From the IMG/VR virus record IMGVR_UViG_3300043567_000641, positions 1-42,570 of that record: a stretch of DNA of 42,570 nt, one strand, 5' to 3'. The notes under the pieces were generated by a model, which saw only the letters and a list, made by a program, of their open reading frames with translations, was not told where the DNA came from and did no database searches. Each line of letters starts with the position of its first letter. Positions within the stretch are counted from its first letter, which is position 1. Source of the DNA: a virus. Both the position numbers and the translations under genes were made by a program. Positions 1-42,570 of this stretch are shown here, piece by piece.

Positions 1-161
1 GCCTTGAGCTGATGCAAAGAGTTGCTGACGCGTTTACAACGTGCCTTGAAGTATCAGACAAAGACCGTATGGAAATAGCTCAACACAACAGAGCGGTGCT
101 GCGTACAAGAAATGATCCACGAAAGACCGCACAGGTAATGATTGAAAGTGCGTTCTCGTGA
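1..161 (+). CDS. 3' end of an unidentified protein
   Basis: An open frame enters from the left edge and ends at the TGA at 159-161, encoding about 52 residues rich in charged helical sequence and ending MIESAFS. No motif can be named. Its stop overlaps the GTG start of the next gene (GTGA), so it is probably the upstream member of the same operon. Because that operon holds activated-sugar and GT-B-like genes, a glycosyltransferase C-terminus is one possibility, but this is only contextual. Confidence 0.6.
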   Translation, partial: LELMQRVADAFTTCLEVSDKDRMEIAQHNRAVLRTRNDPRKTAQVMIESAFS

Positions 162-922
162 AAGGTCTTTCAGGCGCAGTCATCACTAATAAGCGCGATG
201 GCACAGTTACGAAAACAGGCGGCCTTGTTGATCGAACGATCGAGCAAGGCGAGTGGATACTTCGCCATGGCGGTGATGCATTCCCTAAAAATGTAAAAAT
301 TTTAGAAGACGGCTACAGCATGGAGAGACTTGACTTCATCGAGTACTTTGACGTTGGTAGTGATTTTTCGATCGACACGCTTCGCCAAAGCGTGTGGTCT
401 CAGCCCGCAGTAGTGCCGCCGACTCGTGAGACTGTGCGTCTTCTTCAAGAAAAAATGATGCACACTTTTGACAAGCACCTTGCAAGCACACTTGGGCAAA
501 GCGAAAAGGTCGCAATTTTAGAAGATGCAACACACGCAGGAAACGGAGCATACAGGCTTAGACACTGCCTGACGCACGGTGATCCAACTGCAGAAAATAT
601 TATGGTTCGCCCAGGATATGGAAAAGTATTCATTGACCCGATTCGTGCCACTGAGGTTGTCCCTGATTCGCCAGCAGTTGATGTCGGAAAGGTACTTCAA
701 AGCGCGTATGGCTGGGAAGATGCTAAGTACGGAACTGGCATTATGGCGTACAAGCCAAGTGACATTAAGCAAGTGCTAAACGATGATGAACTGTTTGCTG
801 TGGGAGAGTCGTGGGCGGTTGTGCATGTAATGCGTGCAGTTCCTTACATAGGCAGAATCATGCCTGACTCGATGGACAAAGTTGTCACCGTACTAAAAAA
901 AGCGATTGCGAGAGAAATCTGA
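158..922 (+). CDS. APH/choline-kinase-like small-molecule kinase
   Basis: A 254-aa protein with a C-terminal aminoglycoside-phosphotransferase/choline-kinase-type catalytic core. Visible motifs are the catalytic loop HGDPTAEN (H140, D142, N147) and the metal-binding Asp of VFIDP (D160), followed by an SPAVDVGK segment typical of this superfamily. The family transfers phosphate from ATP to hydroxyls of aminoglycosides, choline, ethanolamine or sugars. The GTG start overlaps the previous stop, and the stop overlaps the ATG of a HAD phosphatase. With that phosphatase and the nucleotidyltransferase after it, the likely role is making an activated sugar or alcohol rather than antibiotic resistance. 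The substrate cannot be told from the sequence. Confidence 0.75.
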   Translation: MKGLSGAVITNKRDGTVTKTGGLVDRTIEQGEWILRHGGDAFPKNVKILEDGYSMERLDFIEYFDVGSDFSIDTLRQSVWSQPAVVPPTRETVRLLQEKMMHTFDKHLASTLGQSEKVAILEDATHAGNGAYRLRHCLTHGDPTAENIMVRPGYGKVFIDPIRATEVVPDSPAVDVGKVLQSAYGWEDAKYGTGIMAYKPSDIKQVLNDDELFAVGESWAVVHVMRAVPYIGRIMPDSMDKVVTVLKKAIAREI

Positions 923-1440
923 TGAGCATATGGTGTTCTGATATTGATGGTGTTCTTATTGACTCAAAGGCGCTTGTCCGCGAGTCGTACAAAGCTGTGG
1001 GAATTGACATGCCAATCGAAGCCTGGGGCCATCCGTGGCAGACGTGGCTTCCAGCGGTGGTCGGTTCACTTGAATTAGCTAAACAAATACACAACCAAAA
1101 GACAGACGCGTACATTGATGTTCTTTCGTCTGGCATAGTGAGTGAGATCGTTCTTCCGTTTGCTCAAATTGCACGAGCGTTGGAAAGAGATCCAGTGACT
1201 AGTGTTTACTACGTAACAGGTGCGACCAAGCGTGCTGCCATCACAATTTTACGAGAGCTCGGACTTGATTCGCGTAACTTGATTGCATCAAGTGCGACTA
1301 CAGCCGATCGTGAGCAATTACTAAAGAATCTTGCACCGTCAGGCGTTTACATTGACGATCGAATTGAAGGCCAGGCACCTGCACATGCTGCTGGTTGGAG
1401 TTTTATTTGGGCAAAACAGGATTGGTCATGGAATCAATAA
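922..1440 (+). CDS. HAD-superfamily phosphatase
   Basis: A 172-aa HAD-like hydrolase. Motif I is DIDGVLID with nucleophile D7 and acid/base D9; motif II is the Thr of YYVTGATKR (T99); motif IV is the acidic pair of YIDDR (D145, D146). There is little room for a cap domain beyond the helical region at about residues 20-85. It probably removes phosphate from a small metabolite. Starts in an ATGA overlap with the upstream kinase gene and overlaps the nucleotidyltransferase gene by 13 bases, so the three are translationally coupled. The kinase-phosphatase-nucleotidyltransferase set resembles, in logic, the heptose-activation pathways of bacterial surface polysaccharides. Confidence 0.8.
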   Translation: MSIWCSDIDGVLIDSKALVRESYKAVGIDMPIEAWGHPWQTWLPAVVGSLELAKQIHNQKTDAYIDVLSSGIVSEIVLPFAQIARALERDPVTSVYYVTGATKRAAITILRELGLDSRNLIASSATTADREQLLKNLAPSGVYIDDRIEGQAPAHAAGWSFIWAKQDWSWNQ

Positions 1441-2156
1441 TTCTTGCTGCTGGCAGAGGCCAGCGAATGGAAGGGTTTGCTAAACCGTTCTTTAAGCCGT
1501 TGCTTGAAGTAAATGGTCTTCCACTCATTACTTATGCTGCTGAATATGCTTCCGCCGCTGGAGCTACCAGGGCTACTGTTGTTGCTTCTGAAAGTAATGC
1601 AGACGATATTAAGAAATCGCTAAAAATGTATGCGTCATGGGTAGACGTAGTTATCCAGAGTGAACCTCGCGGCCCAGGTGATGCTACACTAATTGGTCTA
1701 GGCAATACAGACTGTAAGTCAGTAATGCTGCTCATGAGTGACAACTTGATGAACGCAGATGCTGTTTCACAAATGGCCATGACTGCGATGATCAACGACG
1801 CTGACGCTGTTGGCGTAGCGCGAGTGCCGTTGGAGAGAGCCGATAGATTTACACGAGTTCGTGAGTGGGAAGACGGAACTTGCACATACGTCGAAGGAGT
1901 GCCCGTTTCTGCAGAAGATGAGACAACTGTCGGCAATGCAATAGTTTGGTGTGGGCCACTTATATTTGAGCGTGTTACAGCTATTGACGTCCTAAATAAC
2001 GTGCAAGCTAGTGTCAATGTCAACAGTGGTGAGTTTAAGATTGGGCCATACTTAAATAAAATAATGCGGCTAAACACACTGGTCGCAGATGTTGGCGCAA
2101 TGGATGTTGGCATTCCTGCCGCATACATAGAACAAATAAAGAAAAACAATGACTAA
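1428..2156 (+). CDS. Sugar-type nucleotidyltransferase
   Basis: A 242-aa NTP-transferase-fold protein. The N-terminus has the signature LAAGRGQRM (residues 6-14) with downstream Lys residues in AKPFFKPLLEVNG, and the metal-binding Asp lies in LLMSDN (D105). The family joins NTP and a sugar-1-phosphate (or phosphocholine) to give an NDP-activated product. I start at ATG 1428 because the signature then sits at the very N-terminus; a longer frame from 1395 adds residues with no family match. The gene overlaps the HAD gene and, by 8 bases, the following gene. Confidence 0.82.
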   Translation: MESIILAAGRGQRMEGFAKPFFKPLLEVNGLPLITYAAEYASAAGATRATVVASESNADDIKKSLKMYASWVDVVIQSEPRGPGDATLIGLGNTDCKSVMLLMSDNLMNADAVSQMAMTAMINDADAVGVARVPLERADRFTRVREWEDGTCTYVEGVPVSAEDETTVGNAIVWCGPLIFERVTAIDVLNNVQASVNVNSGEFKIGPYLNKIMRLNTLVADVGAMDVGIPAAYIEQIKKNND

Positions 2157-3156
2157 AGTACTTATAACTGGAATGACTGCATCGCAGTCTTCGTCAGTCT
2201 ACAGCGAGCGATCTGCTACGTTTGTTGGATCAATAGCTCGCGCACTACGCGAAAGAGGAGTTACTGTCGATTGGCAAGTTCCAAACATGGACAATCGAGA
2301 GATTATGGCGTATGACAAAGTTCTTGTGGGGATTGCTCCAGTTTTAAGTCTTGCTGCCAATAGATCGTTTAGTGCTCTTGCGCTGGTTGAGGCACTTTGG
2401 GACAGCGACAAACTCACGACGTTTATCGATGCACCTGAGCCTGGAAAAATACACGCGAGCCTACGCTCTGTAAATAAAGCGCCTGAATCTCTTACTAAGT
2501 CGCTCTACTCTAGGCGCGCAGGATACTCGGCAATCGCTACCGACAAGGCGCACGCAAGCAAGATCGCAAGAATAGTTGAAACATTGACGCATGAAAGTTG
2601 GAGAAAGACGCTAGTTCCTGTTCTTCCGTGGAGCATTGTTGACAAGTCTTTGGCAAGTCTTCCGCAAAATGTTTCTAACTCATGCGTAGGAATAAACATT
2701 GACAGTTTTATCGTAGACAAGTTACACGAAGATAGCACAACTCGCTACAACCAGTGGGTTGTAGAAAACGAAAACACCAAGTGGATTAAGAATGCAACTA
2801 AGGTACTTGTGTACCCGAGCACTCCGGCAAAGACGAAACGCGCCCAAGGTGACGCTGCAGTTCTAGAAAACATGTCTTCTTCTGCTGGAGTTCTTATTGG
2901 TCCGCACGACGATAAAGTTCTGTGGTGGTCCAGTCGATTTGCACAGGCATTGAATACTCGTACGCCGGTAGCGACAGAGTGGCGTGACAGCCAAGCTATT
3001 GGAGACGCCTGGTCGCACCTAGCTTCTGGCATTGAAGAAATGAATTTAGAAGACAGGTACGAGCTTTCAACTGCGCAGCGATCTCAGTATATTGAAAGCA
3101 TTCCAAACAAACAACAAGTAACTGACACTCTACTCAAGGAATTAGAAATTAAATGA
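2149..3156 (+). CDS. Putative GT-B-like glycosyltransferase
   Basis: A 335-aa protein not firmly recognised. The N-terminus (KVLITGMTASQ, then a helix FVGSIARALRERGVTVDW) has the Rossmann-like look of a GT-B domain. The C-terminal third (AGVLIGPHDDKVLWWSSRF, then ALNTRTPVATEW) resembles the donor-domain end of family-1-like glycosyltransferases. There are no membrane segments. It follows the kinase/HAD/nucleotidyltransferase genes with an 8-base overlap, as expected for the enzyme that uses their product. A catalytically inactive or non-glycosyl role remains possible. Confidence 0.5.
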   Translation: MTKVLITGMTASQSSSVYSERSATFVGSIARALRERGVTVDWQVPNMDNREIMAYDKVLVGIAPVLSLAANRSFSALALVEALWDSDKLTTFIDAPEPGKIHASLRSVNKAPESLTKSLYSRRAGYSAIATDKAHASKIARIVETLTHESWRKTLVPVLPWSIVDKSLASLPQNVSNSCVGINIDSFIVDKLHEDSTTRYNQWVVENENTKWIKNATKVLVYPSTPAKTKRAQGDAAVLENMSSSAGVLIGPHDDKVLWWSSRFAQALNTRTPVATEWRDSQAIGDAWSHLASGIEEMNLEDRYELSTAQRSQYIESIPNKQQVTDTLLKELEIK

Positions 3157-3620
3157 AAGTACTATTCAATCGTTGGCTTGAAAAGACAAAACAACTTCAA
3201 GTCGACGTATACGGTGCAGACTACACAACGTTTCACAGCGATGGGCCAGATGATCTCAATGAATTGATTGAGTACATCAGGTGGAACATGCTCGCCATTG
3301 ACGATGAACTTGCTGAGGTTCGTCAAGCTATTTCATGGAAGCCTTGGCAACATGATGAGCCATACGCCGATCGCAAAGAAATCGTTAAAGAATGTGTAGA
3401 CGTGCTTCACTTTGTCGCAAATATTCTCTGCGCTGCCGGAGCTACGGACGAAGAGCTCGATGAAGAGTATCTCAAGAAAATGCAAAAGAACGCTGATCGC
3501 CAAAAGAATGGCTATAAAGTCCTAGATCCAGGCATGAAATGCACTCGGTGTGTACGCGCTCTTGATGACTATGATGTGGACTCGTGCCAAGACTCTCTGT
3601 GCCCCTCTAAGGGCGCGTAA
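3153..3620 (+). CDS. dUTPase / MazG-like all-alpha NTP pyrophosphohydrolase with zinc-ribbon tail
   Basis: A 155-aa protein resembling dimeric dUTPase/MazG-type enzymes. The metal-binding helices are seen as DELAEV (E52, E55) and the E-x2-D of KECVDVLHFVAN (E80, D83). These enzymes hydrolyse dUTP or other NTPs to the monophosphate and PPi, keeping uracil out of DNA or balancing dNTP pools. The last 30 residues add four cysteines (C130, C133, C145, C150), a likely small zinc ribbon that is not part of the usual domain. It overlaps the upstream stop by four bases. A role in nucleotide metabolism fits the ribonucleotide reductase at the window's end. Confidence 0.72.
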   Translation: MKVLFNRWLEKTKQLQVDVYGADYTTFHSDGPDDLNELIEYIRWNMLAIDDELAEVRQAISWKPWQHDEPYADRKEIVKECVDVLHFVANILCAAGATDEELDEEYLKKMQKNADRQKNGYKVLDPGMKCTRCVRALDDYDVDSCQDSLCPSKGA

Positions 3621-3862
3621 TGAGCCTATGGATTTCCGTACATGTCCGCAACGTGCTGCCAGGAGACATCGTTAGAGTGCGAGAGAACGCATATAGCGGC
3701 AACACTGGCGCAATGCACAATGGACGTATATGTGAAGTACTACTTGTCCGTGGCGGTGACGTAGTTGTCAAATCAGTCGACGGAAAACACCCTGTACTAG
3801 AAAAGACATACCACTCTCCAGCAGTTTTAGAGAAAGAAGTACTTGATGAGATTGTCAATTGA
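3620..3862 (+). CDS. Small hypothetical protein
   Basis: An 80-aa product I do not recognise. It looks beta-rich (alternating VLPGDIVRV, ICEVLLV, GDVVVKSV), suggesting a small barrel or SH3-like fold. There are no cysteines and no signal peptide or membrane helix. The ATG overlaps the preceding dUTPase stop by one base (TAATG), and the 3' end overlaps the next small gene, so it belongs to the same tightly packed plus-strand operon. Confidence 0.6.
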   Translation: MSLWISVHVRNVLPGDIVRVRENAYSGNTGAMHNGRICEVLLVRGGDVVVKSVDGKHPVLEKTYHSPAVLEKEVLDEIVN

Positions 3863-4058
3863 AATAAGTGTGACGGGATCTACATTAGACGAGATTATGT
3901 CTAGTGCAGTTGCTGAATGGAACAAGCTGTCTCAGTCTGATTCACAAGTTCTTCCATCTGGGTCAGAAATTGATGTAGTCCCAAACGACGGTGCTACGCG
4001 CCCAGGACTGTACACGGCTCGTGTCTTTATTAGGACGAAAGTAGAAGATAATGTCTGA
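3846..4058 (+). CDS. Small hypothetical protein
   Basis: A 70-aa product starting MRLSIEISVTGS. ATG 3846 is preferred over a TTG one codon earlier. The pattern is an N-terminal beta strand, a helix (LDEIMSSAVAEWNKL) and C-terminal strands (LYTARVFIRT), a compact alpha/beta fold with no nameable motif. It overlaps the upstream gene by 17 bases and the downstream DUF6378-like gene by 8, so co-translation is likely. Function unknown. Confidence 0.55.
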   Translation: MRLSIEISVTGSTLDEIMSSAVAEWNKLSQSDSQVLPSGSEIDVVPNDGATRPGLYTARVFIRTKVEDNV

Positions 4059-4347
4059 CAAAGAAAAATTGCCACGCCAGCAAATGCTTGAAGAAGCCTC
4101 TGGCATTATTTCGGGTCAGCGCGACGTGCAGTATGGCAAGCCAGAAGATAACTTCGGGCGAATTGCTAAGATTTGGTCTGTGATTCTTGGAATAGACATT
4201 TCAACAGAAGACGTAGCTATGCTAATGGTAGGTCTTAAAGTTGCGCGCTATGCAAACAAGTCTGGATTCCAAGGAGACACTTGGGTCGACATCGCCGGGT
4301 ACGCAGCATGCGGATACGAAGTTGGAATTAAAGATACGCGGCAATAA
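4051..4347 (+). CDS. DUF6378-like phage protein
   Basis: A 98-aa protein matching from memory the phage family DUF6378: an N-terminal helix around LEEASGIISGQRDVQYG, then NFGRIAKIWSVILG, STEDVAMLMVGLKVAR and the end motif WVDIAGYAACG. The repeated acidic helices recall MazG-like nucleotide pyrophosphohydrolases, but the biochemical role is not established. It is the last gene of the first plus-strand operon. A second, more divergent protein with the same helix layout is at 27747-28142. Confidence 0.65.
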   Translation: MSDKEKLPRQQMLEEASGIISGQRDVQYGKPEDNFGRIAKIWSVILGIDISTEDVAMLMVGLKVARYANKSGFQGDTWVDIAGYAACGYEVGIKDTRQ

Positions 4348-4394
4348 AACCACCGTGATACTGTAGATCTTCGCGACAGCGGAGAGGAACGTAC

Positions 4395-5636
4395 ATGTCT
4401 CAACCTACTTTTGTAGATTGCAATGGTCTTGCTGGATTTATGAGCTACGGCTTTGTGAAGTCTGGTATGAAAATGCTAGATCGCACAGGGACACTTGACT
4501 TTGGAAATCGAGTAGCTGAAGCTAATCGCCATCTTCTTGGCAAAGACTGGACTGCGTTCTTTTCAGATGATGTGTCAGAGTGGCCAGTGCACAATGCTGA
4601 CGTCGTCCTTGGTTGTCCTCCTTGTTCTGGTTGGTCTGTCTGGTCTATCGGAAGCCGTGGTCCAGATGCTGCGGTGCATGAGCATACGCGTGCATTTATG
4701 CGCTACGCAGCTGCTGTAAAGCCAAAAATTATTGTGTTTGAGTGCGTGCAACAGGCATTCACGCAGGGGCGAGCCGTTATGGCCAAGTACCGCGACATGG
4801 TTGAAGAGCTGTCAGGTAAAGAGTATGACCTATACCACGTAAAGATGAACAACCTCCAAGTTGGTGGATTTTCATATCGTGCTCGGTATTTTTGGGTGGC
4901 GGCTGAGCGTGGACTACCGTTTGGTGCGTACGCCCAGGCTCCTGCTGAGTTGCCAAAAGTAAGAGACATTATTGGCGACCTTGCACCTCTTGAGTTGATG
5001 TGGGAGTCACAAAACTACATTGGTCAGCCGTCTAAGTATGTCGAAAAGCTGCGATCAGAAACTGGAAAAGTAAGCGGCCACCAAAACAAGAACAATCCAG
5101 ACACTCAACGCATTTCAGAAATTTTTGATATTCTTGGTAATGACGGATGGCCAGCAATGATGACTATCGACTATGCACTAAAGTCAGCTGTTGAGAAAAA
5201 CCAAGATAAATTTCCGCAATCATGGCAATTCAAAGAAGAAAAGCTTCGAGCCACAGATTTCAGCATGGGATTCTCGATTCCGTGTCGCTGGGACGGAGAT
5301 TCGTATTGTCACGTGCTGACAGGTGGCGCACTTGATCACGTGATCCATCCAGATCTTCCAAGAAGAATCACGCACAGAGAAGCTGCCCGTATTCAAGGTC
5401 TTCCAGATGATTGGGAATTTACAAGCGTAAAAGACTACTCGATGCTCGGAGCCACTTGGGGCAAAGCAGTGTCGGCGCAAGCAGCCACGTGGATTGGCGA
5501 AGCAACGGCCGCAGCCTTAAATGGTGAGCCTAACGGTCCGCAGGGTGAGCTTATCGGAGACAGAGAGTACTTAATTGACACAGATAAAGGGTTTACCCGG
5601 CACTCTGTCAAAAAGAATTGGTATAATCAATCATAG
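4395..5636 (+). CDS. DNA C5-cytosine methyltransferase
   Basis: A 413-aa C5-methyltransferase transferring a methyl group from SAM to cytosine in a specific DNA site. Visible motifs are a motif-I-like start (VDCNGLAGFMSYGF), the catalytic PC loop GCPPCSGWS, the ECVQ equivalent of the ENV motif, the RAR of YRARYFWV, and the C-terminal REAARIQGLPDDW plus GKAVSAQ. The first motif is degenerate relative to the usual FxGxG. No restriction endonuclease is adjacent, so protection from host restriction is more likely than a full R-M system. A GAGAGG ribosome-binding site precedes ATG 4395, and an extended -10-like TGATACTGT lies at 4355-4363. Confidence 0.88.
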   Translation: MSQPTFVDCNGLAGFMSYGFVKSGMKMLDRTGTLDFGNRVAEANRHLLGKDWTAFFSDDVSEWPVHNADVVLGCPPCSGWSVWSIGSRGPDAAVHEHTRAFMRYAAAVKPKIIVFECVQQAFTQGRAVMAKYRDMVEELSGKEYDLYHVKMNNLQVGGFSYRARYFWVAAERGLPFGAYAQAPAELPKVRDIIGDLAPLELMWESQNYIGQPSKYVEKLRSETGKVSGHQNKNNPDTQRISEIFDILGNDGWPAMMTIDYALKSAVEKNQDKFPQSWQFKEEKLRATDFSMGFSIPCRWDGDSYCHVLTGGALDHVIHPDLPRRITHREAARIQGLPDDWEFTSVKDYSMLGATWGKAVSAQAATWIGEATAAALNGEPNGPQGELIGDREYLIDTDKGFTRHSVKKNWYNQS

Positions 5637-5698
5637 AAATGTACTTCTACATCTAGAGATGATATATTCTCTACTCTCCAAACGACACAAGGACTTAT

Positions 5699-6202
5699 AT
5701 GCAATCGTTTCTTATTACGCCGTCCTCATTTGAGGAAACGTCACGCCTTCTCGACAACAAGCGCTTACATAAGCAGACTCTCGAGGCATGGCAGTGCCTT
5801 ATGGTTATGGCTAAGCTCGACAAAGAAGGCAACTACCGCGAACCCAAAGGCTGGGTCAATCACCCGGTAGTCAAAATGTGGCGTGGCCACGAGACGCTAT
5901 TTGTCTCGTATATCAGCGCTACATACTTTGAGTGGCGCTCTCGTGGCTATAAATCTACTCTTCTTGATAAGACGTACGCCACATATGATCTAGGGATCAA
6001 GCTTGGCACTATCAACGGTGAAATGAGCATGCCCAACTGGATGGCCGATACGGAATACTATGAGCGCCTGTGCTCTACGCACCGGACAGCGCTTCTTTGT
6101 AAAAACTACGAGTGGTATTCTAAATTCGGCTGGGTCGAAGATCCAGGCACAGCGCCGCTTACCTACGAGTATGTATGGCCTCACCAGGACGGGTACGTCT
6201 AA
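5699..6202 (+). CDS. Pyrimidine-dimer DNA glycosylase-like protein (MSMEG_6728 family)
   Basis: A 167-aa protein matching the MSMEG_6728/pyrimidine-dimer glycosylase-like family, with LLDNKRLHKQTLEAWQ, GWVNHPVVKMWRGHE, the PNWM segment, HRTALLCKN and the C-terminal YVWP. Related T4 endonuclease V-type enzymes cleave at UV-induced pyrimidine dimers; activity of this sub-family is inferred. An AAGGA ribosome-binding site precedes ATG 5699, and the 62-base gap from the methyltransferase is AT-rich. With the Nei-type glycosylase at 40030 it suggests a phage exposed to UV or oxidative damage. Confidence 0.75.
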   Translation: MQSFLITPSSFEETSRLLDNKRLHKQTLEAWQCLMVMAKLDKEGNYREPKGWVNHPVVKMWRGHETLFVSYISATYFEWRSRGYKSTLLDKTYATYDLGIKLGTINGEMSMPNWMADTEYYERLCSTHRTALLCKNYEWYSKFGWVEDPGTAPLTYEYVWPHQDGYV

Positions 6203-6244
6203 CCTGCATAGCTGCCCTTGAGAGGGCCAGAGACAGCGCGCAAT

Positions 6245-6265
6245 TGGTGTCCAGATAAAACACCA
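6245..6265 (+). other. Small hairpin in a 119-base intergenic gap
   Basis: TGGTGT at 6245-6250 pairs with ACACCA at 6260-6265 across a 10-base loop, followed by AT-rich sequence without a clear T-run. It could be a weak terminator for the upstream gene. The rest of the gap holds a -10-like GATACAAT ending at 6313, eight bases before ATG 6322. Confidence 0.3.
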
Positions 6266-6321
6266 TAAAAGTCTACAGATGAGCTTAGAAATCACGCCAA
6301 GGCGAGATACAATGTTCGTAA

Positions 6322-6651
6322 ATGAAAGATAAGCGCCCTGGAGAGCATTTGTGGCTTGAGTGGACTGGAGACGGCTATGACTCCAGTTCTTCTATTGTTC
6401 TTTTTACTATAGAGCACGTAGATGTCGAAAATGAAGTAGTTAGAAGAGCTCTCGCGTCTAGTATCCAAAGATCTGGAATTGTTGATTCTTTAGGCGACGG
6501 ATTCGCGTCAGTAAGTATTGCGTCGATCGAGTACGGGCTTGCTGGAATTGTTGAAGGCGAACTAGACTTTTCAGTATGCGATGAAGTCGGCGAGACATTG
6601 TATGGAGATCCTGTAGAAGAAATCTACGAAGTTACATGGGTTTCTTTGTGA
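6322..6651 (+). CDS. Hypothetical acidic protein
   Basis: A 109-aa, strongly acidic protein with no recognised motif, no cysteine pairs except a single Cys near residue 86, and no membrane segment. The pattern is beta-rich at both ends with a central helix (EVVRRALASSIQRSG). A TACAAT box at 6308-6313 lies eight bases before the ATG and there is no obvious ribosome-binding site, so it may be translated from a leaderless or near-leaderless mRNA. Its stop overlaps the start region of the WhiB gene. Confidence 0.6.
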   Translation: MKDKRPGEHLWLEWTGDGYDSSSSIVLFTIEHVDVENEVVRRALASSIQRSGIVDSLGDGFASVSIASIEYGLAGIVEGELDFSVCDEVGETLYGDPVEEIYEVTWVSL

Positions 6652-7172
6652 ACCCAAAGGGACTTCGCGACTTTGATTGGCATGACCATGCGGAATGTGC
6701 AAAGCCAGAGAATAAAAAGATTTCTAAGTTCTTTTTTTCTAGCGTGCCAAGCGAAAAATACGAAGCGCGCAACTTGTGCTTTAGCTGCCCCGTAAGAAAA
6801 GAATGTCTTAAGTGGGCACTAGAGCATAAAGAAATTTGGGGAGTATGGGGAGGAAAAGACGAAAGCGAGATACGACGCGCTTTGTCAGTTTCTCACACCG
6901 GCCAAGAAGTTCGACGGCAGCGATTTCCAAACTGCCCATGTTGCGGCGCGCGCCCCAGCAAGTTGAGTGTCATTATCGCTGACTCACCAGAAGGTGGGCG
7001 GTGGGCAACTATGAAGCTCGTTACATGCGCAGAATGTGAATTTACTTGGAGAAGTCGCACAAGCGCAAATGCTGTAGACGCATACCACGCAAGTAAGAAA
7101 TCAAAAAGTAAAGCGTCTAGCCCTGCTGATCATCATGATCATGGTCATGGTGATGGTCACTTAGAGACTTAA
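6648..7172 (+). CDS. WhiB-family Fe-S transcriptional regulator with extra zinc ribbon and His-rich tail
   Basis: WhiB-like protein. The four cluster cysteines (C21, C48, C51, C57 counted from an ATG at 6636) have spacing C-x26-C-x2-C-x5-C, followed by the turn GVWGG (69-73). WhiB proteins bind a 4Fe-4S cluster and the host sigma factor and occur almost only in actinobacteria and their phages. Unusually, a second domain follows with C100-x2-C103 and C131-x2-C134, a probable zinc ribbon, then a Lys/Ser linker and a His/Asp/Gly-rich tail. GTG 6648 in a GTGA overlap is my start; ATG 6636 (178 aa) is equally possible. The last 56 bases overlap a minus-strand gene. Confidence 0.88.
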   Translation: MNPKGLRDFDWHDHAECAKPENKKISKFFFSSVPSEKYEARNLCFSCPVRKECLKWALEHKEIWGVWGGKDESEIRRALSVSHTGQEVRRQRFPNCPCCGARPSKLSVIIADSPEGGRWATMKLVTCAECEFTWRSRTSANAVDAYHASKKSKSKASSPADHHDHGHGDGHLET

Positions 7173-7281
7173 TCGCTTCATTTAATTGAGCGATAAGTGT
7201 GCGTGCAATCGCTAGTTGAAGTGCATACTGCTTGTTTTGCTCGAGTAAGTCTTCAATTACTGCTTGTGAGTTAACTTCCAT
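7117..7281 (-). CDS. Small coiled/helical protein with His-Asp tail, antisense to the WhiB 3' end
   Basis: A 54-aa ORF beginning MEVNSQAVIEDLLEQNKQ and ending in a His/Asp-rich tail. The body is one long amphipathic helix (about residues 5-42) like many small phage proteins. It follows the peroxidase-like gene on the same strand, with a TACAAT box and a GAAAGA ribosome-binding-like stretch upstream. The 3' part overlaps the WhiB tail on the other strand, and both strands encode His/Asp-rich peptides there. It is below common gene-caller length limits. Role unknown; metal binding is a guess from the tail. Confidence 0.55.
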   Translation of the reverse strand: MEVNSQAVIEDLLEQNKQYALQLAIARTLIAQLNEAIKSLSDHHHDHDHDDQQG

Positions 7282-7332
7282 CGTGTGTAGTCTTTCTTTG
7301 CTTTGGTTTACTATTGTATCGCCTGTGGAGCG

Positions 7333-7935
7333 CTATTCGACGTATTCTTCATTTAGTGCTTTTTCAATTATTTCTCGAAGTCTCGCCAGTTCAACTTCTG
7401 GCGGATCACAGTAACCGCTTTCATGCGCGTAGTTTAGTAAGAGTCCGTTAGCAAGACGAGCGATTCTTTTACCGTGCTTGTCAACAATAAACTTTTCAAA
7501 GTTGCCATTGATAGGCGCTTTTTCGCCGTCTGGATTTAAGAAGTTGTAGAGATCGTGGATTTTTCTTCCGTCAGTCTCTCCGTCACGGTCTTCTCGCGAA
7601 GTTACTAGCTCAGTAAACGGATAAGTTACTCCGTATTTTTCTCTGCCAAAGTCTTCAGACGTTTTAGCATCACGAATACCGTCTTCGTAGATACCGTATG
7701 TTACGCCGAATCCGCAATAGTCATTTGTAGGAACTGCTACAACTTGAAATCCACGGTCTTTGTAGTCTTGGTAGAGCTGCTCGATGATTCCAAATTGCGG
7801 AGCATTTCCGCAGTCGCCTGTTGTATTAGCGAATAATGTAACTCTGCCGCGATACTGCGCTAGGAAGTTTTCTTCGCCATCTGCGCTGGCGAGTGGAATG
7901 TCATACACTGACGTATACTTATCGTTGCTGCTCAT
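7333..7935 (-). CDS. Glutathione-peroxidase-like thioredoxin-fold protein
   Basis: A 200-aa protein of the glutathione peroxidase family. NTTGDCGNAPQF places C42 where the peroxidatic Cys/Sec sits, GFQVVAVPTND aligns with the FPCNQF segment, YGVTYPF and GNFEKFIVDKHGKRIARL follow in family order. The family reduces H2O2 or lipid peroxides with thiols from glutathione or thioredoxin. The Trp usual in the WNF motif is Gly here (GNF), and the Cys of PCN is Thr, so activity is uncertain. A strong AGGAGA site precedes the ATG. It is downstream of the oxygenase genes, so a role in redox protection of that system is imaginable but unproven. Confidence 0.72.
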   Translation of the reverse strand: MSSNDKYTSVYDIPLASADGEENFLAQYRGRVTLFANTTGDCGNAPQFGIIEQLYQDYKDRGFQVVAVPTNDYCGFGVTYGIYEDGIRDAKTSEDFGREKYGVTYPFTELVTSREDRDGETDGRKIHDLYNFLNPDGEKAPINGNFEKFIVDKHGKRIARLANGLLLNYAHESGYCDPPEVELARLREIIEKALNEEYVE

Positions 7936-7947
7936 TTTTTTTTTCTC

Positions 7948-8712
7948 CTAAAAGTTCGTTACTTTGTTTTGGTACAAGTATTCTTGCCCGACATCTTTTT
8001 TTAAGTTTAAAAGCCATGTGTGTGGACTTCTTACAGTATCTGGGGTTTCGCTTGGGCTTTGCAATTGGCCAGTGTCGCCATGGCAAAACCATTGTAAATA
8101 TACTACGCGATGACCTGCAGTGACCGGTGTTACTTCGTGCGCGCCTAGATACGTTGACGGGTACATCGCAATATCTCCTGCTTCCAGTCTTACAGATACG
8201 TCCCACATTCTAAAGTAGAGATCTCCACCCTCGTAGTCACTAGACCACGAGAGTCCCGCTGTCACTGTGTTATGCAGTGGCATCTGATTTATCGGCTTGT
8301 AGTTTTCGTCGAGTGGTATTGCAGAATCTGAATGGCACCCAATATTTTGTCCGTCTGAATACGTAGCAATGTGACCTTTAGTTCTCCAAGCGATGGCTTC
8401 TATTACTACTGGAAAGATTCTGCAATACTCAACAATGCATTTATACAGAGCGTCTTCGCACGCTTGTGAAAAGTCAACCAAGTGCTGTGGAGTATCGTCG
8501 ACGACAGTCTCTACAAACCGTCCTGGCGCGATGTCAATCGACTTTCGGTCAAATTCATATCCAGATGAATTGACTACAGTGTCGTCTTTATCGAAAAAGT
8601 GTTGTTCCTTTTTGCTGTTTAAGTACTCCATGTACTCTCTGATCAGCACGTCATCGACGTCTATAGCGTTCTTAAAGAGAACAATTCCATTTCCAAGATT
8701 GCTAATCTGCAT
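7948..8712 (-). CDS. 2OG/Fe(II) oxygenase, prolyl-4-hydroxylase-like (copy 1)
   Basis: A 254-aa 2-oxoglutarate/Fe(II)-dependent dioxygenase. The double-stranded beta-helix carries the metal triad H127-x-D129 (CHSD) and H192 (AHEV), and R202 for 2-oxoglutarate binding. The bridging stretch SDYEGGDLYF matches the other copies. I start at ATG 8712 because GAGGAG sits just upstream, although a TTG at 8724 is in frame. It overlaps the upstream oxygenase by 11 bases. Copies 1-3 are longer and closer to each other (shared GH(I/V)xxY before the HSD) than to copies 4-11. Confidence 0.85.
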   Translation of the reverse strand: MQISNLGNGIVLFKNAIDVDDVLIREYMEYLNSKKEQHFFDKDDTVVNSSGYEFDRKSIDIAPGRFVETVVDDTPQHLVDFSQACEDALYKCIVEYCRIFPVVIEAIAWRTKGHIATYSDGQNIGCHSDSAIPLDENYKPINQMPLHNTVTAGLSWSSDYEGGDLYFRMWDVSVRLEAGDIAMYPSTYLGAHEVTPVTAGHRVVYLQWFCHGDTGQLQSPSETPDTVRSPHTWLLNLKKDVGQEYLYQNKVTNF

Positions 8713-9586
8713 TGTACTCCTCAAATGAAAAACCTGGAATTGACAATGTTATACCACTATTCTTTACTAGACGGACGAAGTCATTTCTAAGCGTTGGCAT
8801 GTACACGTTTGTTGCAGTTTTAGCCACGTCAGGGTCTTTGTTCGGATCAGTGACGCTTTCATTGACGGCAGTGTTTGGCGTGCCATGAGAGTACCAACCT
8901 AGATATGAGTAGCGCACTCCAGAACTGACTGGCTTAACCTCGTGTGTCGCCATGTAGTTTGATGGGAACATCAAGACATCTCCACGCTTAGGTTGAATTT
9001 CGATGTCTAAATAGTTGAAGTAGTGGTGTCCACCGCAAAAAGAAGTACTAGTGACTTGGTCGTCTGTGTCTACACAGTCGTTTAGATACATAAGCACGGT
9101 CGTTGTATTGCGCGTGGCTAGTTGATCGCCAGGCTCTGGTAAGCCATAGACATAGTCAGCACTTGTATCAGAATGCGCGCCAAGATACACACCACGCTTA
9201 TATGAAACAACGTGTCCTTTGACTTTCCACCAAATGTTTTTATAGGCCATTGGAAATAAAGTTAAGTACTTTAAGAGGTACTTATCTCGAGAGTCTTCAA
9301 GAAAATCTAAAAAGTCTTTGAACTCACCATCATTTGTTGTGTGTATTTGCGACGCGCGACGTGGCATTTGCTCAACAGTGTCAAGGTCAAAGTAGTATCC
9401 GCTTCTATTTAGAAAAGATTCTTTTCCAGTCTCTGGATTAATAGCTTTCGTGTACATGTGAGACTGCTCTGCTTGGAGTTCACGCTCAATCCAGTTGATT
9501 GCAATCTCGCAGTCCCAATCGAGCGCGCCTCTAAAGATGACGACACCGCCACCTAAGTGCTCTGGAGCTGCGTCATTGAACTTCAC
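8702..9586 (-). CDS. 2OG/Fe(II) oxygenase, prolyl-4-hydroxylase-like (copy 2)
   Basis: A 294-aa dioxygenase with H138-x-D140 (AHSD), H215 (THEV) and R225 (GVRYSYLGW). It opens with EHLGGGVVIFRGA, nearly shared with copy 3, and has an insertion of about 20 residues between MYLNDCVD and the GGHHYFNY strand in place of the shorter DDYEGG turn. The C-terminal 60 residues after the fold have no counterpart in copies 4-11. The start overlaps copy 3 by four bases (ATGA). Substrate unknown; the nearby fibre proteins are candidates. Confidence 0.85.
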   Translation of the reverse strand: MKFNDAAPEHLGGGVVIFRGALDWDCEIAINWIERELQAEQSHMYTKAINPETGKESFLNRSGYYFDLDTVEQMPRRASQIHTTNDGEFKDFLDFLEDSRDKYLLKYLTLFPMAYKNIWWKVKGHVVSYKRGVYLGAHSDTSADYVYGLPEPGDQLATRNTTTVLMYLNDCVDTDDQVTSTSFCGGHHYFNYLDIEIQPKRGDVLMFPSNYMATHEVKPVSSGVRYSYLGWYSHGTPNTAVNESVTDPNKDPDVAKTATNVYMPTLRNDFVRLVKNSGITLSIPGFSFEEYNAD

Positions 9587-10440
9587 TTTACGTGATCCTT
9601 TTGTCTATTTGACACTGCAAGCAAGTGCGACGGTCTAGTGCTAGCGTCTGGGTATTTTTCAACAATGTATTGCTCGTAGTCTTCAATAATTGTCTTCATC
9701 CAATACTGACCGCCAATGGCAGAAGAACTTTTTTCATGCTGGGGATTGACACCGCGCTTTTCGTCTTCTGATCCCTGGGCAAACCAACCAAGATACGAGT
9801 AACGTGTCCCGCGTGTTACTTCTAGGATTTCATGAGCGCCAATGTAGTTTGCTGGCATCATGCAGATATCCCCTGTGCGTGGCTTGATGTCGACATCAAA
9901 GTATGGAACTGTCATATGACCACCAGAAAAAGAGTACGGAGTTTCTTCTTCGCCTTCGTCGACACAGTCATTAAAGTAGATAAGTGCGCTTAGCACATTC
10001 CGTGTTGCATGTTCTGTCGGCGGAACAGCACCATAGCGGTAGTTGACATCGTTATCTGAGTGAAACCCAAGGGCACCGCCTTTATCGTAGGCCAAGATGT
10101 GACCTTCGCTTCTCCACCATAGCGACTGAAGAATGGCTGGAAACATCTCGATGTACCGCAGCAGCGCTACGTACAGAGCTTTTTCACATTCGGCGAAGAA
10201 TGGATGGTCCAAGTTCATCATTCTTACTGGTGCTTTACTCGTCTTTTCAAGATCGTAAATAAATCCGCCTTGATTGACTGCGTGAAGTGGCTTACCGTTT
10301 TCATCACGCACTATGGTGAACATCTGGCTTCGAGCTTCTTCTTTAAGCTCCTCTAGGTGTGGAATGACTACGTGTTGCGGCACTTCGATTGCATTTCTAA
10401 ATACAACAGTTCCGCCGCCTAAATGTTCAGCGCTACTCAT
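9583..10440 (-). CDS. 2OG/Fe(II) oxygenase, prolyl-4-hydroxylase-like (copy 3)
   Basis: A 285-aa dioxygenase starting MSSAEHLGGGTVVFRNA. Iron ligands are H127-x-D129 (FHSD) and H203 (AHEI), and the 2OG-binding residue is R213 (GTRYSYLGW). ATG 10440 is chosen because the protein then begins level with copy 2. An upstream in-frame ATG at 10497 would add 19 unconserved residues and abut the plus-strand AspH-like gene in a shared CATATG. The tail GQYWMKTIIEDYEQYI parallels that of copy 2. This is the first gene after the strand switch, so its promoter must lie inside the AspH-like gene or in 10441-10497. Confidence 0.84.
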   Translation of the reverse strand: MSSAEHLGGGTVVFRNAIEVPQHVVIPHLEELKEEARSQMFTIVRDENGKPLHAVNQGGFIYDLEKTSKAPVRMMNLDHPFFAECEKALYVALLRYIEMFPAILQSLWWRSEGHILAYDKGGALGFHSDNDVNYRYGAVPPTEHATRNVLSALIYFNDCVDEGEEETPYSFSGGHMTVPYFDVDIKPRTGDICMMPANYIGAHEILEVTRGTRYSYLGWFAQGSEDEKRGVNPQHEKSSSAIGGQYWMKTIIEDYEQYIVEKYPDASTRPSHLLAVSNRQKDHVK

Positions 10441-10497
10441 ATGTCCAATAGTATCACTAGTCGCGCCTAAAAATGTGAAGCTAGATAAGATACTCAT

Positions 10498-11166
10498 ATG
10501 AAAGAACCAGCCTTTTGGGAAGACGTAATTGCCGATCTGCCAGTGTGCGTCGCTTTTAGAGAAAACTGGAGAAAGATTCTTGAAGAAGCTCGTGAGTATC
10601 TTGCAATTAGTCCTGACTTTTTGATTTCGTACCCGGCTATAGAAGTAGACGATCTTGAAAAGCCAGGAGAAAAAACAAAAGTATATTCTGGAAATTCATG
10701 GAAAGTTGCTACTGCAGGAATAAAAACTGACGATGCTATGACTTCTCTTGGCGGTCCGTTCATTGCAAAATATGTCAAGAAGACCGTTGGGATAGAGCTG
10801 AGTGACGTTGTCTCGTCTGTAGCTTCTGTGCTTCCAACGATTCATAAAATCGCAAAACCGCTTGAAGACGCTGGGCACATGTTTAATGGAGTGTTTAGCG
10901 TGGTCAGCCCAGGCACAGCGATCGCTCCGCACAGAGGCGACAGCAATTTAATGAGAGTTCATCTTGGTTTGGTGTGTGATCCTTTATGCGAAATAACTGT
11001 AGGGCCAGACAAGCGGACTTGGAAAGAAGGAGAACTTCTAGCCTTTAAAGACGGAGGAGCTTATCCGCACAGTGTCACGCACAACGGAACGCATGACAGG
11101 CTTATACTTATATTTGATCTAACACTCGACTATTTGCGGTCAGTGATAGATCACCCTATGCTGTAG
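10498..11166 (+). CDS. Aspartyl/asparaginyl beta-hydroxylase-like oxygenase
   Basis: A 222-aa protein with the Asp/Asn beta-hydroxylase (AspH/LpxO-type) fold. FSVVSPGTAIAPHRGDSNLMRVHLGL contains H145, with G in place of the second acidic ligand as is usual for this family. Next come TWKEGELLAFKDGGAYPHSV with H191 and the Arg of DRLILIFDL (R201). AspH enzymes hydroxylate Asp or Asn in proteins, LpxO a lipid acyl chain. It is the only plus-strand gene in the oxygenase block. Both flanking genes converge or diverge with minimal spacing: the ATG abuts a minus-strand ATG, and the 3' end overlaps the next gene by 11 bases. Confidence 0.82.
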   Translation: MKEPAFWEDVIADLPVCVAFRENWRKILEEAREYLAISPDFLISYPAIEVDDLEKPGEKTKVYSGNSWKVATAGIKTDDAMTSLGGPFIAKYVKKTVGIELSDVVSSVASVLPTIHKIAKPLEDAGHMFNGVFSVVSPGTAIAPHRGDSNLMRVHLGLVCDPLCEITVGPDKRTWKEGELLAFKDGGAYPHSVTHNGTHDRLILIFDLTLDYLRSVIDHPML

Positions 11167-11899
11167 CCGCGTTTTTAATAAAGACAGTGTATCCGTAAAA
11201 CTCTGAAACATGGAATGTATGTCCATCGAGAGTTTTTAGAACCTCGTGCAGTCCCGTGTGCGGGTGAGAATGATACGAGTTTCTGTAGATACGTGTAGAG
11301 TCATTAGTAGACGCGATATGGAGAATTCCGCCAGGAGCCAGTGAATCCACATATTTTTTAAGAAGATCCGGCTCTCCTAAAACATCCCACACCATCAAGA
11401 TAATCATGTCGAATTTTTCAGATTCTTCGATGCCGTTCTGTAGATCTTCGTAGTCAATGACGTCATAGTCGTCAATAGTGTACTGATCATGTACACCGTA
11501 CATGTGCTGTTCAAAGGCATCTAAGAATGTATTGTTCATAAACGTGAGATGAGGCACAGCGGCCGGCTCGTTGTTTATCCACGAGTACAGGCCTGCTGGA
11601 GTTCCAGGGACAGAGCTCAGTATTCTCTTTGGATTTTTTGCAAGCAAGAAAGACTCTACAGATGCGCTAACACGCTTGAGCAAAGAAAACCACTCGTTTT
11701 CTGCGTCCTTGAAAAGATCATATAGAAAAATCTCTCCATTGCCTCCACCGCCGACAGCGACAATTCTTTTGTCAACGCTATAAGCGGCTCTTTCATTTAA
11801 GATAGCTGTCGCGGCTTCACTTTGCGTCTGGCTAAAGTCATCTCCAAATGTTCCATTGTCCAGCATTGTAGAAGACAGAAACTCCGACACCAAAGACAT
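11156..11899 (-). CDS. SAM-methyltransferase-like protein
   Basis: A 247-aa protein with a probable class I methyltransferase fold. The second half has the signature order: an acidic strand-loop (DYDVIDYEDL), a hydrophobic strand with acid (KFDMIILMVWDVLGE), and LAPGGILHIAST, typical of motif III. A SAM-binding loop is less clear; VAVGGGGNGE and ILSSVPGTPAGLYSW are both candidates. ATG 11899 is preferred because it lies 13 bases after the upstream stop; an upstream ATG at 11980 would overlap that gene by 68 bases. The C-terminus is antisense to the AspH-like gene end. The acceptor is unknown. Confidence 0.5.
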   Translation of the reverse strand: MSLVSEFLSSTMLDNGTFGDDFSQTQSEAATAILNERAAYSVDKRIVAVGGGGNGEIFLYDLFKDAENEWFSLLKRVSASVESFLLAKNPKRILSSVPGTPAGLYSWINNEPAAVPHLTFMNNTFLDAFEQHMYGVHDQYTIDDYDVIDYEDLQNGIEESEKFDMIILMVWDVLGEPDLLKKYVDSLAPGGILHIASTNDSTRIYRNSYHSHPHTGLHEVLKTLDGHTFHVSEFYGYTVFIKNAATA

Positions 11900-11912
11900 T
11901 CTTAAAATTGTA

Positions 11913-12221
11913 TTATCCACGAGCAATAACTCCTTTAATGACTTGGCGATGCCACCAGTATCTGCGAGCTGAAGTGACAAGATGATAGTTTTCAGTTCTT
12001 AAAAAGTCGATTGCAGAATGAGAACGAGATACTCCTGACGGAGAAGAGTAGTGGAAGTTGTTTCTTAAGCCGGTAACTATGTCGTCTATTGTAATTAGAT
12101 CTAAGTTGTCTTCTGTAATTCCCGCTAAGATACAAATAACAGTAAGCTTATAGTCTACTCTTTCTAGGTCATTTTGCGGATTGTAAAGAGCCGCTCCCGT
12201 TTGAGATCTAGTTCTCTTCAT
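11913..12221 (-). CDS. Hypothetical protein
   Basis: A 102-aa product, basic at both ends, with an acidic middle (GITEDNLDLITIDDIVTGLRNNFHY). The RSHSAIDFLRTENYHLVTSARRYWWHR segment looks like a helix-turn-helix-type surface, but no family is recognised. It overlaps the 12208-12504 gene by 14 bases, with a start codon well placed for coupling. It is a member of the five-gene minus-strand run from 12980 to 11156. Confidence 0.58.
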   Translation of the reverse strand: MKRTRSQTGAALYNPQNDLERVDYKLTVICILAGITEDNLDLITIDDIVTGLRNNFHYSSPSGVSRSHSAIDFLRTENYHLVTSARRYWWHRQVIKGVIARG

Positions 12222-12504
12222 AGATTTTATCCTCTGGCATGTCTATTTCTGGGGTAACAGTCCACGGCTCAGAAGGATCTCCACTCTGCAGTAGCTCGCA
12301 AAAAAACGCAGCGCCGTCTGCAAGCTGAAAAGAAAACTGGTTCGGAACCCAGTGTATAACCTGATCGTTTCTTGACGGGTTGTGGATTGGCTCACTAATG
12401 TGAGGGTAGGCAGGATCTTCGTCCGGGCATATTTTATATTTTCCAGTTGAAATTGCAGATTCAATAATTGGCAACTTTAGTGGAATCTTCGGCTTTATAT
12501 CCAC
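12208..12504 (-). CDS. Hypothetical protein
   Basis: A 98-aa proline-rich, acidic protein (MDIKPKIPLKLPIIES to EIDMPEDKIYEEN). The middle NQFSFQLADGAAFFCELLQSG could be a beta hairpin. No motif is recognised and there is no signal peptide. It starts four bases after the upstream stop and overlaps the downstream gene by 14 bases, consistent with one operon. Function unknown. Confidence 0.55.
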   Translation of the reverse strand: MDIKPKIPLKLPIIESAISTGKYKICPDEDPAYPHISEPIHNPSRNDQVIHWVPNQFSFQLADGAAFFCELLQSGDPSEPWTVTPEIDMPEDKIYEEN

Positions 12505-12507
12505 GGT

Positions 12508-12738
12508 TTACACCGCACTTACACGCGAGTGTGCAATCACTTGAAGTCGTAGGCATTCATACGCGTTCCAGATGTCAGAACTGTTGTCTTCTGGTACCGG
12601 ATTCTCCCATTCGGCGTCGAGTTCGTCGACGTCTACGCCTAAGAGAGTCGCAATACTGTAAATTGAGTACTCTAGGTACTCAATCGCGCTTGCATTTGCT
12701 TTCGCTTTTAATTCGTCTGAAAGTGTTGTAAATGTCAC
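12508..12738 (-). CDS. Hypothetical small acidic protein
   Basis: A 76-aa helical protein (TLSDELKAKANASAIEYLEYSIYSIATLLG) with an acidic loop (VDVDELDAEWENPVPEDNS) and a C-terminal helix. Together with the 81-aa protein encoded upstream it looks like a pair of short all-helical, possibly interacting proteins. The start overlaps the upstream stop by four bases (ATGA). Family unknown. Confidence 0.55.
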   Translation of the reverse strand: MTFTTLSDELKAKANASAIEYLEYSIYSIATLLGVDVDELDAEWENPVPEDNSSDIWNAYECLRLQVIAHSRVSAV

Positions 12739-12980
12739 AGCGATTCCATTTTGGTCTTAATTTTAGCAATAGCATCAAGAGTAATCACAATCTCTAAATC
12801 ACCTTGACGAGTAACGCCAGGGGTATGCCCGTCGCGAGGCTCAAACGTGGTCTCGTCAAACGTGTCTGGGTCAAAGCCTTCCATAACCAGTAAGTTAATG
12901 AGGCGACGCTCTGAATTCTGAAGACTACGAGCGTACAATGCTCGCTGCTCTCCTTCTGTCATTTTAGTTGTAAAGTCCAT
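12735..12980 (-). CDS. Hypothetical small protein, first gene of a minus-strand operon
   Basis: An 81-aa protein with an N-terminal helix (EGEQRALYARSLQNSERRLINLLVMEG), a loop and a beta-alpha end (LEIVITLDAIAKIKTKMES). It has a good ribosome-binding site (GAGGAAAT) before ATG 12980. In the 79-base gap upstream, a TATAAT box on the minus strand (13039-13034) and an inverted repeat suggest that transcription of 12980-11156 can start here. Function unknown. Confidence 0.58.
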   Translation of the reverse strand: MDFTTKMTEGEQRALYARSLQNSERRLINLLVMEGFDPDTFDETTFEPRDGHTPGVTRQGDLEIVITLDAIAKIKTKMESL

Positions 12981-13033
12981 ATTTCCTCTGTGTTTTCTAT
13001 TGCTGCTAGAGAGACCGGTAGGTGTTATCTACA

Positions 13034-13065
13034 ATTATACGCCGTATAAGCGCCATGTCTTATAC
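13034..13065 (-). promoter_or_regulatory. Candidate promoter -10 box with adjoining inverted repeat
   Basis: On the minus strand a perfect -10 TATAAT lies at 13039-13034. Immediately upstream, GTATAAG (13044-13050) and CTTATAC (13059-13065) form a perfect 7-base inverted repeat with an 8-base spacer, straddling where a -35 box should be. No good -35 hexamer is present, which fits an activator- or repressor-controlled promoter. It would drive the 12980-11156 genes and overlaps the stop of the upstream gene. Confidence 0.4.
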
Positions 13066-13761
13066 CTCTGGGGCATTTAGCTTTACTGGCCCGGCGTATT
13101 GAGGGCCAATTCGTACGCCATCTGCGTCTAAACCTGTCTTGATCCCTTTAGTCCATGTCCATGGATTTTCAACATTATTCTTCATTTTGACATCGCTGTA
13201 CTTCATGCGAGACTTAATCAGTTCTGAGTTGTCCCATAGATTCGACACTTCAAATTCAACGGACGGCATAGTGTCTTCTTTGTAGATCGAAAAGAAGCAA
13301 AATGGTGACCCTGCTGGGAAAGTAACTGGTTCGCCTACTTTAGTGATCTTCCAGTTCATTTGTACTTCGTCTGGCCACCAAGAACTTGGAATAGCCGCGG
13401 CAAGTGGGACAGCGCCATCGATAAAGTAGTTAGGAGACCCGGTGAGCCATGTTGCGTAGCCTTCTTCAGTATTAACTGTCCATCCCATCCCGATTGAAAT
13501 AATTCCAATAATGGATGGAAATGCTACTTGACGTCCGTTTTGTTCTCCTCCGCTAATTACAGTAACGGGGTTATTTCCGCCGTCCCACTGGACAACTAGA
13601 TCTTCTTCAAGAATAAGTTCCCACCCCATAACATTAGCAACAGTCATCGGCAGGCACTGATACGCGTGCTTGTTGTGCGTATCGTCCATCCAATCGCGCT
13701 TAATGCGAGACTGCTCAATACGTGGAGCAGTCTGATGGTTTCTCGTAAGGCGCACTTTCAT
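13060..13761 (-). CDS. DUF6065-like protein
   Basis: A 233-aa protein that looks like the DUF6065 family: a conserved N-terminal CLPMTVANVMGWELI block, GIISIGMGW, TWLTGSPNYFIDGAVPL, and WWPDEVQMNWKITK followed by FPAGSPFCFFSIYK. Tryptophan is unusually frequent. The function of the family is not established; assignment is from memory of the motif order. It starts one base before the oxygenase stop upstream (shared base 13761) and so is coupled to it, at the downstream end of the copies 4-11 run. This hints at a role with the oxygenases, perhaps as substrate or partner. Confidence 0.6.
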   Translation of the reverse strand: MKVRLTRNHQTAPRIEQSRIKRDWMDDTHNKHAYQCLPMTVANVMGWELILEEDLVVQWDGGNNPVTVISGGEQNGRQVAFPSIIGIISIGMGWTVNTEEGYATWLTGSPNYFIDGAVPLAAAIPSSWWPDEVQMNWKITKVGEPVTFPAGSPFCFFSIYKEDTMPSVEFEVSNLWDNSELIKSRMKYSDVKMKNNVENPWTWTKGIKTGLDADGVRIGPQYAGPVKLNAPEV

Positions 13762-14477
13762 CAGGCTAAGAACCTTCCGTCAACGCTTTGCTGACTACCG
13801 TGCACTGGAAGTCCAGCACCTTCTGTTGCTTTAGTGCCATCAATGTTTTCTCCATAGCCTTGCTTGTGTGTTCTATCATTGTAGTCAAACATAGTCACAG
13901 CTGCGTACTTGACCCCGCTTGTCACTGCCTTTGACGCGTGGGCGTAGATGTATGTAGAAGGGAAAAATATTATGTCCCCGTATGACGGCTTAAATGCCAC
14001 ATCAATAAACGGAAACCACAATTCACCTCCTTCATAGTCATCGTTCAGATACATTACAGATGACACAGTGCAGTTATATGAAAACCCGTGGTCAGTGTGT
14101 AGACCAAAGTGCTGCCCTGTCCCGTACCGCACGTAGTTTATTGCTTCCATAAAATCCATACGAATGTTGTATCGAGACTCATAGTCGCGGAGGCACTCTG
14201 TTAAGCGTGCCACCGTGTCGTTATAGATATTCTTCATTTCAGAAAACTGTGGAGGAAGGTGCTGAATGTGGGTAGGACCCATTTTGCAGTCGACACAGTC
14301 GCGGTACTCCGGCATTTTCTGCGCATCACCAACAAGAGCATCCATCCACATGAACGGTGCCATTGTGCTGGTTCCAATGGTCTCTTCAAGACGCTCGATT
14401 AGACGTAATTCTTTTGGTAGTGCATTTCTATAGACAATAAGACCAAATTTAGGATCACCGATATATTCGTGTTGCAT
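13761..14477 (-). CDS. 2OG/Fe(II) oxygenase, prolyl-4-hydroxylase-like (copy 4)
   Basis: A 238-aa dioxygenase with H127-x-D129 (LHTD), H180 (AHAS) and the shared YLNDDYEGGELWFP block. The residue that normally binds the 2OG carboxylate, ten after the distal His, is Lys (K190, SGVKYAAV) instead of Arg. Lys at this place occurs in some 2OG enzymes, so activity may be kept, but it is unique among the copies here. The N-terminal domain with three Cys (C61, C64, C94) also differs. Its stop and start abut neighbours with one-base overlaps. Confidence 0.85.
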   Translation of the reverse strand: MQHEYIGDPKFGLIVYRNALPKELRLIERLEETIGTSTMAPFMWMDALVGDAQKMPEYRDCVDCKMGPTHIQHLPPQFSEMKNIYNDTVARLTECLRDYESRYNIRMDFMEAINYVRYGTGQHFGLHTDHGFSYNCTVSSVMYLNDDYEGGELWFPFIDVAFKPSYGDIIFFPSTYIYAHASKAVTSGVKYAAVTMFDYNDRTHKQGYGENIDGTKATEGAGLPVHGSQQSVDGRFLA

Positions 14478-15139
14478 TATTTGTTTTCTCCGTTTGCGGC
14501 TTCAGCAAGCTTAAATACTTGCAGAAATACGTCAATTATTGTTGCGTCCGACAAGAATAAAGAATACGTGTATCTATTGCCACTAGTAATTTCTGCGACT
14601 TCGTGTGGGTATAGACTTGTTGCTGGAAAAAGTACAAGTGTCCCTGGCGTAGGTTTCGTCTTGTAGTTTTGCTTTGGAAACCACAATTCACCGCCCTCGT
14701 AGTCGTCGTTCAAATAGACAACAGACGAGTAAAGAATCACAGGAGGAGGCGCGGCGATACCGCTTCCTAAAAATTGGCTGACGTCTACAGAGCCATCTCG
14801 CGGTGTTGCTGTAGAGTCAGCGTGCCTTTCAAGTAGATCGCCGATCTCCCAGCGATTAAACCTGCCAGTGTCGTCGTAGCGCTGGATATTCGCTCCGAAT
14901 TCGTAGCTAGCTAGGCTTTCTATCTCAGTAATTATGCTCTCTAGCTCAATAAAGTCTGCAATGTTGTCAGGATTCGCATATGACGAGGGGGCACCAGGAT
15001 GCCAGTCGTCTTCTCTAAGTACCGTGCGAATCCTATTTACTTCACTGGGCGTAAGAAAGTCTTTTACAACAATGATGTTTCTATCAGAACCACCACGTTT
15101 CATATTTTCAATAGTAGTCAGTTGCTTTTTCTTGTCCAT
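14477..15139 (-). CDS. 2OG/Fe(II) oxygenase, prolyl-4-hydroxylase-like (copy 5)
   Basis: A 220-aa dioxygenase opening after a short basic leader with NIIVVKDFLTPSEVNRIR, the entry strand typical of P4H-like proteins. Metal ligands are H106-x-D108 (RHAD) and H179 (PHEV), with R189 (GNRYTY) for 2OG. YLNDDYEGGELWFP is identical to copy 4. ATG 15139 has a GAAAG-type ribosome-binding site and overlaps copy 6 by 32 bases. A second Met at residue 13 (15103) would remove the overlap and is possible. Confidence 0.86.
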   Translation of the reverse strand: MDKKKQLTTIENMKRGGSDRNIIVVKDFLTPSEVNRIRTVLREDDWHPGAPSSYANPDNIADFIELESIITEIESLASYEFGANIQRYDDTGRFNRWEIGDLLERHADSTATPRDGSVDVSQFLGSGIAAPPPVILYSSVVYLNDDYEGGELWFPKQNYKTKPTPGTLVLFPATSLYPHEVAEITSGNRYTYSLFLSDATIIDVFLQVFKLAEAANGENK

Positions 15140-15866
15140 GACTGTCTTTCGTATCTTGGTTCTTTATCATTCTAAACATATCTAAGTACACTTCTGACAG
15201 ATTGATGCTAGATAAAAAGAAATTGTGCGTGTAGCGATGGCCACTAAGTACTTCTTTTACTTCGTGTAGATACATACAATTGCCGGGGAACATGATCAGC
15301 GTGCCTGGTTTTGGCTTTATTTCTATGTCATGCAGTGGAAAGCATATCTCTCCGCCGTCATAGTCATCATTAAGATATATAAGCGCCGAGTACATAATAA
15401 GAAACGGAGGAAGACTGTGGCCAGCGTAGGTGCGCAATGTCGCTGTGCACGATTCGTTTTCAGAGTCGGCGTGCAGTTTTAGCGAGTCGCCAGAGTCCCA
15501 TCGATTGACACTTCCTAGATTTACAGACTCTGAGGTAGAACCGTACACGCATAGTCTAGTACCGTACGTGCGACTTGCTAAATCTACAGCACGCGTCACT
15601 TGATCTTTTGCGCAGCGCATAAATTTTTTGTCTACTTCTCCGTAATTTGTGACAGCGTCATTAGAAAATTTTCCTCTACTCCACGAAACAGTGCTAAGTA
15701 GATCCATCCAATCTTTTATTTTCTCTTGAGAAATAAAATCTTCTATGATAATAATGTTATTCGCAGATCCTGGCACTAGATTCTGTGCTTCTAAATCTCC
15801 ACGTCCGATTGGCGTTTCGTTTTTTGTACGTCTATTGCGCTGAATTTCATACACCATACGTGTCAC
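15108..15866 (-). CDS. 2OG/Fe(II) oxygenase, prolyl-4-hydroxylase-like (copy 6)
   Basis: A 252-aa dioxygenase: NIIIIEDFISQEKIKDWM entry strand/helix, H132-x-D134 (LHAD), YLNDDYDGGEICFP, H201 (LHEV) and R211 (GHRYTHNFF). It is clearly the closest relative of copy 5 (both have an APPP/LPPF stretch before the YLNDD block and similar tails), so a recent tandem duplication with divergence is likely. The GTG start overlaps the upstream TGA (GTGA); an ATG three codons later is an alternative. Confidence 0.86.
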   Translation of the reverse strand: MTRMVYEIQRNRRTKNETPIGRGDLEAQNLVPGSANNIIIIEDFISQEKIKDWMDLLSTVSWSRGKFSNDAVTNYGEVDKKFMRCAKDQVTRAVDLASRTYGTRLCVYGSTSESVNLGSVNRWDSGDSLKLHADSENESCTATLRTYAGHSLPPFLIMYSALIYLNDDYDGGEICFPLHDIEIKPKPGTLIMFPGNCMYLHEVKEVLSGHRYTHNFFLSSINLSEVYLDMFRMIKNQDTKDSHGQEKATDYY

Positions 15867-16462
15867 CCGACAATGCTAAAGAATAACGGAGACGACCAGC
15901 GTGCTCCTTTTTCAATTGTATCAACGTAGTGAAGATGCGTCGCACCGCCTGGAAATATGGCTACTTTTCCTGCAGTAGGAGAAATGCGCACATTATGCTG
16001 AGGAAACACTAAATCGCCTCCTCTAAAGTCTTCATTATGGTACATAACGGCCGAAATGTCGTAGTCCTCCATTCCAAGTTTTGGAGTGCCGTCTATGTTT
16101 TCTTTATCAGCATGCACTTGCTTAACTTTTGAGCGCTCGTCGAGCCGCACTAAAGACGGCTCTCTAAAAATAAGACTACATTCAAATAGTTTTTCTGCCT
16201 CATGCATTACGCGCCTTGCACAGGCTTCAAGAGCTAAATACGAGATTGGGCTGATGTCGAACAGAATGTCCGCACCACAAGTTGTCTCTATCCATGCATC
16301 AGCGTCATAGAGCACACTTCCTTTGTCGTCAAATCGTGTCACTGGGTCATAGTTCCAAAGGTTTATCATTGACGCAAGCTGCATTATTGAAGACAGCTCA
16401 TCTAATGTCACAAGCCCATCTACTTCGTAAATATTTACGTTGTGCCTTGTTATGTTCATCAT
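15863..16462 (-). CDS. 2OG/Fe(II) oxygenase, prolyl-4-hydroxylase-like (copy 7)
   Basis: A 199-aa dioxygenase, the shortest in the block. Residues are H117-x-D119 (VHADKEN), YHNEDFRGGDLVFP, H178 (LHYV) and R188 (GARWSSPLFF). It pairs with copy 10 (17950-18588): both share an N-terminal W(N/D)…LYDAD(A/Y)W segment, HADK and a TP/SP-F-(F/Y) C-terminal strand. The protein ends only 11 residues after R188, so it is a minimal catalytic unit. A five-base gap separates it from copy 8. Confidence 0.84.
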   Translation of the reverse strand: MMNITRHNVNIYEVDGLVTLDELSSIMQLASMINLWNYDPVTRFDDKGSVLYDADAWIETTCGADILFDISPISYLALEACARRVMHEAEKLFECSLIFREPSLVRLDERSKVKQVHADKENIDGTPKLGMEDYDISAVMYHNEDFRGGDLVFPQHNVRISPTAGKVAIFPGGATHLHYVDTIEKGARWSSPLFFSIVG

Positions 16463-16467
16463 TTTAT

Positions 16468-17166
16468 TTACTGAAAATACGCAAGCATAGATTTTGGCAT
16501 GTTCTGGCGTGTAAATACTCCAGACGAATTCATAGATTGCTGCTCGTCGCGATCGATGATTACCATGTCTGAACGGTCTTGCACAAATGTCTTCCAGATG
16601 TACTTTAGCTTTGGAGTAGTAAAAAACGTCATCAACGCGTATCTATTGCCAAAAGTAACTTCTTTAACTCCGTGTACATAATGCTGTGTTCCAGGAAAAA
16701 ATATGAGTTCTCCCGGGCTTGGCTTTATTTCTAGATCTAAATCTGGAAAATAGATCTCACCGCCTTCATAGTCGTCATTGAGGTAAGTCAGCGCCGCGTA
16801 TTCTATAAAGATCGATGAAAAATTGTTTAGCGGTGTCATTACAGTATTTCCAGTTTCTGGATCGTCAAAAAAGATTGACTCACAGTCGGAATGCGGATCT
16901 TGCTTTTCTCCAGGATACCAATTGCGCAGTGCCGTGCCACAGGTATCTACAACGTCTAGCCCGAAGACATCAGTGACTTCTTTAGCTACTTTCTTAGTAT
17001 ACGCTTTTGTCCAATCAGCAATTTCTGTATTGTAGTCAGCTTGTACTATTGCTCTTGATGTGCTCTGCTGCAATACGTTGTCTTTTGCACTGTACTCAAG
17101 CACGGCCTTGACATCAGCAGCATTTAAGAAATTTGGAACTCTATGGACGTTACCTATCTGCGGCAT
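16468..17166 (-). CDS. 2OG/Fe(II) oxygenase, prolyl-4-hydroxylase-like (copy 8)
   Basis: A 232-aa dioxygenase with VHRVPNFLNAADVKAVLEY at the start, H92-x-D94 (PHSD), YLNDDYEGGEIYFP, H165 (VHGV) and R175 (GNRYALMTFF). About 25 residues between the HxD motif and the YLNDD block (MTPLNNFSSIFIEYAAL) parallel copies 5 and 6. The C-terminal 45 residues (TWKTFVQDRSD-like helix onward) lie outside the core. The first Met shares its base with the upstream stop (17166). Confidence 0.85.
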   Translation of the reverse strand: MPQIGNVHRVPNFLNAADVKAVLEYSAKDNVLQQSTSRAIVQADYNTEIADWTKAYTKKVAKEVTDVFGLDVVDTCGTALRNWYPGEKQDPHSDCESIFFDDPETGNTVMTPLNNFSSIFIEYAALTYLNDDYEGGEIYFPDLDLEIKPSPGELIFFPGTQHYVHGVKEVTFGNRYALMTFFTTPKLKYIWKTFVQDRSDMVIIDRDEQQSMNSSGVFTRQNMPKSMLAYFQ

Positions 17167-17939
17167 TACTCATGAACATAATCGTAGTCGTAGTTGCCTC
17201 GCGCGCCGCGAGGCATATGTGTGTCGACATTCCACTCTGCTGGAAATTTTTCTTTTTGCTCATCTGTCAGCGCGGAGTACATATTGTATGCGTTGCTATG
17301 TAGTTCAATCAGCTTTGGTCTTGCTAAGTGAGTGATGATATTCCAACGTGGACTGCCACTTTCTATAGCATGCACCCCGTGCATGTACTCATGCGAGCCG
17401 GGGAACCACACAAGCTGGCCCGGCACATGTTCGATTGTGATTCCGTACTGTTCAAAGTACAACTGGCCACCTACAAAATCGTTATTGACGTAAATGTTTG
17501 CTGACATGTCAATTAAATTAGGCTCATAGACATGCAGCGGTGAGTATTCTGGCAAGAACGCTGTCCCAGTTGGGCCTATTCCTTCTGAATCAGTGTGTCC
17601 GGGGCAAAAACCGCCTACAGCAGTTTCCATTCTACAAAAGTCAAAGATAGGAACGAGCTGGTGCCCCGCTTCGTAGCTAATCATTTGTTTCAACTTGATC
17701 ATGTATTTTTTGAGTAGAGGGTGAAAGTTAGGGTTACCCCACTCGCGGCGAACAGTCGCGCATTGTTCTTTATATGTGCCAAGCGCGGCGTTGATATAGT
17801 CTTCCGTTGGCACACTCTTTTCGTTCCACCATTTGTCGTCTGACTTGTTTCTGCAGAGATCGTCAAGCACTGCAAGATCTTGTGGTTCTATGAAGTCATT
17901 AAATACTCTAATGTGGCTTGGGCTTGCTGGAGTGTTCAT
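17166..17939 (-). CDS. 2OG/Fe(II) oxygenase, prolyl-4-hydroxylase-like (copy 9)
   Basis: A 257-aa dioxygenase, more divergent. It has HIRVFNDFIEPQDLAVLDDL at the start, H115-x-D117 (GHTD), NNDFVGGQLYF, H187 (MHGV) and R198, one residue further from the distal His than in the other copies (ESGSPRW). ATG 17939 is chosen for its AGAAAGAA ribosome-binding-like sequence and its position after the upstream stop; the longer frame from 18002 adds 21 residues over copy 10. The last 60 residues are Tyr/Asp/Gly-rich (GNYDYDYVHE). Confidence 0.82.
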   Translation of the reverse strand: MNTPASPSHIRVFNDFIEPQDLAVLDDLCRNKSDDKWWNEKSVPTEDYINAALGTYKEQCATVRREWGNPNFHPLLKKYMIKLKQMISYEAGHQLVPIFDFCRMETAVGGFCPGHTDSEGIGPTGTAFLPEYSPLHVYEPNLIDMSANIYVNNDFVGGQLYFEQYGITIEHVPGQLVWFPGSHEYMHGVHAIESGSPRWNIITHLARPKLIELHSNAYNMYSALTDEQKEKFPAEWNVDTHMPRGARGNYDYDYVHE

Positions 17940-17949
17940 GTATTTCTTT

Positions 17950-18588
17950 CTAATTAAACGATGTAACTGTGTAAAACGAAGGAGTTGTGTATCTGTACCC
18001 ACTCGTGACCATAGTTACTCCATGCAAATAATTTATATCACCCGGATGTAAGACAGCCAGACCTGGTTGCGGTCTAATTACAACATCATGATCTGGATAG
18101 AAAAGATCTCCGCCTTCAAAATCATCATTGTAGTAAAATAGAGAGTTGAGATCGTAGCTTGGAAACGCATTTGGCTGGCCATCGTTAAGCTGTTTGTCTG
18201 CATGCGGGCGCTGTTCAGTTCCAGGACGCCATTTCATAATCACTGGTGGACGCTTACTGACCTTGCAGTTAAAGTGATCTTCGATCACGCGCTGCATCTT
18301 GTCAATGTACTTATCAATAATATGCCACACCTGCGGATTGATTCTTTCAAGAATATCAGTACTACATTGGCGATCGTTCCAGTAGTCTGCGTCGTAGAGA
18401 CATGTGCCATCTTCAGCATAGACAGATTCTTTTTCGTTGTTCCACTCGTCAATAGTTGGGCAAAACTCTTGAATAATCTTAAGATCGTCTAAGTCAATAA
18501 AATTGTCAATAGTAATAATGTTGTCTCGTGAGTTGCCAAAGTGGCCTGGTGCGACATCCCAGGGGGCATTGCTAGAGTTGCTTAGCAT
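17950..18588 (-). CDS. 2OG/Fe(II) oxygenase, prolyl-4-hydroxylase-like (copy 10)
   Basis: A 212-aa dioxygenase with NIITIDNFIDLDDLKIIQEF, H129-x-D131 (PHADKQ), YYNDDFEGGDLFYP, H189 (LHGV) and R199 (GYRYTTPSFY). It ends soon after the core, like copy 7, to which it is most similar. Its start overlaps the end of the sulfotransferase gene by 17 bases, so the two are probably translated together. Confidence 0.86.
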   Translation of the reverse strand: MLSNSSNAPWDVAPGHFGNSRDNIITIDNFIDLDDLKIIQEFCPTIDEWNNEKESVYAEDGTCLYDADYWNDRQCSTDILERINPQVWHIIDKYIDKMQRVIEDHFNCKVSKRPPVIMKWRPGTEQRPHADKQLNDGQPNAFPSYDLNSLFYYNDDFEGGDLFYPDHDVVIRPQPGLAVLHPGDINYLHGVTMVTSGYRYTTPSFYTVTSFN

Positions 18589-19345
18589 TTTTATTCTCTT
18601 TCATCTTTATGTACTGGTAAATTTCTTCGTCGACTTGAGTTTTTTCTTTTATCTTTTTAAGCTGACTATTTGTAAGGTCGAATTTAATAGGTTGAGAAGC
18701 GTTTACTTTAGCAGCATTTGAGTTAAGTTTAACACCGAACTGCTTTAGCATGAAGACGTTTACTTTGCTAATGACTTGATTTCGGCAGGCGAGTGTTCCA
18801 ACAATATGGTTGTCAACAAAGTCTTTGACTTCGTCTACGTCTAGTTCTTTGTCTTCGAAAACACTGCGCGTAGCGTCAGCGTACGGATCGTACACTTCTA
18901 CGAATCTAGACACCATAAATCTTGATTGCGTATTCGACGCACCATTAAACAGTGGCTCGTGAACATCCAAATTATAAAAGTAATTATTGATGTGCTTGTC
19001 GACAAGCTCCCGCGTGGGGACGACGCCATCGCGTAAACACCGATAAGTAATGGTGCTTAAGTATTGGGAAACAGGCTCCCGCACTAACGCAAACACAACA
19101 GGATTGTCGAAATCTTGCACCGGATTAGCAGCGAAATGCCCGCTAAAAAAATTATAATTTTCTAGTTCTGAAACTGGAGGAAGAATAAACTCGTACTCTC
19201 CTGGAACATACACTTGAAGTTTGGCAAAGCCACGTTGATCGCTTGCGCGTTGAGCACAAACGGCTTCTACTTTTTCAAGCTCTCTAAGAATTTCAGTCCC
19301 AGATGTCCTCGGTATATGTAGGTGGTATATCGGTCTGATTTTCAT
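18572..19345 (-). CDS. Sulfotransferase-family protein
   Basis: A 257-aa protein with the hallmarks of PAPS-dependent sulfotransferases: an N-terminal phosphosulfate loop YHLHIPRTSGTEIL (residues 7-20), the GHFAANP segment after a strand (69-75), and the 3'-phosphate-binding FALVREPVSQYLSTITYR (R89, S98). The family moves sulfate from PAPS to hydroxyls on sugars, steroids or protein tyrosine. ATG 19345 is required because the loop starts at residue 7; AGAAGAG precedes it. The gene sits between oxygenase copies 10 and 11, overlapping both (17 and 53 bases), which ties it to the same process. PAPS might come from the APS-kinase-like protein at 32590. Confidence 0.78.
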   Translation of the reverse strand: MKIRPIYHLHIPRTSGTEILRELEKVEAVCAQRASDQRGFAKLQVYVPGEYEFILPPVSELENYNFFSGHFAANPVQDFDNPVVFALVREPVSQYLSTITYRCLRDGVVPTRELVDKHINNYFYNLDVHEPLFNGASNTQSRFMVSRFVEVYDPYADATRSVFEDKELDVDEVKDFVDNHIVGTLACRNQVISKVNVFMLKQFGVKLNSNAAKVNASQPIKFDLTNSQLKKIKEKTQVDEEIYQYIKMKENKNAKQL

Positions 19346-19925
19346 AGCGCTCTTCTGTCATTCTAACTAGCATTTTATGTTTCACAGGGATCCAAAAGTG
19401 CGGAGACGTGAACCGCACTCCGGAAGTAATTGGCAGGACTTCATGCACATAGTATGTACTTGACGGAAAAAATATAAAAGTACCGGCGATTGGTTTGTAT
19501 GTAATGTCATACGCTGGAAATCTAATTTCTCCACCTTCGTAATCGTCATTAAGATACATTATCGATCCGTAATCGTCCATGTACGTTTCAGTTGGAACGC
19601 CGTCAAACGTTTCTCCATCAGCGTGCGGTTCTTGCAGATCACCCACGTCCCAGCGCCTAATTCCAGGTACTGCTGGATCGACTTTTCTACCAAACTTATA
19701 CTCTATAAGCATCTGAGCTTTTTCTAAATACTCAAGCATTATAGAGTAAAGGTGTGGGTTACTCGCTTTCATTGCAGTTGCTGGACTAATTTTGTCTGTG
19801 CCTGCAATAGACTTTGGCGACCAGTCTTTTATAGTCTTGCAATACTCGTGAGCTAGCTTTAAGTGCTCTACCGATACAAAATTCTCTAAGACTACGATAT
19901 TGCTTGGATCAGCAGTTTCGTACAT
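19293..19925 (-). CDS. 2OG/Fe(II) oxygenase, prolyl-4-hydroxylase-like (copy 11)
   Basis: A 210-aa dioxygenase starting just five bases after the stop of the PPYF-tailed fibre gene. It has NIVVLENFVSVEHLKLAHEY, H101-x-D103 (PHADGE), YLNDDYEGGEIRFP, H161 (VHEV) and R171 (GVRFTSPHFW). All 2OG/Fe residues are intact. This is the first oxygenase after the fibre genes and likely shares their transcript, the best positional argument that fibre protein is a substrate. Confidence 0.87.
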   Translation of the reverse strand: MYETADPSNIVVLENFVSVEHLKLAHEYCKTIKDWSPKSIAGTDKISPATAMKASNPHLYSIMLEYLEKAQMLIEYKFGRKVDPAVPGIRRWDVGDLQEPHADGETFDGVPTETYMDDYGSIMYLNDDYEGGEIRFPAYDITYKPIAGTFIFFPSSTYYVHEVLPITSGVRFTSPHFWIPVKHKMLVRMTEERYENQTDIPPTYTEDIWD

Positions 19926-19930
19926 TAAAC

Positions 19931-21223
19931 TTACTTAAATCCGGGCGGGAAGAATGGAGGAAAGTACGGCGGGAAGTAAGGAGGAAAGTATGGGGGGAAA
20001 TAAGGAGGAAAGTACGGCGGGAAGTAAGGAGGAAAGTACGGGGGGAAATAAGGAGGAAAGTACGGAGGAGCAACAGGAGTGGCATTACCTGTCTGGAAAG
20101 TTAAGCTACTGCCATAGGCGTTTACAGCAACACCTTGGGCAAAGTACTCAGTGCCATTTGTCAAACCAGTGACAGTGACCGGTGAGGCAGCGTTGCCACT
20201 GCTAGTACTAATAAGAGCGCTGTCACTGGTTCTATATATGCGAATAGTATATGTCTGTGCTCCGGTTCCGCCGTTGGGCCAGACTAGCGCAAAAGTAACT
20301 GTTACTTGAGCGTTACCTGCAGCGATACTGAAATCACTCCAGCTTGCGCTGGGCGCTCCCGGCCTGTAACCGTTTGCTACTGCCGCAGACGCAGTAGATG
20401 CTGGCGACGTACCGTAGGCGTTTGTCGCTGTAGCCGTAAATGTTCGCGCGGTGCCCCGAGGATCCAACGCCCAGAACGAATAGTTTGGAGTGGCGCTGCC
20501 TGTACTGATAGTTTGACCAGTAGAAGCGGTAAAAGTGAAGTTTGTGTTTGCCCCCGTTCCAAGAGTCAAACTTCCTACACTGACACTGTATGTGCCACCC
20601 ACGCTATCGTTTGAAGCAGTAAGACCCGTTAGGTTTGATGGCCTGTTACCAGCAGTCACAGAGTTAGATGCAGAAGATGTAGCAGTTCCATACACGGTAG
20701 AGGCTGTAACTGTAAATGTATATGCAGTGCCTGCTGTAAGACCAGAGACACGAATTGGCGACGCACCAGTTGCTGTAATTCCACCAGGAGAAGAAGTGGC
20801 TGTGTACGTTACAGAGCCGGATGTTCCTGTAGATCCTGCAGTGTATGGGACGTCGATATTTCTATCAACGTTTTGCACGATGACTGCTGTTCCGATTGTT
20901 GGAGCAGACGGAGCAATACCCATGACAAGCGATGCGCTTGTGCCAGATGCGCTAGACTGAACGCCAGTAACTGAAACAGCTGTGACAGTGAAAGTAACTG
21001 TTGAGCCAGCGGTTAACCCAGTGACTTGAATAGGACTTGAAGATCCAGTTCCAGTTTGACCAGAGCTTGCAGTTACTGTGTAAGAGATTGTGCCTTTACC
21101 GGTATATGTTGACGGAGTAAAAGCTACTGAAGCGACAGTGCTCGATACCCGAGTTGGCGTACCAATTACAGGTGCAGTCGGCTGTTTGCCGCCACTCTCT
21201 ACGTCACCAGATGTCATGCTCAT
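19931..21223 (-). CDS. FN3-repeat fibre/adhesin protein with PPYF repeat tail
   Basis: A 430-aa protein of four fibronectin-III-like domains, each about 90 residues and ending in patterns such as VTGLTAGSTVTFTVTA, VSGLTAGTAYTFTVTA and VTGLTNGTEYFAQGVA. They are followed by a 44-residue C-terminal tail of eleven tetrapeptides: nine PPYF, one PPFF and one PPGF. FN3 domains are common on phage tail fibres and capsid decorations and bind carbohydrate surfaces. ATG 21223 forms an ATGA overlap with the large fibre gene and has GGAGA upstream. The tail should form an extended polyproline-type rod and gives 22 prolines as possible hydroxylation sites and nine tyrosines as possible sulfation sites. 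Confidence 0.85.
   Translation of the reverse strand: MSMTSGDVESGGKQPTAPVIGTPTRVSSTVASVAFTPSTYTGKGTISYTVTASSGQTGTGSSSPIQVTGLTAGSTVTFTVTAVSVTGVQSSASGTSASLVMGIAPSAPTIGTAVIVQNVDRNIDVPYTAGSTGTSGSVTYTATSSPGGITATGASPIRVSGLTAGTAYTFTVTASTVYGTATSSASNSVTAGNRPSNLTGLTASNDSVGGTYSVSVGSLTLGTGANTNFTFTASTGQTISTGSATPNYSFWALDPRGTARTFTATATNAYGTSPASTASAAVANGYRPGAPSASWSDFSIAAGNAQVTVTFALVWPNGGTGAQTYTIRIYRTSDSALISTSSGNAASPVTVTGLTNGTEYFAQGVAVNAYGSSLTFQTGNATPVAPPYFPPYFPPYFPPYFPPYFPPYFPPYFPPYFPPYFPPFFPPGFK
19937..20068 (-). repeat. Tandem repeat encoding (PPxF)11
   Basis: Eleven 12-base units at the 3' end of the FN3 gene. In the Tyr repeats the Phe codon alternates TTT/TTC between neighbouring units, so the DNA really repeats with a 24-base period. 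This suggests growth by duplication of two-unit blocks. Such arrays can change copy number by slippage, which would alter the length of the fibre tail. Confidence 0.9.
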
Positions 21224-24200
21224 GCTGAAAGGTCTCCTACTGCTACCCAAGTATCTGTTGCTCGTTTAATCAATGTAGCAGATGCCCACTGAGTTCTAAG
21301 CTTAAGACCTGGCGTACCATTTATCGTAACACCAGCGCCTGCAGTAAGTGTGCATTGACCAGTGTTTGTTTGAAGAACTCTAATTTGAGAACCTACTGGA
21401 AATGCAACTGATGAGTTTGGCGGAACTGTTAAAGTGTTCCCAGAAGCGACGCTCATTTCAACCAACTTGTTTTTGTCTGCCAAGACGAGTGTGTAGCTTG
21501 CTGTTTGCGCGTTAGTTGAAATATCAGCCAGTTTACCAAGGTCAATTGCGGCAGTTGTTGAAATGTCGGCGTCAACAATTGTGGCATCGGCAATCATCGT
21601 GCTAGTGATAGTTCCAGAAGGAGCAGAGAATGTTCCCGTAAATGATGCGTTATTGATTGGCGCTGCGTCAGTGATGCCGTATCCAGAAAGCGTTGTTGGG
21701 TTTGTTCCAGCAGTTACTCGGCCGTAGGTATCAACTGTTACTGACTTGTAGGTGCCGATTGTGGCAACTCCAGAGGCGAGATCAATGTTGTCTGCGTTGA
21801 CAACAATTCTGTCAGTAGACGCAGTGCCAACATTAAGAATGTTTCCATCAAATGCAAGACCAGCGCCGCCAGTTACAACTTGAGCTGCATTGAATACTGC
21901 GTACGTAATGTCGTCAGTTCCAATAACAATTGGGCTTGCAGTAGAGTTGTTGATATATCCGTAGCCAGAGTTAGTTGAACCACCAGTTACGAAGCAGAAG
22001 TCTCCATTTTCCATTTCACCTGATGGGTTGTTGTCTGCATCAGTTGCTCTGGTTACCACCCAAGGAGCGCTGACGCTTCCAACTGCGGTAACGGTATAAA
22101 TACCATTTTCTTTTGGATCAGTCTGCGACTTGAGAAGAATTCTGCTTCCAACAATTACTGTTGCACCGTCAATAGTTCCAATTGAACCATTTGTTGCTTT
22201 TGTAATTGTTGCGCCTACACCGCTGGTTCCATTGTTGTATGTTCCAGCGAGATTGCCAGTTGTTGCTGCAACTACTGACTCATGAAAGTTTACTCCAGAG
22301 ACAACGTTGTCAACATACTGCTTTGTTGCTGCTTGAAGTGCAGAACCTGGATCAGCAGCAAGTGTCACTGTTCCAGTAAATGTTGGACTTGCGGTTGGCG
22401 CCTTCGTATCAATCTGTGTTTGAATCGCAGATGTTACGCCGTCTACGTAATTAAGTTCCGTGGTACTAAGCGTTGCACCATCAAGAATGTTGAGCTCAGT
22501 CGCTGTTGCCGTAAGAGCTACGTTTTCATTGATGTTTGGCGATGTAAGAGTTTTATTTGTGAGAGTCTGGGCATCGCTTGTACCGACAATAGCTCCAGAC
22601 ACGCCGTGAGTTGTTGTTAATGCCGCGTGAGTCGATACGTAACCTGAAGCTGTAGATTCTGCATTAGTTTGCGCAGTCGCTGCTGCGCCATACGCATCAT
22701 ATGTGTTGGCGGTTACTGAAATTGCGCCCGTTGAGTCTGTGTATGTAAGACCAGTTCCCACTGCGTTGCCAACAGCGTCTTGAGCGCGCTCATCTGTGAA
22801 GTACTGATTAGTTCCTTCTTCAATTGCAGTCGTTGTGATTGCGTCTACAGCAGAAGTAATGTCTGACGTAAGAGCGACTGTGCCTGTTGCGTCGGGCAGT
22901 GTAATTGTGCGGTCCGCCGTAGGATCAACAACTGTAACGGTGGTCTCGAAATCGTTGGCAGTCGTGCCTTCAAAGATGACACCAGAACCGTCGACATTTG
23001 GCGATGTAAGAGTTTTATTTGTGAGAGTCTGGGCATCGCTTGTACCGACAATAGCTCCAGACACGCCGTGAGTTGTTGTTAATGCCGCGTGAGTCGATAC
23101 GTAACCTGAAGCTGTAGATTCTGCATTAGTTTGCGCAGTCGCTGCTGCGCCATACGCATCATATGTGTTGGCGGTTACCGCTACTGTCGGGCTAGCGCCT
23201 TCGCCGCTGTTATTACTTAGTGTAATGCCGGTGCCTGCGGTAAGACTTTCTACATAGCTACCAGACGTATCAGTACCAAGAGTAATTGCAGTATCTGCGG
23301 TTACAGCGCCAGTTACTCGGCCATATGAGTCAGTTGTAAATGATTGAACAAATGACTTACCGGCAGAACCGCTTGTGTTTGTGCGGGTGACAGTTGCAAG
23401 ATCGATGTCGTCTGAGTTTACAACAATACGGGCCGCGTTCGCTGTTTGTACGTTTACAACATTTCCTGTTGTAGCAAGACCAGCGCCAGCGGTAAAAGTA
23501 GCTGTACCAGTAAATTGCCCGAAAGTAATGTCATCAGTACCAATAACGTATGTTCCATTTGTACCGGTTCCGGTTGACAGTGTGATAAATCCTTGATTAG
23601 CACTAGACGAGCCAGCAGTGACGTACACTGCGTCTCCACTTGCGCCGATGTGCTCAAATGATGGACTTGCATCAAAGTCTGCTGCTCTTGTAAGAACATA
23701 AGGTGCACTTACGCTACCTTGAGCTGTTACTACATACACGCCGTTTTGTTTTGCATCGGCTTGATCTTTAATAAGAACTCTGTCGTTTGTTGTTGCGTTA
23801 GCGCCGTCAATAACTAGTCGCGCGTTTGAAGCGGCAGTAAGTGTTGCACCAACTCCTGATGTTCCGTTGTCATAGGTTGGTGTTCCTGGAAGAACTGCGG
23901 CTGTTCCAAGTTTTACTGCATCGTGCCACACAATTCCAGCGGCATGAAAGTCTACATACGCTTTAGTTGCTGCGTGATTGACGTCTGTTGGAGCAGAGCT
24001 AATAGTGACGTTAGCAAATGTTGGTGAAGCAGACGTTGCAACACTTTGTCCAATTGCAACTGTAGGAGATGAGCCTTCGCCTGGTGTGTGAGTTACCGTT
24101 ACGCCTGTGCCGGCAGTTACATCATTGACGTAGTTTCCAGTTGTGTCCGTTCCTAGAGCAATTGTTCCACTTATGGCAAGGGTTCCGCTCGCATCAGGAA

Positions 24201-24954
24201 GACTTACAGTTCTGTCGGCGGTTGGGTTAACAACGGTGAGTACTGTTTCAAACTCATCTGTTGTTGCACCTTCAAATGTAATAAAATGTGGCTCTGGAAG
24301 ATAGATACCATGAATTCTTGGAGTTCCACCAGTAGCCGTGATTTCTGGTCCATTGATGGTTGGCGTAGTAAGTGTTTTGTTGGAAAGAGTTTGAGTTGTA
24401 TCTGTACCAACAAGGGTTGTCGTTGCGTCAGGCAGGGTAATAGTTCTGTCTGCAGTTGGGTCGGCTACAGAGAGAGTAGTTTCAAACTCGTCAGCAGTTG
24501 TGCCTTCAAAAGTAATGTTTCCATTTAGGTTCAGTCCAGCAAATGTTGGAGTTGTATTTGTTGCTACAGATTGACCAATTGCAATTGTTGGCGTGGAGCT
24601 TTCACCGCTATTGTTTGTGAGTGTTACACCTGTTCCAGCGATAAGACTTTCAACAAATGAGCCTGCTGTATCAGTTCCAAGGTTGACTGCATCGTTAACC
24701 CATGCTGTGCCGTTCCAACGAAGGAAGTCACCATTTGCTGCAGACGTAATAGTTACATCTAAAAGATCATTTAGGTTTGATCCCGACAAGTTTCCATTGA
24801 AGTAAGAAAGCGATGTCCACGCAGTGGTGCCGTCACCAATCTTGAACTTATTGGTGTCTGTTTCATACCCAATTTCACCGGCAAACAATACTGTGTTTGC
24901 AGACGTCCATTGAGATGCTGTAGCCCTCTTTAGTTGAATTCTTGCTCCAGCCAT
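21220..24954 (-). CDS. Large tail fibre protein
   Basis: A 1244-aa fibre. The N-terminus (IQLKRATASQWTSAN, GEIGYETDTNKFKIGDG) is the short attachment module found on many phage fibres. The shaft holds repeated TDTTQTLSNKTLTTPTI and FETTLSVADPTADRTITLP units and two copies of a globular module of about 200 residues (AATKxYVD… DRVLIKxQ… NGIY/VTAxGSVSAP… IGTDDI), also seen once in the 25465-26949 fibre. The C-terminus (YTLVLADKNKLVEM… TLTVPPNSSVAFPVG… LIKRATDTWVAVGDL) is a widespread fibre tip. No chaperone is adjacent. A perfect 182-base internal duplication lies at 22535-22716 and 22997-23178. Confidence 0.9.
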   Translation of the reverse strand: MAGARIQLKRATASQWTSANTVLFAGEIGYETDTNKFKIGDGTTAWTSLSYFNGNLSGSNLNDLLDVTITSAANGDFLRWNGTAWVNDAVNLGTDTAGSFVESLIAGTGVTLTNNSGESSTPTIAIGQSVATNTTPTFAGLNLNGNITFEGTTADEFETTLSVADPTADRTITLPDATTTLVGTDTTQTLSNKTLTTPTINGPEITATGGTPRIHGIYLPEPHFITFEGATTDEFETVLTVVNPTADRTVSLPDASGTLAISGTIALGTDTTGNYVNDVTAGTGVTVTHTPGEGSSPTVAIGQSVATSASPTFANVTISSAPTDVNHAATKAYVDFHAAGIVWHDAVKLGTAAVLPGTPTYDNGTSGVGATLTAASNARLVIDGANATTNDRVLIKDQADAKQNGVYVVTAQGSVSAPYVLTRAADFDASPSFEHIGASGDAVYVTAGSSSANQGFITLSTGTGTNGTYVIGTDDITFGQFTGTATFTAGAGLATTGNVVNVQTANAARIVVNSDDIDLATVTRTNTSGSAGKSFVQSFTTDSYGRVTGAVTADTAITLGTDTSGSYVESLTAGTGITLSNNSGEGASPTVAVTANTYDAYGAAATAQTNAESTASGYVSTHAALTTTHGVSGAIVGTSDAQTLTNKTLTSPNVDGSGVIFEGTTANDFETTVTVVDPTADRTITLPDATGTVALTSDITSAVDAITTTAIEEGTNQYFTDERAQDAVGNAVGTGLTYTDSTGAISVTANTYDAYGAAATAQTNAESTASGYVSTHAALTTTHGVSGAIVGTSDAQTLTNKTLTSPNINENVALTATATELNILDGATLSTTELNYVDGVTSAIQTQIDTKAPTASPTFTGTVTLAADPGSALQAATKQYVDNVVSGVNFHESVVAATTGNLAGTYNNGTSGVGATITKATNGSIGTIDGATVIVGSRILLKSQTDPKENGIYTVTAVGSVSAPWVVTRATDADNNPSGEMENGDFCFVTGGSTNSGYGYINNSTASPIVIGTDDITYAVFNAAQVVTGGAGLAFDGNILNVGTASTDRIVVNADNIDLASGVATIGTYKSVTVDTYGRVTAGTNPTTLSGYGITDAAPINNASFTGTFSAPSGTITSTMIADATIVDADISTTAAIDLGKLADISTNAQTASYTLVLADKNKLVEMSVASGNTLTVPPNSSVAFPVGSQIRVLQTNTGQCTLTAGAGVTINGTPGLKLRTQWASATLIKRATDTWVAVGDLSA
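22535..22716. repeat. 182-base perfect direct repeat, copy A
   Basis: Identical to 22997-23178 (offset 462). Within the fibre gene it encodes VTANTYDAYGAAATAQTNAE through TLTNKTLTSPN. The perfect identity, with divergent flanks, points to recent duplication or gene conversion inside the fibre. Confidence 0.93.
22997..23178. repeat. 182-base perfect direct repeat, copy B
   Basis: Second copy of the 22535-22716 repeat. The 462-base offset is a multiple of three, so recombination between the copies would delete or add 154 residues in frame and change shaft length without breaking the protein. Confidence 0.93.
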
Positions 24955-25406
24955 TACAATTCTCCTCCGTCAAATGACGCGAATGCGTAGTTAGTTACTT
25001 CTGCTTCTTGGATATCATTCAATTGATTTCCACCGTCTAAATCTCCAGTAACAGAGCCACCGCCACTTACTAGCTGCCAAGCATCGTCTGAGCGGAAATA
25101 GAATATGTTGTTGGTGGTGTCAATTGCAATTGCACCGTTTGGCAGCGCTTGTGTAGGCGCACCATCTGTTACTAATGTGACAATACCCTGCAGTGCCTTA
25201 AAGACATCATCAGTTACTAATGTGTCACTTCCACTTCTATATAAAGTGGTGTCTCCAGTTGCTGTTCCGGATGACCATGTAATCCTGCCGCCTGCATCAA
25301 TGCGTACTCGTGGATACGAATCTGTGCCAACGCGGGCAGAGACAGCTTCATCACCGGGGTTAGCAAATTCGGTTCCGCGTAGCGGAGTTCCAACAAATCT
25401 TGTCAT
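24954..25406 (-). CDS. Small fibre-associated protein
   Basis: A 150-aa protein starting MTRFVGTPLRGTEFANPGD. It has beta-rich, Ser/Thr/Gly/Asp-rich composition and the units YPRVRIDAGGRITWSSGT and NGAIAIDTTNNIFYFRSDDAWQLV, the latter matching the fibre attachment pattern also seen near the N-termini of the two large fibres. It may be an adaptor or a short fibre segment. ATG 25406 with GAGG upstream is preferred; an in-frame GTG at 25445 lies inside a hairpin. Stop and next ATG share base 24954. Confidence 0.7.
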   Translation of the reverse strand: MTRFVGTPLRGTEFANPGDEAVSARVGTDSYPRVRIDAGGRITWSSGTATGDTTLYRSGSDTLVTDDVFKALQGIVTLVTDGAPTQALPNGAIAIDTTNNIFYFRSDDAWQLVSGGGSVTGDLDGGNQLNDIQEAEVTNYAFASFDGGEL

Positions 25407-25441
25407 TGATACAGCCTCAACTGTTTCTTTCTTTATAGTTC

Positions 25442-25457
25442 GCACCCCTCGGGGTGC
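25442..25457. other. GC-rich hairpin between fibre genes
   Basis: GCACCCC (25442-25448) and GGGGTGC (25451-25457) form a perfect 7-base stem in an otherwise AT-rich junction, 8 bases after the upstream fibre stop on the minus strand. No T-run follows, so it may slow transcription, stabilise or process the mRNA rather than terminate it. Confidence 0.5.
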
Positions 25458-25464
25458 TATGAAT

Positions 25465-26949
25465 TTAACCTATCACAACAACAGTGTACGCGCTCGCTGA
25501 CGGTGCAACTGAGAATGCAACTGTAACTGTATTAGCATCAGTACGAACAACGTCTGTAATGACTGTGTCGTAGCTGCTTGAGTCGTACACTTGAACCATT
25601 ACTTCGCGTGTGTTGAACGCGTGAACAAGCGTAAATGAAGTATCTACTCCGTTGCCGACAGCCTTTGTAACTTTGCGCGCAAGTGCTGGTGTGCTTACTC
25701 CAGCTCCTTGAGTTCCGCCTGCTGCTAAGTTTGTTCTAGCACCAGACTCAGTGCTTGCGTTTGTGCCGCCACGCGAGACTGGCAATTGATTAGTTGTTGC
25801 AGCGGACTGCGCAAGATCTAACGCACCAAACGCGGGAACTCCGCCAGAGCCAGCCTGAAGAACTTGATACTGCGTACCAGCGGCTGTTACATCAAGAGCG
25901 CTTGTGCCGTTACCGTAGACAACGCCATTGTCGGTAAAGCTTTCAACACCAGTACCACCAGCAGTAACCGCTACAGTTGTGGCGTCCCACGTACCAGTGG
26001 TGATTGTTCCGAGGGTTGTGATTGAAGACTGACCAACGTAAGTTGATGCAATGTCAATCGCGTCTGCGGTAATAGCTGTTCTGTCAGCTGTGACATTGAC
26101 ATTTACTGTTGTGCCGCTTTTTGAAAGTCCGTCACCCGCTTCAAATGAGCCAGCACCGGAAAACTGTGTCCAAGTAATACCTGTCGTACCGACGGTGATT
26201 GTGCCATTGGTTGAAACGACAAAACCAGAGTCAAAGTTAACGGTTCCTTCTTCTACGAAGGTGAAGGTTCCACTTGTAAGTTCGCCAGTATCGGCGGTTC
26301 CGTTTGCGTCAGATGAACGAGCACCCGCACCAGTAGCGGTGACCACATAGATGCCGTTTTCAGAAGCTGTTCCTTGGTTCTTAACAAGAACACGGTCACC
26401 AGTAACAAGCGTTACACCGTCAATGACGTCGCCGTTATTAAGATCGGTTGAAATGTTAATCGCGGCAGTGGTGGCTGCTCTTACTGAAGCCTTGACATCA
26501 AGACCTTGGCGAGCTGCGTCTACATAGCCTTTGGTTGCAATATGTGCAGCATCTGTAGGCGTAGCAACTTTTGCATTGCCTTGGGCGTCTCTTTTAACCA
26601 ACTTAGACGCAGTCGCATCAGCAGTGGCGTCTGTAAGCATGTTCCACATCGCCGCTGGGAGTAGACCAGCAGAGTCAGTGTCTGCAACATTAAGAGTGAG
26701 GGTTACAGCGCCGTTTGACTCTGAAACAGTAAGAGCTTCAGCAATACCAGGACCACCGCCAGATGAAATGCTATTTACGACTTTGCGCCATGCGCCATTG
26801 CCGTACACCAGGATAGAATCCGTGGTGCTGTTGTAGATCATTCGACCTTCGAAGTTGCCCGACTCAGGGTTCGACGACAGCACCTCAAATGTTGCATTGA
26901 GAAGTTGATTTTGATTAAGATCTAAGTTTGTAACAAATTTTTGTGCCAC
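25465..26949 (-). CDS. Tail fibre protein
   Basis: A 494-aa fibre. The N-terminus KFVTNLDLNQNQLLNATFE and MIYNSTTDSILVYGNGAWRKV is a common phage-fibre base module. The middle has the AAHIATKGYVDAARQGLDVKA… GDRVLVKNQGTASENGIYVVTATG module shared with the large fibre. Later come GGTGVESFTDNGVVYGN and SRGGTNAST segments, familiar from T4-type and cyanophage fibres. The last 80 residues (TFSLVHAFNTREVMVQVYDSSS-type strand pattern) form a small beta domain that recurs at the C-terminus of the 26979-27722 protein, probably the receptor-facing end. Confidence 0.88.
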   Translation of the reverse strand: MAQKFVTNLDLNQNQLLNATFEVLSSNPESGNFEGRMIYNSTTDSILVYGNGAWRKVVNSISSGGGPGIAEALTVSESNGAVTLTLNVADTDSAGLLPAAMWNMLTDATADATASKLVKRDAQGNAKVATPTDAAHIATKGYVDAARQGLDVKASVRAATTAAINISTDLNNGDVIDGVTLVTGDRVLVKNQGTASENGIYVVTATGAGARSSDANGTADTGELTSGTFTFVEEGTVNFDSGFVVSTNGTITVGTTGITWTQFSGAGSFEAGDGLSKSGTTVNVNVTADRTAITADAIDIASTYVGQSSITTLGTITTGTWDATTVAVTAGGTGVESFTDNGVVYGNGTSALDVTAAGTQYQVLQAGSGGVPAFGALDLAQSAATTNQLPVSRGGTNASTESGARTNLAAGGTQGAGVSTPALARKVTKAVGNGVDTSFTLVHAFNTREVMVQVYDSSSYDTVITDVVRTDANTVTVAFSVAPSASAYTVVVIG

Positions 26950-26978
26950 GGGGAGCGACTCCTTATTGTCTATTCAAG

Positions 26979-27722
26979 TTACGTAAGGTACGCGTATCCT
27001 GAAAATGGAGTAGTAAACAAAACTGTCACTACTGTATTGCTATCATACCTTACTTCTCCGACCACGACAGTCCCAGAAGAATCTACAACTGACACAGAAG
27101 GCCTGCCGCCCAAGACATGTGTGACTGTCCACGTCGCAGATGCTGAAGCTTGAGTGTGCACGTGCCTTTGTGTTGAGCCAGCGGTAAAGAACGGAACACC
27201 AGGCCACTCGCCAGCAGCCTTTGGCCCATAGTAATAGCCAGTATCTGTATCGATATAGATGTCACCGTCAAAACCGTCAGTGTACACTGGCAGTCCGGCG
27301 CCGGTAATAGTCCCCGGTCCACGTGGGCCAATCGGGCCTTGAACTGTGTCTGGAGCGCCGATCCCTTGAGTAAACGTAGATGTAGACGTACTAATGTCGT
27401 TTATAATGTCAACATTTGATCCATCTCCATATGGAAGAATTGCTTTGAATCTCTGCGGCTTTACTCCAAATAAGCGAACGTTGACTTCGTATGTCCAAGA
27501 TTTTGGAGTAAGAAGATCGTTATCAGTTGTTGGAAGATCTACTTCAAAGTACCCAGCGTTGCTTAGCGTAGCGACGATAGCGTCTTCTATAATTACAGCA
27601 TCGTCAGTGTCGAGGATTCTTGATGACGGAGTAAAAGTCACTCTACCTTGAGCGCCTGTTCCCGCTGCAGTTAAGTATGTGCCGTAGACTGTGCGTGTGA
27701 CAACATCATTAGGCCAGGGCAC
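26979..27722 (-). CDS. Tail fibre/adaptor protein with collagen-like stretch
   Basis: A 247-aa protein. It begins PWPNDVVTRTVYGTYLTAAG with a beta-sandwich-like domain (residues about 8-110: GRVTFTPSSRIL, FEVDLPTTD, WTYEVNVRLFG), then a short collagen-like QGPIGPRGPG and a GLPVYTDGFDGDIYIDTDTGYYYGPKAAGEW module. It ends in a beta domain (WTVTHVLGGRPSVSVVDSSG) like that of the next fibre. GTG 27722 follows GGAGAAG at good spacing and is preferred to TTG 27740. Collagen-like GPx repeats are natural proline-hydroxylation targets in eukaryotes. This is the first gene of the fibre-oxygenase run. Confidence 0.82.
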   Translation of the reverse strand: MPWPNDVVTRTVYGTYLTAAGTGAQGRVTFTPSSRILDTDDAVIIEDAIVATLSNAGYFEVDLPTTDNDLLTPKSWTYEVNVRLFGVKPQRFKAILPYGDGSNVDIINDISTSTSTFTQGIGAPDTVQGPIGPRGPGTITGAGLPVYTDGFDGDIYIDTDTGYYYGPKAAGEWPGVPFFTAGSTQRHVHTQASASATWTVTHVLGGRPSVSVVDSSGTVVVGEVRYDSNTVVTVLFTTPFSGYAYLT

Positions 27723-27746
27723 GTCTTCTCCAATCGACAATTCTAA

Positions 27747-28142
27747 CTAAACTGTATCAAGTCCTGGGTCGATGACTTTTTTGTCTTCATTAGCGCCAAA
27801 TCCTATTGGATTTTTCTTTTTTTCTTCTTCAGATTCAATGTCATAGATAGCTTGCGCATCTGGTTCACTGTAAGCCCCCAGAGCTGCATAAGCTGCAGCG
27901 CTTGTCCAATATTCTTCTGAATCTACTAAAGTAGTTGCTCGCACTAGATCATATGCCGACAAAAGTGCTGCAACCTCAGATGGCGGAATTACGTCATCAA
28001 GATCAAGAATGCCGCTCCAAACAACTCCCACGCGAGTAAGTTCTTCAGTGCTACGTTCTTCCATGCGCTGAGTGACAATGCTTTCAGCATTTCTTAAGAT
28101 GCGCTTTCTAGCGTCCTTAACTTGACGACGTTGTCTCACCAT
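27747..28142 (-). CDS. DUF6378-like / MazG-like helical protein
   Basis: A 131-aa protein with a basic N-terminus (VRQRRQVKDARKRILRNAES) and a core VVWSGILDLDDVIPPSEVAALLSAYDLVRATTL, then WTSAAAYAALGAY. The core repeats the helix order of the DUF6378-like protein at 4051-4347 (WSVILG, DVAMLMVGLKVAR, VDIAGYAACG). The C-terminus is acidic then Lys-rich. Biochemical role unknown; relatedness is judged by pattern. No clear ribosome-binding site is seen before ATG 28142. Confidence 0.6.
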   Translation of the reverse strand: MVRQRRQVKDARKRILRNAESIVTQRMEERSTEELTRVGVVWSGILDLDDVIPPSEVAALLSAYDLVRATTLVDSEEYWTSAAAYAALGAYSEPDAQAIYDIESEEEKKKNPIGFGANEDKKVIDPGLDTV

Positions 28143-28171
28143 TAAAAAATACTACGCTACAAAGAAATTTC

Positions 28172-29170
28172 TTAATCCAGCCAGATTGTGTATTCTGCTG
28201 TGATTCTACCTTTGACTGGGTCAATGAAATGCAATCGCTGAGACGGCTTACCGACAGCGGCAATAACTTCTCGAGCGTACTCATTATGTGATTCTGGTGA
28301 ACCTGTGATGAACACGCGGCCAGCATTTGCCATAGTCATTGTAGTCGGCGTGTGGAAGTGACCCATGTACACATCTTGGAACGGCTCAACGACGCCAGTT
28401 GCCCACGCATTAGCTTTGCGAAGAATACCTGTCATGCCTCGACACTCATCGCCATGCACGAGCATAGCTTTATAATTGCCAATTGTCACCATTTGATACC
28501 AGTCAGGCGACATTTGCCAAGTGACATTTTTAAGATCCTTCGTGCGATCTTGCGCAATGCGGTAGCTGATTGCGTCAATATTGTCGTTGGCCGGCATTTC
28601 GCCTTTACGACCGAGACGGCCGTGGTTGCCATATTCACAGACAACATTGACTTTTTCAAAGAATGCCGCAAGTGTTCTAATCATTGTCTCTTCGATTCGA
28701 ACGGTCTCAAATAGTTGTTCGAAAAGATGAGCTTCAACTTCCCAGGCTTGCCCTGGAAAAATCGTAATGCCTTCAACCATGTCTCCACCGAACATAACTG
28801 TGCATTCACGGACTGGGTGGTGCGTACGCTGAAGTGTCGTGAGCTCAATCACTTTGGCTGTGAGCTGCTCTATTCGATCTGAACATTTTTGGATGCTATA
28901 AGTAGTACTTAATTTTCCAGTCTGCCAATCCGTAGCATGAACCAGCGCTACTTCTGGTTTAGTTTTTCTTGCGTCCTTGGGCTGTGCCGGCACTTTAGCG
29001 GCTTTTCCAGTCCCGCAAGCAAGAGCAGACTCTTTTGCGGCGCGAAAAACGGCTTCGATCATGTCTTCGCTTTTTCGCTTTGCTTTATACGTGGCTTGCT
29101 GTGACAGCTTCAGCGCTCTACGCAGCTCAGCTAATTCGTCTTCTTTGCGGAGGTCGTCAGCTAAGCTCAT
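28172..29170 (-). CDS. Calcineurin-like metallophosphoesterase
   Basis: A 332-aa protein. A helical N-terminal region of about 70 residues (LRKEDELAELRRALKLSQQ, coiled-coil-like) precedes the metal-binding motifs in order: HATDWQTGK, MFGGDMVEG, CEYGNHGR, VHGDECRG and GHFHTP. The family includes nucleases (SbcD/Mre11), phosphatases and nucleotide hydrolases. A DNA-processing role fits its position beside the replication gene, but no partner ATPase is adjacent. ATG 29170 is preferred to GTG 29194; it overlaps the HTH-like gene by 14 bases. Confidence 0.82.
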   Translation of the reverse strand: MSLADDLRKEDELAELRRALKLSQQATYKAKRKSEDMIEAVFRAAKESALACGTGKAAKVPAQPKDARKTKPEVALVHATDWQTGKLSTTYSIQKCSDRIEQLTAKVIELTTLQRTHHPVRECTVMFGGDMVEGITIFPGQAWEVEAHLFEQLFETVRIEETMIRTLAAFFEKVNVVCEYGNHGRLGRKGEMPANDNIDAISYRIAQDRTKDLKNVTWQMSPDWYQMVTIGNYKAMLVHGDECRGMTGILRKANAWATGVVEPFQDVYMGHFHTPTTMTMANAGRVFITGSPESHNEYAREVIAAVGKPSQRLHFIDPVKGRITAEYTIWLD

Positions 29171-29405
29171 TGATCTTCGTCGCCAATTCTCCACGGCGGT
29201 ACCGTGATATTACGTTTACTGCTAATTTGTGCCCGCGCTTCGCCATTGCTTTAGAAATGTTTGATGCAGGGATCGCGTGATCGTCTAATGCTTTAATAAA
29301 GTCTTCTCGATCTGCTTTTGGCAGCTCGTCATAGATCTCTTGAATTCTTGATCTATTTCCTGCTTTAGATTTTTCTTGGATAATTTCCTCAAAAAGCTTT
29401 CCCAT
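29157..29405 (-). CDS. Small HTH-like DNA-binding protein
   Basis: An 82-aa basic protein. The middle (EDFIKALDDHAIPASNISKAMAKRGHKLAVNVISRYRRGEL) reads like a helix-turn-helix: a short helix, a turn at IPASNISKAM, and a recognition-type helix ending SRYRRG. It has an excellent ribosome-binding site (GGAGGAC). It starts at the edge of the divergent control region shared with the primase-helicase gene, which holds repeated TATCACGT-type sites, so autoregulation or a switch role is plausible. Known regulator families were not matched with certainty. Confidence 0.6.
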   Translation of the reverse strand: MGKLFEEIIQEKSKAGNRSRIQEIYDELPKADREDFIKALDDHAIPASNISKAMAKRGHKLAVNVISRYRRGELATKINELS

Positions 29406-29629
29406 ACTTGTCCTCCCGTGTGCAGTTGTCGTTTTATGTACAGTATCACGTACTAGACTACGAACAGTATCATGTCAGTACGTTTACTAATGCAACATAC
29501 GTGATACCATGTTCACCTAAACAACAGTCGAAAAGAAAAAAACGCCGTGGTCAATTCACCCTCAATACCCGTCCATCGGATTATAGTCTGGTCCCCCGGT
29601 CTATTCACAGATAGGTAAGAACTCGGTAC
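29406..29629. promoter_or_regulatory. Divergent control region with repeated operator-like sites
   Basis: This 224-base gap separates the minus-strand HTH-like gene from the plus-strand primase-helicase. GTATCACGTA at 29443-29452 is repeated in exact reverse complement as TACGTGATAC at 29498-29507. A third related site, ACAGTATCATGT, lies at 29464-29475, sharing ACAGTATCA with 29440-29448. Three spaced copies of one sequence between divergent genes look like operators, most simply for the adjacent HTH-like protein. The rest (29520-29629) contains A-rich sequence but no convincing gene. Confidence 0.55.
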
Positions 29630-32257
29630 ATGACAGCTTGGGACTCAGCAACAGGAAGACTAGGACCGGCGGCAGAATGGTATGCCGCTAGCGGATGGAA
29701 AGTACTTCCATGCTATGGAATTGTCGATGGGCGATGCACATGCGGCGGAACGCACGCGGAACCCAAGGACGTTGGAAAACATCCGTCGATCGCTGAATGG
29801 AACAACCAAGCGTCAAGTGAAGTAACTACTGTCGGCGGCTGGTGGAGAGAATCTGCTGAGCTAAACGTAAGCGTTTTTTGTCGTCCTAGCGGGTTCTTTG
29901 TAATTGACATTGATCCTCGTTCCGGCGGGCCTGATTCGTTTGAAAAGTTTGAGTCACTTGTCGAAGGTGCGTTGCCTCCAACTGTTGAGGCAATTACTGG
30001 TGAGTATTCAATGGGCGGTCGTAAAATTCGAGGCCGTCACCTATTCTATAAGTGTGACGAGTCTGAGCAGCTTGTCGGTAACCTTAAAAAATCTGGTCTT
30101 CCCGGTGTCGACATCAAGCATAACGGGTATGTTCTCATCACACCATCACGACACTTTTCTGGTGTCTGTTATGAATGGGTCGAAGGTAAAGCACCCTGGG
30201 AAATCGAAATGGCCGAAGCGCCAGAAGAGCTTCTTGCTGCGCTACGCAAGCGAGGAAAACGCTCAGAGACAGTACTCGGCGATAGCGACTGGAGCTTTAT
30301 CGGCGACATGGACTGGGCTGGCGAGCGTGTCGATGTCGATCGTCTTCTTCAGGAAGGAATTGAAGAAGGCTCACGCGCTGTTGATATTTATTCGATGGCG
30401 TGCGCGCTAGCTAACAAGTTTCCAGTAAACACTGAAGCAGGACGACTTGCAGTTGAGACGATGATGATCCGTTTCAATGCTGAAAAAGTTCGTCCGCCGT
30501 TGGAGCTTGAAGGCCCCGGTGGTTTGCTAATGCATGTTCGTCGTGCTATTCAGTTTGTAGTTGATAATCCTAAGACAGAAAGAATCTGGCCGGGGCTTCA
30601 AGAATGGGCAAATAAGTCGCAGGAAGAAAGTCGTTCGCTGCTTCAAAAAGCAAAAGAAAGCGCAAACGCAAATAACACTAGTGCAAGCAGTGAACGTCGT
30701 CCGACTGAGCAGCTAAGCGGAACGATTGGTGGAAGCGTCATACGTTCGATTGAAGACGGTGACTCAATTGCAAAAGCTAGTAAGCTTACAAATATCGACG
30801 TGCCGCTCGATCCCGATGCATTGAGCGAAGACGAAGGTGGTGAGCCCGGTAAACGATCGCTCACTGACGTAGGAAACGGTCGTCGTCTTGTTGACTCATT
30901 TGGCCCTGCGATCAGATACACACCTGGACTTGGTTGGTTTCATTGGGACGGCACGTACTGGAAACCAGATGTTGAGAGCCTTGAAACACGGGAACTTTCG
31001 AAAAAGCTTGCGCCAATCGTTGCCAGTGAAGTTGTGCATTACCTCGACGATGCAGATAAGCAGTCAGAAGTTATTCGTTGGGCACAGCAAGCAAAATCAA
31101 ATGCGCGAATCGGCGGAGCAATTGAAAGTGCAACATCTGATCCTCGCATAATGCTTGGTGTAGATTCTTGGGATAGCGACGAAACATTACTCGGATGTCT
31201 CAATGGAGTCATCGATCTACGCACAGGAGAATTACTACGTGGACGTCCAGACCTTTATATTACTCGTAGGGCTCCTGTTGCTTATAATCCAGGAATTCGC
31301 AATGTCCGCTGGGAGCAATTTATTGACTTCGCTACCGGCGGCGATAAAGAATTGCAAGAGTGGCTGCAAAAAGCTGCTGGGTATTCGCTAACAGGCCTTC
31401 GTACATATGACGTTATGTTCCTCGTCTATGGCCCTCCTGGGTCCGGTAAGAACACCATGGTTGAGGCTTTGGTTAAGGCGATGGGCACGTCTCAATACGC
31501 GTGGCCACTTGACTCAAGTATCCTTGCTCAAGGCGATGGTCAAGCGCACGGTTCCGATCTTTATCACTGGGCTGAGCTTCGTGGACGTCGTATGGTGTGG
31601 GTTGACGAATTGCCAGAGTCTGAGCGTCTTAAAGAAAACTCAGTAAAGAAACTTACTGGTTCTTCTGAAATCTCAGCACGCTCACCTGGTGAAAAACCGT
31701 TTACATTCCAGTCTCGTGCTAAGCTTTGGGTAACAACAAACCACAGACCGATCATTAACGATGACGCTATGTGGCGGCGTATTCGCCCAGTACCACTCAC
31801 GCACATTCCAGAAAACCCTGATCCCGATCTCAAACACTACATCTTTGATCCTGAAGGCGCACTCCCTGCTGTCTTGTCGTGGGCTGTCGAAGGCGCGATC
31901 AAGCTTCTTGGTTCAAGTGCGCGTGATGCACTTGGCTGGTGCTCCGCAGTTTCTGAAGCTGCAGAGATCTATCGCAAGAACGAAGATCGTATTGGTTTTT
32001 TCTTGACTGAAGAAACTAAAGAAACTGAAGGTGCAACCATTCCGATCAAATCGCTATACGCTGTGTACCGCGTGTGGTCTGAAGAACGTGGTGAGCGTCC
32101 AATGACGCAAATTGCGTTTCAGCGCAAGATGATGGATCGCGGTATGAGCATCAATGGTCACGGTTCTCGCGCAGAGATTCAAGGATATATGTTAATGCCT
32201 CGCGCTGTTTCATCTGGCGATGTTGACTGGGGCATCGCCACTAGATTTGCACGATAA
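29630..32257 (+). CDS. Primase-polymerase (Prim-Pol) fused to D5/P4-type SF3 helicase
   Basis: An 875-aa replication protein. Residues about 10-210 form a bifunctional primase-polymerase domain, with FFVIDIDPRSGG (D93, D95) as the metal-binding pair and a preceding C-x-C…KHP stretch. A linker with low-complexity Ser/Glu sequence follows. The C-terminal half is a D5-N/SF3 helicase: Walker A GPPGSGKNT at about 599-607, Walker B MVWVDELPES at about 653, sensor WVTTNHRP near 700 and an arginine-finger region MWRRIRPVPL. It would unwind the phage origin and prime synthesis. No separate polymerase is in the window. Confidence 0.93.
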   Translation: MTAWDSATGRLGPAAEWYAASGWKVLPCYGIVDGRCTCGGTHAEPKDVGKHPSIAEWNNQASSEVTTVGGWWRESAELNVSVFCRPSGFFVIDIDPRSGGPDSFEKFESLVEGALPPTVEAITGEYSMGGRKIRGRHLFYKCDESEQLVGNLKKSGLPGVDIKHNGYVLITPSRHFSGVCYEWVEGKAPWEIEMAEAPEELLAALRKRGKRSETVLGDSDWSFIGDMDWAGERVDVDRLLQEGIEEGSRAVDIYSMACALANKFPVNTEAGRLAVETMMIRFNAEKVRPPLELEGPGGLLMHVRRAIQFVVDNPKTERIWPGLQEWANKSQEESRSLLQKAKESANANNTSASSERRPTEQLSGTIGGSVIRSIEDGDSIAKASKLTNIDVPLDPDALSEDEGGEPGKRSLTDVGNGRRLVDSFGPAIRYTPGLGWFHWDGTYWKPDVESLETRELSKKLAPIVASEVVHYLDDADKQSEVIRWAQQAKSNARIGGAIESATSDPRIMLGVDSWDSDETLLGCLNGVIDLRTGELLRGRPDLYITRRAPVAYNPGIRNVRWEQFIDFATGGDKELQEWLQKAAGYSLTGLRTYDVMFLVYGPPGSGKNTMVEALVKAMGTSQYAWPLDSSILAQGDGQAHGSDLYHWAELRGRRMVWVDELPESERLKENSVKKLTGSSEISARSPGEKPFTFQSRAKLWVTTNHRPIINDDAMWRRIRPVPLTHIPENPDPDLKHYIFDPEGALPAVLSWAVEGAIKLLGSSARDALGWCSAVSEAAEIYRKNEDRIGFFLTEETKETEGATIPIKSLYAVYRVWSEERGERPMTQIAFQRKMMDRGMSINGHGSRAEIQGYMLMPRAVSSGDVDWGIATRFAR

Positions 32258-32259
32258 AC

Positions 32260-32433
32260 ATGTTCCGCAGAAAGCCTCACAAAATGGTGTTTAGATCTGA
32301 TGTCACAGACAAGAAGCTATTTACTCTGAGGTACACAAAAAAAGAGTTCGCGCAGATCGAGTCCGCGGCTCAATCTGCTGGACTGACTGTTGAAGAGCTC
32401 GTCAAGTACGCGATAAAAAATCTAAAAGATTAG
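32260..32433 (+). CDS. Small ribbon-helix-helix-like protein
   Basis: A 57-aa ORF starting two bases after the primase-helicase stop: MFRRKPHKMVFRSDVTDKK, then LFTLRYTKKEFAQIESAAQSAG and LTVEELVKYAIKNLKD. A beta strand (LFTLRYT) followed by two helices separated by GLT is the layout of CopG/Arc-type ribbon-helix-helix DNA-binding proteins, and the N-terminus is basic. It may regulate the replication genes or the promoter just downstream. It is too short for many gene callers. Confidence 0.62.
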   Translation: MFRRKPHKMVFRSDVTDKKLFTLRYTKKEFAQIESAAQSAGLTVEELVKYAIKNLKD

Positions 32434-32448
32434 AAATGAATCACGGAG

Positions 32449-32477
32449 TTACATAGTGAGCGTGTATACTATATAAC
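32449..32477 (+). promoter_or_regulatory. Candidate sigma-70-like promoter
   Basis: TTACAT (32449-32454) and TATAAC (32472-32477) with a 17-base spacer. A TATACT at 32465-32470 is an alternative -10. Transcription would begin near 32484 and put the structured leader at the 5' end of the mRNA for the APS-kinase-like gene. Confidence 0.4.
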
Positions 32478-32487
32478 TAGAAGGTTT

Positions 32488-32565
32488 GACGTCTCGGGAG
32501 AGGGACGTCTAGGGCCGGTGAGTGGTGACTGAGACACGGCGTTATATGTCATTCACTCCCGGCCC
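32488..32565 (+). ncRNA. Structured 5' leader (two hairpins) before the APS-kinase-like gene
   Basis: Hairpin 1: GACGTC at 32488-32493 and 32504-32509 around a 10-base purine-rich loop. Hairpin 2 is long: GGGCCGG (32512-32518) pairs perfectly with CCGGCCC (32559-32565), continues through a bulged T as GAGTG/CACTC, and closes with TGAC (32526-32529)/GTCA (32548-32551) around an 18-base loop. Only 24 bases then separate it from ATG 32590, including a short ACCCTTTT. It could be a riboswitch-like leader, an attenuator or a terminator. No known class was recognised. Confidence 0.5.
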
Positions 32566-32589
32566 ACCCTTTTACATTGAAGTAGTTAT

Positions 32590-33345
32590 ATGATTATTGC
32601 AATTTTTGGTCTTCCAGGAGCGGGAAAAACAGCACTGGCAGAAGAGCTTGTAAGTCGTAGTGGAGCAATTCATCTCAACGCAGATGCCGTACGTGCAGAT
32701 CTTAGTAGCGACTTAGGCTTTGCAACTACAGACCGTCTAGAGCAAGCGCGTCGTCTTGGCGCAATTGCACGTCTAATTAGTTCTCAAGACAAGCTTTGCA
32801 TCGTTGACTTTGTGTGTCCAACGAAAGAAACTCGTAAGATGTTCGGCAAAGCTGATTTTACTTTCTGGGTAGATAGAATTGATGAAGGCCGCTATGAAGA
32901 TACAAACCGTATGTGGCAAGATCTTTCTATAGATGAATACGACTTAAAAATAAACAGAGGTCTTACTGTCAAACAAGAAGGTGATCTTTGCTTTGATTTA
33001 ATGAAGATACATTGTTGGAAAGCACCAACAACGTTGATGCTTGGTCGCTATCAGCCGTGGCACCCTGGACATCGGGCTTTGTATGAAGAAGCAAAAAAGC
33101 GCGGCAATCAAGTAGTCATCGGAGTGCGCGACACTGGTGGAATGTCTGAAAAAGATCCTTTTGAGTACAGCAAAGTTAAACAACTAATCTTAGAAGATAT
33201 TCCAGATGCTTTTGTCACGATGATGCCAAACATCACAAACATTGTTTACGGACGCGACGTTGGCTACAAGATTGAAAAAGTAGAACTCGGACAAGACATC
33301 GAGGCTATTTCAGCAACACAAAAGCGTGCTGAGATGGGCATCTAA
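32590..33345 (+). CDS. APS-kinase-like / nucleotidyltransferase fusion
   Basis: A 251-aa two-domain protein. Residues 1-145 are P-loop kinase (FGLPGAGKTALAEEL, G7-T14) and closely follow the APS-kinase pattern: HLNADAVRADLSSDLGFATTDRLEQARRLGAIARL, then IVDFVCPTKETR. Residues 146-251 are a HxGH-type nucleotidyltransferase: LMLGRYQPWHPGHRAL (H158-x2-H161) and the ISATQKR end motif (240-246), most like NMN/cytidylyl-transferase folds. APS kinase makes PAPS. Whether the second domain acts like ATP sulfurylase (same HxGH superfamily but normally much larger) or makes another nucleotide product is unclear. Could supply the sulfotransferase at 18572. Confidence 0.78.
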   Translation: MIIAIFGLPGAGKTALAEELVSRSGAIHLNADAVRADLSSDLGFATTDRLEQARRLGAIARLISSQDKLCIVDFVCPTKETRKMFGKADFTFWVDRIDEGRYEDTNRMWQDLSIDEYDLKINRGLTVKQEGDLCFDLMKIHCWKAPTTLMLGRYQPWHPGHRALYEEAKKRGNQVVIGVRDTGGMSEKDPFEYSKVKQLILEDIPDAFVTMMPNITNIVYGRDVGYKIEKVELGQDIEAISATQKRAEMGI

Positions 33346-34010
33346 ATATTTTTGTCCATGTAATACTTAACAGTTGACGAGTGCCACTTTTTATCAAACG
33401 CTGTTTTAACTCCATCAGCGTTTAGCTTTTTCGCAATGGCGTTGTACGACATTCCAAGTCTTCGATATTCTTTAATTTGTTCGTACAGTTTGTCGCTTAT
33501 TCGTTGCTTTGGTCCGAGGTCTACTCCCCATTTAAGGCCTTTTTCTCTGCGATCTTTGTGGACATCTTTTTGGCGTTCTGCGATGATCGCACGCTCCATT
33601 TCAGCAAGTGCACTCATGATTGTCACAACAAATCTTCCTTGGTATGTTGATGTGTCTAAATTGAGATCGAGCATGACAATGCGCCAGTCATTTTTACTAG
33701 CGCGATCGACAATGCTAAGAAAGTCTTGAGTTGATCTTGCAAGTCTGTCGATGCGTGTTACAAAGATAGCCGCAGCATCACCTTTGTCGAGACGCTCAAG
33801 CGCTTCACTAAGAATTGGCCGCCCTTTAATTGATTTGCCTGATCGACCTTCTTCACGAAGAAGCTCACACTCAGTGAAGCCTGCGTGCTCCGCCGCACGA
33901 CGCAGTTCGCGTTCTTGCGCGTCAAGAGACATTCCGTCGTTGACTTGCATTTGCGTAGACACTCTTGCGTAGAGAAGAGCGATTTCTTTACGTGCACTTT
34001 TCGCGCTCAT
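33342..34010 (-). CDS. Serine recombinase (resolvase/invertase type)
   Basis: A 222-aa recombinase. The catalytic domain has ALLYARVST (S18 nucleophile), DGMSLDAQERELRRAA, EEGRSGKSIKGRP, FVTRIDRLARSTQDF and SALAEMERAIIAERQ. The C-terminus is a short HTH (YEQIKEYRRLGMSYNAIAKKLNADGVKT). At this size it is a small resolvase/invertase-type enzyme rather than a large serine integrase, so it may resolve multimers, invert DNA or integrate the phage. No att-like or inverted repeats are evident next to it. It converges with the APS-kinase-like gene with a four-base overlap and shares base 34010 with the next oxygenase. Confidence 0.9.
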   Translation of the reverse strand: MSAKSARKEIALLYARVSTQMQVNDGMSLDAQERELRRAAEHAGFTECELLREEGRSGKSIKGRPILSEALERLDKGDAAAIFVTRIDRLARSTQDFLSIVDRASKNDWRIVMLDLNLDTSTYQGRFVVTIMSALAEMERAIIAERQKDVHKDRREKGLKWGVDLGPKQRISDKLYEQIKEYRRLGMSYNAIAKKLNADGVKTAFDKKWHSSTVKYYMDKNI

Positions 34011-34651
34011 TACTTAACTAGTTTCGGATTGTCAATGATGGGTCTGTTCCAGTAAACTGACCAGTCAGCGTTGGGATCGATGTTTGGAACAACAGGCGCT
34101 AAATTCATGCTTACGACTAGTCGCGGTTCATCAATGCTATGTCGGGCCGTCATGTGTGTTAGGTACGAATTAAACACGACAAGCTTTCCTTTTTCGGGTA
34201 TCACTGGCACATTTGTCTGCATGACTCCGCACCAGTTCGCAGAAAAAATAAGCTCAGCAGATCCTTGTGGTGCTTGTGGGTAGTACGCGACTGAATAGTA
34301 CTCTTCAGGATGGACGTGAGAATTTGAATGATGGCTATGCGCGATTACACTTTGATTTTTCACAAGCTTGACCGCCCACATGTCGTCAATTTTGTAGTCG
34401 CGAGTTGTCATTTGCTTGACAGTTTCAAGAATTGCAGATTCGAGCTTTGTTATCTCTGGTGTCACTGGCATGACGAGGTCCTCGTGCTGGACAAATCCTC
34501 TGCTTATCCAACCGTATTCTGGTGACTCTTGCTTGATCCCAACAGCATACAGCTCGATGTCTGATGCAACCTGGTCGTGATCAATGTCGTCTAGTTGTGT
34601 CACGTGGACGACCTGTGACACGATAGAAACGCTGTCGATTCGTCTATTCAT
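34010..34651 (-). CDS. 2OG/Fe(II) oxygenase (TIGR02466-like)
   Basis: A 213-aa protein of a different 2OG subfamily from copies 1-11. The core is AHSHHSNSHVHPEEYYSVAYY (metal His around 109-114), then EKGKLVVFNSYLTHMTARH with H166, and EPRLVVSMNLAP with R177. It matches the putative phage 2OG oxygenase family TIGR02466 in motif order. The exact first metal ligand is ambiguous because several His residues cluster. It overlaps the next oxygenase by eight bases, so they form a pair, downstream of a strong AAGGAG site at the first gene. Confidence 0.78.
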   Translation of the reverse strand: MNRRIDSVSIVSQVVHVTQLDDIDHDQVASDIELYAVGIKQESPEYGWISRGFVQHEDLVMPVTPEITKLESAILETVKQMTTRDYKIDDMWAVKLVKNQSVIAHSHHSNSHVHPEEYYSVAYYPQAPQGSAELIFSANWCGVMQTNVPVIPEKGKLVVFNSYLTHMTARHSIDEPRLVVSMNLAPVVPNIDPNADWSVYWNRPIIDNPKLVK

Positions 34652-35321
34652 AGTAGAACGTGCCTTTGTCTAGCGCAGTAGGCGGTACATCTTTGCACCA
34701 CACGTTAACTACGAGTACTTGTCTAATTCCAGCCTTTGCTGGGGTGGTTGCGTGCATGACATGGCCAGAGTCGAAGATGACTAAGCGGTTTCCTTTATAC
34801 GCTATTCTTTCTCTGTCTTCCACTGTTCCTTTTGCATTGTCGATGTTTTCTCGTTCGAGAGCTTTGTGGGCACCGTCGATAAGAGGCGGGACCACTGTGT
34901 GCAGCTCGATAAACCCACCTTGCAAGTTGTCAATTCCATAGAGTACGCACCCTGTGCGTGGTCCTTGAAATGTCTTACTTTCTTCATACATAAAAGTATC
35001 TTCGTCAACGTGAAGATCGAGGTACTGACCAGGCAAAAATGTTCTTGTCCAGTACTCAAAGCCAAGAATGTCTTCTTGCCTAGCTGGCAAGTTGCTTTCC
35101 CAAATTGTCTGAATGATTCGTTTCTTAAGAGTGTTCGCCGGGCTTATCCACCAGCCGTCCCAGAACATGTATGGTGCGTAGCAGGTCGATTGTTCATAAT
35201 GGTACGAGTTGAGCTCAGTCGCGATCCTCTCTTCACTTCCCATACTTTGCGGGAAGAAGGTCGCATCTGTGAGCATTTCACCGTACAGGTCGTCGTTTAA
35301 GAAATTATCTATTACGATCAT
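34644..35321 (-). CDS. 2OG/Fe(II) oxygenase, divergent
   Basis: A 225-aa protein with a P4H-like layout: MIVIDNFLNDDLYGEML, H104-x-D106 (LHVDED), GGFIELHTVVPP in the YLNDDYEGGE position, H190 (VMHATT) and R200 (GIRQVLVVNVW), ten residues apart as in copies 1-8. GHVMH offers a second candidate distal His (H187). AAGGAG precedes ATG 35321. The pair 34010/34644 lies away from the main block and may have a separate target. Confidence 0.8.
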   Translation of the reverse strand: MIVIDNFLNDDLYGEMLTDATFFPQSMGSEERIATELNSYHYEQSTCYAPYMFWDGWWISPANTLKKRIIQTIWESNLPARQEDILGFEYWTRTFLPGQYLDLHVDEDTFMYEESKTFQGPRTGCVLYGIDNLQGGFIELHTVVPPLIDGAHKALERENIDNAKGTVEDRERIAYKGNRLVIFDSGHVMHATTPAKAGIRQVLVVNVWCKDVPPTALDKGTFYYE

Positions 35322-35387
35322 AAAGATCTCCTTATGGCTAACACTATCGAGCTAAGTCCTTTGCGAGCAAAAGGTTTGGCCCTCCAA

Positions 35388-35407
35388 TGTACGATTTAGA
35401 TCGTACA
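35388..35407. promoter_or_regulatory. Perfect palindromic operator-like site
   Basis: TGTACGAT (35388-35395) and ATCGTACA (35400-35407) are exact inverted repeats with a 4-base spacer. It lies in the 276-base gap between the oxygenase pair (minus) and the lysis genes (plus), 67 bases from ATG 35321, where a dimeric repressor would control one or both directions. The gap holds no gene. Confidence 0.55.
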
Positions 35408-35432
35408 CCCTTAATGTTAAGTATGTACAGCA

Positions 35433-35497
35433 GAAACCCTTGCTATGTAAGGCTTTGACATTTTTTATACTTTATTTCCTTGGAAACAAAGGGTTTC
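35433..35497. repeat. Inverted repeat in the divergent gap
   Basis: GAAACCCTT (35433-35441) and AAGGGTTTC (35489-35497) are exact inverted repeats about 47 bases apart, flanking a TTGACA (35455-35460) and AT-rich sequence. They could form a long hairpin or paired binding sites upstream of the lysis genes. No classic -10 lies 17 bases after the TTGACA. Confidence 0.4.
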
Positions 35498-35597
35498 ATT
35501 GGTTTTTTGCTGTCAAATGTTCTTTTTATAGAGCTAACTGGTTATAGTTAACTCTACAGCCAACCGGAGAAGGCAACCAACCGAGGAGACTGAAAAC

Positions 35598-36368
35598 ATG
35601 AAACTCACAAGAGCAGTGCTGTTATCTACTTTGGTAGCAGCAGGACTTCTAGGAACTGATGTATCAGTTTCATACGGAACTCAATCACCAACTGGACGTG
35701 TTCCAAAGGAGCCTCCTAGTACCACTTTGGTGGTACATGGCGCAACTTCCCTTTCCGTAACGACGACAACTTTAGCCGAAGTAACCACTGCATCAGCGGC
35801 CACAAACACAGAACGTGTTTTAACCGCGAAATACATGTACAACGAGCGTAGCCCTCGCGTGCGCAAATTACAGAGAACTATTGGAACAGCTATAGTCGAT
35901 GGGCACTACGGCCCTAAGACACGCTCTAAGCATATCGCTAAGCTAAAGGCTATGGGGTTGTCAAGAGCAAACGTTCCTAGCAACAAGCCAGTTCCTACGT
36001 ACAACATTTCTTACAGTCCAGAGCGAAGATGCCCTGCGTTTGAGCAGTCGTTCGACCAACACGGGCTTCACCCTGTGGACGTCTTTTCATACATCGCATG
36101 GCGCGAGTCTCGCTGTAACCCCCAGGCAGTCAACGCCATCTGGAAGAACGGCAAGATCGTATGGACATTGAATAACGATGGATCATATGACTCTGGACTA
36201 CTACAAATCAACTCATCATGGAAGACCATCACCGCTCAGGTGTGTGGATCTGAGTTTGGCGACCTAACAGTTTTGAGAAATCTCGACTGCAATCTCAAAG
36301 TTGCTAAACACATTATGGAAAACTCTTCTGGCAAGCTCGCTAACTGGCGAGTCTACAGAACAAACTAG
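35598..36368 (+). CDS. Secreted lytic transglycosylase/lysozyme-like endolysin
   Basis: A 256-aa protein with a signal peptide (MKLTRAVLLSTLVAAGLLGTDVSVS), a Ser/Thr-rich linker, a peptidoglycan-binding-like segment (RSPRVRKLQRTIGTAIVDGHYGPKT, about 84-108) and a C-terminal SLT/lysozyme domain: YIAWRESRCNPQAVN with catalytic E170 and YDSGLLQINSSW. It would cut the glycan backbone of peptidoglycan. GAGGAG lies before the ATG. Cysteines in the catalytic domain suggest a disulfide-stabilised extracellular enzyme. Signal-peptide endolysins can be exported by the host Sec system. Confidence 0.85.
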   Translation: MKLTRAVLLSTLVAAGLLGTDVSVSYGTQSPTGRVPKEPPSTTLVVHGATSLSVTTTTLAEVTTASAATNTERVLTAKYMYNERSPRVRKLQRTIGTAIVDGHYGPKTRSKHIAKLKAMGLSRANVPSNKPVPTYNISYSPERRCPAFEQSFDQHGLHPVDVFSYIAWRESRCNPQAVNAIWKNGKIVWTLNNDGSYDSGLLQINSSWKTITAQVCGSEFGDLTVLRNLDCNLKVAKHIMENSSGKLANWRVYRTN

Positions 36369-36377
36369 GAGGATCTT

Positions 36378-36428
36378 ATGAAGACCACTACTATTACCAT
36401 GTCCGCCTATCAAGGTGGAGTATCTTGA
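36378..36428 (+). CDS. 16-residue leader-type ORF with a strong ribosome-binding site
   Basis: ATG 36378 follows a textbook AGGAGG at 36367-36372 and encodes MKTTTITMSAYQGGVS, ending at TGA 36426-36428, which overlaps the TTG start of the next gene (TTGA). Such an ORF may exist only to deliver ribosomes to the weak TTG start, setting the ratio of the two muralytic enzymes. Its product has no recognisable function. Confidence 0.4.
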   Translation: MKTTTITMSAYQGGVS

Positions 36429-37015
36429 GGACTCTGCTCACCTTTATGGTGAGCGGAATAATGACAATCGCGGGAGTGATTGGCGTTACAAAACAAAACA
36501 CAGAAGCAAGACCTGAAGTTAGGCGCGACACTATCACTGTTGACTATTCAGCTAAACTTCAAATTATGGATCCAGTGCCGGACATTTTTGACGAGCTAAT
36601 CGGCAAAAAGATCCCGAGCTTTACTTACATGCTGTATGTTGCAACATGTGAGACAGAGCAAAACTGGCAGAATAGCGGACAATACGCTGGTGGCTTTGGC
36701 TTTATGCATAAGTCAAACAAGGTTCATAAGGACTACGCTGCTGTGCAGTCGACGTGGCTGCATTGGGGCGGTGCTGAGTTTGCAAAGATACCACAGCGCG
36801 CGACGTCCAAGGAACAAGCACTTGTTTGGATAAGAACATACGCAACGGGCTGGACAAGACCTAACGGAGTTTTTAAGCCGCCAGTGCGTGGAGTTCCGCG
36901 TAGTAACTGTCACGACGACCTCAAGGTTGGTTGGCATGTGTATGACGGTGCTGAATGGCCCGTGCCTGACACTTGGGTAAAAGGCGATCCTCAGATCAAG
37001 CCTTGGAATAAGTAA
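36425..37015 (+). CDS. Secreted Rpf-like (resuscitation-promoting-factor fold) muralytic enzyme
   Basis: A 196-aa protein with an N-terminal signal or anchor (MRTLLTFMVSGIMTIAGVIGV). Its domain resembles the actinobacterial Rpf/transglycosylase family: YVATCETEQNWQ with the catalytic-type Glu after Cys (C75, E76), a GGFGFMHKS segment, STWLHWGGAEFA, and ATSKEQALVWIRTYA. Rpfs cleave peptidoglycan and are typical of actinobacteria. The TTG start has GGTGGAG upstream and overlaps a 16-codon ORF. The Pro/Trp-rich C-terminus is not part of the usual fold. The two muralytic genes end at a strong terminator. Confidence 0.78.
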   Translation: MRTLLTFMVSGIMTIAGVIGVTKQNTEARPEVRRDTITVDYSAKLQIMDPVPDIFDELIGKKIPSFTYMLYVATCETEQNWQNSGQYAGGFGFMHKSNKVHKDYAAVQSTWLHWGGAEFAKIPQRATSKEQALVWIRTYATGWTRPNGVFKPPVRGVPRSNCHDDLKVGWHVYDGAEWPVPDTWVKGDPQIKPWNK

Positions 37016-37035
37016 CTAACCTTAGAAAGGAGAAA

Positions 37036-37062
37036 ACCCGCCGTCACCTCCGAGCGGCGGGT
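37036..37062. terminator. Bidirectional intrinsic terminator
   Basis: ACCCGCCG (37036-37043) and CGGCGGGT (37055-37062) form a GC-rich stem with an 11-base loop. On plus it is followed by GTTTCCCCC; on minus by TTTTCTCC. An outer ACCTTAG/CTAAGGT pair (37019-37025 and 37071-37077) extends it. It lies between converging genes that end at 37015 and 37175 and serves both. Confidence 0.85.
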
Positions 37063-37112
37063 GTTTCCCCCTAAGGTAGCGCTTAGATCTGCTACACTGT
37101 GAATTGAACTTT

Positions 37113-37151
37113 TCCGCCGCAGTTATTTCCTTTCAGACCTGCGTTGGCGGA
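37113..37151. other. Bulged hairpin in a convergent gap
   Basis: TCCGCC (37113-37118) pairs with GGCGGA (37146-37151), and GCAG (37119-37122) with CTGC (37139-37142) past a GTT bulge. It follows the minus-strand gene stop by 24 bases. There is no T-run, so a processing or 3'-end-stabilising structure is more likely than a second terminator. The remainder of 37016-37174 has no gene I can support. Confidence 0.4.
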
Positions 37152-37174
37152 GATGGCCAATGTTTCGTGCGTCG

Positions 37175-37393
37175 TTAGTCTTTCGACTTGTCGCGGTTCA
37201 TTAACGCCTCATGACGTTTCTTTTTTGAACCTGCTGGTTTGAGATCGTGTGTACGGAGTGGGTGGCCGAATGGAAGTAGCTGACGCTTTTTACCTGAGCG
37301 AGTACCAGTTACTGATTCTGCTTGCCCTGTCAGTGGGTTGATGCGCGTGCGATCGCCGGAGCGAACACCACTTCCTTTTTTCTTCTTAGCCAT
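37175..37393 (-). CDS. Small basic hypothetical protein
   Basis: A 72-aa very Lys/Arg-rich protein (MAKKKKGSGVRSGDRTRINPLTGQ… RSGKKRQLLPFGHPLRTHDL… KKKRHEAL). There is no motif; the composition suggests nucleic-acid binding or a disordered tail. The start shares base 37393 with the holin-like stop, so it is the last gene of the minus-strand lysis group. Confidence 0.58.
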   Translation of the reverse strand: MAKKKKGSGVRSGDRTRINPLTGQAESVTGTRSGKKRQLLPFGHPLRTHDLKPAGSKKKRHEALMNRDKSKD

Positions 37394-37662
37394 TAGCTCG
37401 CCCTCTCTTTGCGATTCAATCGACCCGTTACGTGATCGTTGATGTGTTGGTCTAACTTTTCTTCAGTACGAACTGCAGTGTCTTCGACGCGATCGATCGA
37501 AGCGCCGAGACTCTTGCCCAGCTGTTCGATTTTGTCAACTACAAAGTTGTGATCCGCTTTGTTGTCTTCCCACCGCTTGTTGCCAGCACGACGTCCACCT
37601 TCAATCATTGCGACAAGCACGAGAGCAAGCGCGCCGATTCCAGCAACAGCAATTTCAACCAC
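37393..37662 (-). CDS. Holin-like membrane protein
   Basis: An 89-aa protein with one N-terminal membrane helix (residues about 3-20: EIAVAGIGALALVLVAMI), then a charged, coiled-coil-like tail (FVVDKIEQLGKSLGASIDRVEDTAVRTEEKL). This resembles the short single-helix DUF2746-type holins of actinophages. A holin forms lesions that release endolysin across the membrane. It starts two bases after the endolysin stop, the expected pairing. Another membrane-anchored role is possible. Confidence 0.65.
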   Translation of the reverse strand: MVEIAVAGIGALALVLVAMIEGGRRAGNKRWEDNKADHNFVVDKIEQLGKSLGASIDRVEDTAVRTEEKLDQHINDHVTGRLNRKERAS

Positions 37663-37664
37663 GG

Positions 37665-38195
37665 CTATGCGCCAGGCTTAGGAAGGGCGCGCCAAGCTGC
37701 TTCAAACTTTGCAGCGTCGTTAGCCATTTCTTGGTCAAGCTCAAGGTGAATCCACATGCCGCCTTGTGAGCCAGCGTTATCCTTAGCGTCGTAAACCTTG
37801 ACACCCTTAGCGCCTTCACCGCGTGAGCAGCGGAAGCCGCGTCCCCAGCCTGGGCTCTTGTCTGTCACATTAGCATCGAACGCATAGTCGTGGATCTCGA
37901 CAATGCCGAGCTCCTTCGAGTACTTAAGGAACCAGTCCCACATCTCTACGCCTGTTGCGCGCTTTGCGTACCCGACGTCACAAGCTGCGCCAGTTGCATG
38001 AACACTGAGGAACTTATCCATACCTGGATCAGACGCTTTCTTACCGGCGGTTTGTGAGTTGCGCATCAGACGATTTGCGTAGATTCCTAGATTCTTAGTC
38101 TTCCAGCGCTTGCCGCAGAGCTCAACGAGCTTTTCTGTTCCGGCTCCAGCTTTCTTGCCGTCAAAGGCGGGGTAGTAAGGGTACTTTCTTGGCAT
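37665..38195 (-). CDS. M15-like D-Ala-D-Ala peptidase endolysin
   Basis: A 176-aa protein with the VanY/M15 zinc-peptidase signature SVHATGAACD (S64, H66, G69, D73) and a distal MWIHLELD with H150, giving the H-D-H zinc site. Trp- and Gly-rich stretches (PGWGRGFRCSRG) line the fold. It would cleave peptide stems of peptidoglycan, complementing the two glycan-cutting enzymes encoded on the other strand. It lacks a signal peptide, so it relies on the adjacent holin-like protein. An AGGAGAT site precedes ATG 38195. Confidence 0.82.
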   Translation of the reverse strand: MPRKYPYYPAFDGKKAGAGTEKLVELCGKRWKTKNLGIYANRLMRNSQTAGKKASDPGMDKFLSVHATGAACDVGYAKRATGVEMWDWFLKYSKELGIVEIHDYAFDANVTDKSPGWGRGFRCSRGEGAKGVKVYDAKDNAGSQGGMWIHLELDQEMANDAAKFEAAWRALPKPGA

Positions 38196-38290
38196 TTCAA
38201 TTATCTCCTGGACTATGAAATCAGCGGATAGCTACAATTATAGCTCAGCTTTAAGAATGCCATTTTCCGCCGTAACTAAGGTTCTGCAGG

Positions 38291-38302
38291 TAGAATGGCT
38301 GT
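38291..38302 (+). promoter_or_regulatory. Leaderless-type -10 box abutting the start codon
   Basis: TAGAAT at 38291-38296, then GGCTGT, then ATG 38303. The spacing puts the transcription start at the ATG. The same arrangement (TAAAAT, GGCTAT, ATG) occurs at 40018-40029. No ribosome-binding site or -35 box is visible. Confidence 0.5.
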
Positions 38303-39100
38303 ATGAAGTCACAGCCTTATTTAGGGATCTCAGAGAATGTTAAAAGAGTTGCAAAGCAACTTTTGACTGGGTATGACGATTACCACACCGTTCACACTGC
38401 ACGTCTCGTGAAAACTCTTGACCTAATCCACGGTGAGGTTGTGGCGGCGGGTGAGGGGGTCAAGATTCTTGAACTTGGTACTAGCGGCTTTTTGCCTGCT
38501 GCATTGAAACTCCTTTTTCCAGGCGTCACTATTGATGTTACCAATTTTGATAACACTCAGCCGGGGGAGCATCGGTTCAAGTGCGATTTTTCCGGTGTCC
38601 CTATTGATGTCAAAGCTTTCTCGGTCGATCTTGAGAAAGAGTATCTTTCTGTTCCTGATGGTGAGTATGACATTGTTGTGTGTGGTGAGGTGCTTGAGCA
38701 TATGGAAATCGATCCGATGTTCATGTTGAGCGAGGCCAATCGTGTGTTGCGTGACGGCGGGCGACTGTTGTTGACAACACCAAACGTCGTGAGCTCACAA
38801 GGAATTACAAAGATGCTTAGCGGATATGAACCATACTTTTTTATGCAGTACCATAAGACGGGTGAGTACCACCGACATAACTATGAGTATAGTGTGCACA
38901 GTGCTAGTGTTTTATTGCGCGCCGCAGGGTTTGATCCATATGTGTGGACAGAAGATCTTTTTGAAGATGGCATGACGCACGAGGTTGATAAGCTTCGAAA
39001 GCTTGGCTATACTATTGAGCACGTCGGCGATAACATTCTTGCCGCAGCGACTAAGGTTTCTGGGGTTATCGAGAGGTATCCGCATGGCATCTACGTTTAA
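38303..39100 (+). CDS. SAM-dependent methyltransferase
   Basis: A 265-aa class I methyltransferase: VKILELGTSGFLPAAL (motif I), DIVVCGEVLEHM (post-motif, acid loop), LSEANRVLRDGGRLLLTTPN (motif III) and a C-terminal helix-strand extension (SASVLLRAAGFDPYVWTEDLF). The CGEVLEHMEIDP and TTPN pattern is frequent in small-molecule or sugar methyltransferases of surface-glycan clusters. It precedes a GH130-like gene with a 17-base overlap, so a carbohydrate substrate is likely but not shown. A TAGAAT box directly before the ATG suggests a leaderless transcript. Confidence 0.82.
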   Translation: MKSQPYLGISENVKRVAKQLLTGYDDYHTVHTARLVKTLDLIHGEVVAAGEGVKILELGTSGFLPAALKLLFPGVTIDVTNFDNTQPGEHRFKCDFSGVPIDVKAFSVDLEKEYLSVPDGEYDIVVCGEVLEHMEIDPMFMLSEANRVLRDGGRLLLTTPNVVSSQGITKMLSGYEPYFFMQYHKTGEYHRHNYEYSVHSASVLLRAAGFDPYVWTEDLFEDGMTHEVDKLRKLGYTIEHVGDNILAAATKVSGVIERYPHGIYV

Positions 39101-40013
39101 AGAACTCGGCGGCACTACTAAACAGATTCGTCGTCTTGTTGACAAAGACGTCAAGACCTGGAGTGCATTCAATCCGTCAATTGGGATATCAGACAAAGGC
39201 GATCTTGCAATTGCAATTCGCTCAAGTAACTACGTCATTCTTGAGCACGGTGAGTTGAGTGTGACGACTAACGGACCGATCAGAAATCAAGTATGGTTTA
39301 GTGAACTAAATAGCGAGTTCGAGCTTGAAGACCTGCGGAAGCTTGATTTTTCCGCTGCAGGTATTGATGTATCAAGAGGAGTCGAAGATCCTAAACTTCT
39401 TTGGAGAGATGGTAGGTGGATCTTTACTGGAGTGTATCTTGAACGGAATCAACCTGTTGCAAGAAACTGTGTGTGCTATCCAGATAAGAAAATGACAAAG
39501 GTAGAAAAAATAGAGGTTATTCCTGGGATTGACGCTGGACGTCCAGAAAAGAATTGGATGACCGCGTATGTTAAACCACAAAACTTTGACTACATTTACG
39601 ATGCCAATGCTGTAGTCGTAGGTGACAAAGTAATTCACTCGCTGCGAGATGCTCCCGGGCTCAATGCTCTACGCGGCAACGCTCATTTGATTCCATACGA
39701 CAACGGTACATATCTTGGACTAATGCATCAGCTAAAGATTAAAAGGTTCGACAAAGTCTCTCAAACAACATTTGGTGTAATGCACCACGTGCATAAGTTC
39801 TACACGCACGTCATTATTAGATTTGACGAAAACGGCACTCCGATTGAGATGACTGACCATTTTAAGTTTGACGGTGACGGAATTGAATTTGCCGCGGGCT
39901 TTATTGAATATGGAGATGATTACGTCATTTCTTATGGAAGAGATGATATTACGTCACATATTGCCGCGATCAGTAAGAAAAAAGTGCGTCAATTGCTCAA
40001 GACGATCAAGTAA
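39084..40013 (+). CDS. GH130-like beta-propeller glycoside hydrolase/phosphorylase-type protein
   Basis: A 309-aa protein with five-bladed propeller features: AFNPSIGISDKGDLAIAIRSS, RGVEDPKLLWRDGRWIFTGVY, DANAVVVGDKVIHSLRDAPG, GNAHLIPYDNGTYLGLMHQ and FAAGFIEYGDDYVISYGRDD. These match the blade-edge motifs (ED-P, G.H.., E…G) of GH130/GH43-related mannoside phosphorylases and hydrolases. ATG 39084 has GAGAGG upstream; a longer frame from 38985 is unlikely. No signal peptide is seen, so it is intracellular or virion-associated. The sugar substrate and even catalytic activity are uncertain. Confidence 0.65.
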   Translation: MASTFKELGGTTKQIRRLVDKDVKTWSAFNPSIGISDKGDLAIAIRSSNYVILEHGELSVTTNGPIRNQVWFSELNSEFELEDLRKLDFSAAGIDVSRGVEDPKLLWRDGRWIFTGVYLERNQPVARNCVCYPDKKMTKVEKIEVIPGIDAGRPEKNWMTAYVKPQNFDYIYDANAVVVGDKVIHSLRDAPGLNALRGNAHLIPYDNGTYLGLMHQLKIKRFDKVSQTTFGVMHHVHKFYTHVIIRFDENGTPIEMTDHFKFDGDGIEFAAGFIEYGDDYVISYGRDDITSHIAAISKKKVRQLLKTIK

Positions 40014-40017
40014 GTAG

Positions 40018-40029
40018 TAAAATGGCTAT
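40018..40029 (+). promoter_or_regulatory. Leaderless-type -10 box abutting the start codon
   Basis: TAAAAT at 40018-40023, GGCTAT, then ATG 40030. It matches 38291-38302 in 10 of 12 positions and in spacing. TTGCTC at 39993-39998 could be a -35 with a 19-base spacer. Confidence 0.5.
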
Positions 40030-40824
40030 ATGCCAGAGGGACACACAATACGACACTTAGCGACGCTTCATGAGAATGCTTTTGCAGGAACTACTATAGA
40101 AGCCGCCAGTCCGCAGGGACGATTCGCAGATGGAGCGACACAGCTTAACGGACGAACAATGACACAAGCTACTGCACATGGGAAACACTTGTTTCTTCAT
40201 TTCGACGACGACATCGTGCATATTCATCTTGGCCTTTATGGTTGGTTTAAGCTTCGAAAGAATAAGTCGCAACAACCTACAGAAAACACTAGGTTGAGAA
40301 TTATGAACGGTTCTTATATCTCTGACTTGTCAGCACCGACAAAGTGCGAAATCATTGACGCAGATGGCGTTAGAAAAATAAAAGATAGGCTTGGTCAAGA
40401 CCCATTACATGATGATGCAGACAAAGAAAAGGTTTGGGAAAAGATCAAAAAGAGTTCCAAATCGATTGGCGCATTGTTAATGGATCAGTCCGTGATTGCT
40501 GGTATCGGAAACGTGTACCGTGCAGAGATCTTATTCTTGGCCAACCAGTCTCCGTTTGTTCCTGGAAAACAAGTTACACGCGAGGTGTTTGATCACATTT
40601 GGAACGACTCAGTTCGACTTTTGCATATTGGCGCAATCGACGGACGAATCATGACTGTTGCCGATCAGCACATGACAGGCGAAGAAGTTAAGGTGCACGG
40701 TTGTGCACAACTCAGTTACGCGTATAAGCAGACCGGTAGCTCGTGTCGTATCTGCCAAACTGCAATCATGCAGCAAGAAATGGCAGGCAGGCAGTTGTAC
40801 TGGTGCCCAACGTGTCAAGCGTAG
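40030..40824 (+). CDS. Formamidopyrimidine/endonuclease VIII-type DNA glycosylase (Nei-like)
   Basis: A 264-aa Fpg/Nei-family base-excision glycosylase. MPEGHTIRH gives the catalytic Pro2 and Glu3; the actinobacterial Nei-type signature is GHTI. The middle has GALLMDQSVIAGIGNVYRAEIL (helix-two-turn-helix), and a zinc-finger C-terminus carries the pairs C-x2-C (CRICQ, CPTCQ). It removes oxidised pyrimidines/purines. A leaderless -10 box lies upstream. Its end overlaps the DUF3039 gene by 13 bases. Confidence 0.9.
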   Translation: MPEGHTIRHLATLHENAFAGTTIEAASPQGRFADGATQLNGRTMTQATAHGKHLFLHFDDDIVHIHLGLYGWFKLRKNKSQQPTENTRLRIMNGSYISDLSAPTKCEIIDADGVRKIKDRLGQDPLHDDADKEKVWEKIKKSSKSIGALLMDQSVIAGIGNVYRAEILFLANQSPFVPGKQVTREVFDHIWNDSVRLLHIGAIDGRIMTVADQHMTGEEVKVHGCAQLSYAYKQTGSSCRICQTAIMQQEMAGRQLYWCPTCQA

Positions 40825-41051
40825 AAAATAAGCAAGAAATAATAATCGCTGCGCAAGATGGCGACCATGACTTATTTGCGCACATTGTTGAGGCTGACAA
40901 AATTGCAGATGCAGTTATTAACGGGACTCCGCTAGAAGCACTGTGCGGAAAAGTATGGGTTCCGTCTAGGGATCCTGACAAGTTTCCAAAGTGTAAGACC
41001 TGTTTAGAAATATACGACCAGTTTGTCGCTTGGTGGGATGGCCCAGTATAA
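40812..41051 (+). CDS. DUF3039-family actinobacterial protein
   Basis: A 79-aa protein matching DUF3039: FAHIVEADKIADAVINGTPLEALCGKVWVPSRDPDKFPKCKTCLEIYDQF, where CGKVW and the C-x2-C form a probable zinc-binding site. The family is actinobacterial and of unknown role. The frame opens at 40743, but the first 20 residues are out of family; GTG 40812 (or GTG 40803) overlapping the Nei stop is the likely start. Confidence 0.75.
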   Translation: MSSVENKQEIIIAAQDGDHDLFAHIVEADKIADAVINGTPLEALCGKVWVPSRDPDKFPKCKTCLEIYDQFVAWWDGPV

Positions 41052-41052
41052 T
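41023..41052 (+). promoter_or_regulatory. Candidate promoter for the ribonucleotide reductase gene
   Basis: TTGTCG (41023-41028), an 18-base spacer and a perfect TATAAT (41047-41052). A start near 41059 gives a 30-base leader containing TGAGG before GTG 41089. No B12-riboswitch-like structure fits in this short leader. Confidence 0.55.
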
Positions 41053-41088
41053 TTTATTTCTATAAATTTTCTAGCAATGAGGTTCCTT

Positions 41089-42570
41089 GTGTCATCTGTT
41101 TTTTCGTTCCGTGTTAGCGACGATTTTGTAGAAGGCTATAAAGACAAAAAACCTCCGTTTGGTTATCGAGACGCTGCAGGAAACTCAGTTGGTGAAATAA
41201 CATTCCTCCGTACTTATTCACGACTAAAAGAAGACGGCACAAAGGAAACTTGGGTTGACGTTTGCGAGCGTGTCATCAACGGAATGTACTCTTTGCAAAA
41301 AGATCATTGCAAGACAAACCGCCTTCCATGGAATGACAGCAAAGCACAAGCCAGCGCAAAAGAAGCGTTTGACCGTTTGTTCCAATTAAAGTGGACACCA
41401 CCAGGTCGTGGCCTTTGGGTCATGGGAACATCGCTTGTCAACGTTCAGAAAAACTCTGCTGCTTTGCAAAACTGCGCATTTGTTTCAACGTCTGAAATGA
41501 ATAAGAACAACCCAGCAAAACCATTCGCGTTTCTCATGGAAGCATCAATGCTTGGTGTTGGTGTTGGTTTTGATGACAAGGGCGCAGACAAAGACTTTAC
41601 TATCTACGAACCAGTAACCGTAGATACGGCGCCAGTGCCTTTTGTAATTCCTGATACGCGCGAAGGTTGGGTTGACTCAATGGCGATGCTTCTCAACACG
41701 TATCTCAAGGTTGATCAAAAAGAAGTTACTTTTGATTATTCTGAAATTCGTCCTGCCGGTGCACCAATTAAAACATTTGGTGGAACAGCAGCTGGGCATG
41801 AGCCATTAGAGAAGTTGCACAACTACATTCGTAAAATCTTCAGCGGTCGCGCTGGTGATAAGTTGACACGTGTCGACATTGCTGACATTGGAAACTTGAT
41901 TGGAGTATGCGTTGTCTCTGGAAACGTTCGTCGTTCTGCTGAGCTATTGCTTGGCCGCCTTGGTGATGAAAGCTTCTTAAACCTTAAGAACGCTGCTGTA
42001 TACCCTGAGCGTAACTCATACGACCCTGATGCTCCGGGTTGGGGTTGGATGTCAAACAACTCTGTCGAAACATCTGTTGGCCAAGATCTTTCAAGTATCG
42101 TTGATGGAATCGCATTGAACGGCGAGCCTGGTGTTATTTGGTTGGATGTTTCTCGTAAGTACGGACGTCTTGCTGATCCTGCTAACAATAAGGACTGGCG
42201 TGTTGCTGGATACAACCCCTGCGCAGAACAGTCGCTTGAATCGTATGAATGCTGCACACTCGTTGAAACATACTTGAATCGTCATGATTCTCTTGAAGAC
42301 TATAAGCGCACATTGAAGTTTGCTTACCTGTATGCTAAGACAGTTACACTGTTGCCGACGCACTGGGAAGAGACAAACGCGATCATGCAGCGCAATCGTC
42401 GCATCGGTACTTCAATGTCTGGTGTTGCTAACTTTGCTGACCGCGTTGGTTTACCTGTTCTTCGTGAATGGATGGATACTGGCTACAACACAATCAAGGG
42501 CTATGACAACATGTATTCTGAATGGCTTGGTATTCGCGAGTCAATTAAAATGACAACGGTAAAGCCATCC
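41089..42570 (+). CDS. nrdJ: Class II (B12-dependent) ribonucleoside-triphosphate reductase, N-terminal part
   Basis: An open frame of 494 codons running off the right edge. TPPGRGLWVMGT, LQNCAFVSTSEMN, EASMLGVGVGFDDKG and NPCAEQSLESYECC match the monomeric, adenosylcobalamin-dependent RTPR family of which the Lactobacillus enzyme is the prototype. The NPC cysteine is at about residue 377. The enzyme reduces ribonucleotides to deoxyribonucleotides for phage DNA synthesis and does not need oxygen. GTG 41089 with TGAGG upstream is chosen; ATG 41077 in the same frame lacks a ribosome-binding site. The C-terminal redox cysteines lie beyond the window. Confidence 0.88.
   Translation, partial: MSSVFSFRVSDDFVEGYKDKKPPFGYRDAAGNSVGEITFLRTYSRLKEDGTKETWVDVCERVINGMYSLQKDHCKTNRLPWNDSKAQASAKEAFDRLFQLKWTPPGRGLWVMGTSLVNVQKNSAALQNCAFVSTSEMNKNNPAKPFAFLMEASMLGVGVGFDDKGADKDFTIYEPVTVDTAPVPFVIPDTREGWVDSMAMLLNTYLKVDQKEVTFDYSEIRPAGAPIKTFGGTAAGHEPLEKLHNYIRKIFSGRAGDKLTRVDIADIGNLIGVCVVSGNVRRSAELLLGRLGDESFLNLKNAAVYPERNSYDPDAPGWGWMSNNSVETSVGQDLSSIVDGIALNGEPGVIWLDVSRKYGRLADPANNKDWRVAGYNPCAEQSLESYECCTLVETYLNRHDSLEDYKRTLKFAYLYAKTVTLLPTHWEETNAIMQRNRRIGTSMSGVANFADRVGLPVLREWMDTGYNTIKGYDNMYSEWLGIRESIKMTTVKPS

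Follow-up and report, generated by a model that had tools for sequence, protein, structure and literature searches.

The window, by which we mean the whole 42,570-base IMG/VR virus record analyzed here, which derives from an environmental sample, carries a predicted PAPS-dependent sulfotransferase gene set among genes for 2OG-Fe(II) oxygenases, close to those for an FN3-domain protein and a long tail fiber (Table 1). A WhiB gene (PF02467 match) in the same record hints at an actinobacterial host. The first-pass annotation had placed a sulfotransferase ORF at this position, and we confirmed it on the minus strand; the plus-strand frame across the same interval is riddled with stops. The protein (MKIRPIYHLHIPRTSGT...NFFSGHFAANP...VFALVREPVSQYLSTITYRC) contains a 5'-PSB loop, HIPRTSGT, at residues 10 to 17, and a 3'-PB segment, VREPVSQYLS, at residues 88 to 97 that runs from R89 to S97, as well as an NxQ motif and a C-terminal D239..Y243. 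His70, within SGHF, is the candidate catalytic residue. Because nine residues precede the PSB motif, the start codon is well fixed and the gene truly overlaps the upstream oxygenase gene, by 53 nt. A second overlap, of 17 nt, joins the sulfotransferase gene to the downstream oxygenase gene, so the overlaps described earlier at both ends are present, and both neighbors match the window oxygenase profile.

Table 1. Features of the sulfotransferase-oxygenase cassette in the window
Feature	Coordinates	Strand	Remarks
PAPS-dependent sulfotransferase gene (predicted)	18572..19345	-	ATG start at 19345, stop at 18572; 257 aa; PSB, SGHF, 3'-PB, NxQ, D239..Y243
2OG-Fe(II) oxygenase, adjoins sulfotransferase upstream	19293..19925	-	PF13640, E 3.6e-8; window oxygenase profile
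2OG-Fe(II) oxygenase, adjoins sulfotransferase downstream	17950..18588	-	PF13640, E 9.5e-5 (below cutoff); profile match
Six more tandem 2OG oxygenase genes	13761..18002	-	Pfam search and profile; members 17166-18002, 16468-17166, 15863-16462, 15108-15866, 14477-15139, 13761-14477
Three more 2OG oxygenase genes, same cluster	7948..10497	-	Profile
FN3-domain tail protein	19931..21250	-	PF00041, E 1.7e-9; C-terminal nine PPYF units, PPFF, PPGFK
1,244-aa tail fiber with Mtd_N domain	21220..24954	-	PF18454, E 3.1e-13; phrog_8745 tail fiber
DUF6065 protein, recurrent cassette member	13060..13761	-	PF19541, E 5.5e-43; also in L124

The nine PPYF units that had been noted nearby lie in the FN3 protein, two genes upstream of the sulfotransferase gene, and this array protein is the likely modified partner. 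Just upstream of it sits the long fiber, with its Major tropism determinant N-terminal domain. Besides the eleven related 2OG oxygenases of Table 1, the window encodes two further oxygenase-like proteins (34010-35321) and an Asp/Asn beta-hydroxylase (10498-11166; PF05118, E 2.3e-22), the latter on the opposite strand inside the oxygenase cluster. Glutathione-peroxidase-like genes (PF00255) border the oxygenase cassette or lie within it, both in the window (7333-7935) and at two other loci (L150, 4478-5416; L039, 4326-5327), and DUF6065-like proteins recur beside oxygenases in related phages.

Family assignment and predicted fold

Searched alone, the window sulfotransferase gave no Pfam match at E <= 1, nothing in NCBIfam, only chance-level sequence matches in the PDB, and no match in the GenBank phage collection. 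A weak PHROG match (galactose-3-O-sulfotransferase, E 0.042) spanned the stretch from SGHF to the 3'-PB, and the top match among 72,556 plasmids was a "sulfotransferase family 2" protein (E 0.2). A scan of viral contigs for the HIPRT-type PSB pattern, together with phmmer, recovered true homologues that are 24 to 29% identical in the alignment, and an alignment-based search of viral contigs returned 156 relatives, 80 of which were kept. Two scans of genome contigs for cellular relatives yielded three weak matches and no host or donor lineage, and cultured phages gave no match to two of the relatives, the FN3-array protein, or DUF6065. A query with the bare repeat gave no match in cultured phages either, probably because low-complexity filtering removed it.

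We aligned 36 homologues, nearly all of them 22 to 32% identical to the window protein, and found Y7, H10, I11, P12, T14, G16, G69, H70, P75, R89, P91, S97, N138, Q140, N215, D239, and Y243 to be invariant; the motifs shared across the family are H-I-P-x-T-x-G, G-H, R-x-P, S, and N-x-Q. Both phosphosulfate-binding motifs reported in the first-pass annotation were thus borne out and are kept in all 36. The motifs are beyond chance, given their invariance in the alignment, the recurrence of the gene as near-identical copies in nine other metagenome contigs, and the mostly synonymous change among these copies. Between the window and three of the contig copies there are 12 synonymous and 5 nonsynonymous differences, and the resulting pN/pS of 0.11, drawn from few changes, suggests that the protein is functional.

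The only convincing PDB match of the 36-member profile was heparan-sulfate 6-O-sulfotransferase 3 (HS6ST3; E 6.5e-9). Since 15 of the 36 relatives match PF03567 (Sulfotransfer_2) at E <= 0.01 and the window protein, which falls short of the Pfam Sulfotransfer_2 cutoff, has no Pfam match, we file it on its sequence as a diverged relative of PF03567 and not as a member. Its 3'-PB departs from the PF03567 consensus PxxRxxS (PMC11625862), reading P91-V-S-Q94-Y-L-S97 with Gln at the Arg position, where relatives have mostly R, H, or Q. The PSB loop has Arg13 where Lys is usual; the superfamily hallmark is a 5'-PSB strand-loop-helix with Lys or Arg, and a PSB Arg is also present in Mt Stf0 (PMC11625862).

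An AlphaFold2 model of the protein (pLDDT 86.2, pTM 0.87) has an alpha/beta fold with a central sheet, in which strand 6-9 leads through the 5'-PSB into helix 16-33, and strand 83-88 is followed at the 3'-PB by helix 91-105, in keeping with the strand-turn-helix and conserved Ser that mark this site in the superfamily; the invariant R89 and S97 fall in this region. The top solved-structure matches of the model are sulfotransferases, the best being heparan-sulfate (HS) 2-O-sulfotransferase (HS2ST; Z 16.2 over 220 residues at 3.7 A), followed by HS 6-O-sulfotransferase (HS6ST; Z 12.9), with the remaining sulfotransferases at Z 8.9 or below. The first-pass annotation had proposed a structural comparison with tyrosylprotein and glycan sulfotransferases, and in that comparison the tyrosylprotein enzymes were not the nearest (TPST1, Z 7.2). 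On the strength of this confident model and the cofactor motifs, we assign the gene product to the PAPS-dependent sulfotransferases, with a fold of the HS2ST/HS6ST-like class.

The likeness to HS2ST (3f5f, 4ndz) and HS6ST (5t03, 5t05) extends over the whole-protein fold, the PSB loop, and the Arg..Ser of the 3'-PB. In HS2ST the PSB loop is Pro82-Lys83-Thr84 (PMC6081452) and the catalytic residue is His142 (PMC6081452; PMC6094399). By order and spacing, P12-R13-T14 and H70 would correspond to these residues: His142 lies 59 residues past Lys83 (numbering from PMC6081452), and His70 lies 57 past Arg13. However, the phage protein is short (257 aa), is 13 to 17% identical over the aligned part, has Arg for the PSB Lys, and is encoded in a tail cassette without a known tie to polysaccharide synthesis. 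TPST1 and TPST2 share the superfamily fold (Z about 7), but the match is much weaker than that to HS2ST, and the repeat tyrosines are not conserved in the presumed target. Viral sulfotransferases are already known, and annotated examples exist. The closest viral predicted structures are two sulfotransferases of uncultured Caudovirales phages (BFVD A0A6J7WJG4 and A0A6J7WKC8; E about 2e-10), which are 20 to 22% identical to the window protein and annotated by family only. Among cultured phages, the predicted structures of two sulfotransferases (E3SP23 of Prochlorococcus phage P-SSM7 and B2ZYD5 of Ralstonia phage phiRSL1) and of Gp5.1 of Roseobacter phage SIO1 showed marginal resemblance (Foldseek E 0.01 to 0.04).

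Linkage to oxygenases and repeat arrays

To describe the surroundings of the gene in related phages, we searched all fetched loci with profiles built from the 11 oxygenases of the window and from the sulfotransferases. The subfamily set comprised 35 distinct representatives (85% identity clusters, window included) and was compared with 29 viral sulfotransferases that are more distantly related and were recovered by the same motif. A 2OG oxygenase lay within 3 kb in 32 of the 35 subfamily representatives, compared to 1 of the 29 distant ones (Fisher p 1.4e-13, a descriptive value that overstates independence, as members of the sets have common ancestry and were selected for similarity), and in 21 of the 35 an oxygenase lay within 60 bases of the sulfotransferase gene. 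The earlier proposal of a job shared with the oxygenases had taken the gene overlaps as its sign. We rejected that line of evidence, because most adjacent genes of the same strand run overlap; it is the conserved linkage that speaks for the proposal.

The common surroundings include a long fiber, an FN3 protein with terminal P/F repeats, oxygenases, DUF6065, small ORFs, a methyltransferase-like gene, and an Asp/Asn hydroxylase, and they occur in two gene orders. One runs array, oxygenase, sulfotransferase (one or two copies), oxygenases; the other runs array-Hint gene, sulfotransferase, Asp/Asn hydroxylase, oxygenases (for example, L122, L124, L131, L133, L135, L143, L149, L154, and L166). The strongest evidence that the enzyme serves the tail is that it is kept with the repeat gene and the oxygenases in both orders.

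A Hint/intein-like C-terminal domain was observed on the P/F-repeat protein of these nine loci and of L130 and L168. It starts with C[IV]D and ends with HN plus a few residues, most of the proteins ending in ...VVHN, and it gives a weak PF14890 match (E 8e-4, below the cutoff). The arrangement looks as if the repeat end of the tail protein in this lineage were released or joined to something. At other loci, two tandem, diverged sulfotransferase genes lie between oxygenase genes (for example, L104, 5995-7522; L113, 5995-7480; L109, 5983-7501), the first copy reading HIPKTSG and the second HIPRTSG. From sequence, the pair suggests two acceptor sites; whether one or two copies are present does not track with tyrosine number.

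A scan for the repeat DNA recovered at least 48 distinct arrays followed by 4 kb or more of downstream sequence; among the matches listed, an oxygenase was found at 39 of 48 and a sulfotransferase at 8 of 48, the latter including highly diverged enzymes near the array at L238, L271, L180, and L190. Given that only these 8 of 48 arrays have one, the sulfotransferase is an optional component of a broader oxygenase-plus-array system. In the DNA examined, most array phages among the matches listed lack a sulfotransferase, so the repeat by itself does not require the enzyme. Instead of a shared substrate, the linkage could reflect a tail-end region in which accessory genes gather.

We considered a phage-encoded source of the sulfo donor as well. 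An ORF at 32590-33345 has an N-terminal half of APS-kinase type (PF01583, E 3.7e-15) fused to a cytidylyltransferase/NMNAT-like part, and relatives 55 to 59% identical were seen in other phage contigs. Such a gene, confirmed with the family model, was present in 1 of 20 sulfotransferase records, compared to 6 of 20 array records picked regardless of sulfotransferase presence. As it does not track with the sulfotransferase, we do not regard this gene as a partner of the enzyme on these counts, and PAPS presumably comes from the host.

Candidate acceptors and proposed role

The PP[YF]F arrays of enzyme-bearing relatives contain 9, 8, 6, 3, or, most often, 2 tyrosines, with PPFF in the remaining units; in most sulfotransferase loci without a Hint domain, the first two units read PPYFPPYF. 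At least eight Hint-lineage loci (L122, L124, L130, L133, L135, L143, L149, and L166) have no array tyrosine at all, their units being of the PPFF or APPGFF type, and carry the enzyme immediately downstream, so a target tyrosine is not kept wherever the enzyme is kept. Tyrosine-rich arrays are often without a sulfotransferase in the DNA examined. These observations run against the first-pass suggestion that the PPYF tyrosines are the acceptor, as Phe replaces Tyr in most relatives. Given that the enzyme is kept at loci without array tyrosines, the repeat tyrosine is at most a lineage-specific acceptor. Proline, by comparison, is constant across the arrays and is the expected substrate of prolyl-4-hydroxylase-like oxygenases, from which we infer that the most economical acceptor is hydroxylated proline or some other cassette-made hydroxyl. 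Ser/Thr of the FN3 domains and a tail glycan are further candidate acceptors. We would rank oxygenase-made hydroxyls (hydroxylated Pro or other), Ser/Thr, and glycan about equally, followed by Tyr.

Taken together, we consider it likely, at a probability of roughly 60%, that the cassette both hydroxylates the phage's own tail apparatus and sulfates it with PAPS as donor. Inside the infected cell, at or ahead of the tail-assembly stage, the 2OG oxygenases would hydroxylate the tail apparatus, most likely at the array prolines (PP[YF]F units); the sulfotransferase would transfer sulfo from PAPS to a hydroxyl of that apparatus, so that negative charge would be gained near the receptor-binding end. 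A more specific version, in which the oxygenases make the array proline hydroxyls and the sulfotransferase caps some of them to give hydroxyproline-O-sulfate, is tentative and rather doubtful; a full-text search of a set of open-licence PMC papers returned no mention of hydroxyproline-O-sulfate.

Other substrates must be weighed against this. A tail sugar, for example on hydroxyproline or Ser/Thr, is a similarly doubtful acceptor. The first-pass annotation had named a glycan as a possible substrate, and the nearest folds, HS2ST and HS6ST, are indeed of the carbohydrate type, which favors a sugar by analogy only; the window also has a sugar-nucleotide-transferase-like gene (1395-2156). Yet a GT2 family search found a glycosyltransferase in only 2 of 20 sulfotransferase-bearing records, no glycosyltransferase was recognized within the cassette, and the fold does not fix the substrate. 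Sulfation of the PPYF tyrosines, in the manner of a tyrosylprotein sulfotransferase, is distinctly unlikely. The nine tyrosines of the window array, the leading PPYFPPYF of most non-Hint sulfotransferase loci, and the fold superfamily shared with TPSTs are consistent with it, as is a slight excess of tyrosine among the matches listed (share 0.25 in sulfotransferase-positive arrays versus 0.14 in the others; n of 8 and 40, p 0.05), but the enzyme loci with zero array tyrosines, the tyrosine-rich arrays without an enzyme, and the TPST Z score of 7.2 compared to 16.2 for HS2ST all tell against it.

The enzyme might instead act on a host surface glycan, lipid, or metabolite, its gene being merely parked by the tail genes. 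Phage sulfotransferases are widespread outside such cassettes, and 28 of the 29 distant ones have no nearby oxygenase; the subfamily studied here, however, stays by the tail array and the oxygenases in two gene orders, and we regard a host-directed role as unlikely. That the protein is an inactive relic, or a binding protein with a sulfotransferase fold, is highly improbable. Its position below Pfam detection and two substitutions, Arg replacing the PSB Lys and Gln94 replacing the consensus Arg, would fit such a reading, but the PSB, the His, the 3'-PB Ser, and NxQ are invariant across the family, change is mostly synonymous, and Mt Stf0 has a PSB Arg too (PMC11625862).

To our knowledge, no phage has been shown to sulfate its own tail. 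Among the open-licence PMC papers searched, we found no paper that treats phage tails, sulfation, and a sulfotransferase jointly and no description of a conserved sulfotransferase-oxygenase tail cassette. Such a conserved cassette, in which many 2OG oxygenases are encoded together with one or two sulfotransferases next to a proline-rich protein from the receptor-binding end, suggests that uncultured phages possess a dedicated system for modifying their tails posttranslationally. Were this true, the receptor binding, charge, and evolution of such phages would have to be interpreted differently from sequence data. The proposal also offers a testable claim about the role of the abundant phage 2OG oxygenases.

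The arrays also vary in a further residue. PPHF units are mixed with PPFF in the tail arrays of L195, L275, L276, L197, and L181, and L195 has up to 10 His in its array and 8 oxygenases at the locus. Such PPHF arrays are possibly metal binding.
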